From Camellia lanceoleosa (Eukaryota > Streptophyta > Magnoliopsida > Ericales > Theaceae), in assembly GCA_025200525.1 (NCBI GenBank), contig CM045763.1:157982246-158046245 (forward strand): 64,000 bases of DNA. The letters are read 5' to 3'. A program made the position numbers and the translations under genes. The notes under the pieces were generated by a model. That model saw only the letters and a list, made by a program, of their open reading frames with translations. It was not told the DNA's origin and did not search any database. Shown here piece after piece: positions 1 through 64,000 of the stretch (position 1 is the first letter of the stretch; each line of letters begins with the position of its first letter).

Positions 1-69
1 ACTCTCGATTACACCTTACTGCAATTCTAAACCCAAAAGTACAAAGTGTCACAATCTCCCTTCCTTAAG
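1..69 (-). mobile_element. 3' LTR start and polypurine tract of a minus-strand LTR retrotransposon
   Basis: Read on the minus strand, positions 69 to 54 are purine-rich (CTTAAGGAAGGGAGAT) and are followed at once by TGTGACAC (53 to 46), a usual LTR start. Just upstream on that strand is a tract like the C-terminal codons of plant gypsy polyproteins (TTTCGAGGACG). This is the 3' end of an element whose 3' LTR runs off the left edge. Its partner 5' LTR end and primer site are at 2264-2280. The boundary is clear; the family is not. Confidence 0.6.
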
Positions 70-2263
70 AAATTCCGTCCTCGAAATGAAGAAAACCAAC
101 AAAATGAAACTCAAACATGAACGGAAACATGCCCTTTAATGTTCAAAACTAGATCCACACTCGGGATAGATTCTCAATTTTCTGATTTGATACCTCAATG
201 TTCCAAAGATATCCAAACAACAAGAATCACAAGGAAAGGATTACAAATACTTTCGACCAGCACACACATTGGAATTCAACGGGCAAGGAGCAACACTAAC
301 CATTTATAATCCCAAAGTCCATAGAAACTTCCCAATTAATAACTAAGTGGACAATGTCTATTGAATGCCCAAAACTCAATTTCCAGGAAAAATAATCACC
401 CTTAGACTAACACTAAGTCAACACAAGCAAAATAGATAACACATTGCATTGTATGATCCAATACCACAATTCTTAATTGCATTTCAATTAGCGGTATTAT
501 CAATTTTTTTTTTATTCCATTTAACACTAAAAGTAGAATAGTGAAAATCATTCATTATTATATTCAGATTAAGTCCTTAACATTTAGTTCAACCATGCCT
601 TTCCAGGCCACGCACAAGGAAAATAGATTTTTGTTTTCCACATCGATCTCAACATTTTTCCCGGTGAATTCCAACCATCACCAAATAACCCCCTACCACC
701 CATTCGGTGACATCACAACACAATTTCCATACATATTCGTAACAACAACAAACAGAAACAAACCGATATATTCATTACAAATGTCAACACTTAATATCAA
801 CATTCAACATATATATACACATTGGCACAAGTGCACTTACAACAATTTCCATTCAAACATTTTAAACTCAATTAGAGCGGTTTCACAAATTCACATGAAC
901 AACACACAAATATATGCACAAGTAAGACTCCATGCCCTCTAGTACCCCTTGAGACACTATTAATTCATATCCCTATTTATCCAAAACAAGAAAAATCCCA
1001 AGATAGTTAAGCACTAATTAACTTCAAGTAGCACTCATCGAAATCACCAATTCAATTTCAATTAACAATCTCAAGTTTTCATTGAAACCACCTATTCTAA
1101 ACCAAACCAAAATAGATCCAACACTCACTAAACCTTTTTCAAAATATTTCTCAAACCTTCCACCTTACTCATTGTCAAACCAGTCCAAAGGAACTATTTG
1201 TCATCCAATCCTTAATACCAAACAATCAGTTAACTATTCCATAAAACTTAAATTTTGACACTCAAACATCCACAAATTGTTCTGAATCATTTACTCTGAG
1301 ATGGAGCTTCATACACCATCCTATACGTTCCTAGAATCTCACTGGACTTCTCGAATATGCGTTGCACTAGCACCATTCCCAATAGTCTCATCACTTTTAT
1401 ACCGAGATGGCAACACTAATTCTGAATCACACTAAACAATCATCACCCACACAACACCCATTACAAAGATTACAACCCACATTCCTTCTCAAGGACCACT
1501 TCTTGCGTTTAACTATTAAGTGTCCTTCATACTCATGAACTCTATAAATGTCTTAATCATGTCACTCACTACTTAAATACAACAAACCCCCATTTTTCAC
1601 CCTCATTATCAAGAAACACAATTCTCACACTCCCTTTCCAAACTTTTCACAATATTCTACATAACCCAAACTAATCTCATACCATTCTAAGATCTCACCT
1701 CATCTCAACCACACTCTTCGTAAACCATACAAGTCGTACATTCCTCGTTCCACAAACACTTTCATTTAATTTAAAGCTCATAAGTCAATACACATTTCCA
1801 CCACTACCTAACGTCTCCCTCACTACCATTTAGTATTTCCCTTAGAGCGCTCATTATCTCAATAACGACATCAAATATCAATCGACCGAACTCTAACCCT
1901 TTCCTGAGACACTTACCCTTCCTACCTCAACACGAAACCCACCTAACATATAATCACACAACACATATATATTGTTAAGCAACAAACCACACAATCGAGT
2001 CAAGGCAACAATGATGATCACTTGTCTCGGAACTTCCAAGAAATTCTCACTAGAAACCACGTTGATCAGACGCGTTTTCAATGAGATTTCAAAGCAAGTT
2101 AGCTGGCTACAACAACTATCCATGAAGCTCAACCCATGTTCACACAATGCAACACAAAATATCCTACACCTCCTACTTCTATATGCAAATATCCTCACCA
2201 AGCGAAGCCAACCCATTGTGGTAAAAACCACTTCCTATGAGCTCCAGGTATTCAAACCCGGTT
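70..2263 (-). mobile_element. Interior of a non-autonomous minus-strand LTR element, no coding domain seen
   Basis: This stretch lies between a polypurine tract (54-69) and a primer site (2264-2277), so it is the whole interior of one element, only about 2.2 kb long. I see no gag, protease, reverse transcriptase, RNase H or integrase motif on either strand. The open frames in it (for example 541-942 plus and 1893-2231 minus) look like chance frames in A/C-rich sequence. A non-autonomous or internally deleted gypsy derivative fits best. Confidence 0.5.
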
Positions 2264-2277
2264 AGCTCTAATACCAA
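2264..2277 (-). other. Primer binding site, initiator tRNA-Met type
   Basis: The minus strand reads TTGGTATTAGAGC two bases inside the LTR end. That is one mismatch from the usual plant primer site TGGTATCAGAGC, complementary to the 3' end of initiator tRNA-Met. It fixes the element's orientation as minus. Confidence 0.75.
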
Positions 2278-2279
2278 GT

Positions 2280-2720
2280 TGTCACGCCCCAAATTTTAAT
2301 TACTCGGAAACATTACCAAAGCCTTTAAATTAAGTCCATTTTTTTTATTTTTTATTTTTTTTACAAACATCCATTACCCTTGAGTAATAGAAATACAATG
2401 ATACATGTTCTCTGTCTCTCTCAATGAACATTGCAATGACAACAATACATGCCAATCTCTTACTGTGAAGCTACAAATAAATAAAACACAATACATGATC
2501 CATTACATCTATAATGAAATTACATATAAAAGACACATGGACTTCTTAACTCTTCAATCACAGAATCCGCACTTTCTTGTAAGAAAGATAAAAATAACAA
2601 GGGTGAGCACTAATGCCCAGTAGGAATCTCATAATTCTCAATCAATAACTAACACACACATAGAAATGTTTATGCATGTAGAGTGATATCATATAGTAGG
2701 GTGACATTGTATAATTTCAA
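2280..2720 (-). mobile_element. 5' LTR, 3' end of the LTR (minus strand); far border unknown
   Basis: On the minus strand the LTR ends GGGGCGTGACA directly before the primer site. Its block at 2602-2632 (gagcactaatgcccagtagg) resembles 59493-59515 in another minus-strand LTR, so the two belong to similar families. The other end should carry the 1-53 sequence but I cannot find it before 3400, so the right limit given here is a minimum. The AT-rich 2720-3400 may be more of the same LTR. Confidence 0.55.
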
Positions 2721-3414
2721 AATATCATAAGTAAGTGCCTTTTTCTCAAAAATTATTTAAACACTTTTAAGAAAAACCTTTAGCCATTGAAATCATCCCT
2801 TAACTTTAGAAAACCATAGATTCTTGTGAAACAAAGATATTTGAGAAACAACATTATTTACAAATTATTAACCAATTCCCAAAATATTTCTTATTTAATT
2901 TCCATTTTTAATATTCCTCTTTGTCTTTCATTCTTCCTTTCTACTCATTATATTTATTTAGAACTCCATAAATTCACATTCAAGTTCCCTAATTTATTTA
3001 TAGAACAACACTCATAATTTACCTTTATTGCTACAACTACTTCATTAAGTTTACCATCACCAGTCCATAATCCTCTTACCCATTTTTGATTTTCATTCTT
3101 TACAAATAATGTCTATGCACATTTTTGGTGTTTGATGTGTACTGTATTTACTTTATAATGAAAGAAAAAAAATGGTATAACTCCATAGTTTTTGAGTCAT
3201 AATTAAAACAAATAAAAAAAAAATCATAATCAAACACCACATGAGATATAATTAAAGATTTCATGAGTTATAACTAAAATATTGTCATAATTAAAAAATA
3301 AAATAGCATAACTGGGGGTATATATGGTACCTCCCTTTGAAGGAGTGTATATAGTAGAATTTTCCTATTAATATTTATAAAATTTATCCAACCAAACCAA
3401 ACTAAATCAAACCT
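2721..3414. other. AT-rich non-coding stretch
   Basis: No gene or family-specific motif is visible. It holds short A/T runs and a small frame at 2826-3017 with no recognisable product. It may be the rest of the LTR to its left, bounded on the right by a LINE remnant. Confidence 0.5.
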
Positions 3415-4221
3415 TAAGTTTCATCAATTAGAGTCGGCTACATAAATCATTTTTCTCCATTCAACTCTATCAAAGGCCATTTGGTTAGTCAAATTAAGAA
3501 TATTCATATATCTATTTACTATAGCAGCCCACGTCAGTCTAGGTCTGCCCCTTTCCCCTAACAAACAATCTTAATCTATTCTCTCTCAACTTATCTTTTA
3601 TTAGTGTTATTCTTACTCATTCACGAATATCCTCATTTCTAACTCTATCTTTTCTAATATTGCCATACATTCACCTTAGCATCCTCATCTTAGAAACACT
3701 CATTTTATCTACATGTTGTTTCTTAATTCCCCAACATTTTGTCCCACATAATATCCTTGATTTAATAGCTGTTCTATATAAATTTCCTTTTAATTTAGGG
3801 AGTACTCGTTTATTACACAGTATCCCAGACACACTCTTGTACTTAAGCTTTCTTGTCTTGATTTTATGGACCATATTTGGTCCAATCTCCTCAGTCGTTG
3901 TGATAATCGATTCTAAATAATGAAAAATTTCACTCTTAGACAATTTTAGGTTCTCAATCTTCATTTCTCCTCTATTTCTATTGTTACTATTACTAAAATT
4001 ACATTCCATGTTTTCTTTATTTTGCTTATCTTAAATCTTTAGATTCAAGTGTTTCTTTCCAAGTTTCTAACTTAGTATTAACTCATTTTCTAGTCTCATC
4101 TCCTAAGACGATATCATTTGCAAAATATACCATGACATATCATCCTGAATATTTCTCATTAACTCATCCATACTAAAATAAAAAGATAAGACTCAAGGTT
4201 GATTCTTGGTGTAGCCCTACT
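3415..4221 (-). pseudogene. RTE-type LINE reverse transcriptase, 3' remnant
   Basis: The minus strand encodes pieces of a non-LTR retrotransposon reverse transcriptase in several frames. Near 4200 it shows a GLHQ-like stretch and MDELMRNIQDDMSW. Near 4130-4080 is a damaged FADD-box region followed by ETRK and NTKLETWKETLESK. Positions 4009-3671 are open and hold YLESI, VSGILCNKRVLPKLKG, YRTAI, CWGIKKQHVDKMSV and MRMLR. After that come GRPRLTWAA and, near 3430, the closing YVADS motif. This order matches the end of the RT and the C-terminal region of plant RTE LINEs. The catalytic box is frameshifted, so it is dead. The fragment stops where an LTR-like element begins at 4222. Confidence 0.8.
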
Positions 4222-5720
4222 TGTAACATGCCTGGGGGGTTCCCTTGTGTGTTAAATAGTTTGGACTCTCGATTTCTTTGATCTAGTCACACGAGTGCAA
4301 TGTGAAATATAGATGAGAGTCTAGATTTGACAACTTTATAGAAAATCTATTTTTTTGCAAAAACTTTTGGCAGAAATGGACTGCGTCATCAGATCTCAGA
4401 GTTACCATCTAATATTTTGAGAAAATTAGGAAACCCGTGACTCGTGCCAAGGCCACTGTTCGTCAAAACCAAAGATACTTGGCTCGGAACCTTAGATATT
4501 AGAGGGAAAGGTCATTAATTGAGCGTCCCCGCTCACCCGATCAAAGATCGGCCTCCACTAAACCATGATATGATTTTTACTTACTTATATGTTCATATTA
4601 TGATTATTTAATAAATACTAAAATTTAACAAGTATAGACTATATCATTCATTTTGAAACAACTTGATTCCTTGTATTTTTGAAAGAGTTTTAAAGATGTG
4701 TAACTCAAAAGAAATCAAGCTCACAAGCATGAAATCAGTATTATTCCAAATTAAATGACACAACTTCTATGTACTAGCATTCTTAGAGATGTATCACATA
4801 AGCAAGTAGTCACATGGTAGAATGCTTGATATAATAAGAAAAACACACATAAACGGGATATTAAAGCATAGAAACTCATATATTTACTGACATTCCGCGA
4901 ACATGTATAAAACAAAGTTAGGAAATATGTATGATCTTAAATGTAAAATCCTAACGCAATACATACAGAAAATGCGACTAGAGATTCAGCTACTAAAACT
5001 GACATGTGAATCATCTCAAAAGCATGAGATAGCATACGTAATCACACAATAATTGATTAAACCCACAGATGCAAATGAACCGACTCTAAATGCATGAAAT
5101 ATAGAAGCAAAGTATGGATATGATAAAAAAAGAAAGTATGATGATATTTACAAAATATGGAAAGTGAGTAAATAAAATGGATAGAACAAAATGGGGTTGG
5201 AAGACGTACATAGAAAGGGTAGAAAGAAGCGGGGGTTAAGAATTATTACAATATTGAATAATTACAAAACCGAATAAAAGACGTGAGATTGGGAGATTAG
5301 TACAACACAAACCGAATCTAACAAATCATACGGAAAAAATAAAAAATAATATTCATTCACTGGTTAATATTCATTCGATGGTCATTATTCATCTTGTTTT
5401 GCTTGCTACAGGGTGACTGCTCTGTTTTACTTGGGAAAACACATATGGTCGGAACACTATTCATCCGGTGGTACTATTTATCGTCGACTATTTACCGTGG
5501 CAGTTACTATTCATCCTCCTTGGCCATTTTATCGGACATTTTTTTGTCTATGGTTACTATTTACCACAAGAAGTTACTATTCACCAACGATCACTATTCA
5601 CCCAGCGGTGTCACATTTCTTTTGGAGGAAATGGTGAATTTTCTGATTATTAAACTTTCTTCTTTACACCCTTACGATTATGGTGTATATTTTAAAATCT
5701 CAACAAAAAATTTCAAGTTT
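4222..5720 (-). mobile_element. Decayed copy of the large LTR family (TGTAGACACCCC family)
   Basis: It begins TGTAACATGCC on the plus strand. From about 4370 it matches the copies at 14169, 44892 and 55094 (reverse): a conserved block reading as 'gagaaaattaggaaaccc..gactcgtgcc', then 'gcccgatcaaagatcggcctc', then 'acaagtatagac'. A TGGGGTTGGAAGAC block at 5191 also recurs in other copies. The other end (GGGGTGTCTACA) is missing, so the copy is truncated or too diverged. By analogy with copies that have a clear TATA box the sense strand is minus. It interrupts the LINE at 4221. Confidence 0.6.
5350..5612. repeat. Degenerate TACTATTCAYC repeats
   Basis: Variants of TACTATTCAYC or TACTATTTACC recur about nine times at uneven 20-40 base spacing (5353, 5381, 5455, 5474, 5490, 5505, 5555, 5575 and 5592). 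The overlapping frames here are products of this repetition and not a gene. Confidence 0.6.
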
Positions 5721-6333
5721 TATCTTTAATGTGATTTTGAATGATATATATCAATGAATAGAAATATTAATTAAAATAAATTTTGATTTTTAAAAATCAA
5801 TTCCTTCAAAAATTTTTGAAAACAATTTATTTCTTTATTTATTTTTCTTCTTTTTTCCTCTCCACGTTGAGCTTCTCCAACTCTCTTTTTCCACGCGCTT
5901 TATTTTTTAGCCCCCCCTCTGCTGAACCTCCCTCTTACTTTCAAAAACTTCCACAAACAAACAACGAACATACATATAATAATATAATGGAATATAATAT
6001 AGTATAATATACATATATATTGAGACGCCCCGTGTTTGAGGTCGGCGATGCCGACTTCAAATTCATTCTTTCTAATGACGTAACTTTTCAACTTAAAAAT
6101 AATAAAAAGATATAATTTAAAAATAATAAATTTTAAATTTAATTTTATGCATATATATCAAATAATTTTTTTTTTAAAATTTAGCACTTAAAATTTTTTT
6201 ATGAAGTAACTTTCAACTTAAAAAATTTAATATTTAATTTTTAATACTTAATTTTCAATTTTATCAAATACCATCATATTCGGACTACTATTTTTCTTGG
6301 GTGTATTTTTGCCACATAAGAAGTTGGTGCATC
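5721..6333. other. AT-rich stretch with a GC-rich hairpin at 6041-6055
   Basis: Mostly A/T-rich DNA with a pyrimidine-rich tract near 5850-5940. At 6041-6055 there is a perfect inverted repeat GTCGGC-gat-GCCGAC embedded in GAGG..CTTC, standing out against AT-rich surroundings. No coding sequence is recognisable. Confidence 0.5.
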
Positions 6334-8111
6334 ATGAAGAAAAAAGGGTTAGAGCTAAACATTAGGGCCGCCCTCCCCTTTTTTAGGCTTTAGACCAACT
6401 TAAAAAATTGGACTACATATCTACTAAAAAAATAGGAAGTTTAAAAAAAAAAAAAAATAGAGTTTCGACTTTATAATACAATAATGAGTATGTTTAGTTT
6501 GGTTTTTAGAAACTTATTTTAGAAATATTTTTTAAAACATAAAAAATTAATTTGGTGAAAAAAATAAATTCTTATTATTATTTTTATATAATTTTTGTTT
6601 TGGGAGACTAAAAATAAGTTTTAAAAATTTAAAAATATATTTTTGATATTTATTTATTTTTTTATATTTATGATACTTATCATTTTTGTAATAAAAATTT
6701 AAAAATATATTTTTAATATTTTGATACTTATCATTTTTGATATTTCTGAAAAAAAATAATAATCCAAACATGACCAATAAATCTTGAAATTTTAATTTTA
6801 TCAATTAAACCCTAATTTTTTGATTTATTTTCAATTTAAACCATTTGCCTATTTTCGTTAAGTAAAACTATTACAAAAATTGTATTTTATTTATTGAACT
6901 CAATAGAAACAAGTATTTTAGACATTTTCCATACACTTACATTTTTAATGACTAAAATACACTTTTTTTCATACAGTTTACTAAACGAAAATAAATAAAT
7001 GATTTAAGATGAAAATAAATCAAAATATTAGAATTTAAATTGATAAAATAAAAAATTCATGATTTATTTTGTTACAAGGTTGAAACCTTGAGCTTTTGTT
7101 TTTTTTTTTCTCCTAAAAAACTATTGGTAAATTAATATTTATCTTTAATTATTTTTTTTTTCATTTACTAGTGCCCACACAAATTTATTTATATATAAAA
7201 TTATTAAAATTTATTTATATAGATTATAATATATAAAAAAATCATGACAATAACCCCAAATGATAAAAATCTCGTAGCTTTGCAGTTGATCAAAATTCAA
7301 TTTACAACAATAAAAAAATAAATATCAATACTAAATAAAAATATTATATCAGCAGCAGTAAAAAATATTTAAATGTTACCCTTCTCTTAGTTTTAGTTGC
7401 AAAATTACTTTGCGTAATCTAACTTACTTGCCATATCTTTTTCAATGAATAAGATAATTAATTAATTTGTCTCTTGTGATATGATTGACTGAATAACTTC
7501 AATTTTCATTTTTTCCCCCCTCTAATAGGAACCGGTAACTGGCAAAGGCAATATCATATATAACCTTGGTCGACCTTTCAAATTATACTCTTCTAATTTA
7601 TTTATTGTGTAAATTTAGTTTTTATAATTTAATTGTATCAAGTTTGCTTTTTAATTTTTTACACTATATCAATTTAGTTTAGCTGATAGCACTTAAAAAA
7701 AAAAAAAAAAATTGGGCAAACATCAAAAGCAAAATGCTTCATTGAGAAGGGACTGCATCAATTCAAATTGGACACCAATCTTTCTTCACTTCGACAAGAG
7801 TAAATGAACTATTTTACTCTTTGATTTCATTCTAGCTTCTAAAGGGCGTTTTCAATCGGATGAAGTTGATAAAATGTTAATTTTTTTAAAATAAAATAAA
7901 AATACAATTAAAATTATAATTATAATGACCAAATTGATATAAGAGGAAAACTAGATGAACTATTGGTGTTATTTGCCCAAACAGTTAATCAATGATTTAA
8001 ATGGTGTTTGATGCCCATCTTATCACTTAAAAATTTAAGTAATTCTTAAAATATAAAATCAAAAGTTAAGAAATTTTTTAAGTTCAAGTATTCTTACTTA
8101 ATGCTTACTAA

Positions 8112-9577
8112 GCCTCTGTTTGGGAAGTGGGTTGATTTTTTGATTTTTTGACATTTTTGGCTATTTTAGCCTGGGGCTAAAAAGTCTGGTTTGGAAAGGA
8201 TTTTTTGACTTTTTCGTGAGGTGGCTTCATGTTAAATTACAAAACAGCCCTTCTACTATTTTTTGTGGAATGGACCTCATTGCCTCTTTTGTCCTCCACG
8301 TCAGATTAGCCATGAATGGACCGATTTTTTATTTGTAAATGGTTTTTTCAAGGGGTTTTTTATTTTGATTTTGATTTTAATTTTAATTTTTTTTTCATTT
8401 TCTGTAAAATGATAAAAAATGAGGTTTTATTTTATTATCCTGTATATTTTAATTCATTTATTTTTTTTTTTTTGCAAATGATTTTTTCATGTGTTTTGTA
8501 TTTTAATTTTAATTTTTTTAAAATAATAATAATAATACTAATTTTAATTTTAAATTATAATTTTAAAATAATAATAATGCTAATAATTTTAATTTTTAGT
8601 TTTATTTTATTTTCTTGTGTATTTTAATTTTTTTAATTTTATTTTCAAAAATGAGTTTTCATGTGTTATATTTATTTGTAAATTACGTGGCGAATGGTAA
8701 ATTTAAGTTTTTATGTTTTTTTTTATAAATATTTTTGAATGAGGCGTATTTGTCATTTTTTTTTAAAATTTACGCTTGTCATTTTTTTATTTGTACACAT
8801 TAAATTTTTTTTTTATTTATTTGTAAATTACGTAGCAAATGGTAATTTCTTTTTTTTTTTTTGATTTTTTTTCCTTTTTTTTTGGAGGAGGCGTATTTTT
8901 GTCTTTTTTTTTTTTTAAAATTTACGTTTCTGTAATTTTTTTTATTTGTATACATTAATTTGTTTTTATATTTTCGAAATGAGTTTTCATGTGTTTTATT
9001 TATTTGTAAATTACGTGGCAACTGATAATTTTAAGTTTTTTTAAGTTTAATTTTTTTTTATTTTCAATTTTTTTTAAAATTACGTGGCGAGAGTTTTCAT
9101 GCGTTTTTTATTTATTTTGTTGTCCTGCGTATTTTAAATAATTTAATTTAAATTTATTTTTAAATATTTAATTTTAATTTTAAATTTAAATTTAATTTTA
9201 ATTTTGATTTTCACAACTCTACACTTGAATCATAGCCAAATACATAACAAAAAAATTCAAATATTTAAAACTATTTTTATGAAATAGAGTTTGAATTTAT
9301 TTTTATAAAATATTTTAACAAAAAACAAAAAAATGTTTTTAATTTGTTTTTTCAACTTTCTTTGTTTTTTCTGGGAAAATGTGTTTTTTGGGTTTTTGGG
9401 GTTTTTTTTTTTTTGCTGCCGCATGCCCCTCTTTCATGAGGGGTAGTTTTGTAAATTTTCCTTAGCGTTTCCTCTTGCCAAGCAACTGTGGCTTTTTTGT
9501 CATTTATAGTGGCTAAATAAGCCTCTTTTGTCATTTAGTGGCTAATTTAGCCTCCACCAACCTTTCCAAACGATGCC
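8112..9577. mobile_element. PIF/Harbinger-type non-autonomous DNA element
   Basis: This 1466-base block is absent from copy 2, where the empty site reads cttac-TAA-attag (22331-22333). Here it reads cttac-TAA-[element]-TAA-attag, an exact 3-base TAA duplication. The ends are imperfect inverted repeats: GCCTCTGTTTGGGAAG on the left and GGCATCGTTTGGAAAG read inward from the right. A 3-base TAA/TTA duplication with a GTTTGG-type end is typical of PIF/Harbinger (Tourist-like) elements. The interior is A/T-rich with long T runs and no transposase frame. Confidence 0.75.
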
Positions 9578-9934
9578 TAAATTAGCATGAAACAAACGTG
9601 TTCACCTCAATCTTGACAAATAGAGGTGGATTTGGTGGCAACTTGGATTTGATTTTTTTTTTTTTTTCCTATTTATTGTTTTAATTTTTAGTTTGTTGTG
9701 TGGAGGTTTATTTTTCTTCCTTGTGGGGGTCTTTTCTCCTCTTCTATGGAGGCTTAGATTCTCTCTTCTATGGAGGTTGTTCATCTCTTTTTGAGATCTT
9801 ATGATACTACTGCACCATATTGATCTAATCTTTTGTCAGTTTTGCAATGAAGATTTTTTTTCAAAAGAAAGAAAAAAAATAAAAATAAAAAAAATAAAAT
9901 AAAAATTGCTAACTAAACTTACAATTGTTTATTT

Positions 9935-10249
9935 ATAAGTATCGACATGGATTGCTATGGTCCCGTTATCACCACTATCGCTATCACTATTGCTACTACC
10001 ACCGCCACCATCCTTCTACCACCACTACCACTGCTACAATCTCCCTCACTATTGTCATCATTGCTACATATACCACCATCGTTTCACTATCACCACTCCA
10101 CGGTCATTGCTATGTCGCCTCCACTATCGGTGCTACCATTACCACAACTAACACCTCATCTCCACCATTATTATTACCACAACTATCACTACCCCCTATC
10201 TCCTCCACCATCGTCACTACCCCTCCATCACTACCAGTGGCAACTATAG
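9935..10249. repeat. Cryptic trinucleotide repeat (ACC/ACT/ATC), copy 1
   Basis: About 300 bases built from accact, accatc and accacc words, open in all three plus frames and giving Ser/Thr/Pro/His/Leu-rich translations. The same tract is at 22677-22991 in copy 2 with scattered substitutions. Openness in every frame points to composition, not to a gene. Confidence 0.7.
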
Positions 10250-10677
10250 GAATTTTTTTAGGGTGTTCACTGTGGATACTCCAATTTATTTATTTATTAT
10301 TTTTTTTCAAGGTAGACATTTAAAAAATTATTTTTTAGGGTTTTCAAATCACACACAAATAAATAAATAAAATAAATTTCTAATATATTGATATCTTTGC
10401 TTCAAAAAATAAAATGTAGATACACAGATTTACATAACTATATTTTGTTTTTATTACTAGCATGATAAAAAAAAATGAAGAAGGCTCTTTTAATTCAAAT
10501 TGCAATGAACTATATAACTGTTGATCAATATATAACATTCAAGTGGTACATTTGTTGTGTTAGGAAATATAGATGATTTTTCACAAGTGTAAATCAATCG
10601 AAGGAAATAAAAACTAATGTAGAAGAATTAAATCAACAACGACACAATAATTTTTACGTGCTTCCCTCAATGTGAGG

Positions 10678-12817
10678 TATAGCGATCTTGATTTTTCTTT
10701 CCTTCGTATATTGTATTCCGGACTTGGTTTCGTGGTTGTGTTGTTATCTCATTCTCATTTTCTTCCCTTACTCTTTGTATTTGAGTCTTGGGTTGTGTTG
10801 GGCAGGTTTGAAGTAGATTGGTTGTACTTTGGAACCATTGGTTGATGCCCAGAATTTGGCCTTCACGCTCGAGCGGGCCCTTCGATATTTCTTCTCCGCT
10901 CGAGCGGGAGTTCTGACGCTCGAGCGTAAATTTCCACCTCCTAGTACTTTTGTCTGCAGGTCTTCAGACGCTCGAGTGGGAGTTTTGACGCTTGAGCGTG
11001 ACTCTTTCTTTTTGTTCCTCCGCTCGAGCGGGGAGTTTGACACTCGAGCGGGGACCATGTCTGCAAAACTTTTGGAAGTATGCAATCAACGCTCGAGCGG
11101 AGTTTTTGACGCTTGAGCGTGAATCTGTGTCTGACGCTCGAGCGGGGGTTTTTATGCTCGAGCGGAGCGACTGGTATAACACATATGGATTTTACCTTTT
11201 TGGATCACTTTTTCATTTCCCTTTCTCTCTCTTACTTTCCCAAAACCGATTTTGAGAGCTCCTCTCTCTAGAATCTCCCTTCTCTCTAGGGTTTGATCTA
11301 GCTAGAGTGATTCACTCCCTTGATGCCTTTGTAAAAGTTGTTGAGTTTGTCAAGGGCTATCTTTTGTTTCGAAAATTTCTTAGTTTGGAGCACTTCGAGA
11401 TTTCTTCATCTTCTCCATTGGGTTTCATCTATTGAGGTAGGGATTTCTACTCATTCTTATTGCTTTAACATAGACATTGAGTTGTGTGTAGATGGGTTGA
11501 TTTGAAAAGTTAGGGTTTGAAATGTGTTATTTTCAAAATAGGGGTTTTGTTGTTTTTGACTCATATATGTATATTTTGGGTCTTAAAAGGAGATTGTTGA
11601 TGTCGATGTTAATATTTGAACCTTTAGGTCAATATTGTGAAAAAGGGGAAAAAATGTCATGTTTGGGTATATTTGGGTCATTAGTGTAATTAATGACAAT
11701 TGTTATGGAAATGTCAAATTGAGTTGGAAATAATGGAATTGGCTCATCATGAGTTAGAATAGTGGAGTTGGATTTATTAATCGCTCACTTTAAAAATGTT
11801 GAGATTATATCTGTTGAGGCATTTATTATTTGTTTAGAAATAACTGCTTTGGGCTATCGGTGGAGGATAGTCTTGATTGTTGTAGACAATGCATGATGAT
11901 TAGGCAAACTAAAACTAATCAATTGAATATGTCATCGAATATGACGGTTGGAATAATACATTGGAATTATGTATTAATTGTTTATGTATATGATAAGTGT
12001 TTATATACATGGTGTTATATGAGAGGAGATAAGGAATGTACTCCAAGGTTTAAGGGAAGATAGAGGATGGACTCTTAAACCGGACGTTATGTGGGAGGAG
12101 ATAGGGGGATGGACTCCATTGATACAGCAAATCTATGTATCATTTGTGAAGTATGAAAGTGTTTTATGTGTTATTGATACAGCGAATCTGTGTATCTATT
12201 ATGGCTTATAGAAGTGCTTTGATATGAGTTGTTATCTCATTTGAATTGTTGAAATGGAAGAGTTATTGATATGAGATATAATCTCATTTAACGTATATGG
12301 CCAGGTTCTGAGCCAGGATTATGAATTGAGAAATTGGATAAGTATTGAAAATGAAATGAAACATGGACACATTTGTCATGTAATTGAAATGGGTTATGAA
12401 TTTATTCATGTGAGTTAAACATCTGTCAAATGCTAATGTTTTAGTTATTGCTCATACTATGTTTAGCATATCTGTACTGGGCGTTGGCTTACCCTATATG
12501 GGACATGATTTTCAAGTACAGGTAGTATGCCACCTCCAAGGACGTAGCTTGGGAGGCTTGAGGTTGTTGGACTCTTTTGTTATTTTGGTTGTATTACATG
12601 TATATCAAGCCAAGGGCTTATTTTGTGTAGAGTTAGCACTCTCTTTTGTAACCAAGTGTTGACTTGGAAAGTTGTAAGCCTATAGGGCATTTACTTTTGT
12701 TGTCAACATGTAATACATTTTATAATGAATACTCTGATAAAATGTAATTATGCTTCTTCTCTTATGTCTAAGCATGCCTTGAATGTTTGATTGTGGGTTT
12801 ATTTTGAGGGCGTTACA
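10678..12817 (+). mobile_element. Solo LTR with clustered CGCTCGAGCG palindromes
   Basis: The 2140-base block is missing from copy 2. The flanks are tgagg (10673-10677) and tgatg (12818-12822), against a single tgagg in copy 2, giving a 5-base target duplication with one later change. It begins TATAGCGATC (probably a mutated TG start) and ends GGGCGTTACA. No coding domain is present, so it is a solo LTR. Its most striking feature is the palindrome cluster at 10866-11164. The ending resembles the reverse of 59167 (TGTAACGCCC), so a related LTR is also present at the right end of the window. Confidence 0.8.
10866..11164. promoter_or_regulatory. Paired CGCTCGAGCG palindromes in 20-bp register
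   Basis: The 10-base palindrome, exact or with one or two changes, starts at 10866, 10897, 10917, 10969, 10989, 11021, 11041, 11090, 11110, 11135 and 11155. Apart from the first, they form five pairs, each exactly 20 bases start to start, with variable gaps between pairs. Each palindrome carries three CpG sites. Fixed two-turn spacing suggests paired protein sites; no binding protein can be named. Confidence 0.8.
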
Positions 12818-13178
12818 TGATGTATGTCCAGGGGACCATAATTCGATTCTACTATCAACCAAGAGTTTACAAACAAGATATGAATGGTCTCACAACCACC
12901 CTTAGGTGAATTCCAAATAATCACAAATAAATACGAGAAAAGACCTCACAAAATAGATGATCAAATTGTCTTCAAACAAGTTGTAGAAGACCCAAAAAAT
13001 TATACCCAAATCAAGCCTAAAAATGACTGCCGAAATACTCCAAAAACTATTCTACAAAGCAAAATCGAAACAGAACTCGAAACTTCACAATAGAGAAATA
13101 GCAAACAAACGGGGTGCTAAGCTTGGACTTGAATACACAACACTAAGCCTTGTATATGTACCAAATTGGATTACACAG

Positions 13179-14168
13179 TGTAGAGGGTCAGAAATTATGG
13201 TCCAAATTAAGTATGGGCCTAAGTGCTGAGATCGCCCCTTTTAAATGACCAAGAATGTCTAAAGGAGTATGGGTTAAAGCCCAAGAGAAGTGGCCCAATA
13301 GTGGGCCGAAGCAGGTCCGACCCGCCAAAGGTCCGAACAGACTCCATTAAGGAAAATGTCTAAGTGAAGTTGTAGAGGCAACACTTGTAGTAGTCAAGTT
13401 GCTGAGGCACTTTGCCTCAGCGCCGCCATTCCCAATATTGTCGGTCCCACCACCATCCGAAGTTGTTGAGGGAAAGAGAAAACCGAAGCAACTAAGTTGC
13501 AGAGGCAACACTTACAATAGTCAAGTTGCAGAGGTACTTTGTCTTAGCGCCGCCATTCCAAGTATTGTTGGTACAGCTGCCGTTCCCAATATTGTTGGTT
13601 CTGCTGCCATTTTAAGTTGTCGATGGAAAGAGAAAATCGAAGCAACTAAGCTGCAGTGGCAACACTTGCAGCGGCTAACTTGCGGAGGCATTTTGTCGGT
13701 GCTGCCATCTCTGATATTATCGGTTTTGCCTTTTAAACTTGTCGCGGGAAATGATTACTGCAACAACTACAACCGCAACAACTAACTCGCGGAGAGAACA
13801 CCCCGCCAAGGTGATAGCTGCCTTTGGGATAAGTTTTCCCTTCACAAGTAGAGGCTAATGCTTGGCATTGATAGCAGGCCCCAAGGAATTATTAGCCTAG
13901 GGCTGATAGCAAGCTTCTAAAGTTCATTAGCTCGGCGCTGATAGAAGGCCCTGAGATGTATTGGTTGAAACTGATAGCAGGCCCATAAATGCCAATATAT
14001 CGCGGTAGCCCCTTGAAGATGGGAGCAGGGTAGCCCAAGTGTAAGGGACTTCCTTCCCATTACCCAAGTCATGGACCTGCCTTAGCCACATAGGCAGGAC
14101 GAAAGAAGCCGTCTTAGGCTTGGTATTAAGGCATAGCATGGCCGATAGTAGGCTTGGCTATGGCCTTC
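13179..14168 (+). mobile_element. Tat-lineage 5' LTR, duplicated copy, first part
   Basis: It starts TGTAGAGGGTCA after ttacacag and matches 23782-24768 with a few percent difference. It was produced by the tandem duplication, not by a separate insertion: its upstream flank is the same as that of the copy at 23782, and its end is cut at 20571 instead of at the normal LTR terminus. It contains repeated 'gttgcagaggcaac' and 'cgccgccattcccaatattgtcgg' units. The frames here (13399-13785 and others) reflect those units. Confidence 0.8.
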
Positions 14169-15782
14169 TGTAACAACGCCCGCGGGGGACCTCGCCACAG
14201 TTCGGACTCGATTTTTGTTGCGGTTCCAAATCTCGAACCAAAGAGTCCAAATCCGGCAAATCGTTTTGAAGAAAAACAGATTTTTTTGAAAGAAGTGCCA
14301 AACATGGACTTTGCGGATATGAGTCGCCACCTAAATATTTTAAAATGGGAAATTTAGGAAACCCAAGACTCGGTGCCAAAAGGCCACGTGTCCGTCATCA
14401 CCAAAGTTGGCTCGGGAACTTGGGTACGATTAGGGAAGGTCACATCGTGAGCACCCCCTCTCGCTCGGTCAAAGACCGGCCTCTACTAACCATGATATCT
14501 GTTTTTGAAAACTTTGTATGCTCTTATTCCCATTATTAGCCTAGGATTACTATGTGATGTTCATGACAAACAAGTATAAATGGGCCGTCGAATGGAACAA
14601 AACATTTCATGTTTGTTTGTTTGAAAATGGTTTGCTACCCGCAGGTAGGCTTAAAATGTAGATTTTGCCACAATCTAGTGGGCTTAACAAACAATTGATG
14701 AATTGCTCCAATTCAGATAACTCAACCTCCACCCACAGGCATTCAAGGCAGTTTATATCATATAAGCAAATAGCCTCATGGCAAGCATGCTATCATGGCA
14801 ACACTCACACGCATGCAAGGATGCTAAAGCATAACCACTTACCGAGTACTCCAAGCCAAAACAGAAAGCTTATTAGAAATCATGCATGATCCTAAAATAT
14901 ACAGAATGCCTAATGCAACACATGCAAAAATGCAACTATAGCAGGCTCGGCTATTCTAGAGATGGCATATGAAATGCAACGGCTAACATGTATTCAACTT
15001 AGAATTGAAATACAAATGCACGGTTTGTATGATCGCCGAGCCGATGCATGTCTGAGATGAATGATGCAAACATGCGATCATCTTGTATGCTATTTGAAAT
15101 ATGCCCTATATCTAACCATTCAAAGCGGGTAAATAAAAGGGAGAAAGAAATGGGGTTGGAAGACATACATCACACTCACACACCCTTATTACATTTATGC
15201 CCTCGCATGAGGGTCCGAATGAATAATATCTGAGACCGAATAAAAGAATATCTGATCGAAATAATACAAATTCTAATTAATTAACAAATTAATTATAAAA
15301 GAATTGAAACTGGCGTGCAAGCCAGGGACTGCCTCGTTTCTGATAGATGTTGCATATTGGACTGCTTGGTGCAGAAATCCACTGGGACGCCCTGATTAGC
15401 CTCTGTTTGCAATTTTCTCGAAATGCGTGCCAGCCTCCGAAAAGTTGTTGATTGTTGATTTTGCTGCAACAGAGAGCAGGAAAAGGGCATAGCAGTGTAT
15501 TTCACAAATATATGCGTGTCTCGATCCTCGCGCCACCAATCACGCATATCGATGCATGATGGCCGAGGAGCCGATTCGCACAACTCAATATTGGGATAAA
15601 TACATATGAATGCTACAATGAAAACCCAACTCCATCATGGGTAATCCGGAGTGTCGGTGACTTGGGAATTGAGGCGCACTCCGTCACTCGGAGTACGAAA
15701 CGTGCCTTGTTTCCCATGTAATATGCATGATATGCATGAAATGCAACTGCTATACAAATCTAGCATGCTCAATGCTATGACA

Positions 15783-17266
15783 ATGAGATGTCTCGAAATG
15801 CGTATCCACAGACACGCAAACCGAGAAAAGCGGAATGACATGCGAAATGCAATGATGGGCTTATACTAACATGAGAGAGCCTCAGCCCACTCACATAGGA
15901 AGCCAAAATGATGAAAGGAGGTGCCTCGAAAAGCGTGTCCACTTGACACGCAAACCGAGGCAATGATGTAAAATGCAAAACGGAAGAAATGGAAGGTGCC
16001 TCGAAGTGCGTGCACGCAAAACCGAGGCGGCGATGAGATGAGAATCGGATAAACGGAAGTGCCTCAAACGCAGCGTACAGCGCCGCAAAACCGAGGCGAT
16101 GATGAAAGATGAAAATCGGATAAACCGGAAGTGCCAAACGCAGCGTGCCACAGCGCCGCAAACCGAGGCGATGATGAAAGATAAAAAACGGGTAAACCGG
16201 AAGCTCAAACGCTGCGCACAGCGCCGCAAACCGAGGCGATGATGAAAGATGAAAATCGGATAAACCGAAGTGCCAAACGGCGTGCCTGCGCGCAAACCGA
16301 GGCGATGCTGAAAGATGAAAATCGGATAAAACCGAAGTGCCTCGAAGTGCGTGCCCATAGGCGCGCAAACCGAGGCGATGATGAAAGATGAAAAGTCGGA
16401 TAAAACCGAAGTGCCTCGAAGTGCGTGCCCACAGGCGCGCAAACGGAGGCGACGATGAAATGAAAATCGGATAAAATCGAAGTGCCTCGAAACGCGTGCC
16501 CACAGGCGCGCAAACCGAGGCGATGATGAAATGAAAATCGGATAAACCGGTGTTCAAACGTGCCTCACAGCGTGCCGCAAACCGAGGCGATGATGAAATG
16601 AAAATCGGATAACCGGCAGCCAAACGTGCCCACAAAGCGCGCAAACCGAGGCGATGATGAAATGAAATGAAAATCGGATAAAATCGAAGTGCCACAGCGC
16701 CGCAAACCGAGGCGGCGATGAAATGAAATGAAAATCGGATAAAATCGGCAGCCAAACGCGCGTGCCAAAGCGCAAACCGAGGCGATGATGAAAGATGAAA
16801 ATCGGATAAACCGGAAGTGCCTCAAACGCGTGCCCACAGCGCGCAAAACCGAGGCGATGATGAAATAATCGGATAAAAGTTCGAAGTGCGTGCCTGGTCA
16901 CAGGCGCGCAAACCGAGGCGATGATGAAAGATGAAAATCGGATAAAACCGAAGTGCCTCGAAACGCGTGCCCACAGGCGCGCAAACCGAGGCGATGATGA
17001 AAGATTGAAATGGCATACGGAATGCCGCAATGGACTTACACCAACGTGGGAGAGCCTCGGCTCACTCACATAGGAGGCCGTAAAAAACAAATTTGTCTCG
17101 AACGCTGCGTGCATGACACGCAAATCGAGGCAATGATGTAGAAGCATGAAAATGCAAATTGGGCTTACGCCGACATGAGAGGGCCTCAACCACACTCACA
17201 TAGGCTGCCGAAATGATAAGAATGAGGTGCCTCGAAGTGCGTGCCCATTGGCACGCAAACCGAGGC
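15783..17266. repeat. Hairpin-forming minisatellite, about 19 units
   Basis: Units of about 60-75 bases recur around 'gcctcgaagtgcgtgcc..caaaccgaggcgatgatgaaa'. Each core is an inverted repeat. At 15923-15961 it is GCCTCG, 4 bases, GCGTGTC, 5 bases, GACACGC, 4 bases, CGAGGC: two perfect stems. At 17229-17266 the same two-stem form is perfect with a 4-base loop. Middle units keep the outer stem or lose a few central bases. CGAGGC-type ends occur near 15956, 16024, 16092, 16164, 16232, 16298, 16371, 16445, 16516, 16583, 16647, 16708, 16778, 16850, 16914, 16988, 17126 and 17261. The long minus-strand frames here are repeat translations. Confidence 0.85.
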
Positions 17267-17289
17267 AATGCAAAAATGATGCAAATGGC

Positions 17290-18060
17290 ATGGGAAATGA
17301 TATGCAAGCATGGCAATGGAATTTCAGCACCTAAATAAAGGGGAAAACAGCCCCGAAATGATACAAAATGACAATCAATGCATGAAATCATCCCGAAAAT
17401 GTGAAATTAAGCCCCGAAATGGCCTATAGCCATGCTATACATGCAAAATATGATCATGGCAGCAAGAACAGTAGCAAGGCAGTCCCAAATATGGCATTTT
17501 TCAGTAACAAACATGGCCAAAATGCAAGCATAGATAGATCAACAATAGCATGCAAAATTAGTGGCCAAAAGAGGGGTATTGAGACAAGTGATATATGCAA
17601 ACCCCAAATGGACAAACTTTCTTCTGCAATATTGAAGGTGAGATAAAAATAAGCACAATTGAAGAAGGTGACATCCTCAAAATCAGAATACAAACATGCT
17701 ATAAAATCCATGCAAAGTAGGCTTCCAAATAGGCTATATCATGAGACTTGCCAAACCATGCACCAAACAGCAAACTTTTCTTCATGAAACATGTAAAGGG
17801 GGTCAAAATAAGACCCCTTTCAGTTCTGACCAAAGGCCAAAACCAAAAGCACAAGAGGCTACAAAACATGCAAGAATACGGTAAATTTGATGGATTTCAA
17901 AGGAAGTACCAAAAATATACACCAAATGGCTTAAGGCCCTCAACATAACATGAAAAGGAGACAAAAACAAGGCTATTTCTAAGCCTGATGAAGGCTGAAA
18001 TCCGGAGCCAAGTAAGCCTAACAAAGCATGCAAGAATTAGGGCCTAAAGTGAATTTCCAA
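17290..18060. other. Non-coding interior of the 5.9-kb LTR
   Basis: Purine-rich sequence with recurring 'atgcaaa', 'gcatgcaag' and 'caaaaca' words, like 47000-48500 in the sister copy at 44892. No gene or discrete repeat array is visible. Confidence 0.55.
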
Positions 18061-18325
18061 GAGAGGTGGTATATAGAATGGCCAAATGAGGTTGAGCCCT
18101 TCTATAATGTTGTAGAGAGGCTCAAAATAAGCACAAAACCAGTAGGGGTCGGAGCCCCAAAAACAAAAGGAAATAGGCCTAAGCTAGCATGCAAGATGAT
18201 GGCATAAAAGCTAGGTATTGAAACAAGTATATCATAGGAGCATCAAATGAAGTTGAGCCCTTCTACAAAGTTGTAGAGGGGCTCAAAACAAGCACAAAAT
18301 CAGTAGGGGTCGGACCCCCAAATCT
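18061..18325. repeat. Direct repeat, about 165 bases x 1.5
   Basis: 'gttgagcccttctaYaa.gttgtagagRggctcaaaa.aagcacaaaa.cagtaggggtcgga' occurs near 18089 and again near 18254. The shared part is roughly 75 bases. Confidence 0.65.
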
Positions 18326-18837
18326 CAACCAATTGGAGTATAGAAATGAATCAAGAAAAAGCCCTAAAAGTTGGTTTTGAAGACTTACCCTTGAAGACTT
18401 GTCTTTCTTTGATTCTTGGCTTTGATTTGTAACTTCTCAACCTCTGAAATTCACTTCCTAGCTGCTGGAATGGTAGTATGGATGGTGGAGCTAAGGGTTG
18501 ATGAAGAAATTGCCTTTGACACTTGAAGCTTTTTGGAGTTTTTAGCTATGGAGATGGAGGTTTTGGAGAAGTGTTCTTGAAGACCAATTTTCCAACCTTG
18601 AAGAAGGAGGGAGGGCCTTCAAATAGGCAAGAAATGGGGTGTAAAAGGAGGAAAGCACCCAATCTTTCCTCCGAAATATCCGGATGCCGGGATATGTTGG
18701 AAGATATCAGACAATTGGGACAGTCAGAAGCAAGAATCTGCCGGGCCAGTAATTTGTGGGAGGTGGCCGGCCCACCCCACTGGTCGGCCACCACCCACCC
18801 TAGCCGACGGCCACCTCAAAAACCAACTTCAAAATTT

Positions 18838-19190
18838 GCCGACCACCATACAAGAGTGTCCTCCCAAGTGTGTAGGATAAGGCCCAGGGTTAGAATCGGC
18901 AACACCGAACCGAAGTCACAACATAGAACTTGAAAGAGAGGCTCAAACTGAAATGCACCATTTCGCCGACCACCATACCAAAGTGTCCTCCCGGATGTGT
19001 AGAGCAAGGTTCCAAGGTCGGAATTTGGCAACACTGAACCAGGAGCCACAACATAGAGCTTGAAGGAGAGGCCCAAAAATGAACTCCATAATTTATGGCC
19101 GACCAGTATACCAAAGGGTCCTCCCAGATGTCCTGATCACAGATATGTAACTTTGGTTGGAAGAAAATACCCCCAAGGTGTTCAACATTG
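18838..19190. repeat. Direct repeat, about 130-base unit, 2.7 copies
   Basis: Units starting at GCCGACCA near 18838, 18965 and 19098 share 'ccatac.a.agtgtcctccc', 'ggcaacac.gaacc' and 'acaacatagaRcttgaa'. They lie between the probable promoter position and the TGTAGACACCCC end, that is, in the U3 portion. Confidence 0.65.
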
Positions 19191-19269
19191 GCCCGGAAGT
19201 GAGCAAAACGGGCTCCGGAGGAGCAAACCGTTATCTGGGATAATTGCTGGCCTCCCACCCCGATGATCT

Positions 19270-19800
19270 TCGATGTTGAAACAGAGGTACCGCCAAGTTT
19301 GAACAAAACTAATGAGAAATGAGCGTTCGGGCCAAAACCGAGCAAATCGGGATCGAAAATGGGTCAGTGTCGGAAGTGGTGTTCGGCTGAAGTGGGTATT
19401 CATGACCCAGTGTCCTCTGGAATGACAAAACAGAGGTACCTGCCAAAAACCGGAGAAGATGGATGCGAAATGAATGCTTGGGACCAAAACCGCTCAATTT
19501 GGGGGCCCGAAAACCGGCTATGAGCACCGAAAGTGGCATACGGCCACGAAGTGGGCATCGGGGGCCCCAGGGTTCCTCGAAATATTAAAACAGAGGTCTC
19601 CGCCAAAAACCGGAGAAGGCTGATGCAAAATGAATGCTTGGGGCCCAAATCACGTAGTTCGGGGTCCCGAAAACCGGCTACGAACACCGAAAGTGGCATA
19701 CGGCCACGAAGTGGGCATCAGGGGCCCCAGTGCTCCCTGAAATGATAAAACAGAGGTCCTCTACGAAAACCGGAGAAATCGGAGATGGTTGGGCGGTCCT
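19270..19800. repeat. Direct repeat, about 160-base unit, 3.5 copies
   Basis: 'aaaacagaggtMc' is followed by 'gccaaaaaccggagaa' near 19428, 19588 and 19748, with a more diverged unit from 19276. Each unit also contains 'ggcatacggccacgaagtgggcat' or a variant. Open frames on both strands here come from the repeat. Confidence 0.75.
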
Positions 19801-20080
19801 TCAAAAACCGGAACCGACTCCGAAATGGGCAAAATGGCCTACGGCCACGAAAAAGTAGCTCACGGCCACGGAGATAGTCTCTGGAACCACTCCTTCCCTC
19901 GGAAAGAAAGCAGAGAAGACCGACTGGTTATGGCAAGAGACAAGGTAGAGAAGATGGTTGGTCGGAGGAAGGGCCATGACGCGACTCTGAGACTTCTGAA
20001 CGAGCACAGCATGCAATATCACCGAGCGCTCAATCGGTGACATCTGAGTCTTAAGGTCGGTCAAAAATGGGGTGTCTACA

Positions 20081-20571
20081 CCTTCACTCTGAGAAGTTAG
20101 GGAGTTTGTGGTTAGGTGGCAAAGGGTGGAGGTTTCGCTGAGGTGAACATGAAAACATGGCTGACAGTAGGCTATGAACTCCTGATAATGCATGTACTGG
20201 CTAAATAAAAATGAGAAGACAAGTCAGCATTAAGGTTTACCGCTGCAAGTGTACTTGCTGAGGTTCGAGCTAAGAAGGCAAGTGCAGCGGCAAACACTCC
20301 CGCCGCAACTGAACTTACTGAGGCTCAAAAAGGGTAGTTGCAGCGCCAAACATTCTTGCCGCAACTACGCTTGCTGAGGCATCTGTACCAAACATATAGT
20401 ACATAGTAGATGCAGAGAGACATGTGGCACCTTCAGCCTGGTGGCTCAAGGAAGAATATTCCATATGATCTTTAGAGATACTTGTCTTCTCTCTATTTGG
20501 CTACTTGGTGTCCTCTTGGTACCAAGGAAAAGTCTATCACTAAAACCCATTTCCTAAGGTCTAGAGAGAGG
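20081..20571 (+). mobile_element. Tat-lineage 5' LTR, duplicated copy, second part (cut)
   Basis: It continues the LTR broken at 14168 and matches 24769-25255. It ends abruptly at the tandem-duplication junction, about 170 bases short of the true LTR end at 25428. Confidence 0.8.
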
Positions 20572-22676
20572 ATGAAGAAAAAAAGGGCTTCGAGCTAAAT
20601 ATTAGGGCTGCCCTCCCCTTTTTTAGGCTTTAGACCAACTTAAAAAATTGGACTACATATCTACTAAAAAAAATAGGAAGTTTAAAAAAAAAAAAAAAAA
20701 AAAAAATAGAGTTTCAACTATGTTTACTTTGGTTTTTAGAAACTTATTTTAGAAATTTTTTTAAAACATAAAAAATTAATTTGGTGAAAAAAACAAATTC
20801 TTATTATCATTTTTATATAATTTTTGTTTTGGGAGACTAAAAATAAGTTTTAAAAATTTAAAAATATATTTTTGATATTTATTTATTTTTTTATATTTAT
20901 GATACTTATCATTTTTGAAATAAAAATTTAAAAATATATTTTTAATATTTTGATACTTATCATTTTTGATATTTCTGGAAAAAAATAATAATCCAAACAT
21001 GACCAATAAATCTTGAAATTTTAATTTTATCAATTAAACCCTAATCTTTTGATTTATTTTCAATTTAAATCATTTGCCTATTTTCGTTAAGTAAAACTAT
21101 TACAAAAATTGTATTTTATTTATTGAACTCAATGGAAACAAGTATTTTAGACATTTTCCATACACTTCCATTTTTAATGACTAAAATACATTTTTTTTTC
21201 ATACAGTTTACTTAACAAAAATAAATAAATGATTTAAGATGAAAATAAATCAAAATATTAGAATTTAAATTGATAAAATAAAAAATTCATGATTTATTTT
21301 GTTACAAGGTTGAAACCCTGAGGGTTTCCCCCCCCCTAAAAAACTATTGATAAATTAATATTTATCTTTAATTTGTTTTTCATTTACTAGTGCCCACACA
21401 AATTTATTTATATATAAAATTATTAAAATTTATTTATATAGATTATAATATATAAAAAAATCATGACAATAACCCCAAATGATAAAAATCTCGTAGCTTT
21501 GCAGTTGATCAAAATTCAATTTACGACAATAAAAAAATAAATATCAATACTAAATAAAAATATTATATCAACAGCAGTAAAAAATATTTAAATATTACCC
21601 TTCTCTTTTAGTTTCAAAATTACTTTTTGACCTTGCATAATCTAAAACTTGCCATATCTTTTTCAATGAATAAGATAATTACTTTATTTAGTCTCTTGTG
21701 ATATGATCGACTGAATAACTTCAATTTTCATTTTCCCCCCCTTCTAACAGGAACCTGTAACTGGCAAAGACAATATTATATATAACCTTGGTCGACCTTT
21801 CAAATTATACTCTTGTAATTTATTTATTGTGTAAATTTAGTTTTTATAATTTAATTGTATCAAGTTTGCTTTTTAATTTTTTACATTGTATCAATTTAGT
21901 TCAATTGATAGTACTTAAAAAAATAAAATAAAATTGGGCAAACATCAAAAGCAAAATGATTCATTGAGAAGGGACTGCAGTAATTCAAATTGGACACCAA
22001 TCTTTCTTCACTTTGACCAGAGTAAATGAACTATTTTACTCTTTGATTTCATTCTAACTTCTAAAGGGCCTTTTCAAATGGATGAAGTTGATAAAATGGT
22101 AAATTTTTTAAAATAAAATAAAAATACAATTAAAATTATAATTATAATGACCAAATTGATATCTGAGGAAAACTAGATGAACTATTGGTGTTATTTGCCC
22201 AAACAGTTAATCAATGATTTAAATGGTGTTTGATACCCATCTTATCACTTAAAAATTTAAGTAATTCTTAAAATATAAAACCAAAAGTTAAGAAATTTTT
22301 TAAGTTGAAGTATTCTTACTTAATGCTTACTAAATTAGCGTGAAACAAATGCGTTCACCTCAATCTTGACAAATGGAGTTGGATTTGGTGGTGACTTGGG
22401 TTTGATTTTTTTCTATTTAGTGTTTTAATTTTTAGTTTGTTGTGTGGAGGTTTATTTTTCTTCCTTGTGGGGGTCTTTTCTCCTCCTCTATGGAGGCTTG
22501 GATTCTCTCTTCTATGGAGGTTGTTCATCTCTTTTTGAGATCTTATGATACTATTGCACCATGTTGATCTAATCTTTTGTCAGTTTTGCAATGAAGATTT
22601 TCTTCCAAAAGAAAGAAAGAAAGAAAAAAAATAAAAAAATAAAAAAATTGTTAACTAAACTTATAATTGTTTATGT

Positions 22677-22991
22677 ATAAGTATCGACATGGATTGCAAT
22701 GGTCCCATTATCACCACTATCGCCATCACTATTGCTACTACCAACGCCACAATCCCTTTACCACCACTACCACTGCTACAATCTCCCTCACTATTGTCAT
22801 CATTGCTACACATACCACCATCGTTTCACTATCACCACTCCACGGTCATTGCTATATCGCCTCCACTATCGATGCTACCATTACCACAACTAACACCTCC
22901 TCTCCACCATTATTATTACCACAACTATCACTACCCTCTATCTCCTCCACCATCGTCATTAGCCCTCCATCACTACCAGTGGCAATTGTAG
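22677..22991. repeat. Cryptic trinucleotide repeat (ACC/ACT/ATC), copy 2
   Basis: Same tract as 9935-10249, open in three plus frames, with a handful of base changes. It is compositional, not a gene. Confidence 0.7.
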
Positions 22992-23304
22992 GAATTTTTT
23001 TAGGGTGTTCACTGTGGATACTCCAATTAATTAATTAAGTAATTAATTTTTTTCAGGGTAGACATTTAAAAAATTATTTTTTGGGTTTTCAAATCACACA
23101 CAAATAAATAAATAAAATAAATTTCTAATATATTGATATCTTTGTTTCAAAAAATAAAATGTAGATACACAGATTTACATAACTATATTTTGTTTTTATC
23201 ACTAGCATGATAAAAAAAAAAAATGAAGAAGGCTCTTTTAATTCAAATTGAGATGAACTATATAATTGCTGATCAATATTAACATTCAAGTGGTACATTT
23301 GTTG

Positions 23305-23781
23305 TGTTAGGAAATATAGATGATTTTTCACAAGTGTAAATCAATCGAAGGAAATAAAAACTAATGTAGAAGAATTAAATTAACAACGACACAATAATTT
23401 TTACGTGCTTCCCTCAATGTGAGGTATATCCAGGGGACCGTAATTTGATTCTACTATCAACCAAGAGTTTGCAAACGAGACACGAATGGTCTCACAACCA
23501 CCCTTAGGTGAATTCCAAATAATCACAAATAAATATGAGAAAAGACCTCACAAAATAGATGATCAAATTGTATTCAAACAAGTTGTAGAAGACTCAAAGT
23601 AATATACCCAAATCAGGCCTAAAAATGAGTGCCGAAATACTCCAAAAACTATTCTACAAAGCAGAGTCGAAACAGAACTCGAAACTTCACAATAGAGAAA
23701 TAGCAAACAAACGGGGCACCTAAGCTTGGACTTGAATACACAACACTAAGCCTTGTATATGTACCGAATTGGATTACACAG
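23305..23781 (-). mobile_element. Copia LTR piece split by the Tat insertion, left part
   Basis: It starts TGTTAGGAAATATAG and ends at ttacacag, where the Tat element begins. The sequence resumes after the Tat element at 56764 (taagcttatatcg), next to a minus-strand copia pol. The pre-insertion reading was ...ttaCACAGtaagctt.... LTR identity is inferred from this position and from a typical copia-LTR motif near 23388. Confidence 0.5.
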
Positions 23782-25428
23782 TGTAGAGGGTCAGAAATTA
23801 TGGTCCAAATTAAGTACAGGCCTAAGTGCTGAGGTCGCCGCTTTTAAGCAACCAAGAATGTCTAAAGGAGCATGGGTTAAAGCCTAAGAGAAATGGCCCA
23901 ACAGCGAGCCGAAGCAGGTCTGACCCGCCAAAGGTCCGAACAGACTCTACGAAGGAAAATGTCTAAGTGAAGTTGTAGAGGCAACACTTGCAGCAGTCAA
24001 GTTGCTGAGGCACTTTGCCTCAGTGCCGCCATTCCCAATATTGTCAGTCCCGTCGCCATCCGAAGTTGCTGAAGGAAAGAGAAAACCAAAGCAACTAGTT
24101 GCAGAGGCAACACTTACAACGGTCAAGTTGCGGAGGTACTCTGTCTCAGCGCTGCCATTCCAAGTATTGTCGGTACAACCGCCATTCCCAATATTGTCGG
24201 TTCCGCCGCCATCTAAAGTTGCCGAGGGAAAAAGAAAACCAAAGCAACTAAGTTGCAGAGGCAACACTTGCAGCGGCTAACTTGCGGAGGCATTTTGTCG
24301 GTGATGCCATCTCTGATATTATCGGTTCTGCCATCTAAACTTGCCGCGGGAAATGATTGCCGTAACAACTACAACCACAACAACTAACTCATGGAAAGAA
24401 CACCTTGCCAAGGTGATAGCTGCCTTTGGGAGAAGTTTTCCCTTCACAAGAGAGGCTAATTCTTGGCGTTGATAGCAGGCGGCAAGGCATTATTAGCCTA
24501 GGGCTAATAGCAGACTTCCAAAGTTTATTAGCTTAGCGCTAATAGCAGGCCTCGAGACATATTGGCTGAAATTGATAGCAAGCCCAGAAATACCAATATA
24601 CCGCGACAGCCTCTTGAAAATGGGAGTAGGGTAGCTCGAGGGTAAGGGACTCCCTTCTCATTACCTAAGTCATGGACTTGCCTTAGCCACATAGGCAAGA
24701 CAAAGGAAGCCCCCTTGGGTTGGTATTAAGGCACAACATGGCCGATAGCAGGCTTGGCTATGGCCTTCACCCTGGTAAGTTAGAGAGTTTGTGGTTATGT
24801 GGCAAAGGGTGGAGGCTTTGCTGAGGTGAACATGAAAACATGGCTGACAGTAGGCTATGAACTCTTGAGAATACATGTACTCGCTAAATAAAAATGAGAA
24901 GACAAGTGCAGCAGCAAGGTTTACTGTTGCAAGTGCACTTGTTGAGGTTCGAGCTAAAAAGACAAGTGCAGCAGCAAACACTCTTGTCGCAATTGCACTT
25001 GTTGAGGCTCAAAAAGGGTAGTTGCAGCGCCAAACATTCTTGCCGTAACTACACTTGCTGAGGCATCTGTGCCAAACATATACTACATAGTACATGCAGA
25101 GGGACGTGTGGCACCTTCAGCCTGGTGGCTCAAGGCAGAATATTCCATGTGATCCTTAGGGACACTTGTCTTCTCTCTATTTGGCCACTTGGTGTCCTCT
25201 TGGTACCAAGGAAAAGTCTATCAATAGGACCCATTTCCTATGGTCCAAAGAGAGGATGATTAAGGATTTGGGGGAGATATTGCCCATTTGTGGACTGCCA
25301 TACATTTTTTCTTGAGTTACTTACTTTACCCTCACCTTGCTACTCATTCTCCAGTCATCCTACCATTGTTGGACCATTAACATAGTTCTGCCTCTCTAAT
25401 CACTACTTACATAGGACCCCTCCCTACA
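23782..25428 (+). mobile_element. 5' LTR of the Tat-lineage Ty3/gypsy element
   Basis: 1647 bases, starting TGTAGAGGGTC and ending CCCTCCCTACA. It pairs with 55115-56758 (1644 bases), which ends CCCTCGTTACA. The 5-base target duplication CACAG is at 23777-23781 and 56759-56763. The element spans 32,977 bases with its nested insertions and about 13.4 kb without them. No standard tRNA primer site is recognisable right after the LTR (tttctcacaagtcc), so the primer is unassigned. Confidence 0.9.
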
Positions 25429-26541
25429 TTTCTCACAAGTCCACTGGGGAGGCTGCTTTGTTGATGGTTTATATCCATAGTGGCTTACATATATCACTGG
25501 AAAAGATGCCAGAGGATGAAGTTAAGCAACACCCACGGTAGCAAGGTTCTTCCAATGGTAGAACAACACATGCTGAGGATCATGACCATAGTGTTGTGGT
25601 CGAGGCAGTTCAGTTATTTTAGGATGTGCAGAGGGAGATCCTACAGCTTTACAAACTCTCATCGAAGCTACTATGGCCATGGCATCCAGACCAGCTCCAG
25701 TGCAGACACTTCCGCCTGTAGCAGTCCCAAACCCAGTGCCTAATCTGTTGCCTAAGAATCAGGCTCTGATCTAGGTGCCTCCGGGAGTACCTCAGGCGAA
25801 TGGTACGACTACTGGTTTAGCTACCTAGGAGTAGACTGGTCCGTTCCAGCCCACTTACTTCGTTACTCTAGCTGACGTACATGCTAATATGCTATGCTCA
25901 AGCAAGAGCATAGCAAGAAACATCTACCATCTCTCCCTTATCCGGATGTGAAACCTCTATACTCTCAAGAGATATTGGTCATGCCATACCCAACTGGCTA
26001 TATAAAGTTTGATTAGAAGCAAGGTAATGCTACAGAACATGTGGTGAGGTTCATTGAAACCCTTGGTGTCCATGGTAGTGACCACCCTCTGCGCCTTCAG
26101 GAGTTCTATATAAAGTTCTTCCAAGTCTAAGAGAAAGTCACAACCCTCACACTTGGGTGAGACATCCAAAAAAAAGGTGAGGATATACTGGACTATGTCA
26201 AGCGGTTCCAGGATAAGGCCATTGACTGTTATGAACTAGTAGATGAAGCCCACTTAGTCAGTATATGTTTGGAGGGTGCCATACGCAACTATAAGATTTT
26301 CTTGGTAAACCATAATTTGCCTACCTTTTCAGCCTTGGTTGAGGCAGCTAGAAACCTTAGTACCACGGGTCCTTTGCATAGATCTCACAACAGTCACCGT
26401 TACTCTCGTAGTAGCAGAGTTGCTACGGTAACCTCCGTAAGAGGGAGCTGCTTGTCCTCCCGGAAAAGGAAGAGTTATAAGGACAAAAACCCATATCCTT
26501 GTAGCCTTGAGAATGTTAAAGCCTGGTTAAAGAATGGGTAG
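25429..26541 (+). pseudogene. gag: Tat gag, N-terminal and core, frameshifted
   Basis: Gag forms the virus-like particle of the retrotransposon. The first ~700 bases after the LTR give only broken frames. From about 26173 one plus frame reads GEDILDYVKRFQDKAID and, from 26269, LEGAIRNYKIFLVNH, in the order expected for the capsid-type retrotransposon gag domain of plant gypsy elements. It ends in a Lys/Arg-rich tract and a stop at 26541. Several stops and frame changes upstream make it inactive. Confidence 0.75.
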
Positions 26542-26543
26542 CC

Positions 26544-27074
26544 GATGGCAAACTTACCTTACCTCCAGTTAATGTTCCCTCAACCAAGAAAGACAAAGAA
26601 AACCCAGATTATTGTGTCTATCACAGAGCCACTAGACACCCTACCAAGGACTGCTGGACTTTGAAAAGTATCTTTAAGAAGAAAGTTATTGCAAATGAGC
26701 TGAAGTTCAAAGATGTTGGTAACCGTGATGGAAGAAAAGACCCCTATCCTAACCACAAGAAGAAAGGGAAGAATGTACATATGATTGGGTATCTTGGGCC
26801 TGTGCGCGATCAAGTGCACATGGCATCCTACTATGACGAGTTAGAAGAAATCGCAACAGGCCAGCTTCCTGAGACAGTACCTGCGGAGGCAAAACTCATA
26901 GAGGATACCTATGCTCAAGCTTTACCAAACTCTGTTAAGTTTCGTACCTTCTTTGACCAGCTGGGGCTGAGCCAAGCCACCAAGTTAGAAGCAACAAATG
27001 CACTCATCAACATCTCTGAAATGCATCATACTGAAGTTGTTGAGGCTAAGGAGTATTTGCCTCGGCGTATTTAG
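26544..27074 (+). pseudogene. gag: Tat gag C-terminal region with zinc knuckle variant
   Basis: The frame opens with a Cys/His cluster near 26610-26660 (YCVYHRATRHPTKDCWTLK), which has the C-x2-H-x4-H-x4-C pattern usual at this place in Tat elements. About 130 more residues follow before a TAG stop at 27072-27074. The protease continues in the same frame past this stop, so a single nonsense change separates them. Confidence 0.75.
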
Positions 27075-27422
27075 GAAGACTATGGGGCCATTACTTTGTC
27101 AGAAGCAGATAGAGCATACCCATTCCCCTATAACAGTCCTCTTTTTGTCACAGCTTACATCTATAATATAGAATTTAAGCATGCTTTCCTTGATGGCGGA
27201 GCATCCATAAACATCATCAATATCAACACCTTTGCAAAAGCTGGTATCCTAGAGTCCAGGATGTTCTGCCAACCCATTACTGTGACGGGCATTGGTGGTG
27301 AGAAAAAGGTTACTAAGGGCCATGTTGTAGTGGACTTAGCAATTGGCGAGATCCACTCAGCAACTAAGTTTCATGTGATTGAAGCAGACACAAATTATCG
27401 CATGATACATGGCAGAGCTTGA
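27075..27422 (+). pseudogene. Tat aspartic protease
   Basis: Retroviral-type aspartic protease that would cut the polyprotein. The active-site segment FLDGGASINIININ is present near 27187-27228, and ITVTGIGGEKK and VVDLAIG follow in the expected order. DGG in place of D(S/T)G is common in this lineage. The frame stops at 27420-27422, and 27423-27978 is a degenerate spacer full of stops leading into the reverse transcriptase. Confidence 0.8.
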
Positions 27423-27978
27423 ATGCACTGATATGGGGCTATCCTATCGAGTTATCACCAATGTGTGAAGACAAAATTGGGAAAGCAAATAGTGACCATA
27501 AATGCGTCTGAAAAGCCATTTGGAGTAGAGGAGGCACACTATTCTGATGTAGTCTTCTTTACTGAACTTTCACTAGATGAAACCCAAAGAACTGGCAAAG
27601 TTACAGGGGTAAAGTTACCAAAGTGGGAAGACATTTGAGATGCAAAGGTTGCTTCAGAAAGTAGTGAGCAAAAGAGGAGTAGCAAGTTCACAAGTCCTTT
27701 GCCAAAGATTGTTAAGGAGTGCGAGGGTAGCAAGACAGTTTACTACCTATGACGGTCTTGGAGGCCAAACTTTATACCCTGGGAGGAGGGCCATGAGACA
27801 AACAAGTGTGATGGCCCAAGAAGGGTTAGTGGAGACTCTTGAACCCGCCCCTGAGTGCATGCAAGACAGGCCTAAACTGTAGCAGGAAGTACTTACTGAG
27901 GCAAACCTCAGCGACTTACCATGGCAAAGCAAGCCTGTATTTATCAGCGATATAATAACCCCAGCAGCTATGGCATAA

Positions 27979-28625
27979 TTGATAACACTACTGAAGCGGT
28001 ACAGTGACGTCTTTGCATGGACATATGACGAGATGCTTGGCCTTGACCCATCTCTTGGCACATATCACCTTAACACTTTTCCTAACTCTAAGCCAATAAA
28101 GCAGCATGCTCGAAAATACCACCCTGATCTTGAGGCAAAGATTAAAGAAGAGGTAGAAAAGTTGCAAAGGGCCAAGTTCATTGAGCCTATACAGTACCTA
28201 ACTTGGCTAGCAAACGTTGTGTCTATAAAGAAGAAGAACGACCAAATCAAGGTCTGCGTAGACTTTCGTGACTTGAATAAGGCCTGCCCAAAAGATGAGT
28301 TTCCATTGCCACATGTCGACACACTTGTCAATTCTACTGCAGACCATCATATGTTCTTCTTCATGGATGGTTTTAATGGTTATAACCAGATAAAAATGGC
28401 ACCAAAAGATGTAAAAAAGACAACTTTCAGAACATCCTTGGGAAATATTTTCTATACAATGATGCCCTTTGGTTTGAAAAACGCAGGGGCAACCTAGTAA
28501 TGGGCCGTGACTGCAGTATTCCACGGCATGTTACATCATGAAGTAGAAGTGTATGTGGATGATTTGGAAACCGGCACCTCTGCGACTTGGAAAAAGTTTT
28601 TTAGTGTTGTCGAAAATTCTATTTA
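27979..28625 (+). pseudogene. Tat reverse transcriptase
   Basis: It would copy element RNA into DNA. Fingers and palm motifs run in order: DVFAW, KYHPD, KEEVEKL, FIEPIQY, a WLANVV segment, VCVDFRDLNKACPKDEFPLP, MDGFNGYNQIKM, FRTSLGN and MPFGLKNAGAT. Two consecutive stops (28494-28499) interrupt it just before VFHGMLHHEVEVYVDDL, which holds the catalytic YVDD box at about 28551-28562. Bases are missing after that box, so the following thumb lies in another frame. Confidence 0.9.
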
Positions 28626-29400
28626 AAGATGAACCCTCTCAAGTGTGCCTTCGGAGTTACTGCAAGAAAGTTCCTTGGTTTCTTGGTATACCAATGTGGT
28701 ATTGAAGTAGACAGGGATAAGATCAAGTCCATCATGGAGATGCCACCGCCACACTCTCAAAAAGCTTTGAAGAAATTCCTAGGTAAAGGGTCATACCTCA
28801 GGAGGTTCATTCCAGCCCGTGCCGAGATAACCTTTTCCTTTGGGACACTGCTAAAAGGGAATCATAAGTTTGAATGGCTACAAGAACACCAATATACATT
28901 TGATATGGTGAAGAAAGTACTTATCTCACCACTTACAATGATTGCCCTACAACCTGAAAAGCCTTTGCGACTGTACCTTACCTCTACACCTCGGTCTATT
29001 AGAGCTTACTTGTCCAAGACATAGATAGCGTTGAGAAGCCAGTCTATTACATCAGCCACACAATCAATGGTGCTGAATCACGATATACACTAATTGAGAG
29101 GCACTGTCTGGCCTTAATCTGCACAGCGCAGAAGTTGCGCCATTATTTTTTGGCACACCCGATCCAGGTTGTGACCAAGAGTGATCCAGTCCGTTATTTA
29201 CTGAGCAAGCCCGCTCTGACTGGAAGAATGACAAGATGGCTTTTGGCTTTAGCAAAATATGACTTCACTTGTATCACGCCCAAGGCTATTAAGAGCCAAG
29301 CACTTGCATACTTGCTAGCACAATTCCCATTTGGTGAACATGAACCTGCAGAGATATCCCTACCTGGTGAGGTCCATGTCTCAGCAATCGAAGTTGAAAC
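28626..29400 (+). pseudogene. Tat RT thumb and first RNase H domain
   Basis: Open from 28629 with LNP-like start, KCAFGV, FLGFLVYQCGIEVD, ALKKFLGKGSYLRRFIP and FEWLQEHQYTF, the usual connection between RT and RNase H. It breaks at 29022-29024, then resumes with VYYISHTING, LIERHCLALI and LRHYFLAHPI, matching the gypsy RNase H. The frame then runs on without a stop from 29135 into the second RNase H. Confidence 0.85.
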
Positions 29401-29710
29401 TTATTTTGATTTAAAATTTGATGGAGCCCCTAGGGCTGGGAAAGGTGGAGCTGGCATAACACTTACTATTCAAGAGGGGAAGAAGTTCCATTTGTCGTAC
29501 AAGCTTGATTTTGAATGTTCCAACAATGAGGCTGAATATGAGGCGCTAATACTGGGTTTGATTGTTGCCCAAAAGAAAGGCCTCCACAAGTTGAAAATTT
29601 GGGGTGACTTCAAGTTAGTTGTCAAACAAACACTGGGTGATTTCGCTTTGAAAGAACCTTTTTTTGGCCCCATATCGCACCATAGTTCAGAAATTGCTCA
29701 CTCAGTTTGA
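29401..29710 (+). pseudogene. Second, archaeal-type RNase H domain (Tat lineage mark)
   Basis: LKFDGAPRAGKGGAGI, FECSNNEAEYEALILGL and LKIWGDFKLVVKQ give the three acidic-motif blocks of RNase HI: FDG, NNEAEYEAL and GDFKLV. A second RNase H after the gypsy RNase H is the known mark of the Tat lineage (Ogre, Retand and relatives). A frame change follows near 29705, and the next segment carries HNHFLDALATL in another frame. Confidence 0.85.
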
Positions 29711-30335
29711 CGATGTCCAAATCTAGCACACTCCTCGAACACAACCATTTCCTCGATGCCTTGGCTACACTGACGGCAAAGGTGGATATACCAAATGATA
29801 ATATAGCCATCGTCATCGTGAAAATAACAATACTAGCAGTGTTCGCCGAAGGACATATAAAGCAATATGCTGAGGGATGGAAAGTAGATATAATCCAACA
29901 GCTGAAAACAGACCAAGGAACAATCAGACCAGCAGAACTTGCATCATTCTTGCTTCTCAGAGGTGAGTTGTATTTTCCTGGTCCCAACAACTTGTTAGCA
30001 AGGTGCGTTGGTAGACAAGAAGCAACTTATAGACTTAAGTAGATCTATGCTAAGTCTTGCGGAGATAGAGATATCAGTCTATACTGATGGATGCAGAGGT
30101 AAGGGTTATTAGCCAGAGATGGAAAAGGAAAGTATTAAGTTGCAGAGGCAATGTGCAAATTATCAATCCTATTCTAAAGAAGAGGAAGCCCATTTCTTAA
30201 GTAGTGAAGAATGGAAACAACCATATATTGACTATCTTGGAAACGGCACACTTCTTGAGAACAAAGTTGATGCAATCAGAGTTAAGAAGGGGGCCCTCCG
30301 CTTCTTCCTTGACTAAAACAAACTGTACCGAAGAA
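29711..30335 (+). pseudogene. Tat spacer between RNase H and integrase
   Basis: Segments open at 29707-30042 and 30119-30316 hold the degraded linker found between the two domains in this lineage (DALATLTAKVDIPND near 29755). It has at least three frame changes. No independent function is expected. Confidence 0.6.
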
Positions 30336-31435
30336 GCTTTGAACGGGCACCTTTGGCGTGTTTATCAAAAGATGAGGCAAATGAAGTGCTGAGCGAAGCT
30401 CACTAGGTAGAGCATCAAGGGGGGAAGCGACTATATGGACACCCTATCCACCTTGGCTACTACTTGCCGACAATGGATGAGGACACAAAAAACTTTGTGA
30501 GAAGATGCCAGTCTAGTCAGAAGTTTAGGAACTTAATACATACTCCGAAAGTTGAGCTGCACAACATTAAGACCCCTTACTCGTTTCATACTTGGGCATT
30601 CGATTTGGTAGGTCCTATAGTGCAGTAATCCAAAGGCCACAGATGGATACTTACAGCGACTGAAGTTAGCACCAAGTGGGTAGAGGCCATATCAATAAGG
30701 AAAGCAGACAGAGCTAGAGTGGCCAACTTCATTAGGGAAAGCATCATCTGTAGGTTTGGCATACCGAAGGTGATGTTGTTTGACAATGGAACTTCCTTCG
30801 CAAATCACCATGTGGGAAGGTTGGTGGACGACTACCAAATCAAGCATCACAAGTTTACTCCATACTATCCTCAAGGGAATGGACAAGATGAGGCAACCAA
30901 TAAAACTCTTATCCAAATATTGAGCAAGATCATGGACAAAGCATGGGGCACATGGTCTGAACAACTCCCCGTAGCTCTCTGGGCATATAGAACATCAAGG
31001 AGGAAACTGACCTAGGCAACCCCATTTTTCCTAGTGTACGAATCTGAAGCTGTGTTACCAGTTGAGTTGGTAGTACCCTCAGCAAGAATGGCTATCTCGG
31101 CACACTTAGTTCCAGACAACAAAAGGAACGATATAGAGGCAGTCGAAGAAAGAGGAGATCGGGCCTCGCGGGCAATGAAAAAGTATCATCAGCCCATAGC
31201 TCGTGCTTACAATCAGTCTGTTCAGCATAGAGAATTTAAAAAGAGGGATTTGGTATGGAAGATGATAGATGCAATCATGCGGGGGCAACCAATCCCCAAG
31301 TTCTCACTAAGATGGGAACACCCTTACAAAGTTCCTACGACAAGTAGCAGTGGGTATTACAAGTTGACAAGAGTAGATGACAAGTTCAAAACTAGCCCAA
31401 TCGATGCTAAGTATGTAAAGGAATATTTTCCTTAA
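30336..31435 (+). pseudogene. Tat integrase
   Basis: It would insert element cDNA into the genome. The N-terminal zinc region appears as EVLSEAH, HLGYYLPTMDEDTKNFVRRC, with the final Cys pair changed to Ser. The catalytic core has FDLVGPI (first Asp), MLFDNGTSF (second Asp) and GNGQDEATNK with the third acidic residue about 35 residues later. The C-terminal part (31034-31435) is open and ends EYFP then TAA. Stops lie at 30416, 30626 and 31013. Confidence 0.9.
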
Positions 31436-31736
31436 TTTCTTTTGTCCAGAAAAGAGTTGTAAGTTTCTCTTGTTAATATTTCCAAAGCAAAGTATAAAGA
31501 AGATGTCATATACTTAACAAACCCGTTACTCCTGTAAACACTTAGTCATAGTGAAATTCTGTTCGTGGCAAAAGTACTAATTGTCTTGGAAGTTATGTAA
31601 AGACAAAAAAAGGACGACAATGAAGTGATATTCAATTAATCAATATCTTTGTTTCTCATAGAATTCAAGTTTCCCAAAGCATGATTACAATGTTCAAAGG
31701 AAAAGAGAAAAAAGAAAAAGATAGCAGGAGTGCACA

Positions 31737-31774
<38 letters not shown>

Positions 31775-31812
31775 CAACAATAATAATAAGCCCATAACAA
31801 GGTCCCAATACA
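31436..31812 (+). other. Tat 3' non-coding region with an (AAT)n microsatellite
   Basis: No coding sequence is seen. An (ATA)n run with a few (ACA) units spans 31738-31792. It separates the end of integrase from the end of the antisense gene, so the two genes converge here. Confidence 0.7.
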
Positions 31813-32246
31813 TCAAATTAAACCCTTCATCAGGGAGTTCATCAAAGTCACATCTCGAGGCAACTGAGTGACAAGAGCGGAGTCTTTCTCCTTGAACCGA
31901 GCTAGGTTATGACGGTGCTGCTCTAAAGCACACTCACAGTCTCTGATGGTCTCTTCCAAGGAGGCAATCATAGCCACATTATCTGCGTGCTCAAGAAAAC
32001 CATCAATTGCTTGGAGCCTGGTCCTTTTCCATGATAAGTCCAAACCATTCCTTTCAAAGCCAATAAGATTTGCCTCATCACTCTCTACAAACTTGTCAGA
32101 AGTTGTCAGAAACTTTTTGGTGGCGAGGTTACGAATGAAATTGGCAAAGGACTCCAAAAGTGTTGTCTGCACCATCGGGCCTAGAACATTGAAAGCAATA
32201 AATGTGCTAGGGTGTAATGCCTGGATGCAAACAAGGATGGGAGTAG

Positions 32247-34630
32247 TGTAACAACCCTCGTACTGATTACCGTTAAACCACTGAATTACCTACTGATCAT
32301 TGCTAAACTGAACTGCTAATGACTGATAAGTGAACTGGATGAACTACTGAACAAACTGAATGAAACTGAAATTGAAACTGAATGAGTTTGTCTATTTAAT
32401 TACATATTGCATCTGTTGACTTATGTGATTATCTGTTTGATTCATATGTTTAAACTGTAAATTGAAGGCCTTATCGGCGGCCGATTTAGAAACCGTTTGA
32501 TGTTTTAGACTCAGTAGAATATTTGTGATTTAATGATGTATTTATCTGAAAATTGATTAGGAATGATTAAATTAGATTAAATTAAGTCAATTAAAGAGTT
32601 TGTCTTAATTACCGAATTGCCACTTAATGGCCACTACATCACACACACACTTAGAGACTTGTTTTCATTGTGATCAAACATTTCATCAGCTCATTCTTTC
32701 CCCTAACCGACCAACAAGAGAGCTTAGAGAGAGAGAGAGTTCATCTTGAAGAATTAAGCTCAAATTGTTAGAATTGCTTGGAGAATTGAAGTGGTTGCTA
32801 GGAAATTGTCAACTTAAGCCTCCAAAACTTGTAATTGGAACTCTAGGTAAGGAATCATCTTCTTATTGTTGTCCTTGAGCTAAGTTTTGCATGATTCATG
32901 CATCATTGTAGAGCTAAGACATGATATTGTTCATATATGTTGGATTGAAGTCAAATTCATGCATGCATGTTTATATTGGTGAGTTTGAAGTTGAGTTCAT
33001 GGCAATTTGTCACATGCATGTTCATGATATTATTATAGTCCATGTTTTCAACTGGCTTTTCAAGGAATTGAGCTCATTTGAGCATGATTGGAAGCTTGAA
33101 ATTGGTTTAAAGATCATGCATGTCATGTTTTGAAAGTGTTCTTGAAAATGGTTTGAAATTGAGTTTAATTGAAACACCCTTGGGCCTTGATTTCTTAAAT
33201 TGAGTTTTAGAACTTGTTATTCTATGTGTTTGAAAGAGTTTTCCAGAAAATGGGCCCAAGAGGATCGGATTTGGAGCATCAAAACTTGGTTTGAAACTCA
33301 GAGGTCGAATATGGAATTTCCAGATTTTGGACGTCCGCTCGAGCGGGGGGAAGTGCCGCTCGAGCGGGGAATGCATGCTCCCAGTATTTTCCTTGCATTG
33401 TTTCTGATCCGCTCGGCGGTTTTAACGCCGGCGGAAAATCGCACATCCAAAGATTTTTGCACCTTTCATCATCCGCCGGCGGCGGAATGTACGCTTCGGC
33501 GTGGCCTTTGTGTGCTTGTCCGCCGAAAGGGAAACTCGCGAAAGGAGGCCCTGTTTCATCGAAAATTCTGAAATTGTTTTCTAAGTGCATTTTTGCATCC
33601 CCATCGCATCCTAGGCATTCCTAGGCCTAGTTTAGAGCATCTTAATGAGGATGTAGACATAGAACCACACCGAGGAATTTAGGGATTTGATTATCATCCT
33701 TTCCAACTGTAAACTTAGTGTGTGTTCTATTTGATTATGTTTAGGGTTGGCTCTGGGACAGCTCTAGCTACTGATAGCCCAATCACTGTGAGTAACAGAT
33801 TGTGTAAAGATATGTTCAAATGGTTTTATTTTGAATACTGAATCGAATCGCTTATTGAATCGATATTGTTTATTGAATGAGCGTATGTCTGTATTTGAAT
33901 CGTATTGGCATCCTTAGCACCTTGTTATTGATTCTGAGCTCATCGGTTTCCTTGTGGAACCATCTTGATTGATGGCCATCATTATTGTTAGGTGCATAAG
34001 GCCGGTCCTTTGGACCCTCTTGTTTATAGGCTAATGGATGTACCGCATATGGTGATTGATTGAAATCTTGATTGGTGAAATCTTGAAAGATTGAAATCTT
34101 GTATAATGAATTGATTTCATTCTTTGTAGGACATTCATTCATAACCTCTTTACCTTGTATGTTATTCATCGGGCTTTAGCTCACTGTTTATATATATATG
34201 TAGGTACTCACCACCGCACCCGGAGCTAGGAGCGTGGGATTGGTCCCCGATTTGTCACCGACCTTTGTGCCTCCTTTGTGAGGTTCGAGACGCCATGCCA
34301 TGGCTTGGGGTGTTTTTGTGTCCCCATAGGTCTCCTTCTTGTTTTGTCTTGTTTTGTATAGACCATTCTTTGTTATCTTGTCTTGTTATAGAGGATTAAG
34401 TTCGTCTTGAATGTCTGTAATGATTGTGTATACTGTACTGGTAGTGAATGCATAAATGTATGAAAAATGTTTTTGGCATACAGATTAACACAGCTCTATG
34501 GAGACTAGTTTTTTGCTTTTGGCTTCCGCCAGCCGAACTCTGTATTTCTTGTATTCTTGATTGGTGCCTTGGTAATCTCGGATTCTTGGCGATGGTGCTA
34601 AACCCATAGGGTCGGGTTTGGGTCGTGACA
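32247..34630 (+). mobile_element. Tekay 5' LTR
   Basis: 2384 bases, TGTAACAACCCTCG to GGGTCGTGACA. It has palindrome pairs at 33336/33357, then four damaged ones between 33408 and 33545. A T/A run 'tttatatatatatgtagg' at 34187-34204 is a candidate TATA region. No protein-coding content is expected; frames such as 32921-33133 are by-products. Confidence 0.9.
33336..33545. promoter_or_regulatory. Palindrome cluster in the Tekay 5' LTR, mostly damaged
   Basis: Two intact CGCTCGAGCG copies start at 33336 and 33357 (21 bases apart). Where the 3' LTR has further CGCTCGAGCG copies, this LTR reads ccgctcggcgg, acgccggcgg, tccgccggcgg, cgcttcggcg and ccgccgaaagg: the central TCGA or GA is missing each time. 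Confidence 0.8.
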
Positions 34631-34633
34631 GAG

Positions 34634-34645
34634 TGGTATCAGAGC
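34634..34645 (+). other. Tekay primer binding site
   Basis: TGGTATCAGAGC, an exact match to the common plant primer site for initiator tRNA-Met, three bases after the LTR end. Confidence 0.92.
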
Positions 34646-34834
34646 GATACTTAACCACGAGTTATACCGCACACACGTGTCCAAATGAGCTATAGGGTGT
34701 CCTAGAAAAGCAAATAGGGCATCTCATGAATTTGAAAAGTGTGTGCTTATGACTGACTGATTATATGTTAAAGTGTTAAACTGTTTAATTGTACAACTGT
34801 TTATAATGATAACTGTTATAACTGCTATAGTGAA

Positions 34835-35499
34835 ATGGATAATGCAAATGAAACTGAAGCATCATCCTCTGAGGCCAGAATGGCCAGACTTGAACAAATG
34901 ATGGGACTGATAATGGAAAGACTAGAACAACAACCGAACATTTCACCTCCTCCTCCTCGGTCTGGCAAAAACGAGAATGTACAAAATGTGAATGCTAATG
35001 AGGTGGACATTATTATTTGACTTCGAAATTTAGCAAAATGAAACCGCCGTCCTTTCAAGGAGGCTTAGAACCGTTAGAGGCTGAAGCTTGGGTTCTTGAG
35101 ACCGAAAAGTTGTTTGAGGTTTTTCCGTGCTCTGAAGCAAACAAAGTTTTGTTGGCAACCTTCACCCTTCAGGAAGAAGCCAGAAGGTGGTGGATGTTGA
35201 CCCGTGATGCAAATGCCATTCTGACTTGGGCTCAGTTCAAGGAGTCCTTCTTTGAAAAGTATTTCCCCCAGTGCATTAGAGACAGAAAAGTGACTGAGTT
35301 TGAACAGCTGAGACAGGGCAAAACATCTGTTGCCGAGTATGAGAAGCAATTTACTGAACTTGCTAGGTATGCACCACATATGGTGGATACCGATTATAAG
35401 AAGGCCAGGAGGTTTGAAGGCGGCCTTAGTGTTGCTATCCAGGACCAGATAAATGTTTTGAAAATGCCAACTTATGTAGGTGTTCTCGTAGGGCATTGA
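34835..35499 (+). pseudogene. gag: Tekay gag
   Basis: Capsid polyprotein. It starts ATGGATAATGC at 34835 with an acidic, Pro-rich N-terminus (residues 1-60), then a one-base frame change near 35015. The core follows: FSKMKPPSFQGG, EAEAWVLETEKLF, ARRWWMLTRD, FKESFFEKYFP, EFEQLRQGKTSVAEYEKQF and RFEGGL, the standard plant retrotransposon gag domain. It breaks at 35497. A damaged Cys/His knuckle (HCSICGNKHKG region) is near 35670-35730. Confidence 0.88.
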
Positions 35500-36290
35500 T
35501 GGCGAGACAAATATTGCGGCGATGAAACAATCAAACACCGACAAGTGAGTGGCAAGGAAAAGACAGGGTTTTAAATTTAAGAAGGGTAAGCATAACCCGT
35601 GAATAAGAAGCGAGAATACGGGTCGACTACTAGCTGACCAAGGGAGTGGATTTACTCCACTGTTCCATATGTGGCAACAAGCACAAAGGGGTTTGTTACT
35701 GTTTCGAGCTTGTTTCGTGTGGCAAGGTGGGCCTGAATCAAAGATCGCCCTTCGCCCCGCCAGTAAAGTAGTAAGCCGCACCAAGCAAAGATCAAATGTA
35801 GCACCAAAACCGAACCCCAAAGCTACAGGAAAGAGACTATGAGGCAGGCAGTGTTTGCCCTAATCTGGGAGGCGTGCAAAACTCTTGAGACCGGTGTCGT
35901 ATCCTCTCTATCTGTGCTCAGAATGCTTATGTATTGATTGATTCGGGGTCTATACATTCTTATGTGTCGCATGCTTTTTCGCGTAAATTGAATAGACCCT
36001 TAGAACCCATGAACTACTTGTTAGCTGTATCATCACCTGTTGGGGGATCCATGACATGTGCATATATGTATCTTGCTTATGAGATTATTGTTGGGGATAT
36101 GCACCTATTTATTGATTTACTGCCATTGAACATAGACCATTTTGATGTAATATTGGGGATGGATTGGCTACAAAAATATCATGCCACTATAGACTGTGTA
36201 ACAAAACAAGTAGTGTTCGCCCACCGGTTTGCGAATTTGTGTTTAATGGGAGGAGTAGTACCTCCTCCATATCGATTTCTTCTATAAAAG
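35500..36290 (+). pseudogene. Tekay zinc knuckle and aspartic protease
   Basis: 35500-35930 is a poorly preserved zinc-knuckle and linker region with missing bases. The protease is open at 35934-36287: MIDSGSIHSYVSHAF carries the active-site DSG, then PLEPMNYLLAVSSPVGGS, and DHFDVILGMDWLQKYHATIDC, the closing block of gypsy proteases. The frame is lost again at 36287. Confidence 0.85.
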
Positions 36291-37151
36291 GCTGTCAAAT
36301 TGATTAGAAAGGGTGTAAAGGATATCGTGTTCTGTATTATGCACACGCTAATGATAATGTTAAACCGATGTGAATTGTATTCCTATAGTCGAGAATTCCC
36401 GGATGTATTTCGGATGAATTGCAGGATTTGATTGGCAGGAAATTGAATTTATTGTGGATGTGGTTCCGGTACCCGGTAGGCATCTAAAGCTCCTATAGAA
36501 TGGCTCCAACCGAATCGAAGAATTGAAGGTACAATTGCAGAAGCTGTTAGACAAGAAGTTTATCGACCGATACTTCACCGTGGGTGCACTGTTTTGTTTG
36601 TAAAGAAGAAAGACGGCTCCGAGGCGTGCATTGATTACCGTGAATTGAACAAGGTAATCAGAAGAATAAATATCCATTACCGCGTATTGATGATTTATTT
36701 GACGATGTGGTGCACAAGTGTTTTCCAAAATTGATCTTAGATCGGGTATCACCAATTGAAAGTCAAACCGAAGACATTGATAAAGCCGCTTTAAGCGAGG
36801 TATGGCCACTTTGAATTTTTAGTTATGCCGTTCGAGTTACGAATGCCTGCCGCATTTATGGACCTCATGAGCAGAATTTTTAAACCATACCTTGACGATT
36901 TTATTGTGGTATTTATTGATGACATCTTGATCTATTCTAAGCGTAGAAGAACATGAACATCATCCGAGACTTGCCTGCAAACCTTAAGAGAATGTAAACT
37001 GTATGCTAAACTGTCTAAATGTGAATTTTGGCTTGATCATATAATGTTTTTGGGACATGTTGTTAGCAAAGATGGAATTTACATGACCCGAGAAAATTGA
37101 AGGCAGAGTGAATCGCCTAGACCAACGAATGTAACCGAAGTCCGAAGCTTT
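36291..37151 (+). pseudogene. Tekay reverse transcriptase, many small gaps
   Basis: Recognisable pieces in alternating frames are LDKKFI (36547), FVKKKDGS (36594), CIDYRELNKV (36628), YPLPRIDDLF (36670), FSKIDLRSG (36724), [10 protein letters not shown] (36803), [29 protein letters not shown] with the catalytic IDD (36850-36940), [11 protein letters not shown] and [10 protein letters not shown]. More than ten one- to several-base losses break the frame. The flanking parts (gag core and RNase H) are almost clean, so the damage is strongly clustered. Confidence 0.85.
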
Positions 37152-38444
37152 TTGGGACTGGCTGGATATTACAGAAGGTTTGTCAAAGATTTCTCCAAAA
37201 TTGCCTTACCACTGACTCAGTTGACGCAAAAAGGGATATCATTTGACTGGACTGACCAGAGGGAATCAGCATTTCAGGAACTGAAAACCCGACTTGTGAC
37301 TGCACCGATTTTGACTCTACCTTCAGGTACGGATGGTTATACTGTTTTTAGTGATGCTTCTCACAAGGGTTTGGGGTGTGTTTTGATGCAGAATGGGAGA
37401 GTTATTGCCTATGCTTCCCGACAGTTGAGACCACATGAAAAGAACTACCCGACCCATGACCTAGAACTTGCTGCAGTAGTTTTTGCACTGAAAATTTGGC
37501 GTCACTATTTGTATGGAGCAACATGTGAAGTGTATACTGACCACAAGAGCCTGAAGTACTTTTTCACTCAGAAAGAACTGAATATGAGACAGCGGAGATG
37601 GTTGGAACTGATCAAAGATTATGACCTACAGATATTGTATCATCCGGGAAAAGCCAATACCGTCGCCGATGCTTTGAGCCGAAAATCGATTGGGAACTTA
37701 GCCTGTTTGTTGACTGGACAGAAAGAGTTGCTTCTTGATCTGGAAAAGTCTGAAATTGAAATTGTATTGAAAGAACAAGGTGGAACCTTAGCTGCTATTT
37801 CTGCTCAACCAGCATTGATTGAGGAAATTAAAGAAAAACAACAATTAGATGATTTCTTGAAAAAGGTTATTGAAGAAAGAGATTCAAAACCGAGACCGGG
37901 GTTCAAATTTGAGAACAATGTTCTGAAATTCCAAGACAGACTATGTGTACCGAATGACACTGAATTGAAAAGGAGAGTTCTGCAAGAAGGCCACAGTTCG
38001 AAGTTTTCTATTCACCCAGGGAATACGAAAATGTACCAAGATTTGAAACAGAATTTCTGGTGGCCAGGAATGAAGAAAGAAATTGCCGACTTTGTGTCTA
38101 AATGTCTTCACTGCCAACAGGTCAAGGCTGAACATCAACGACCTGCAGGCTTACTGCAACCCTTGCCCATACCAGAGTGGAAATGGGAGCATATCACGAT
38201 GGATTTTATCGTTGGACTACCTCGCTCCAGGAAAGGTATGGACTCTATTTGGGTTATTGTGGATAGACTGACTAAATCTGCACACTTCCTACCTGTCAAG
38301 ACAATTTTTAATGCGGATAGATTGGCTGTTATCTATATTGATGAAATTGTGAGATTGCATGGAGTGCCTGTATCTATTGTTTCTGACAGGGATTCGAAGT
38401 TTACAGCAGAGCTCACTGCATTGGCATCGAATTGGTTTGAGTAG
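37152..38444 (+). pseudogene. Tekay RT end, RNase H and first half of integrase
   Basis: One open frame of 430 residues. It opens [14 protein letters not shown] (end of RT). RNase H follows: [55 protein letters not shown] and the closing [14 protein letters not shown]. The integrase zinc finger is [19 protein letters not shown], and the core shows [13 protein letters not shown] (first Asp) and VSDRDSKFT (second Asp). The frame ends at a stop created by a small loss at about 38405-38440, before the catalytic Glu. Confidence 0.92.
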
Positions 38445-39270
38445 TGCCTATCACCCTCAGACAGATGGACAGTCAGAAAGGACCATCCAGACTCTAGAGG
38501 ACCTACTGAGAATGTGTGTCCTTGACTTTCAGGGAAATTGGGAAAGTCATTTGCCGTTGGCTGAATTCGCCTACAACAACAGCTACCATTCGAGTATTGG
38601 AATGGCGCCTTTCGAGGCATTGTATGGCAGAAAGTGTAGATCTCCAATCTGCTGGGCAGAAGTTGGAGATGGGCCTTTGCTTGGGCCCGAGATTGTTTAT
38701 GAAACAACTGAGAAAGTGAAATTGATACAGCAAAGACTGAAAACTGCACAGAGTAGACAGAAAAGTTATGCAGATATCAGAAGACGGGATAGAGAGTATG
38801 AAGTGGGTGATCACGTGTTTGTGAAAGTGACACCAATGAAAGGCCAGACTCGCTTTGGAGTCAAAGGCAAGTTAGCACCGAGATATGTCGGACCGTATCA
38901 GATTATTGAGAAGATCAATCCGGTGGCGTATCAAGTTGCGCTCCCTCCTGAAATGGAGCATATGCATAACGTCTTCCACATTTCGATGTTGAGAGACTAT
39001 CTTCGAGATCCGTTTCATGTGATTGAGCCTACCCGTATCGTGTTGAGTGATGACTACACTTACGAGGATCGGCCTATACAGATTGTAAACCGACGGATCA
39101 AGAAACTGAGAAACAAAGAGATTCCACTAGTGAAAGTTGACTGGCAGAACCATGGTGGTGTGTATGCCACTTGGGAAAGGGAAGATGACATGGCTAGGCG
39201 ATATCCGGATTTGTTCCCGCTGAATCCTGTTTTCTTCCAGACTGAAGGTAACTCGAGTTTAGAGGACTAA
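38420..39270 (+). pseudogene. Tekay integrase second half with chromodomain-like tail
   Basis: The frame resumes with [16 protein letters not shown] (catalytic Glu in QSE) and runs to the natural stop at 39268. [19 protein letters not shown] marks the integrase C-terminal domain. From about residue 250 [10 protein letters not shown] and [17 protein letters not shown] form the chromodomain-like tail that defines chromoviruses and is thought to guide insertion toward heterochromatin. The frame upstream of 38420 (from 38359) is a shadow. Confidence 0.9.
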
Positions 39271-39274
39271 ACTC

Positions 39275-39288
39275 CTTATAAGGAGGGG
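39275..39288 (+). other. Tekay polypurine tract
   Basis: The purine run AAGGAGGGGAA follows the stop codon. It would prime plus-strand synthesis. The LTR sequence after it begins 28 bases inside the LTR. Confidence 0.8.
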
Positions 39289-41667
39289 AAACCACTAAAT
39301 TACCTACTGATCATTGCTAAACTGAACTGCTAATGACTGATAAGTGAACTGGATGAACTACTGAACAAACTGAATGAAACTGAAACTGAAACTGAATGAG
39401 TTTGTCTATTTAATTACATATTGCATCTGTTGACTTATGTGATTATCTGTTTGATTCATATGTTTAAACTGTAAATTGAAGGCCTTATCGGCGGCCGATT
39501 TAGAAACCGTTTGATGTTTTAGACTCAGTAGAATATTTGTGATTTAATGATGTATTTATCTGAAAATTGATTAGGAATGATTAAATTAGATTAAATTAAG
39601 TCAATTAAAGAGTTTGTCTTAATTACCGAATTGCCACTTAATGGCCACTACATCACACACACACTTAGAGACTTGTTTTCATTGTGATCAAACATTTCAT
39701 CAGCTCATTCTTTCCCCTAACCAACCAACAAGAGAGCTTAGAGAGAGAGAGAGTTCATCTTGAAGAATTAAGCTCAAATTGTTAGAATTGCTTGGAGAAT
39801 TGAAGTGGTTGCTAGGAAATTGTCAACTTAAGCCTCCAAAACTTGTAATTGGAACTCTAGGTAAGGAATCATCTTCTTATTGTTGTCCTTGAGCTAAGTT
39901 TTGCATGATTCATGCATCATTGTAGAGCTAAGACATGATATTGCTCATATATGTTGGATTGAAGTCAAATTCATGCATGCATGTTTATATTGGTGAGTTT
40001 GAAGTTGAGTTCATGGCAATTTGTCACATGCATGTTCATGATATTATTATAGTCCATGTTTTCAACTGGCTTTTCAAGGAATTGAGCTCATTTGAGCATG
40101 ATTGGAAGCTTGAAATTGGTTTAAAGATCATGCATGTCATGTTTTGAAAGTGTTCTTGAAAATGGTTTGAAATTAAGTTTAATTGAAACACCCTTGGGCT
40201 TTGATTTCTTAAATTGAGTTTTAGAACTTGTTATTCTATGTGTTTGAAAGAGTTTTCCAGAAAATGGGCCCAAGAGGATCGGATTTGGAGCATCAAAACT
40301 TGGTTTGAAACTCAGAGGTCGAATATGGAATTTCCAGATTTTGGACGTCCGCTCGAGCGGGGGGAAGTGCCGCTCGAGCGGGGAATGCATGCTCCCAGTA
40401 TTTTCCTTGCATTGTTTTACAGTCCGCTCGAGCGGGGTTTTTAACGCTCGAGCGGGAAAATCGCGCATCCAGCATTTTTGCACCTTTCATCAGTCCGCTC
40501 GAGCGGCGGAATGTACGCTCGAGCGTGGGCCTTTGTGTGCTTGTCCGCTCGGCGGGAAACTCAAGGCCGGCGGAGGCCCTGTTCACTGAAAATTCTGAAA
40601 TTGTTTTCTAAGTGCATTTTTGCATCCTCATCGCATCCTAGGCATTCCTAGGCCTAGTTTAGAGCATCTTAATGAGGATGTAGACATAGAACCACACCGA
40701 GGAATTTAGGGATTTGATTATCATCCTTTCCAAATGTAAACTTAGTGTGTGTTCTATTTGATTGACTGTTTAGGGTTGGCTCTCGGGGACGCGCTCTAGC
40801 TACTGATAGCCCAATCACTGTGAGTAACAGATTGTGTAAAGATATGTTCAAATGGTTTTATTTTGAATACCGAACTGAACTGCTTATTGAACTGATATTG
40901 TTTATTGAATGAACGTATGTCCTGTATTTCGAATCAGACAGGCATCCTTAGCACCCATTGTTATTGATATTCTGAGCTCGCCGGTTTCCTTGTGGAACCA
41001 TACCGATTGATGGCCATCATTATTGTTGGGTTCATAAGGCTTGGCCCTTTTGGACCTCTGTTTATAGGCTAATGGATGTACCGCATATGACGATTGATTG
41101 AAATCTTGATTGGTGAAATCTCGAAGATTGAAATCTCAGATAATGAATTGATTTCATTCTTGTAAGGACATTCATTCATAACCTCTTTACACCGTATGTT
41201 ATTCATCGGGCTTTAGCTCACTGTTTATATATATATGTAGGTGCTCACCACCGCACCGAGCTAGGAGCGTGATTGGTCCCCGCTTTGTCACCAACCTTTG
41301 TGCCTCACTTGTGAGGTTCCGAGACGCCATGCCATGGCTTGGGGTGTTTTTGTGTCCCCATAGGTCTCCTTCTTGTTTTGTCTTGTTTTGTATAGACCAT
41401 TCTTGTTATCTTTGTCTTGTTATAGAGGGATTAAGTTCCGTCTTGAATGTCTCAGTAATGATTGTGTATCTCAGATCGTAGTGAATGCATAAATGTATGA
41501 AAAATGTTTTTGGCATACGATTAACACTCTATGGACACTAGTTTTACTTGCTTTTGGCTTCCGCCAGCCTGAACTCAGATATTATCAGATATCGACAAGG
41601 CCTTGGTAATCTCGGATTCTTGGCGATTCTGATGCTAAACCCATAGGGCCGGGTTTGGGTCGTGACA
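39289..41667 (+). mobile_element. Tekay 3' LTR, lacking its first 28 bases
   Basis: It matches 32275-34630. The first 28 bases of the 5' LTR (TGTAACAACCCT onward) are absent. The first 1.1 kb is nearly identical to the 5' LTR; the last ~750 bases differ by clustered small changes (for example ctcagataatg against cttgtataatg, and atctcagatcgtag against atactgtactggtag). It ends GGGTCGTGACA before AGTAG. Confidence 0.9.
40350..40578. promoter_or_regulatory. Palindrome cluster in the Tekay 3' LTR
   Basis: CGCTCGAGCG starts at 40350 and 40371 (21 apart), 40425 and 40445 (20 apart), 40496 and 40516 (20 apart). A fourth pair near 40546 and 40566 has lost central bases (cgctcggcgg, ggccggcgg). Three intact pairs in a fixed register match the arrangement in the solo LTR at 10678-12817. 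Confidence 0.85.
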
Positions 41668-42570
41668 AGTAGTTTCAACAAGACCTAGTAGCTCAGAAAA
41701 GAAACTTTCTCTGAAGGCTATGAAGACTCTTTTATAGCATCACTAGCTTGAATCACTAGGGGGGAGACTTGTAGAGTAGCCAAAAGTTTGAGGGTGACGC
41801 ACCTCCCCTAAAGATGACTGCCTAGTAGTGTCGGAGTGAGTAGATGCTGGGAGGTGGCTAGGTGAACTGATCTCACGGGATAGGCCAAAATTTCCCGTAT
41901 CACCCTATCGGTCCGAGAAAAGATCGTCCATGTGGTAGTCTCCAATATATAAATCTGGTGCAGTAGTGGTGTCCATCGTTGCATAAAAGTCTTGTGATTT
42001 TGCAAGATTAGTTGGCACCTTAGGAAAGTGAGTGGGGTATAGATCATCAAGCTGCTAAGAAGTTGTTGAGGCAACTGGGTTAGAAGTGCCAGTAGCAGTG
42101 GCACTAGGAGTGGCCAAGTTGGCAGTTACCTCTACAAGTTGAACCAAATTTGGGGGACCCACATCAGGAGTAGCCGCTACATCTACAACCCCTTCAGCAA
42201 CTGGGATGGTAGAAATTATGGTCTGCTAAACTAGGGGAGACTTGGTAGACTAAGAAGAATTTCCAGATCTGACCTTCATTGAGGGTGGCTCAACTTCAAG
42301 TGGCTCTCTTGCTCCATGCTCTTCTCTCGAGGTTTCAGGAACAAAATCCTCTCCACCAACGGAGGAATGCTCAGAGTGAATGGGATCAATAGGGTTTGGA
42401 GCTTCAGCACCCTCAACAATCATATCGCCCTTTGCAACTTCCATAGTAGGGGGGACTTGTCCACTTTCAGTAGGAGGGATGCCATGACCTTCTTCCATAT
42501 TTTCAGCCTCAGTGATCGGCTCAACCTCAACCATTGGCTCAACCTTAGCCATTGATTCATCATAGTGTAA

Positions 42571-42633
42571 CTATTAAAATAAAGATGAAAAAACCAAGTA
42601 TAAATGAGTGTAGAATATATACTAAGTGAGTAC
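42571..42633 (-). other. Intron of the antisense PMD gene
   Basis: On the minus strand GTACTCACTTAG..TTTTATTTTAATAG runs 63 bases, T/A-rich, GT to AG. Reading on would stop after three codons (TAG). Splicing joins CGA AAG to TTA CAC TAT GAT GAA in frame and opens the acidic linker. 63 bases is near the lower limit for plant introns. Confidence 0.7.
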
Positions 42634-44588
42634 CTTTCGAAGTCTTTTCCTAGTTAGTGAGGCACAACCCTCAGCAACTGATGCCGTTACCTCCTGGACT
42701 GCCCTTAGCCGAGAGCGAGTCATATGCACTATTGTACTGATAGGGGGAAGAGAGACTTACAGAGGTTGAACGGACATCGCCCTAGATGGATGAGGCTCCT
42801 CTATGGCAGACAAAAACAAAGTTTGAAATGGCAAAATAGGCTGGTTTGTTTCTCGTGACCGGAAGGGAGACGAAGAGATAAGTCAGGTTGTGGAATGGGT
42901 TACACTGCAGGGACAACTAGATCACTATTACCAAAGTTGAAAAATGAGTTGAGGTTGAGATGCCAAAATAGTTTATTGCTGGGGGTGAAGGCCCTTTCTC
43001 TCCAAAGTGAAGGTAACTCCATGAGGCCCAAACCCTCCACCAGTACGGCGGTGCAATCTTGAGCAAATCGTTGGAAACTCTACTGGTTGTCTAAAATGGA
43101 GGAGCATGTAGGATACCTTTTTCCACGCCGAATTGCCTAAGGACCCTGTCTAGTTGATAGACAATGTTGGACATGCCCTCTTCGTTCCATATTGGCAGGA
43201 ACCTAGGGCGTATCATGGTGGCGATAAGGAAAGAGTTGGTCTGGACACTGTCAAGAGAGAAGTCAACCTAGCAAGCCTTTAAGAAGTAGAAAGGAACAAT
43301 AGAAATGTCTAGAAAAAGTTGGGTGAAGGGGCGGAACACACAGTCCTCCATGCGATCAATGTAATCCACGAAAGGCATGTTAGTGCCAACACCAAACCAT
43401 CTGGAGACGCGAGGGAAGGAATTGTGTACTTGCCTTGTAACGGGTCATCCCTCTGCATCTAGAACAGGATGACCCTCTGCATCAAGAACTTCATCGGTGA
43501 AGAAAGGCTCATACTCCTTAGGGACGGGACCCATAGCAGGGAACCGCTCGTAAAAGAAAGCGGTCAGGAATTCAGTGTGCACAAAGCTCCATACATCTTA
43601 ACGACCCATGGACTTTTCCATGTGTGAGTGAATGAGGTTAGGATAGAAGTATAAATTCCCCAAAAATAAGGGAGCCAAAGGAATCTAATTGCTGCTACAG
43701 AGTTTGACGACAAGTGGAAACACCAAAGGGTTAATGGTCTTGACAGGGTTGTTGGGAAGAACGAAAAAAAAGATGAAATACCTGACAAATGCAACTAGGT
43801 ACAAGTTGCCACGGTAACCCAGGCCAACTATAGAGCTGTGGCTGCCTTCTATAATATCATCCACAACTGGTTGCATGTCCTTGAAAAAGTGTTTCAGCCA
43901 TGAGAGGTAGGTAGTCTTGTCTCTCTTTGGCCTTTCTTGGAGCAATTCTCCGGTCCTGGGATCATACCAAGAGCCATACTTTCGTGCCACTTGAAAGGCA
44001 CCTTGGAGAGCAGTAATGGTAGTTTTACTACGCACCAGTCAAGGATACAGGATCAAAAGGGTAGTCCCCACGGGTGCTCAAGCATAATAGGATAGCAACA
44101 TCCTCCAGAGTTGGGGTTATCTCCCCCCAAGCAAGAACAAAGGAATGAGTGTTGCGGGTCTAACGAGAAACAACCACATTCGTATTGGTTTGCACCTTGC
44201 GCATAGACAGCTCCCTCAAAATCAAAATAGCATTAAAGAGATGAACAGCCTCAAACGCTGCTCGAAGTCGTTGTTCGCAATGACGTCGTCGACCCAAAGG
44301 GACCAGTCGGCTAGAGGGCTTGAGTGAGTGTGGTAATAGATGTATGAATGGAAAAAGTCAGCGCGCTCAAACCCGGAACCGCAGCACTAAGATAGGGTTG
44401 ATCATGTTAGCATTGTCCAAGGAGGCCTCTTCAAAAGGGAGCAGGGGCTCTTCTAGAAAAGGGGCATTAGGAACAAAATAGTCAACAACCTTCCAAAATG
44501 GGTCGGCGAGCCCCCCAAAGTATGGGGCCCTTCTTCACTCAACACTGGTTAGGATAGCCCTGTCGACTAAAAACCTGGTGGTGGCCAT

Positions 44589-44720
44589 GAAGAAGAATAA
44601 AGAAAGGAGAAGAAGACTTTGGAAGGAGGGGATTAGAGAGAGAAGAAGACAAGAAGACAAGAAAATGGATTGTGGTGAAAGTGGGGGACCAGTGGACCCA
44701 GAGGGCAATATTTATAAAGA
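44589..44720 (-). promoter_or_regulatory. Promoter and leader of the antisense PMD gene
   Basis: On the minus strand TATAAATA lies at 44716-44709, about 120 bases before the ATG at 44588. The leader between is strongly pyrimidine-rich (repeated cttcttgtcttcttctctctct), a common plant 5' leader style, and the start context is cttcATGG. So the gene seems to carry its own promoter, independent of the LTR. Confidence 0.65.
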
Positions 44721-44891
44721 AATCAGCAAAAATGTGCCAACAGGCTTCCCCAGGACCATTATGACTCATTAGTGAAATACACCTTTTTAGAGTCATCATG
44801 ACCCTACAAAACCGACGCAACTTCTGACCCAACCAACGCAACCCTAGGGTTACTTGCTGACGTCATGCATGCGCGGAAAACAAGGGACGTG
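44721..44891 (+). other. Tat internal non-coding region upstream of the antisense gene
   Basis: No gene is seen. It lies between the TATA box of the antisense gene and the next nested LTR. The last five bases (acgtg, 44887-44891) are the likely target duplication of that LTR. Confidence 0.5.
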
Positions 44892-47800
44892 TGTAGATCG
44901 CCCGAACTTCCTCCGCTCGTCCCCCCTTTTAGAGAGGGCGCAGATTTGGTTCATGCTACTACAGTTCGGACTTCTGTCACGGTTCTGAATCTAATCTACC
45001 AAAGTACAATGCGAGACTGATAAACACCAAAGAGTCCAAATCCGGCAAATTGTTTTGGAAAATCGATTTTGAATAAAAAGCACCAAATATGGACTGTTTT
45101 GCCAGATTACAGAGTGGCCACCTAAATATTTTATTTTGAGAAATTTAGGAAACCCTGACTCATGCCTAAGGCCACGTGTCCGTCATCACCAAAGTTGCCT
45201 CGGCTCGGGAACTTGGGTACAAGAGGGGAAGGTCATGAAATGAGCACCCTCGCTCGCCCGATCAGAGGATCGACCTCTACTAAGCATGACATGTTGTTTT
45301 ATAAACCATGTGTTCTTATTCTGATTATTTAGCTAACTTACTACGTGATGCGCACAACATACAAGTATAGACTAGATCGCCTAAATTGGAACAAAACAAT
45401 TCAATGTTTGTTTTCGAAAATGATTTGAATTTGCCACCCTCAAGTGGACTTAGAAATGCGGATTTGCCACCTAACAAGGTAGGCTTAGAACATGATGATT
45501 TGCTACTCCAAGTGGGCTTAAAACTCACATTTCGATGAATTGTTCCAATTCAAGTAATGAAGCCTTCATCCATAGGCATTCATGTAGTTATATCAATTAA
45601 GCAAATAGCCTCATGGCAAGCATGCTATCATGGCAACACTCACACACATGCAAGTATGCTAAAGCGTAAACACTTACAGTGTACTCCAAGCCAAAACAGA
45701 GAACTAGTTAGAAATCATGCATGATCCTAGTTATGTTAAAATGCCTAATGCAACACATGGAAAAATGCAACTAAATAGATTCGGCTATCTAAGATGGCAT
45801 ATGAATGTAATGATTTGATGCACGTATTCAAATAGGTATTGAAAGTCAATGCAGTTTGAATGATGCGCTAAGCCCGATGCATGCAAGACAAATGAATGAT
45901 GCAAACATGCAAGAATAAGATATGCTAATTGAAAAATGACCCTAAACTAACCATCGAAAGCGGTTAAATAAAAGGGAGAAAGACGTGGGGTTGAAAGACA
46001 TTCACACACACACGCACACTTATTACAACATTGTGCCCTCTCGGAGGAGGGTCCAAATAGATAGGCTAAGCTATGCTAAGCTAAGCTATTTACTACAAAT
46101 CAACTAATTAACTACTCTAGCTAATTAATTATTACAAAACCGAATTGAATAACTAGCTACACTAAGCTAATTAATTACAAACCAAATTAATCAATTAGCT
46201 AATCTAAGCTAATTAGAATATTACAAAATAAACTAAGCTAAATTAATTACAGCACATGTAATTAAATACAACTAGCTAATGAAGCGATGAAAATGTCCTT
46301 GCAGACGAGAGAGGCATGCATGCTTGGTCGCGTCCTCTTGGAAATCCACTACCTTGCCTCTAAATGTCTCTGTTTGCACTCTTTTGAATTCTGAAAATTG
46401 TGCCAACCTCCAGATTGCTTCTGTTTGATCCCAGGAACATGCTGATGAATTGATCGACTAGAAGTGATGGCCATCGGCCAGTATTGGTGGCCGGTTGGCT
46501 AGGGGAGGTGGCCGGTCAGCCACTGAGTCCTGCAATTTCTCTTTTTGCTGCAACAGAGCAAAAACAGAGACATGGCAGTGTATTTGTAAGGAAATGTATG
46601 TGCAACTACCTTCCTTATCATATCTCAAGCTGAAAGAAGCATAGTACTCGGCTCTCAAGCCACCAACCACGCATTTCAATGCATGGTGGCCAAAGAGTCA
46701 AGCTTGCACAATATTAGTGAATGCACACATAAGACTCTAAGTATCGTCACTCTATCATGCATGATCAAGGGTGACAATGACCAAGAAGCGCAATACGATT
46801 CATCACTTTGAGTATGAAACGTGCCACATTTCTAGTATTTGGATTAACGTCCGTCCGATCCAAACACATGCAATGTAATACACATATGTTATCTTGGCAT
46901 GTTTTACTTTGCTCGATTCTTGTTTACACATTTTGCATTACCAATCCATTCTTTAATTGGTTAAGTCCAATATGCAAGTCCTCTAAGGAGAGAAGGTCAA
47001 AGAATGGTTTAAGGCATAGAAGAGACCATGCCTTTGACTAGGAAGAACCCCCAAAAGAGGGTTAAAGCCATTTAAGCATGAGCCTCAATCCCAAGCTCAA
47101 ACACAATCTCAAAGCCAAACAACCCTCAAATGAAATGGAAGAATGAAGAAATGAGGGAGGTGGCAGATGTTTAGTGTTGAAATGGCATGCTAAAGACCTT
47201 AAAGCATGCAAGCAATGCGAACATGGCATGTTGAGGACCAAAAAGATCAAAGCTAGTAAAGAGCAATACACAAGAGGCATGCAATACATAGCACAAATGT
47301 CCAAACCAGCCCTGGACAGAGCTTAATCATGCCAAAATAATGGCCTAAATATGCTGAAATGGGAGCTCAAAATGCTAGAAGAACAAGCACACATGTTGGC
47401 CTATAAGCAAGGCATAATATACAACCCTCAAAAGCTATAAAGAAGTGAAATATATGAGAGTGTGACTACACTATATGCACTGAAATTACATGCTAAATGG
47501 TGCCATACCATGCAAACATCTCATGCATAACATGTTAAAGGCCTCAAAACTCTAAGCTAGTCTAGGCCCTTTACATTACAACCATACTAAGCAATGCTCA
47601 AATGACCTTAACCACTCAAAATAGACCTAAGGTAGGTCAAAACAATAGCAGAAACATGCTAGACTTGCAACATAGATGGCAAGAAAAATAAGCTCATGTA
47701 TTGGCTCGCAAACAAGGCATGAGGTTCAACTTCTCAAAAGCATTGAAAGAGTGATACATATGAGAGTATGACAGTCATATATGCCCTGAAATCACATATT

Positions 47801-48747
47801 AAATGATGCCAAATCATGCAAACAACCCAAGCAAAGCATGCTGGAGGACTCAAAACACAAAGCTATCAAAGCCTATCATGCTATAGCCATACAAAGCAAG
47901 CCTCAAAGGGCCAAGACCACTCAAAATAGATTTCAATCATGCTAAGATATGAGCAAAAACATGCTGGAGTGTGACCAAAATAAGATAGAATAATGGGCTA
48001 AAGTAGTAAGCATGCAAAGCTAGTGAGCAAAGTTACACTACAAGTGTAAGAAGCAAGCAACCAATGATCAAACAAGCCAAAAAAAAAGTTATGGAAGGTC
48101 TAAAAAGTCACAAAAACATGCTTGAACAAAGCCACAAAGAAGTAGAAATACATGCCCATTTAGTAGGCCATCAACACATGCAAGCAAGACAAGAGGAGAG
48201 GGGACCACCCCCTCCTATTTGGGACCTCAAAACCACATTTCCACCACTGAAATTCCTTTGGAATTCAGTGGTTAAAAGGCCAAAAAGAGATAGTTTGAAT
48301 AGCCTTAAAAGGTAGTACAAAAGCTTAGCAAATAAGCAACCAAAGAGGGTAGACCACCCCTAACCCCAACAAAGACTCAAACCAACATTTTTAACATTTA
48401 AAAATAGAGCTTTTTGTAGTTAACAACCAAGCCTAAAACAGCATGCAAAGGTGGCTAAGCTGGTATACAAAAATAAGCTTAAAAAGGGAATATGCTCACC
48501 CTTGAAGCATAGCAGCAAGAGGACAACTTCTGAGCCAAAAACCAGCTTTAGGAGACCCAAACAAGTCTTAAGGAATCTCACCTCCAAGGTCAAGATGTTT
48601 GGCTAAGAGGGTTGTGTGCAAATATGTGAAGAAAACACACTTTCAAGCTCAATATAGCACAATATATATATATATAGAGCATTCTAGACAGAAAAGGAAA
48701 TTTCAGCTCTGAAATTTGTAACCCTCAAATAGGAGGAGGGAGCTCCC

Positions 48748-48758
48748 CTTATATAGGA
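48748..48758 (-). promoter_or_regulatory. TATA box of large LTR A
   Basis: The minus strand reads CCTATATAAGG, identical to plus-strand 61999-62009 in the copy at 61011. The shared 11 bases at a similar place in two copies of opposite orientation set the sense strand of the family. Confidence 0.7.
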
Positions 48759-48869
48759 AATGCAAGCAAAAAGCTTGCTTTATCCCTCCATACATGTGTA
48801 TGGAGGATGAGCTCAGTGTTCAACAACTGGAACAGTTGGCACCAAAAATATCTGCAAAAGCAGAAAAAA

Positions 48870-48985
48870 GGTCTTCGGCCAAAACTTGTGGCCGACCGGC
48901 CATTGAAAAGGCCAACTGGCCATCAGCAAGACCGACCGGCCACCACTGATGGCCGATGGAAGCAAGGCCTAGCTGATGGGTTGTA
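48870..48985. repeat. GGCCGACCGGCC-type repeats in U3 of LTR A
   Basis: GGCCGACCGGCC, GGCCAACTGGCC, GACCGACCGGCC and GATGGCCGATGG follow each other over about 100 bases between the TATA box and the LTR 5' end. The same words occur in the U3 parts of the copies at 14169 and 61011. Confidence 0.65.
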
Positions 48986-49198
48986 GGGCTGGCCAACAGG
49001 CCACCCTCTTCCTCCAGAAGCAAAGATGCAAGTCCTTGGTGCACAACTAAGCACAAAACAGACAAGTCGAGAGGTTCGAAGGCAAGGCACTCCGCCAAGA
49101 ACTTCAGGCGCTCTAAACGAACATGAGTATGGATAATCATCGAGTGTTCAAACAATGATGTCTAAGTCTTGAGGATGGTCAAAAATGGGGTGTCTACA

Positions 49199-49212
49199 AT
49201 GTGTCACCCATA
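49199..49212 (+). other. 14-base spacer between two inverted large LTRs
   Basis: ATGTGTCACCCATA is Tat sequence left between GTGTCTACA (end of LTR A) and TGTAGACAC (start of LTR B). The first five bases duplicate the left flank of A; the last five (ccata) nearly duplicate ccatg at 55095-55099 after B. Confidence 0.75.
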
Positions 49213-52089
49213 TGTAGACACCCCATTTTTGACCGCCTACAAGACTTGGACACTTTGTCCTGTGCACTCAATGATGAAGTGTTGATTGTGATTCGAGTTC
49301 TCAATGTAGGAACGTAAGCTTGCACTCCAAAACCAATCCTAAACCTTTCATATTTATACTATGTTTACCCCAGAAATTCATTTTTGAGCATTGTGTCACC
49401 TTACATTGAGTTTAATACAGTGGAACAAGGGAACACATTGGGAGTTAGCCGTACCACATTGGGAGCCAGCTGACTCTCAATAGCGAGAAACACTGTTTTG
49501 GGCGGGAATGGGCCAACTGTCCATTTTTGAAGATATTTTTGACCTATTTTACTTAAATTCTATAAAAATGAGCTTATATCTCTGTTTTGAGGGTTGAATA
49601 ATTTCTAAAGAGCCTATACACACAAGAGAGAGCTTATTCTTCCTATACAAGTCACCTTTGAGCAAACCTATCTCTCTTGACTAATATCTATATACCATAT
49701 ACCACCTTAGATCATAACCTTAGAGCCTTGGTTAAGGCTTGTGCATCACAATTCAAGCTTGAGAGTGTGCTTGAACCAAGTTTGTGTTACAAACAAGAGC
49801 TTGCTTCTTTGAGAGGTATAAGCTTACCACCTTCTCTTTTACTTCCTTTTCTATCTCTTGTTAGCTACTTTTTGTGTTTTTGTGCTGTCTTGAGTCTATT
49901 TCAAGTGTTTAAACTTGGGTTTGGATAGCTACCAAAGGGTAGAGAAGGTTAACACCTTCTCTTGCACCTCATTTCATAGCTCAAGCCCCTGTTTTTGCAC
50001 TCTTTTCTTTGCCTTTTAAATTGATTTTCTGAGCTTGGAAAAGGCTAAAAAACATGGTTTGAGGTCTCAAAAATGGAGAGGTTAGCCACCTCTCCTTGCG
50101 TTTGTTCACTAACTTTGCTTTGCCTTATTCTTTCCTACCTTTTTATGCTCTCTAACATGATTTTTAGTCATTGTTTTTAGCATATTAGAGACTGTTTTAG
50201 GCTTGTTGCATTGTAAGTCTTCACATCTAGCTTGTTATTTTGTGTTATACATGCTTTGATAGCTTTTCTATGGTTAATTAAGAATCAATCTCGCAATCAT
50301 GTTTGTAACCTCCTCCCTTTCTTTTTTTCTTCTCTTGTTTGAGAGTTATTTCAACCAATCGATGGTCATTCAAAATATGAGCTAGAGACCTATGCTCAAT
50401 GGCTTAATCTCTACAGAGGTTCATCGTCAAAGGCATGGTCTCTCCTTCATGTTTAGGAGTACCTCTCGCTTGACGTTCTTCTCATTTAGCGGACATAATC
50501 ATCACTTTTGACAAATGGATTAAAGAATGGAAAAGACTAAGAAAATAGGCTGAAAATGAACTAACCAACATAAAGAATATGAGTTGTATTACCTAGGTTC
50601 GGCCGAACGTTATGCTGAGTCCATTGTGTTAAGGGTCGTCATACGTCAATTCATTATGTTTTGATGAACCCTGAAGTGTCTCTACCTCCCTCTTTGAGCT
50701 CATTTCATGATAGGAGGAAGGGGTGGTCATTGTTTATTGCATTCTTTAATTTTTGTCCAAAATCATGTCCGAAATCATCAAGCGATCAACTTGCTCATTT
50801 GATGGTCTTGGAAATGACTTCGTTCTTCTCTTGAGGATTTCCATGACAGAAAAGAGTAGAGAGGACAAGCAGGGCCTAGAAAGGCTCTGTCTGTACTGTT
50901 CTCACCTCAGAGCACAAAACCTCTTTTGGCATAAAATTTAGTGCCAACCAGCACTTTTTGGGTCCGATCGGAGCTTTTTTGGGTCCGATCAGAGCTCTTT
51001 TGGGGCCGGTTGGCTCCCAATGTTTGGAAAAGAGAGTGTTTTGGAAAAAACAGAAGGTAGTGACTGAAAGTGAAACAGAGCAAGTCTGGGCAGATAGAGT
51101 AGTTTCTGGACGCTTTGCATACAATCCTTGTGCATCCTTGTTTAGATTAATGTTGTTAATTAATGTTCCCATTATTGTTGTAATTCATCAATTATCATTA
51201 TAGTTAGCATTGTGTATTTGCAATTGTCATAATTAGTTAACTCATCTAGTTAGTTATATTGTTCATCTTGGTTGTAATGACTTAAATAACTAGTTGATAA
51301 CTTAGATATTAGTAATTAGCTAGTTTTAATTCATTTATTCAAATTTGGAATAGTTAGCTTAATCCGGACACTCGGACATTTATTCGCACCCTCTGGCATG
51401 AGGGCGAACATGTAATAATGGTGTATGTCTTCTAACCTCCATTTCTTTCTCCCTTTTATTTCTCCGCTTATGATGGTAGTATAGAGCATCATGTTTACTT
51501 AGCATTCTCGTGTTTGCATATACTCGTCTCATATGCATTTGGGTTCGACTCAGCATACTAACCAATGTCAATTTCAATTTCATTACTTGAAAACGTGATT
51601 TATTACATGTCTTGAATTGGATCATATATCATGCTCACAGCCAGGCCTATAAAAATTGCATAAATGTGTACATTGCATTAGTCATATTGTATCGTTTAGG
51701 AACATGCATATTTTCCAATAATTTTTCTTTATTCGGCTTGCTTGGAGTACTAGGTGAGCACTTATTGTTTTGACATACCGCATAAGTGTAATTGTTTCCA
51801 TATCAAGCATGCTTTCCATGAGGCTATTTGCTTAAATGATATACTTGTTTTAATGTCGGTCGATGAAGGCTAATTGCTAAAATTGGGACAAATTGATTAA
51901 TGTACAAGCTCACATTTTTACGTGACGCGTATTCAAAAAAAATTTCAAACAAACATGAAATCAAAGCATTCCAACTTTTGCAAATTAGTCTATACTTGTG
52001 TGCATCATACAGTAATGTTAGCTAATAATTGGAACAAGAGCATCTATACTATATATTAAGCAAAAGGGGTTTTTAACCCCAAGGCCTGT

Positions 52090-53093
52090 GGGAGCTCCAA
52101 TCTTCTAATCCTAATTTTCTAATTTTTTGATTTAAAAAAAAAAAAAACCTCAGCATTTATTGACTTCTCCCAACCCAACCTCAGCATTTATTGACTTTTC
52201 CCAATCCACAATCCCTTTTGACTTCTCCCATAATTATTGCAACATCCTTTTTAATTTCTCCCATAAATTATGGTTACACACAAAAGTAAAAAATAAAAAA
52301 GATAAGAATTTAGCTATAGATCTCAAAAAGATATAACATTTAAATTTGAATTATGATTTGATAATATAATTATGCATTTTTTTTATGTATATCTATCAAA
52401 ATTTTAAATCACTTAATGGGACAAATTAATCAATTTTTCAAAATTATTGATTTTTAATTTACAAAATAGATTAAAAAAACTATTGACTGATTTATTTATT
52501 TAATAACAAAAATATTTCATAATCTCTCTCTCCTAATCTCTCTCACAAATTTTCAAAAAAAAATATTAAAACTTGCATTCATTTTCTCTTCCCCAAAAAA
52601 TCAGATAGGAGCTCCAATCTCCTAATTCTAATTTTCTAATTTTTTGATTTTTAAAAAAAAAAACCTCAGCATTTATTGACTTCTCCCAACCCACAATCCC
52701 TTTTGACTTCTCTCATAATTATTTCAACACCATTTTCAATTTCTCCCATACACTATGGTTACACACAAAAATTTTAAAAAAAAAAGAAGATAAGAATTTA
52801 GCTATAGATCTCAAAAAGATAACATCTAAATTTAAATTGTGATTTAATAATATAATTATGTATTTTTTTTGTATATCTATCAAAATTTTAAATTACTTAA
52901 TGGGACAAATTAATCAATTTTTCAAAATTATTGATTTTTAATTTACAAAATAGATTAAAAAAAACTATTGACTGATTTATTTTTTTAATAACAAAAATAT
53001 TTCATAATCTCTCCCTCCTAATCTCTCTCACAAATTTTCAAAAAAAAATATTAAAACTTGCATTCATTTTCTCTTCCCAAAAAAATCAGATAA
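52090..53093. repeat. Tandem duplication inside the Helitron, about 500-base unit x 2
   Basis: 'ggagctccaatct.ctaat.ctaattttctaa' starts both units (52090 and 52607). They match through to 'cattttctcttccc..aaaatcagata'. Differences are mostly in A runs, plus an extra ~35-base segment in the first unit. Confidence 0.8.
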
Positions 53094-53402
53094 TATTTCT
53101 ATTAAAATTGAAGATATCTACCTATATTTTATATATTATATTATAACATAACAAAAAAAAAAACTAAAAAACTAAAAAAAAAACTTTAAAGTTTATCTAA
53201 ATAAATTTTAAATCAATAAAACTCATATATCTATCACATATCTAACTCACATCATAACTTACCTAAATAATAATAATTAAAAACAAATAAAAACCACAGA
53301 TAAATTAAATTTTTAAAAAAAAAAGATACCCACAACTCTATCTTAAATAAATTGAAAAAAAAATATCCGAATAGAAACCACACAAAAAAAAAAAAAAAAA
53401 AA

Positions 53403-53430
53403 AAATCTATCTATCTATCTATCTATCTCT
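53403..53430. repeat. (ATCT)n microsatellite
   Basis: Six to seven perfect ATCT units directly before a Helitron 5' end. Similar (ATCT)n tracts are at 54082-54130 and 54292-54340, also before Helitron 5'-type ends. Confidence 0.85.
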
Positions 53431-53852
53431 ATACTATATATTAAGCAAAATGGGGTTTTTAAACCCCCCCCAAGGCCTATGGAAGCTTCAATATCCAAAC
53501 CTGAATTTTTTAAATTTTTTATTTTAAAAAAAAATTAAAACCCAGCATTTATTAATTTGGTCAAAATCCCCTGATTAGCATTTATTAACTTTTTTCAATT
53601 CACATATCTTTCCACATGCCTGCAATTATTGATTTGGTCAAAATCCCCTTATCAGCATTTAAAATCCCTTTATACAAATAATTATAGATACAATTCGTGT
53701 ATAGTTACTGCAGTACCCTTTTCAACTTCCCCCATACACTATGGTTAGTGATAAGAAAAAAATCTTAAAAAACATAATTTATATATTAAAAAAATCTAAA
53801 ACAAATATAAATATCTATAATTATCCCGTGCATAGCACGGGTGATAGGCTAG

Positions 53853-54697
53853 TACTATATATTAAGTAAAAGGGGGTTTTAACCCCCAAGGCTTGTGGGA
53901 GCTCCAATATTTCAATCCTAATTTTTTAATTTTTTGATTTAAAAAAAAAAAAAAACTCAATATTTATTAATTTATTCTCAATCCCTATGTCTTTTGAGAG
54001 ATTTGGTCAAAATCCCCCTCATAATTAAACTTTAATGCATTAAAGACTAACATAAACAAAATTTTTTGAAAATTTCAACACATCTATCTATCTACATTAT
54101 ATTATCTATATCTATCTATCTATCCATATCTATATTTTTGATTTAAAAAAAAAAAAAAACTCAACATTTATTAATTGCTCCCAATACCTATGTCTTTTGA
54201 GAGATTTGGTCAAAACCCCCCTCAAACTTTAATGCATTAAAGACCAACATAAACAAAATTTCTTGAAAATTTCAACGCATCTATCTATTTACATTATATT
54301 ATCTATATCTATCTATCTATCTATTTATCTATCTATATCTATACTATATATTAAGCAATTCAATATCTCAATCAAAATTTTCTCAATTTAATATTAAAAA
54401 AAAAAACTCAGCATTTATTAATTTGGTCAAAATCTCCTGATCAACATTTATTAACTTTTTTTAATCCACATGTCTTTCTACATGCCTACATTTATTGATA
54501 CAATTCCCTAATCAGCATTTAAAATCTTGTCATACAAATAATTATAGATACAATCCGTGTATAATTACTGCAGTACCTTTTTAACTTCTCTCATACACTA
54601 TGGTCAGTGATAAGATTGTTAAATTATTTTTATAAAAAATCTAAAACAAATATAAATATTTATAATTATCCCGTGCATAGCACGGGTGATAGGCTAG
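53853..54697 (+). mobile_element. Second Helitron joined head-to-tail to the first
   Basis: It starts TACTATATATTAAG immediately after the CTAG of the first, lacking the first four bases of the 5' end, and closes with the same hairpin (54671-54686) and CTAG at 54694-54697. Another 5'-type end begins at 54338. Host LTR B resumes at 54698 in register with sister LTRs, so the whole 52043-54697 block lies between one A and one T of the host. Confidence 0.75.
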
Positions 54698-55099
54698 TAT
54701 AATGTAAGTAAAAATCACACCATGATTAGTAGAGGCAGATCTTTGATCAGGCGAGTAGGGTGCTCAATTTATGACCTTCCCCTCTCATACCTAAGTTCCC
54801 GAGCCGAGACACTTCGGTGATGACGAACTAATGGCTTTTGGCACGAGTCTTGGGTTTCCCAAATTTCCCACAAAAAAAAAAAAAAAAATTTAGGTGGCGA
54901 CTCTAAAATCTGGCAAAGCAGTTTATTTTTGACATTTGATTCAAAACATCGATTTTCCAAAAAGAATTACCGGATTTGGACTCCTTTTGTGTTTTCACTA
55001 TTTTACATTGCACTTGTGAAATCAGATAGAAAACCACAGGAGTTCGAATTGTAGGGCTAATCGTATCCGAAAGGAGCACGAAAAGCAAGCCACACCATG

Positions 55100-55114
55100 C
55101 GCATAGGGGGCAAA
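55100..55114 (+). other. Tat polypurine tract
   Basis: CGCATAGGGGGCAAA directly precedes the 3' LTR. It is the only piece of the Tat interior left between LTR B and the 3' LTR. Confidence 0.75.
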
Positions 55115-56758
55115 TGTAGAGGGTCATAAATTATGGTCCAAATTAAGTATGGGCCTAAGTGCTGAGATCGCCCTTTTTAAGCGACCAAGAATGTCTAAAG
55201 GAGCATGGGCTAAAGCTTAAGGGAAGTGGGCCAATAGTGGACCGAAGCAGGTCTGACTCGCCAAAGGTCCGGATAGACTGCATGAAGGAAAATGTCTAAG
55301 TGAAGTTGTAGAGGCAACACTTGTAGCGGTCAAGTTGCCGAGGCACTTTGCCTCAGCGCCGCCATTCCCAATATTGTCGGTCTTGCCATCATCTGAAGTT
55401 GCTGAGGAAAAGAGAAAACCGAAGCAACTAAGTTGCAGAGGCAACACTTGCAACGGTCAAGTTGCAGAGGTACTCTGTCTCAGCGCCACCATTCCAAGTA
55501 TTGTCGGTACAGCCGCCATTCCCAATATTGTCGGTTCTGCCGTATCTAAAGTTGCCGAGGGAAAGAGAAAACTGAAACAACTAAATTGCAGAGGCAACAC
55601 TTGCAGCGGTCAAGTTGCGGAGGCATTTTATTGGCCCCGCCATCTCTGATATTATCGGTTTTTCCATTTGAACTTGCCGCGAGAAATGATTGTCGCAGCA
55701 ACTACAACTGTAACAACTAACTTGCGGAGGAAACACACCGCTAAGGTGATAGCAGCCTTTGGGAGAAGTTTCCCCTCCATATGTAGTGGCTAATGCTTGG
55801 CATTGATAGCAGGCCCTAAGGCATTATTAGCCTAGGGTTGATAGCAGGCTTCCAAAGTTCATTAGCTCAGTGCTGATAGTAGGCCCCGAGACGTACTAGT
55901 TGAAGCTAATAGCAGGCGCAAAAATACTAGTGTATTGCGACAGCCCTGCGAAAATGAGAGCAGGGTAGCTCGAGTATAAGGGACTCTCTTCTCATCACCT
56001 AGGTCATGGACCTGCCATAGTCGCATAGGCACGACTAGGGAAACCCTATTGGGCTTGGTACTAAGGCATAACATGCTCGATAGCAGGCTTGGCTGTGGCC
56101 TTCACCCTAGGAAGCTGGGGAGTTTGTGGTTAGGTGGTTGAGGGTGGAGGCTTCGCTGAGGTGAACACGAAAACATGGCTGACAGTAGGCTATGAAGTCC
56201 TGAGAATGCATGTACTAGCTAAATAGAACTGAGAAGACAAGTGCAGTAGCGATGTTTACCACTGCAAGTGAACCTGCTGAGGTTCGAGCTGAGAAGGCAA
56301 GTGCAACGGCAAATATTGCCGCCACAACTGCATTTGCTGAGGCTCAAATAGGGTAGTTGCAGCGCCAAACACTGTTGCCGCAACTACACTTTCCAAGGCA
56401 TTTGTGCCAAACAGATAGCACACATGTAAAGGGACGCGTAGCACCTTCAGCTTGGTGGCTCAAGGAAGAATATTCCATCTGATCCTTAGGGATATATGTC
56501 TTCTCTCTATTTGGCCACTTGGTGTCCTCTTGGTACCAAGGAAAAGCCTATAACTAGGACCCATTTCTTAAGGTCCAGAGAGAGGATGATTGAGGATTTG
56601 AGGGAGATGTTACCCATTTGTGCACTGCTATACATTTCTTCTTGAGCTACTTGCTTCACCCTCACCTAGCTACCCATTCTCCAGTCATCCCACCATTGTT
56701 GGACCATTAGCATAGTTTTGCCTCTCTAATCACTACTTACATAGAACCCCTCGTTACA
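55115..56758 (+). mobile_element. 3' LTR of the Tat element
   Basis: 1644 bases, TGTAGAGGGTCA to CCCTCGTTACA, followed by CACAG (56759-56763). It has the same internal 'ttgcagaggcaac' repeats as the 5' LTR. By eye it differs from 23782-25428 by several percent, well above the Tekay LTR difference, so the Tat element is the older. Confidence 0.9.
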
Positions 56759-56763
56759 CACAG

Positions 56764-57041
56764 TAAGCTTATATCGTGAGCTAAACCCACCAAATTGATA
56801 TATATGATATATAACAAATTTAGCAACACATACAATAAACTTCTTGGACTTTTCAAAACAGAAATCCCTAGTCGCCACCAAATAGATTTTAATACTTTAT
56901 TGGGCTTCCAAAAAAATCAACTATAATATAAAAAAAAAATATTATAACCAAAACCAAACCAAATTATACATTCTTTTAATAAACTAATTGGGTCCCATAC
57001 TCTACTAAGGAGGTATACCTAATAATTCTCTTTCTACCAAC
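56764..57041 (-). mobile_element. Copia 3' LTR region / 3' untranslated part, right of the Tat insertion
   Basis: It continues the sequence broken at 23781 and lies downstream of the copia pol stop on the minus strand. AT-rich, with no coding sequence. The LTR/UTR border is not visible to me. Confidence 0.5.
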
Positions 57042-59166
57042 TTAGGTGGAGACATCAACCATACCCGCCAAACTTCGACACGTCAAATGTTTGTCCCTTG
57101 ACCAAGCCTTAGTCAACATATTTGAAATGTTATCATCTGTGTGAACTTTTTCGAGTTGCAACAACTTCGAATCTAACACATCACAAATCCAATGGTATCT
57201 CATATCAATGTGTTTCAATCTCGAATGGAAAGGTAAATTTTTACTCAAATGAATAGCACTTTGACTATCACAATAAAGCACATATCTCTTGTGCTTCAAA
57301 CCCAACTCTTGTAGAAATTTTTTCAACCACAACTCTTCCTTACAAGTTTCCATAATGGCGATAAATCCAATTTCGGTAGTTGAGAGAGCAACACACTTTT
57401 GCAATTTAGATTGCCATGCACAGCTCCCCTTGCACATGTCATCAATTACCCCAAAGTAGATTTCTTAGAATCAATATCATCGGCCATGTCAAAATCTGTG
57501 AACCCATCAAGCATCGACTTACCATTCCCAAAACATAAACACACCTTCAAAGTCCCTCAAAGATACTTTAGAATCTATTTCACCACTACCCAATGTTCTT
57601 TACCCGAATTAGAGAGAAACCGACTCACCACACCAACGGCTTGAGCAATATCTGGCCTTGCACAAACCATGGTGTACATCAAAGAACTAATCGCTAAAGC
57701 ATAAGGAATTTTCAACATCTCTTCCTTGTCTTTCTCACTTGCGGGACATTGTTCGAACTACGCTTGAAGTGACCCGCAAGTGGACAACCAAGCGCATTTG
57801 CTTTATCCAAGTTGAACCTCTCTAGAACCTTTTCAATGTAGCTTTCTTGAGACAACCAAATCAGTCACTTCTTTCGATCACGAACAATTTTCAAACGAAC
57901 AATTTTCTTTGTCGGTCCCAAATCTTTCATAGCAAATGACTTGCTCAACTCGAATTTCAACTTGTTAATCATGGAAGCATCTTGACCCATAATTAACATG
58001 TCTATTGACATAAAGTGAAAGAATGATAAATTTGCCATCTGGGAAATTTTACACACAATGGTCCAAAATGGTTTTAGAAAAGCCATTATTCATCATGAAA
58101 GAGTCAATCTTTTTATACCATTGCCATGACGTTTTCTTGAGGCCATACAAACTTTGCTTCAATTTGCAAACCATATACTCTTTCCCTTTCTCCACAAAAC
58201 CCTTTGGTTACTCCATGTAATTTTTTTTTCAAGATAACCATGAAGAAATGCGATCTTCACATTAAGTTGCTCAACTTCAAGATTCATATTTGTGGCCACG
58301 CTAAGTACAACTCGAATTGAAGACATCTTTACAACTGGCAAGAAAATTTCATCAAAATCAACACCTTTATTTTGCCCAAAACTTTTCACAATAAGGCGTG
58401 CCTTGTACTTTGGATTCTTGCCATCATTATTCAATTTGAAGACCCACTTATTTTTCAGGATTTTCCTCTCCATAGGCAACTTCACCAAATCACAAGTCTC
58501 ATTTTCAAGCAAGGAATTCATTCATTTTCCATGGCCTTTTCCCAATAACTTTTCTTTGCATGCTCAATTGCTTTTTGGTAGCTCTCTAGTTCTTCTTGAT
58601 TGGATATCAACACAAACTCATTGGGAGGATATTTTTTTGAAGGTTGCTGGTTCCTTGTAGATTTCCTTAACTCATGTTGTGGTTGTGGCTCTTGAGTTGG
58701 ATGTTCTTCTTCAAATTCAGGCTTAACTTCATTTGGAGTAACATCATCATGATCCATATCTTCAAGAGGTGGCTGTACATCTCCTTCTATTTTCATCATG
58801 CACCAAAGATGAAGGAGATGGATCCATGTCAATAAAATCACTAGTTTTTGGCTCTAGTCGATCACTTTTGCCAAAGTCTTCAATTGTTTAGTATTCAAGA
58901 ACCACAACATCATGGCTTCGAATAACTTTCTTGTCGACCAAATCCCACTATCTATAACCAAGTTCATCATGCCCATAGCCAAGAAAAATACATTGTGTTG
59001 ACTTGTTATCAAGCTTGAACTTTTCATCCTTTGGAATGTGAACAAAAGCTTGGCAACCAAACACTCTCAAATATTCATAAGACACATCTTTGTTGGTTCA
59101 AACTCTTTCTAGAATATCTCCATTCAAAGGATACAAATGAGACAAATTGATTAAGTCAACTGTTGT
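57042..59166 (-). pseudogene. Ty1/copia pol (Tork-like): integrase end, RT and RNase H
   Basis: Minus strand, reading from 59166 down: integrase C-terminus (VFGCQAFVHIPKDEKFKLD near 59060, CIFLGYGHDELGY near 58990), a linker rich in Glu/Pro/Gln (58841-58600), RT (KNKWVFKLNNDGK and YKARLIVKSFGQNKGVDFDEIF near 58440-58350, VEQLNVKIAFLHGYL near 58270), the damaged YVDD region and DMLIMGQDASM near 57980, FAMKDLGPTK, and RNase H (KLQKCVALSTTE, YVLYCDSQSAIHLSKN, HIDMRYHWI) ending at 57042. Multiple frame changes and stops. The integrase core, gag and 5' LTR are cut off by the LTR at 59167. Confidence 0.88.
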
Positions 59167-60090
59167 TGTAACGCCCTAGAAAAACACCTCTTACATCCTA
59201 TTCTCCTATCTCAATCCACATAGATACAAATAGTAGATAAAGAAATAATAATATGATTCCATAACACTTTTTCCCTATTGAACTATTCACAAAAATTTCA
59301 ATACAGTAAATTTACAACCATGGTTAAAATGAAACAGTTCAAAAGCTAAGAAGTTATACAAAATAACCCTAAGGCATCAACACAAAACATCAAACAAGTG
59401 ATCATTCATGCTTAATCCAAATTGTTTTCCATAGTAAATCATTTAGATGGCTCGTCAACTTCATTTCCTGCAAAATGGTTAGTTTTCATGGGGTGAACGA
59501 ATGCTCAGTAGGAAGTATGATTAACAAATTATATAATTAATTGAAATACACATGATCATGTTGTGCAAACATTTGGAAAATTTTATTGTATGCGTATAAA
59601 TACCTTTATGTATGAGAATGAAATGAGCAATGTTAAGATTGAATTAGCAAATCCTGATTTTTACAGGGGTGGTAAATATACTATAACATTCCAAGTAAGA
59701 GCTGTAATTTAAAATACATACATAGATATAGATTTTGTATATTGAAAATAGCCCCACATTTATTGGCTCCAAAAACGGCGGGGCGATGGCCACCCAAAAA
59801 CATTTTTCCCTGCTGCATTTGTGAAGTCCAAAAACGGCAGGGACGTGGACACCTAAAACCATTTTCCAAAAATCATGTTTGTCCACATTTGCTGGCTCTT
59901 GAAATGGTAGGCTCATGGACACCCAAAAGTATTTTTCCACATTTGCCGACTCCTGAAACGACGGGCCCGTGGACACCCAAAAACATTTTTCCACATTCGT
60001 TTGGAGATATGCGCAGCCTGGGCAATTGGGCACCTTGACTCCCTACGTGGGTACCAAATACAATACACAACTCAAATCCACCTGACTCAC
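59167..60090 (-). mobile_element. LTR inserted into the copia integrase, left part
   Basis: Begins TGTAACGCCC on the plus strand, which is the reverse of the GGGCGTTACA ending of the solo LTR at 12817; the left flank is gttgt. It is interrupted at 60091 by another LTR, and its far end is outside the window. The block near 59493 resembles 2604-2630. Confidence 0.6.
59745..60010. repeat. Minisatellite, about 55-65-base unit, 4-5 copies
   Basis: Units centred on 'ccacatttgctggctc.tgaaa.g..gggc.cgtggacacccaaaaacatttttcc' recur near 59753, 59818, 59880, 59938 and (partial) 59990. Its minus-strand translation gives repeated KCFWVS-like peptides; a repeat effect. Confidence 0.75.
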
Positions 60091-60531
60091 TGTCACGACC
60101 CAAACCCGCCCATATGGGTTTAGCACCATAACCGGCCAGTAATCCGTGATTACCGAAGGCCTGCTTAACAGTAATAACAGTAATACAGAGTACAGGGGCT
60201 GGCGAAAGCCAAAACAGTAATAAAAGATGTCCAATGAGCTGTGACAGTCTGTATGCAAAAAAAAGACTTTTCATACATATTCACATTCAGAACCAAAACA
60301 GTATATACATACATATACAATCATCCAGGACAGGGACCTAATCCCTATTAGAACAGTACAGTACAGGTACAGTCAGTCTACACAAAAATAGAGACAGAAA
60401 GGATGAATCTAAAACACCCCAAAAAGCCCTAGCTAGAAGGACTTGAAACCTCTCAGTGAGGCACAGTGGTTGGCTTGACAAAAAGGGAGTTAAACCCAAT
60501 GCTCCTAGCTCCGATCCGGTGCCTAGACACC

Positions 60532-60562
<31 letters not shown>

Positions 60563-61010
60563 TGAGCTAAAGCCCAGTGAATAACATATGCATAAAGAGG
60601 TTAAGAATGAATGTACTTTCAGTATTTAAAACAGTCAATTATAACAGTATATCAGTCATTCAGTCATAGTAGTCATATGTAGTACATCTCATAGCAAAAC
60701 GGTACAGTATGTCTTAACAGACCGAACAATCAGTTGATGGCCATCATATCAGTAAACAGTAGTGGTTCCAACATGGGAACCGACGAAGATCTCTCAGAAT
60801 AACGATGGCGAATAAAGACAAAGATGAAATTGCTATGGATGCCACGAATACAGTTCGCAAATAGGACAAACATTCATTCAGTAAGAAATATCATTTTAGA
60901 AAGCAGTACAGTTGGTCATTCAGAAAATATTCATGATTGAATATCTCTTTACAACATTGTTACTCACAGAGTTCTGGGCTACAAATAGGCTAGTGAGCGT
61001 CCTCGAATGC
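60091..61010 (-). mobile_element. Tekay-family LTR, 3' portion, minus strand
   Basis: The plus strand begins TGTCACGACCCAAACCCG, the reverse of the Tekay LTR end at 34613-34630, and continues with the reverse of 'gattcttgg..ggcttccgccagcc'. A (TA)n run at 60532-60557 corresponds to the T/A run at 34187-34204. Left flank ctcac. It is cut at 61010 by another LTR; the palindrome cluster would lie beyond the cut. Confidence 0.75.
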
Positions 61011-61621
61011 TGTAGACACCCCATTTTTGACCACCCTTAAGACTTGGGTGTTACTGATGGTTTACTTGGTAGTAAAAGGTGTGCAGGGCAAAGGTTCAAT
61101 TTCTTCGGCAAGGAGAGAGACAAATCTCAACTTCACACCCCATTTTGGACCAAAGCTATTTTGAATGGTTTTTAGACCTTAAAACCCTCTCTTTCAAAAC
61201 ATTTTTGAAATAAAGTTTCTGCGATGTTCCGAGGCTCGCATTTTGTCAAACGTTGTGCTTTTCGGTAAACCGAGCAAGGACAAAGTGGAAATGAATGAAA
61301 GAGAGATGAAATCTTTGAAAAATCTTTCAAAACACCTTGCTTAGGGGTTTAAAGTTGAAGAAAAGAGGAGAAGAGGGGAGAAACCAAGTTGGAGAAGAAG
61401 ATAGGCAAGAATTGCGAAGATAGGCAAGAATTGCTAAGAGAGGGACGAGCAATCCTCGCTAAATCAAGCTTATTTTTCTATACACTTGGAGTTAAGCTAT
61501 GAGGCCACCACCATTGGAAAGAAGACTTCCGGGGCTTCAATTTTGACACAAGAATGACCTAAAAAGGAGTTCATATGAAGAAGTTATGCCCGTTTGAAGT
61601 TGGACCTGCAGAGCAGATTTT

Positions 61622-61740
61622 TCCTGCCGACCAGCCAACAAAAATGGCCGACCGACAAAATAGATGGCCGACCGGCCAAATAGATGGCCGACTAGCCAGA
61701 AAAGATGGCCGACCGACCAAGTTTGCTAGCCGACGACCTT
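61622..61740. repeat. GATGGCCGACCGGCC repeats in U3 of LTR E
   Basis: Five or so units of about 20-23 bases: gccgaccagcc, atggccgaccgac, gatggccgaccggcc, gatggccgactagcc, gatggccgaccgacc, then a remnant tagccgacgacc. They lie about 260-380 bases before the TATA box. Confidence 0.75.
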
Positions 61741-61998
61741 CCGGAGTATTCTACAGATTGAATGGATACGGTGTGCAATTTGGAATGCCTGCACTCTGCT
61801 CCCCATGCATGTATGTGGCCGTTTTGCACCCTTTGCACCCTTTTTGACCCTCTTTTGCACCCTTTGCTCAAAGTTTCTTGAGGAAGCTTTGACCCTTTGT
61901 CTTGGCTTCCTCAAGAAGCTTGCACCCTTTGCTTGACTTCCCTTAAAAGCCTTGACCCTTTTTTAATAGCTTGTCTTAGAAGCTTGGCCATTCCTTTG

Positions 61999-62009
61999 CC
62001 TATATAAGG
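61999..62009 (+). promoter_or_regulatory. TATA box of large LTR E
   Basis: CCTATATAAGG, identical to the reverse of 48748-48758 in copy A. A CT-rich stretch follows from 62080, as expected for a transcribed leader. Confidence 0.7.
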
Positions 62010-64000
62010 AGGCCTCCTCCCCCATTGTTTTGGTTCAGCAAAAAACCAGCCCTAATACATACATATCTGGTATATATCACCCTCTCTCTCTATATCTCCC
62101 TCTCTCTCTACTTTTGTGTGTGTTTGGAAGCCTAGAAAGTGTGTTTCTACCTTAGTTTTGCACTAAGTCACACACCATTACACCTTGCTTCGCCCTTGAG
62201 GGGCTTGAGGGGTTTGTTCTTGAAGTTTCGGGTGGGTTTTGATGGAAGAAGGTTTTGGAGTGGCTGTTCTTCAAGTGTTCTTTAAGGGTGAGTTAGTTGC
62301 TTTAAATTCCCCAATCTTGCACTAGCTTTTAGCCTATCTTGCATGCTGATTTAAGCTTTGTGTATAACTGGAAAAAAAGTCTTGTTTTTAGCTCCTTTTT
62401 AAGTTTGTTCAAGATTACTTTTGTGTTTGGGGTTGTTTACCCCCTCTTAGGCCTTGTTTGGCCTCATTTTTGTGTCTTTTTTGTGAGCTTCGGGACCACC
62501 TTGTATTAGCCTTCTCACCACTGAAATCTAGAGGGATTTTAGTGGTGGGGATGGTGTTTTGAGGTCCTAAGAAGGAGAGGGGTGATCCTCTCCTTTGTTG
62601 TCTTGTTTACTAACATGTTTGGCCCTTCAAAGGAGCCCTTATTTGCACACTTCTTGAGCTCGGTTCAGGCATTTTTCAGTGGGTTTTAGGACCCCCATAA
62701 GCCATTTCCAGAGTTGTTTTGGTCATGTTGAGTGTCCCTCTTGCATGTGTATAACAACCCCTTGCATGGCCTTCCAAAGGAGCACCTCATTCTAACATGT
62801 GTTGGCTCTATTTCACTGGGTATTTGGTGTTTATTTAGCATGTTTTTATCTCTGTCCCATGTTGGTTTGTCGACCCTTGGCATGCATCATACACTTGCTT
62901 TGTATTCCTCTATTTTGCCTAGAAATGCATCTTGCCTTTGGACCACCATGCTTGCATATTTTGGCTTAGCTTTGTGAAGCTTTTATGCTTGTTTTAGTAT
63001 GCTAAGGGACTTTTTTTGGTCATTTGAGTCATCCATGACTTGCTTTGTATAGCTACCATGTAATCCCCTTCATGAGCCTTGAGTGTTGACCCCTCTAGCA
63101 TGCTTTATTTGCACTATTTCAGCTATTTGGAGTCACTTATAATGTCATTTCAGTCCTCATGGTATGCTTAAATGTTTGCATTTGATGCTCCTTTGATGCT
63201 TCAAGAGGTTGTGCCCTATGCTCCATGTTTAGACATTTGTGTATACTTCCATGTGTAGGTCATTTAGATGCCATCTAAGTGGTTTTTGGGGCTTACTTTG
63301 ACATGATTTGGGACTGTTTTGATTCACTTTGATCATTTGCTTCATGTGTCATGTGATCATGGTTTAAGTCCTTGGGCTAATTCCAAGCTTCTATGCATGC
63401 TTTGCTTATTTTGTTTACTTGGTTTGGCACCATTTATGACATGATTTCAGAGCTTATAATGCATGCCATATGCCCATGTTGTTCCTCTTTTAAGTGTGCT
63501 TAAGAGTTGTCTCTATGTGCCTAAGTGTTGGACATTGCATGCATGCCTATTTGTGTGTGTTTTGGCTTCCATTCTTAAGCATATTGGCCACTGTTTTGGA
63601 CCTAGTAGAGAGCTGTCCAAGTTAGTGTAAGACCATCCTTTGCATGTTGATGCATGCTCACCTTGTGTGTTGTTGCATGTTTAGGTTTCTTAACATGATG
63701 CATGCCTTGCACACTTGCATGCTTAGATCACATCTTGTGTGCTTGTCACTCCCATTGTTATTCCATATCTTGTATGCTTGCTCGCTTAGGTTGTGTGCCT
63801 AACATGCATTGTGCATTACTTGCTTGCATGCTCATGTTGCATACTTAGTTAACATGCCTAGGTTGCATTGCATGAGCATACATGCCTTGCCTCTTGAATT
63901 GAGTATGATAGAGGTTGGGTTTCACTTGTTTGTTTGACGTGCATCTCATTTGAAATCAAAGTGCATACTTGGTTTCTTGGGCCATCATGCATTGAAATGC

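Follow-up and report, generated by a model that had tools for sequence, protein, structure and literature searches.

Our analysis of a 64,000-nucleotide stretch of the Camellia lanceoleosa genome (contig CM045763.1; hereafter the window) reveals one Tat-lineage Ty3/Gypsy LTR retrotransposon with a gene for a plant mobile domain (PMD) protein on the strand opposite to its pol. Judged by its anatomy and by the selection recorded in related copies, this is probably a resident accessory gene of the Tat family, placed antisense to gag-pol between the integrase and the 3′ LTR.

The element is bounded by LTRs that are 86.3% identical: a 5′ LTR at 23782–25428 (plus strand), with the duplication CACAG just before it, and a 3′ LTR at 55115–56758 (plus strand), with GGGGGCAAA before it and CACAG after it. 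This pair encloses both pol and the PMD gene. The segments 14237–15220 and 45026–46058, considered as candidate Tat LTRs, were dropped in favor of it. The LTR-LTR divergence (K2P) is 0.156, which at rates of 1.3e-8 and 6.5e-9 gives an age of about 6–12 My. No clear primer site, for which Ogre elements would have tRNA-Arg, was found after 25428. The plus strand carries gag- and protease-like broken frames (26161–27419, assigned from translations by eye and from position only) and a broken pol (27979–31432) with reverse transcriptase, RNase H (RH), a second RNase H (aRH), and integrase (INT), in the order RH-aRH-INT. Specifically, RVT_1, RT_RNaseH, and RVT_3 exceed their Pfam cut-offs, on the strand opposite to the PMD gene, and rve (integrase) stays under its cut-off (20.3 versus 32.6 bits). 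RVT_3 (36.5 bits) lies after RT_RNaseH and before rve, and a second RNase H in the polyprotein is the Tat-lineage feature as defined in PMC6317226. The pol domains and the LTR pair with its duplication thus bear out the earlier note's proposal that a Tat retrotransposon carries the gene on its opposite strand. An aRH between RH and INT is compatible with Ogre and Retand alike; the presence of a PMD favors Ogre, by the 57% of Ogre elements reported to contain one (PMC6317226). PF04195 (TRP28, the Retand mark) is absent among the matches of ten window pieces and eight relatives' frames, which cover part of the gene.

The PMD gene runs on the minus strand from 44588 to 31813, between pol and the 3′ LTR, and is split in two by a nested chromovirus-type element (32247–41667, plus strand; LTRs 94% identical, 5-base duplication AGTAG). 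The chromodomain of this insertion is under the Pfam cut-off (20.3 versus 25.1), so that Tekay is a plausible label for it. Another nested insertion, about 10.2 kb long (44893–55090, no strand assigned, right edge approximate), occupies the interval from the gene leader to the 3′ LTR. Three parts of the gene remain, all on the minus strand: exon 1 (42634–44588, from ATG to splice donor, defined by alignment of copies and by Pfam), which bears the PMD and is broken by stops and frame changes; the remaining exon 2 (41668–42561, defined by comparison with copies), which holds an acidic linker and is broken as well; and the end of exon 2 (31813–32246), a C-terminal ORF conserved among copies up to the stop codon and cut off by the insertion. 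In relatives, exon 1 comprises about 653 codons; exon 2 would have about 490, provided that it contains no other intron.

The domain assignment rests on PF10536 (plant mobile domain), which matches window positions 44031–44159 at 38.4 bits against a cut-off of 34.9, with a weak 15-bit match at 43688–44038; the other eight of the ten window pieces scanned with Pfam contain no PMD match, and five of eight scanned frames of relatives exceed the cut-off (36.7–51.3 bits). The minus-strand PMD read earlier from the letters is therefore confirmed, as are the acidic linker (one piece has 23% D+E and 6% K+R) and the description of the window copy as dead, given its stops, frame changes, and insertion. 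The tail, described as charged, is not strongly so (13% D+E, 11% K+R); its ORF (32235–31813) is matched in 16 of 29 other copies, at loci taken with only 1.5 kb of flank.

The leader of the gene is CT-rich, as claimed and as evident from the window sequence. Its most conserved 8-mer is TATAAATA (44709–44716, minus strand; 0.974 versus a leader mean of 0.817), a TATA box that is identical in 26 of 29 copies. It lies at 44716–44709, which places it 128 bases ahead of the ATG (44588), in good agreement with the promoter site proposed about 120 bases before the ATG. The proposed ATG is present in 23 of 29 copies, and in relatives it lies inward of the 3′ LTR boundary by about 330 bases, with the conserved TATA box upstream. 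Diversity among copies is 0.018 in the TATA box and 0.013 in the donor, as compared with 0.226 in the leader and 0.233 in the intron. The conserved TATA box is thus a likely promoter site of the gene.

The copies also contain a conserved intron donor, and they place its acceptor farther away than first proposed. The donor GT (42633 in the window) is kept in 27 of 28 aligned copies, and AAG|GTA in 26 of 28, so the donor of the 63-base GT-AG intron called earlier stands. Its 3′ end does not: the AG is present in 17 of 28 copies, window included, but among the 16 of 26 examined relatives that have it, splicing there would leave exon 2 stop-free over 180 bases in 7 and would bring the linker into frame in 6, about chance. 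The relatives fit an acceptor that lies about 92 bases past the donor (range 83–110) and follows a polypyrimidine tract: in the 24 copies in which this +92 site or a mutated remnant is placeable, exon 2 is stop-free in 19 and the linker reads in frame in 21. The (C/T)AG of the +92 site is kept in 17 of 27 relatives. Judged by the AG alone, the 63-base and +92 sites are on a par, being retained in 16 and 17 of 27 relatives, respectively; it is phase, frame, and the pyrimidine tract that favor the predicted +92 acceptor. The window is without about 200 bases that relatives have directly after 42562, the +92 acceptor among them, and comparison with relatives identifies 42562–42633 (minus strand) as an intron remnant with its donor intact and its 3′ end deleted. 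Donor, acceptor, and phase are conserved as in a spliceosomal intron, with a predicted phase of 0 and a length of about 92 bases. The earlier statement that the intron proves a spliced antisense mRNA was overstated; such an mRNA is implied. RNA polymerase II would make a separate antisense mRNA, which would then be spliced, and the intron would outlast retrotransposition because the sense genomic RNA would carry it reversed. With the junction corrected, RNA data already available could reveal expression directly, as antisense reads that join the donor with the acceptor near +92.

To read selection from decayed copies, we counted variants private to one copy and variants common to at least three copies by codon position (1/2/3), using 29 copies for exon 1 (L043 left out) that are the nearest to the window and not a random sample. 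In exon 1, private variants number 273/273/235 and shared variants 282/208/495 (chi-square 72, p = 2e-17); with transversions only, the counts are 135/138/135 and 31/17/64 (p = 6e-6). The non-coding leader, used as a control with 28 rows, is flat (48/45/40 versus 48/42/45, p = 0.83). Shared variants accumulate at third positions, private variants do not, and the control is flat, indicating that the coding part was under purifying selection while the elements were active and that single copies decayed later. A dN/dS near 1, which would have spoken against the gene, is contradicted by this contrast. The last segment of exon 1 (42882–42634) has no third-position excess (0.252/0.201/0.246). The tail ORF (17 rows) has values of 0.174/0.113/0.321, and its private-versus-shared contrast is weak (p = 0.03) because private variants there are already third-position rich (35/36/57). 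Among in-frame stops, 126 of 204 are TAG and 125 are one change from a commonest codon TGG, CAG, CGA, or CAA, suggesting that the stops arose mostly from C-to-T or G-to-A changes. The longest exon-1 frame among 30 copies reaches 407 of about 653 codons, one more genome match has about 400 residues without a stop, and no fully open copy beside a Tat pol was found among the 30. Of the suggestion that relatives may be intact, the record of selection survives and, among these 30 copies, a complete exon-1 frame does not.

The same pattern bears on the possibility that the antisense transcript itself is functional, pairing with genomic RNA or feeding siRNA or phasiRNA, with the protein incidental. 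Such a role has been considered for antisense transcripts (PMC7264820), and tea has 175 PHAS loci at PMD genes of unspecified class (PMC10673657). The codon-position selection, the open exon-2 phase, and the conserved splice phase argue for a protein, and we regard a regulatory RNA as quite improbable.

About 100 related matches, diverged, are distributed over all 15 large contigs of the same genome. In all four relatives whose sequence reaches pol (39 were intended), pol is opposite and tail-to-tail with the PMD gene, which lies antisense between pol and the 3′ LTR as in the window; the 5′ LTRs of two relatives (L016 and L037) were not found within 6-kb stretches. The genome has many MULE-type PMD loci, and an unrelated or MULE-borne PMD gene could have inserted once, with no bearing on the family. 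The shared position in these four relatives, a leader common to relatives up to the LTR boundary, and an element PMD clade distinct from MULE-type PMDs make such a relic extremely improbable. Six loci (L009–L014), drawn from the top of the PMD-family search described next, have no tblastn match to the window pol pieces and were therefore treated as a separate class of PMD.

A genome search for the PMD family gave 183 matches, and of 25021 candidates 117 were scored, with long host-like ORFs and other PMDs at the top. In a tree of PMDs, which is unrooted, carries a long-branch warning, and has unsettled bootstrap values, and in which "host-like" denotes long open frames only, the element PMDs group together in a single clade (100/100) with a long stem (1.68), apart from both the host-like and the MULE-type PMDs of the same genome, and do not nest within host PMD genes as a captured MAIN/MAIL-type gene would. 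The PMD of one element (L025) is 22–26% identical to five host-like PMD genes. The earlier note had the element capturing a host-type gene together with its promoter; the distance of the clade does not support this. Recent capture would account for the gene-like anatomy of TATA box, leader, and intron, but in view of that single distant clade, the many diverged copies on all large contigs, and the age of Gypsy-only PMD clades (PMC5418596), it is very improbable. The element-only clade instead appears to fit the Gypsy-only PMD-A clades described there. A protein homologue search with the L025 frame returned one ENA protein (P0001, 230 residues, 67% identity), which starts with MARTRF, the proposed start of the element gene; a 117-residue window piece returned nothing, and no solved structure matched at E up to 1.

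A resident accessory gene under protein-level selection could act in more than one way. The PMD protein may be a nuclear, trans-acting factor that binds MAIN/MAIL1 and PP7L or competes with them; host PMD silencing proteins would be hindered, and silencing of the element's own family would weaken. This silencing step draws on the literature (PMC8616336, PMC5418596), and we consider it a tentative possibility, short of even. Somewhat less likely, the protein would be a replication helper, aiding nuclear entry, RNA or cDNA handling, or integration choice and leaving host silencing untouched. Antisense genes of Tat relatives have been discussed as helpers, the Grande gene23 protein being nuclear and TRP28 predicted to bind DNA (PMC7264820, PMC11963269), and our selection evidence suits any protein function; against the helper role stands a domain that is the same as in host silencing factors (PMC5418596).

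PMDs in Gypsy and Ogre elements, antisense accessory genes, and the idea of counter-silencing are already known. The study of Grande gene23 of maize is reportedly that of Gomez-Orte et al. 2013. Gene23 is antisense between pol and the 3′ LTR, has its own promoter, and encodes a nuclear protein (PMC7264820); the gene here shares that position and has a conserved TATA box, but such proteins are described as without clear similarity to others, whereas here there is a PMD and an intron. Retand elements of the Tat lineage likewise have antisense ORFs between pol and the 3′ LTR, but with the TRP28 (PF04195) domain, and the main text of PMC11963269 uses neither the term "PMD" nor the word "intron". 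Gypsy-encoded PMD-A1/A2 clades (PMC5418596) resemble the present case in that angiosperm non-chromovirus Ty3/Gypsy elements carry a PMD apart from host PMD genes; the available parts of PMC5418596 and PMC6317226 give no promoter, intron, selection test, or strand. Host MAIN/MAIL1 PMD proteins silence transposable elements, and MULE-borne PMD-C genes are captures (PMC5418596, PMC8616336); they have the same domain but fall in other clades of the genome's PMD tree and are not in LTR elements. Counter-silencing by TE-borne PMDs has been published (PMC8616336; for MULE-borne PMDs, PMC5418596). In the literature covered, which is incomplete, we found no account of the promoter, intron, or a selection test of such a PMD gene.

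The conserved promoter site and intron, together with protein-level selection, indicate that the elements used their PMD gene. The result bears on the function of Gypsy-borne PMDs and on the direction of descent between host and element PMDs (PMC5418596). In its fullest form, unlikely as a whole, the reading would be that Tat elements have long carried a spliced, LTR-independent antisense PMD gene that acts in trans on the MAIN/MAIL1/PP7L complex and is a possible target of host PMD-derived phasiRNAs. If so, the retroelement itself would encode a counterpart to one of the host's silencing factors.

The window (G000:C6:157982246-158046245, from a genome of 3.0 Gb) contains a single Tat-lineage LTR retrotransposon at 23782-56758, identifiable by a pair of LTRs (1647 and 1644 bases; 86.3% identity over 1641 aligned sites) and by CACAG at both outer edges. 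The plus-strand pol matches RVT_1, RT_RNaseH, and RVT_3 above Pfam cut-offs and rve below the cut-off, with RH followed by a second RH and then integrase; a second RNase H is described as the Tat hallmark, and its position between RH and integrase is given for Ogre and Retand alike (PMC6317226). GGGGGCAAA lies directly 5' of the 3' LTR, and the junction of GGGGGCAAA with TGTAGAGGG is the same in relatives. Two later insertions interrupt the element: a chromovirus-type insertion at 32247-41667, with AGTAG on each side, and a second insertion of ~10.2 kb from 44893 to ~55090 (right edge approximate). The two ends of the second insertion resemble each other when one is inverted (77% over 344 bases), and related sequence is present at 14237-15220 and within two of the copies analysed below (L031 and L033). 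Elsewhere in the window, 6334-14168 and 20572-24768 are 90-94% alike, in pieces, and since both hold a Tat LTR start (13179 and 23782) behind the same flank, GGATTACACAG, the likeness suggests a local duplication later than the Tat insertion. Numerous offset self-matches mark a tandem-repeat array at 15778-17195.

On the minus strand, the element carries a plant mobile domain (PMD) gene, with a Pfam match at 44031-44159. The copy is dead, as the earlier note had stated, because its frame shifts repeatedly and stops are abundant; the chromovirus insertion separates the C-terminal ORF from the rest of the gene. A DNA search of the genome with 42560-44650 returned at least 43 matches (40 of 427 candidates scored), with 73-84% identity among the matches listed, the window itself aside, and a protein search with the open frame of a relative returned at least 103 matches (102 of 1244 scored), spread over all 15 large contigs. 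Many copies lie within ~1.3 Mb of one contig (G000:C13, ~57.7-59.0 Mb), which may reflect local expansion or mark a centromeric region. We analysed 30 copies including the window, each with ~1.5 kb of flank, these being the closest copies to the window and not a random sample. Within those flanks, the C-terminal ORF is downstream of the PMD gene in 16 of the 29 other copies. An opposite-strand integrase faces the 3' end of the gene in all four relatives read further, and RNase H or reverse transcriptase is also opposite the gene in two of them.

The upstream region of the gene contains a conserved TATA box, in agreement with the promoter site placed ahead of the ATG by the earlier note. Specifically, TATAAATA is retained in 26 of 29 aligned leaders, is their top-conserved 8-mer, and has a diversity of 0.018 versus 0.21-0.23 to each side. 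The ATG is retained in 23/29, and the LTR boundary is ~330 bases upstream of it in relatives. The proposed start coincides with the N-terminus of an ENA protein (P0001; 230 residues, from a 1.1-kb contig) that is 67% identical to the open frame of relative L025.

Of the 63-base intron (42571-42633) proposed previously, the donor stands and the 3' end does not. The donor GT is conserved in 27/28 copies, with AAG/GTA in 26/28. Directly after 42562, the window lacks ~200 bases found in relatives, within which a (C/T)AG lies at the end of a pyrimidine tract, ~92 bases from the donor. Splicing at this site would leave exon 2 free of stops for 180 bases in 19/24 copies and keep the linker in frame in 21/24 (excluding L026 and L037, where the site is unrecognisable, and L043, which has other sequence there), versus 7/16 and 6/16 at the 42571-42633 acceptor. 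The AG is retained about equally at the earlier acceptor and the ~92-base site (16 and 17 of 27 relatives); phase, frame, and the pyrimidine tract favour the latter as the predicted acceptor of the family.

Exon-1 variants private to one copy or common to at least three were tallied by codon position in 29 copies (L043, which carries an insertion, was left out). Counts at positions 1/2/3, which ignore relatedness of copies, are 273/273/235 for private and 282/208/495 for shared variants (p 2e-17), and 135/138/135 versus 31/17/64 for transversions only (p 6e-6). Because shared variants are third-position rich, private ones are not, and the non-coding leader control is flat, the simplest reading is purifying selection in active lineages, followed by neutral decay upon insertion. 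No third-position excess was found in exon-1 segment 42882-42634. The tail ORF (17 rows) has diversities of 0.174, 0.113, and 0.321 at codon positions 1, 2, and 3, and its private variants are likewise third-position rich (35, 36, 57). TAG accounts for 126 of 204 in-frame stops; stops are most frequent at codons that are normally TGG or CAG, the pattern expected from deamination of methylated cytosine.

A tree computed for 18 PMD frames of the same genome, for which the program flags long branches and unsettled bootstrap, places the Tat-element PMDs in a single clade (100/100; stem 1.68), separate from a MULE-type group (100/99) and apart from five host-like genes, which group together weakly (59/96) and on whose side the clade falls. 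The earlier note had inferred capture of a host-type gene with its promoter; these placements make a recent capture unlikely. The host-like genes are long single frames of 626-782 codons (L001-L005). The MULE-type class (L009-L014) is abundant, with many members broken near profile position 181; by eye, an ORF adjoining each of L011 and L012 resembles a MULE transposase. PMD-A1 and PMD-A2 are reported as encoded exclusively by Gypsy elements, in an account that leaves precedence of host or element PMDs undecided (PMC5418596).

PMDs are described in Gypsy elements, including 57% of Ogre elements (PMC6317226), and no other extra domain was as frequent in a plant survey (PMC9289625); antisense accessory genes, one with its own promoter, are in print (PMC7264820; PMC11963269). 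A Gypsy PMD gene with an antisense promoter, intron, or selection test was not found in the open-licence literature searched. Priority for these findings is uncertain; Steinbauerova et al. 2011, reportedly cited for Gypsy PMDs, is likeliest to hold part of them.

The anatomy of the gene suggests its own spliced antisense mRNA; the encoded protein would be very roughly 1,150 residues long, barring any additional intron. The ~92-base intron could survive retrotransposition because the genomic RNA would carry its complement. Counter-silencing by TE-borne PMDs has been proposed (PMC8616336), and a report that phasiRNA loci in tea include PMD genes (PMC10673657) is a lead. A role of the protein as a replication helper is ranked close behind the mechanism that we prefer, and is rather unlikely. 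Our tentative preference, itself less likely than not, is that the PMD protein would be nuclear, act in trans, and interfere with host PMD-based silencing.
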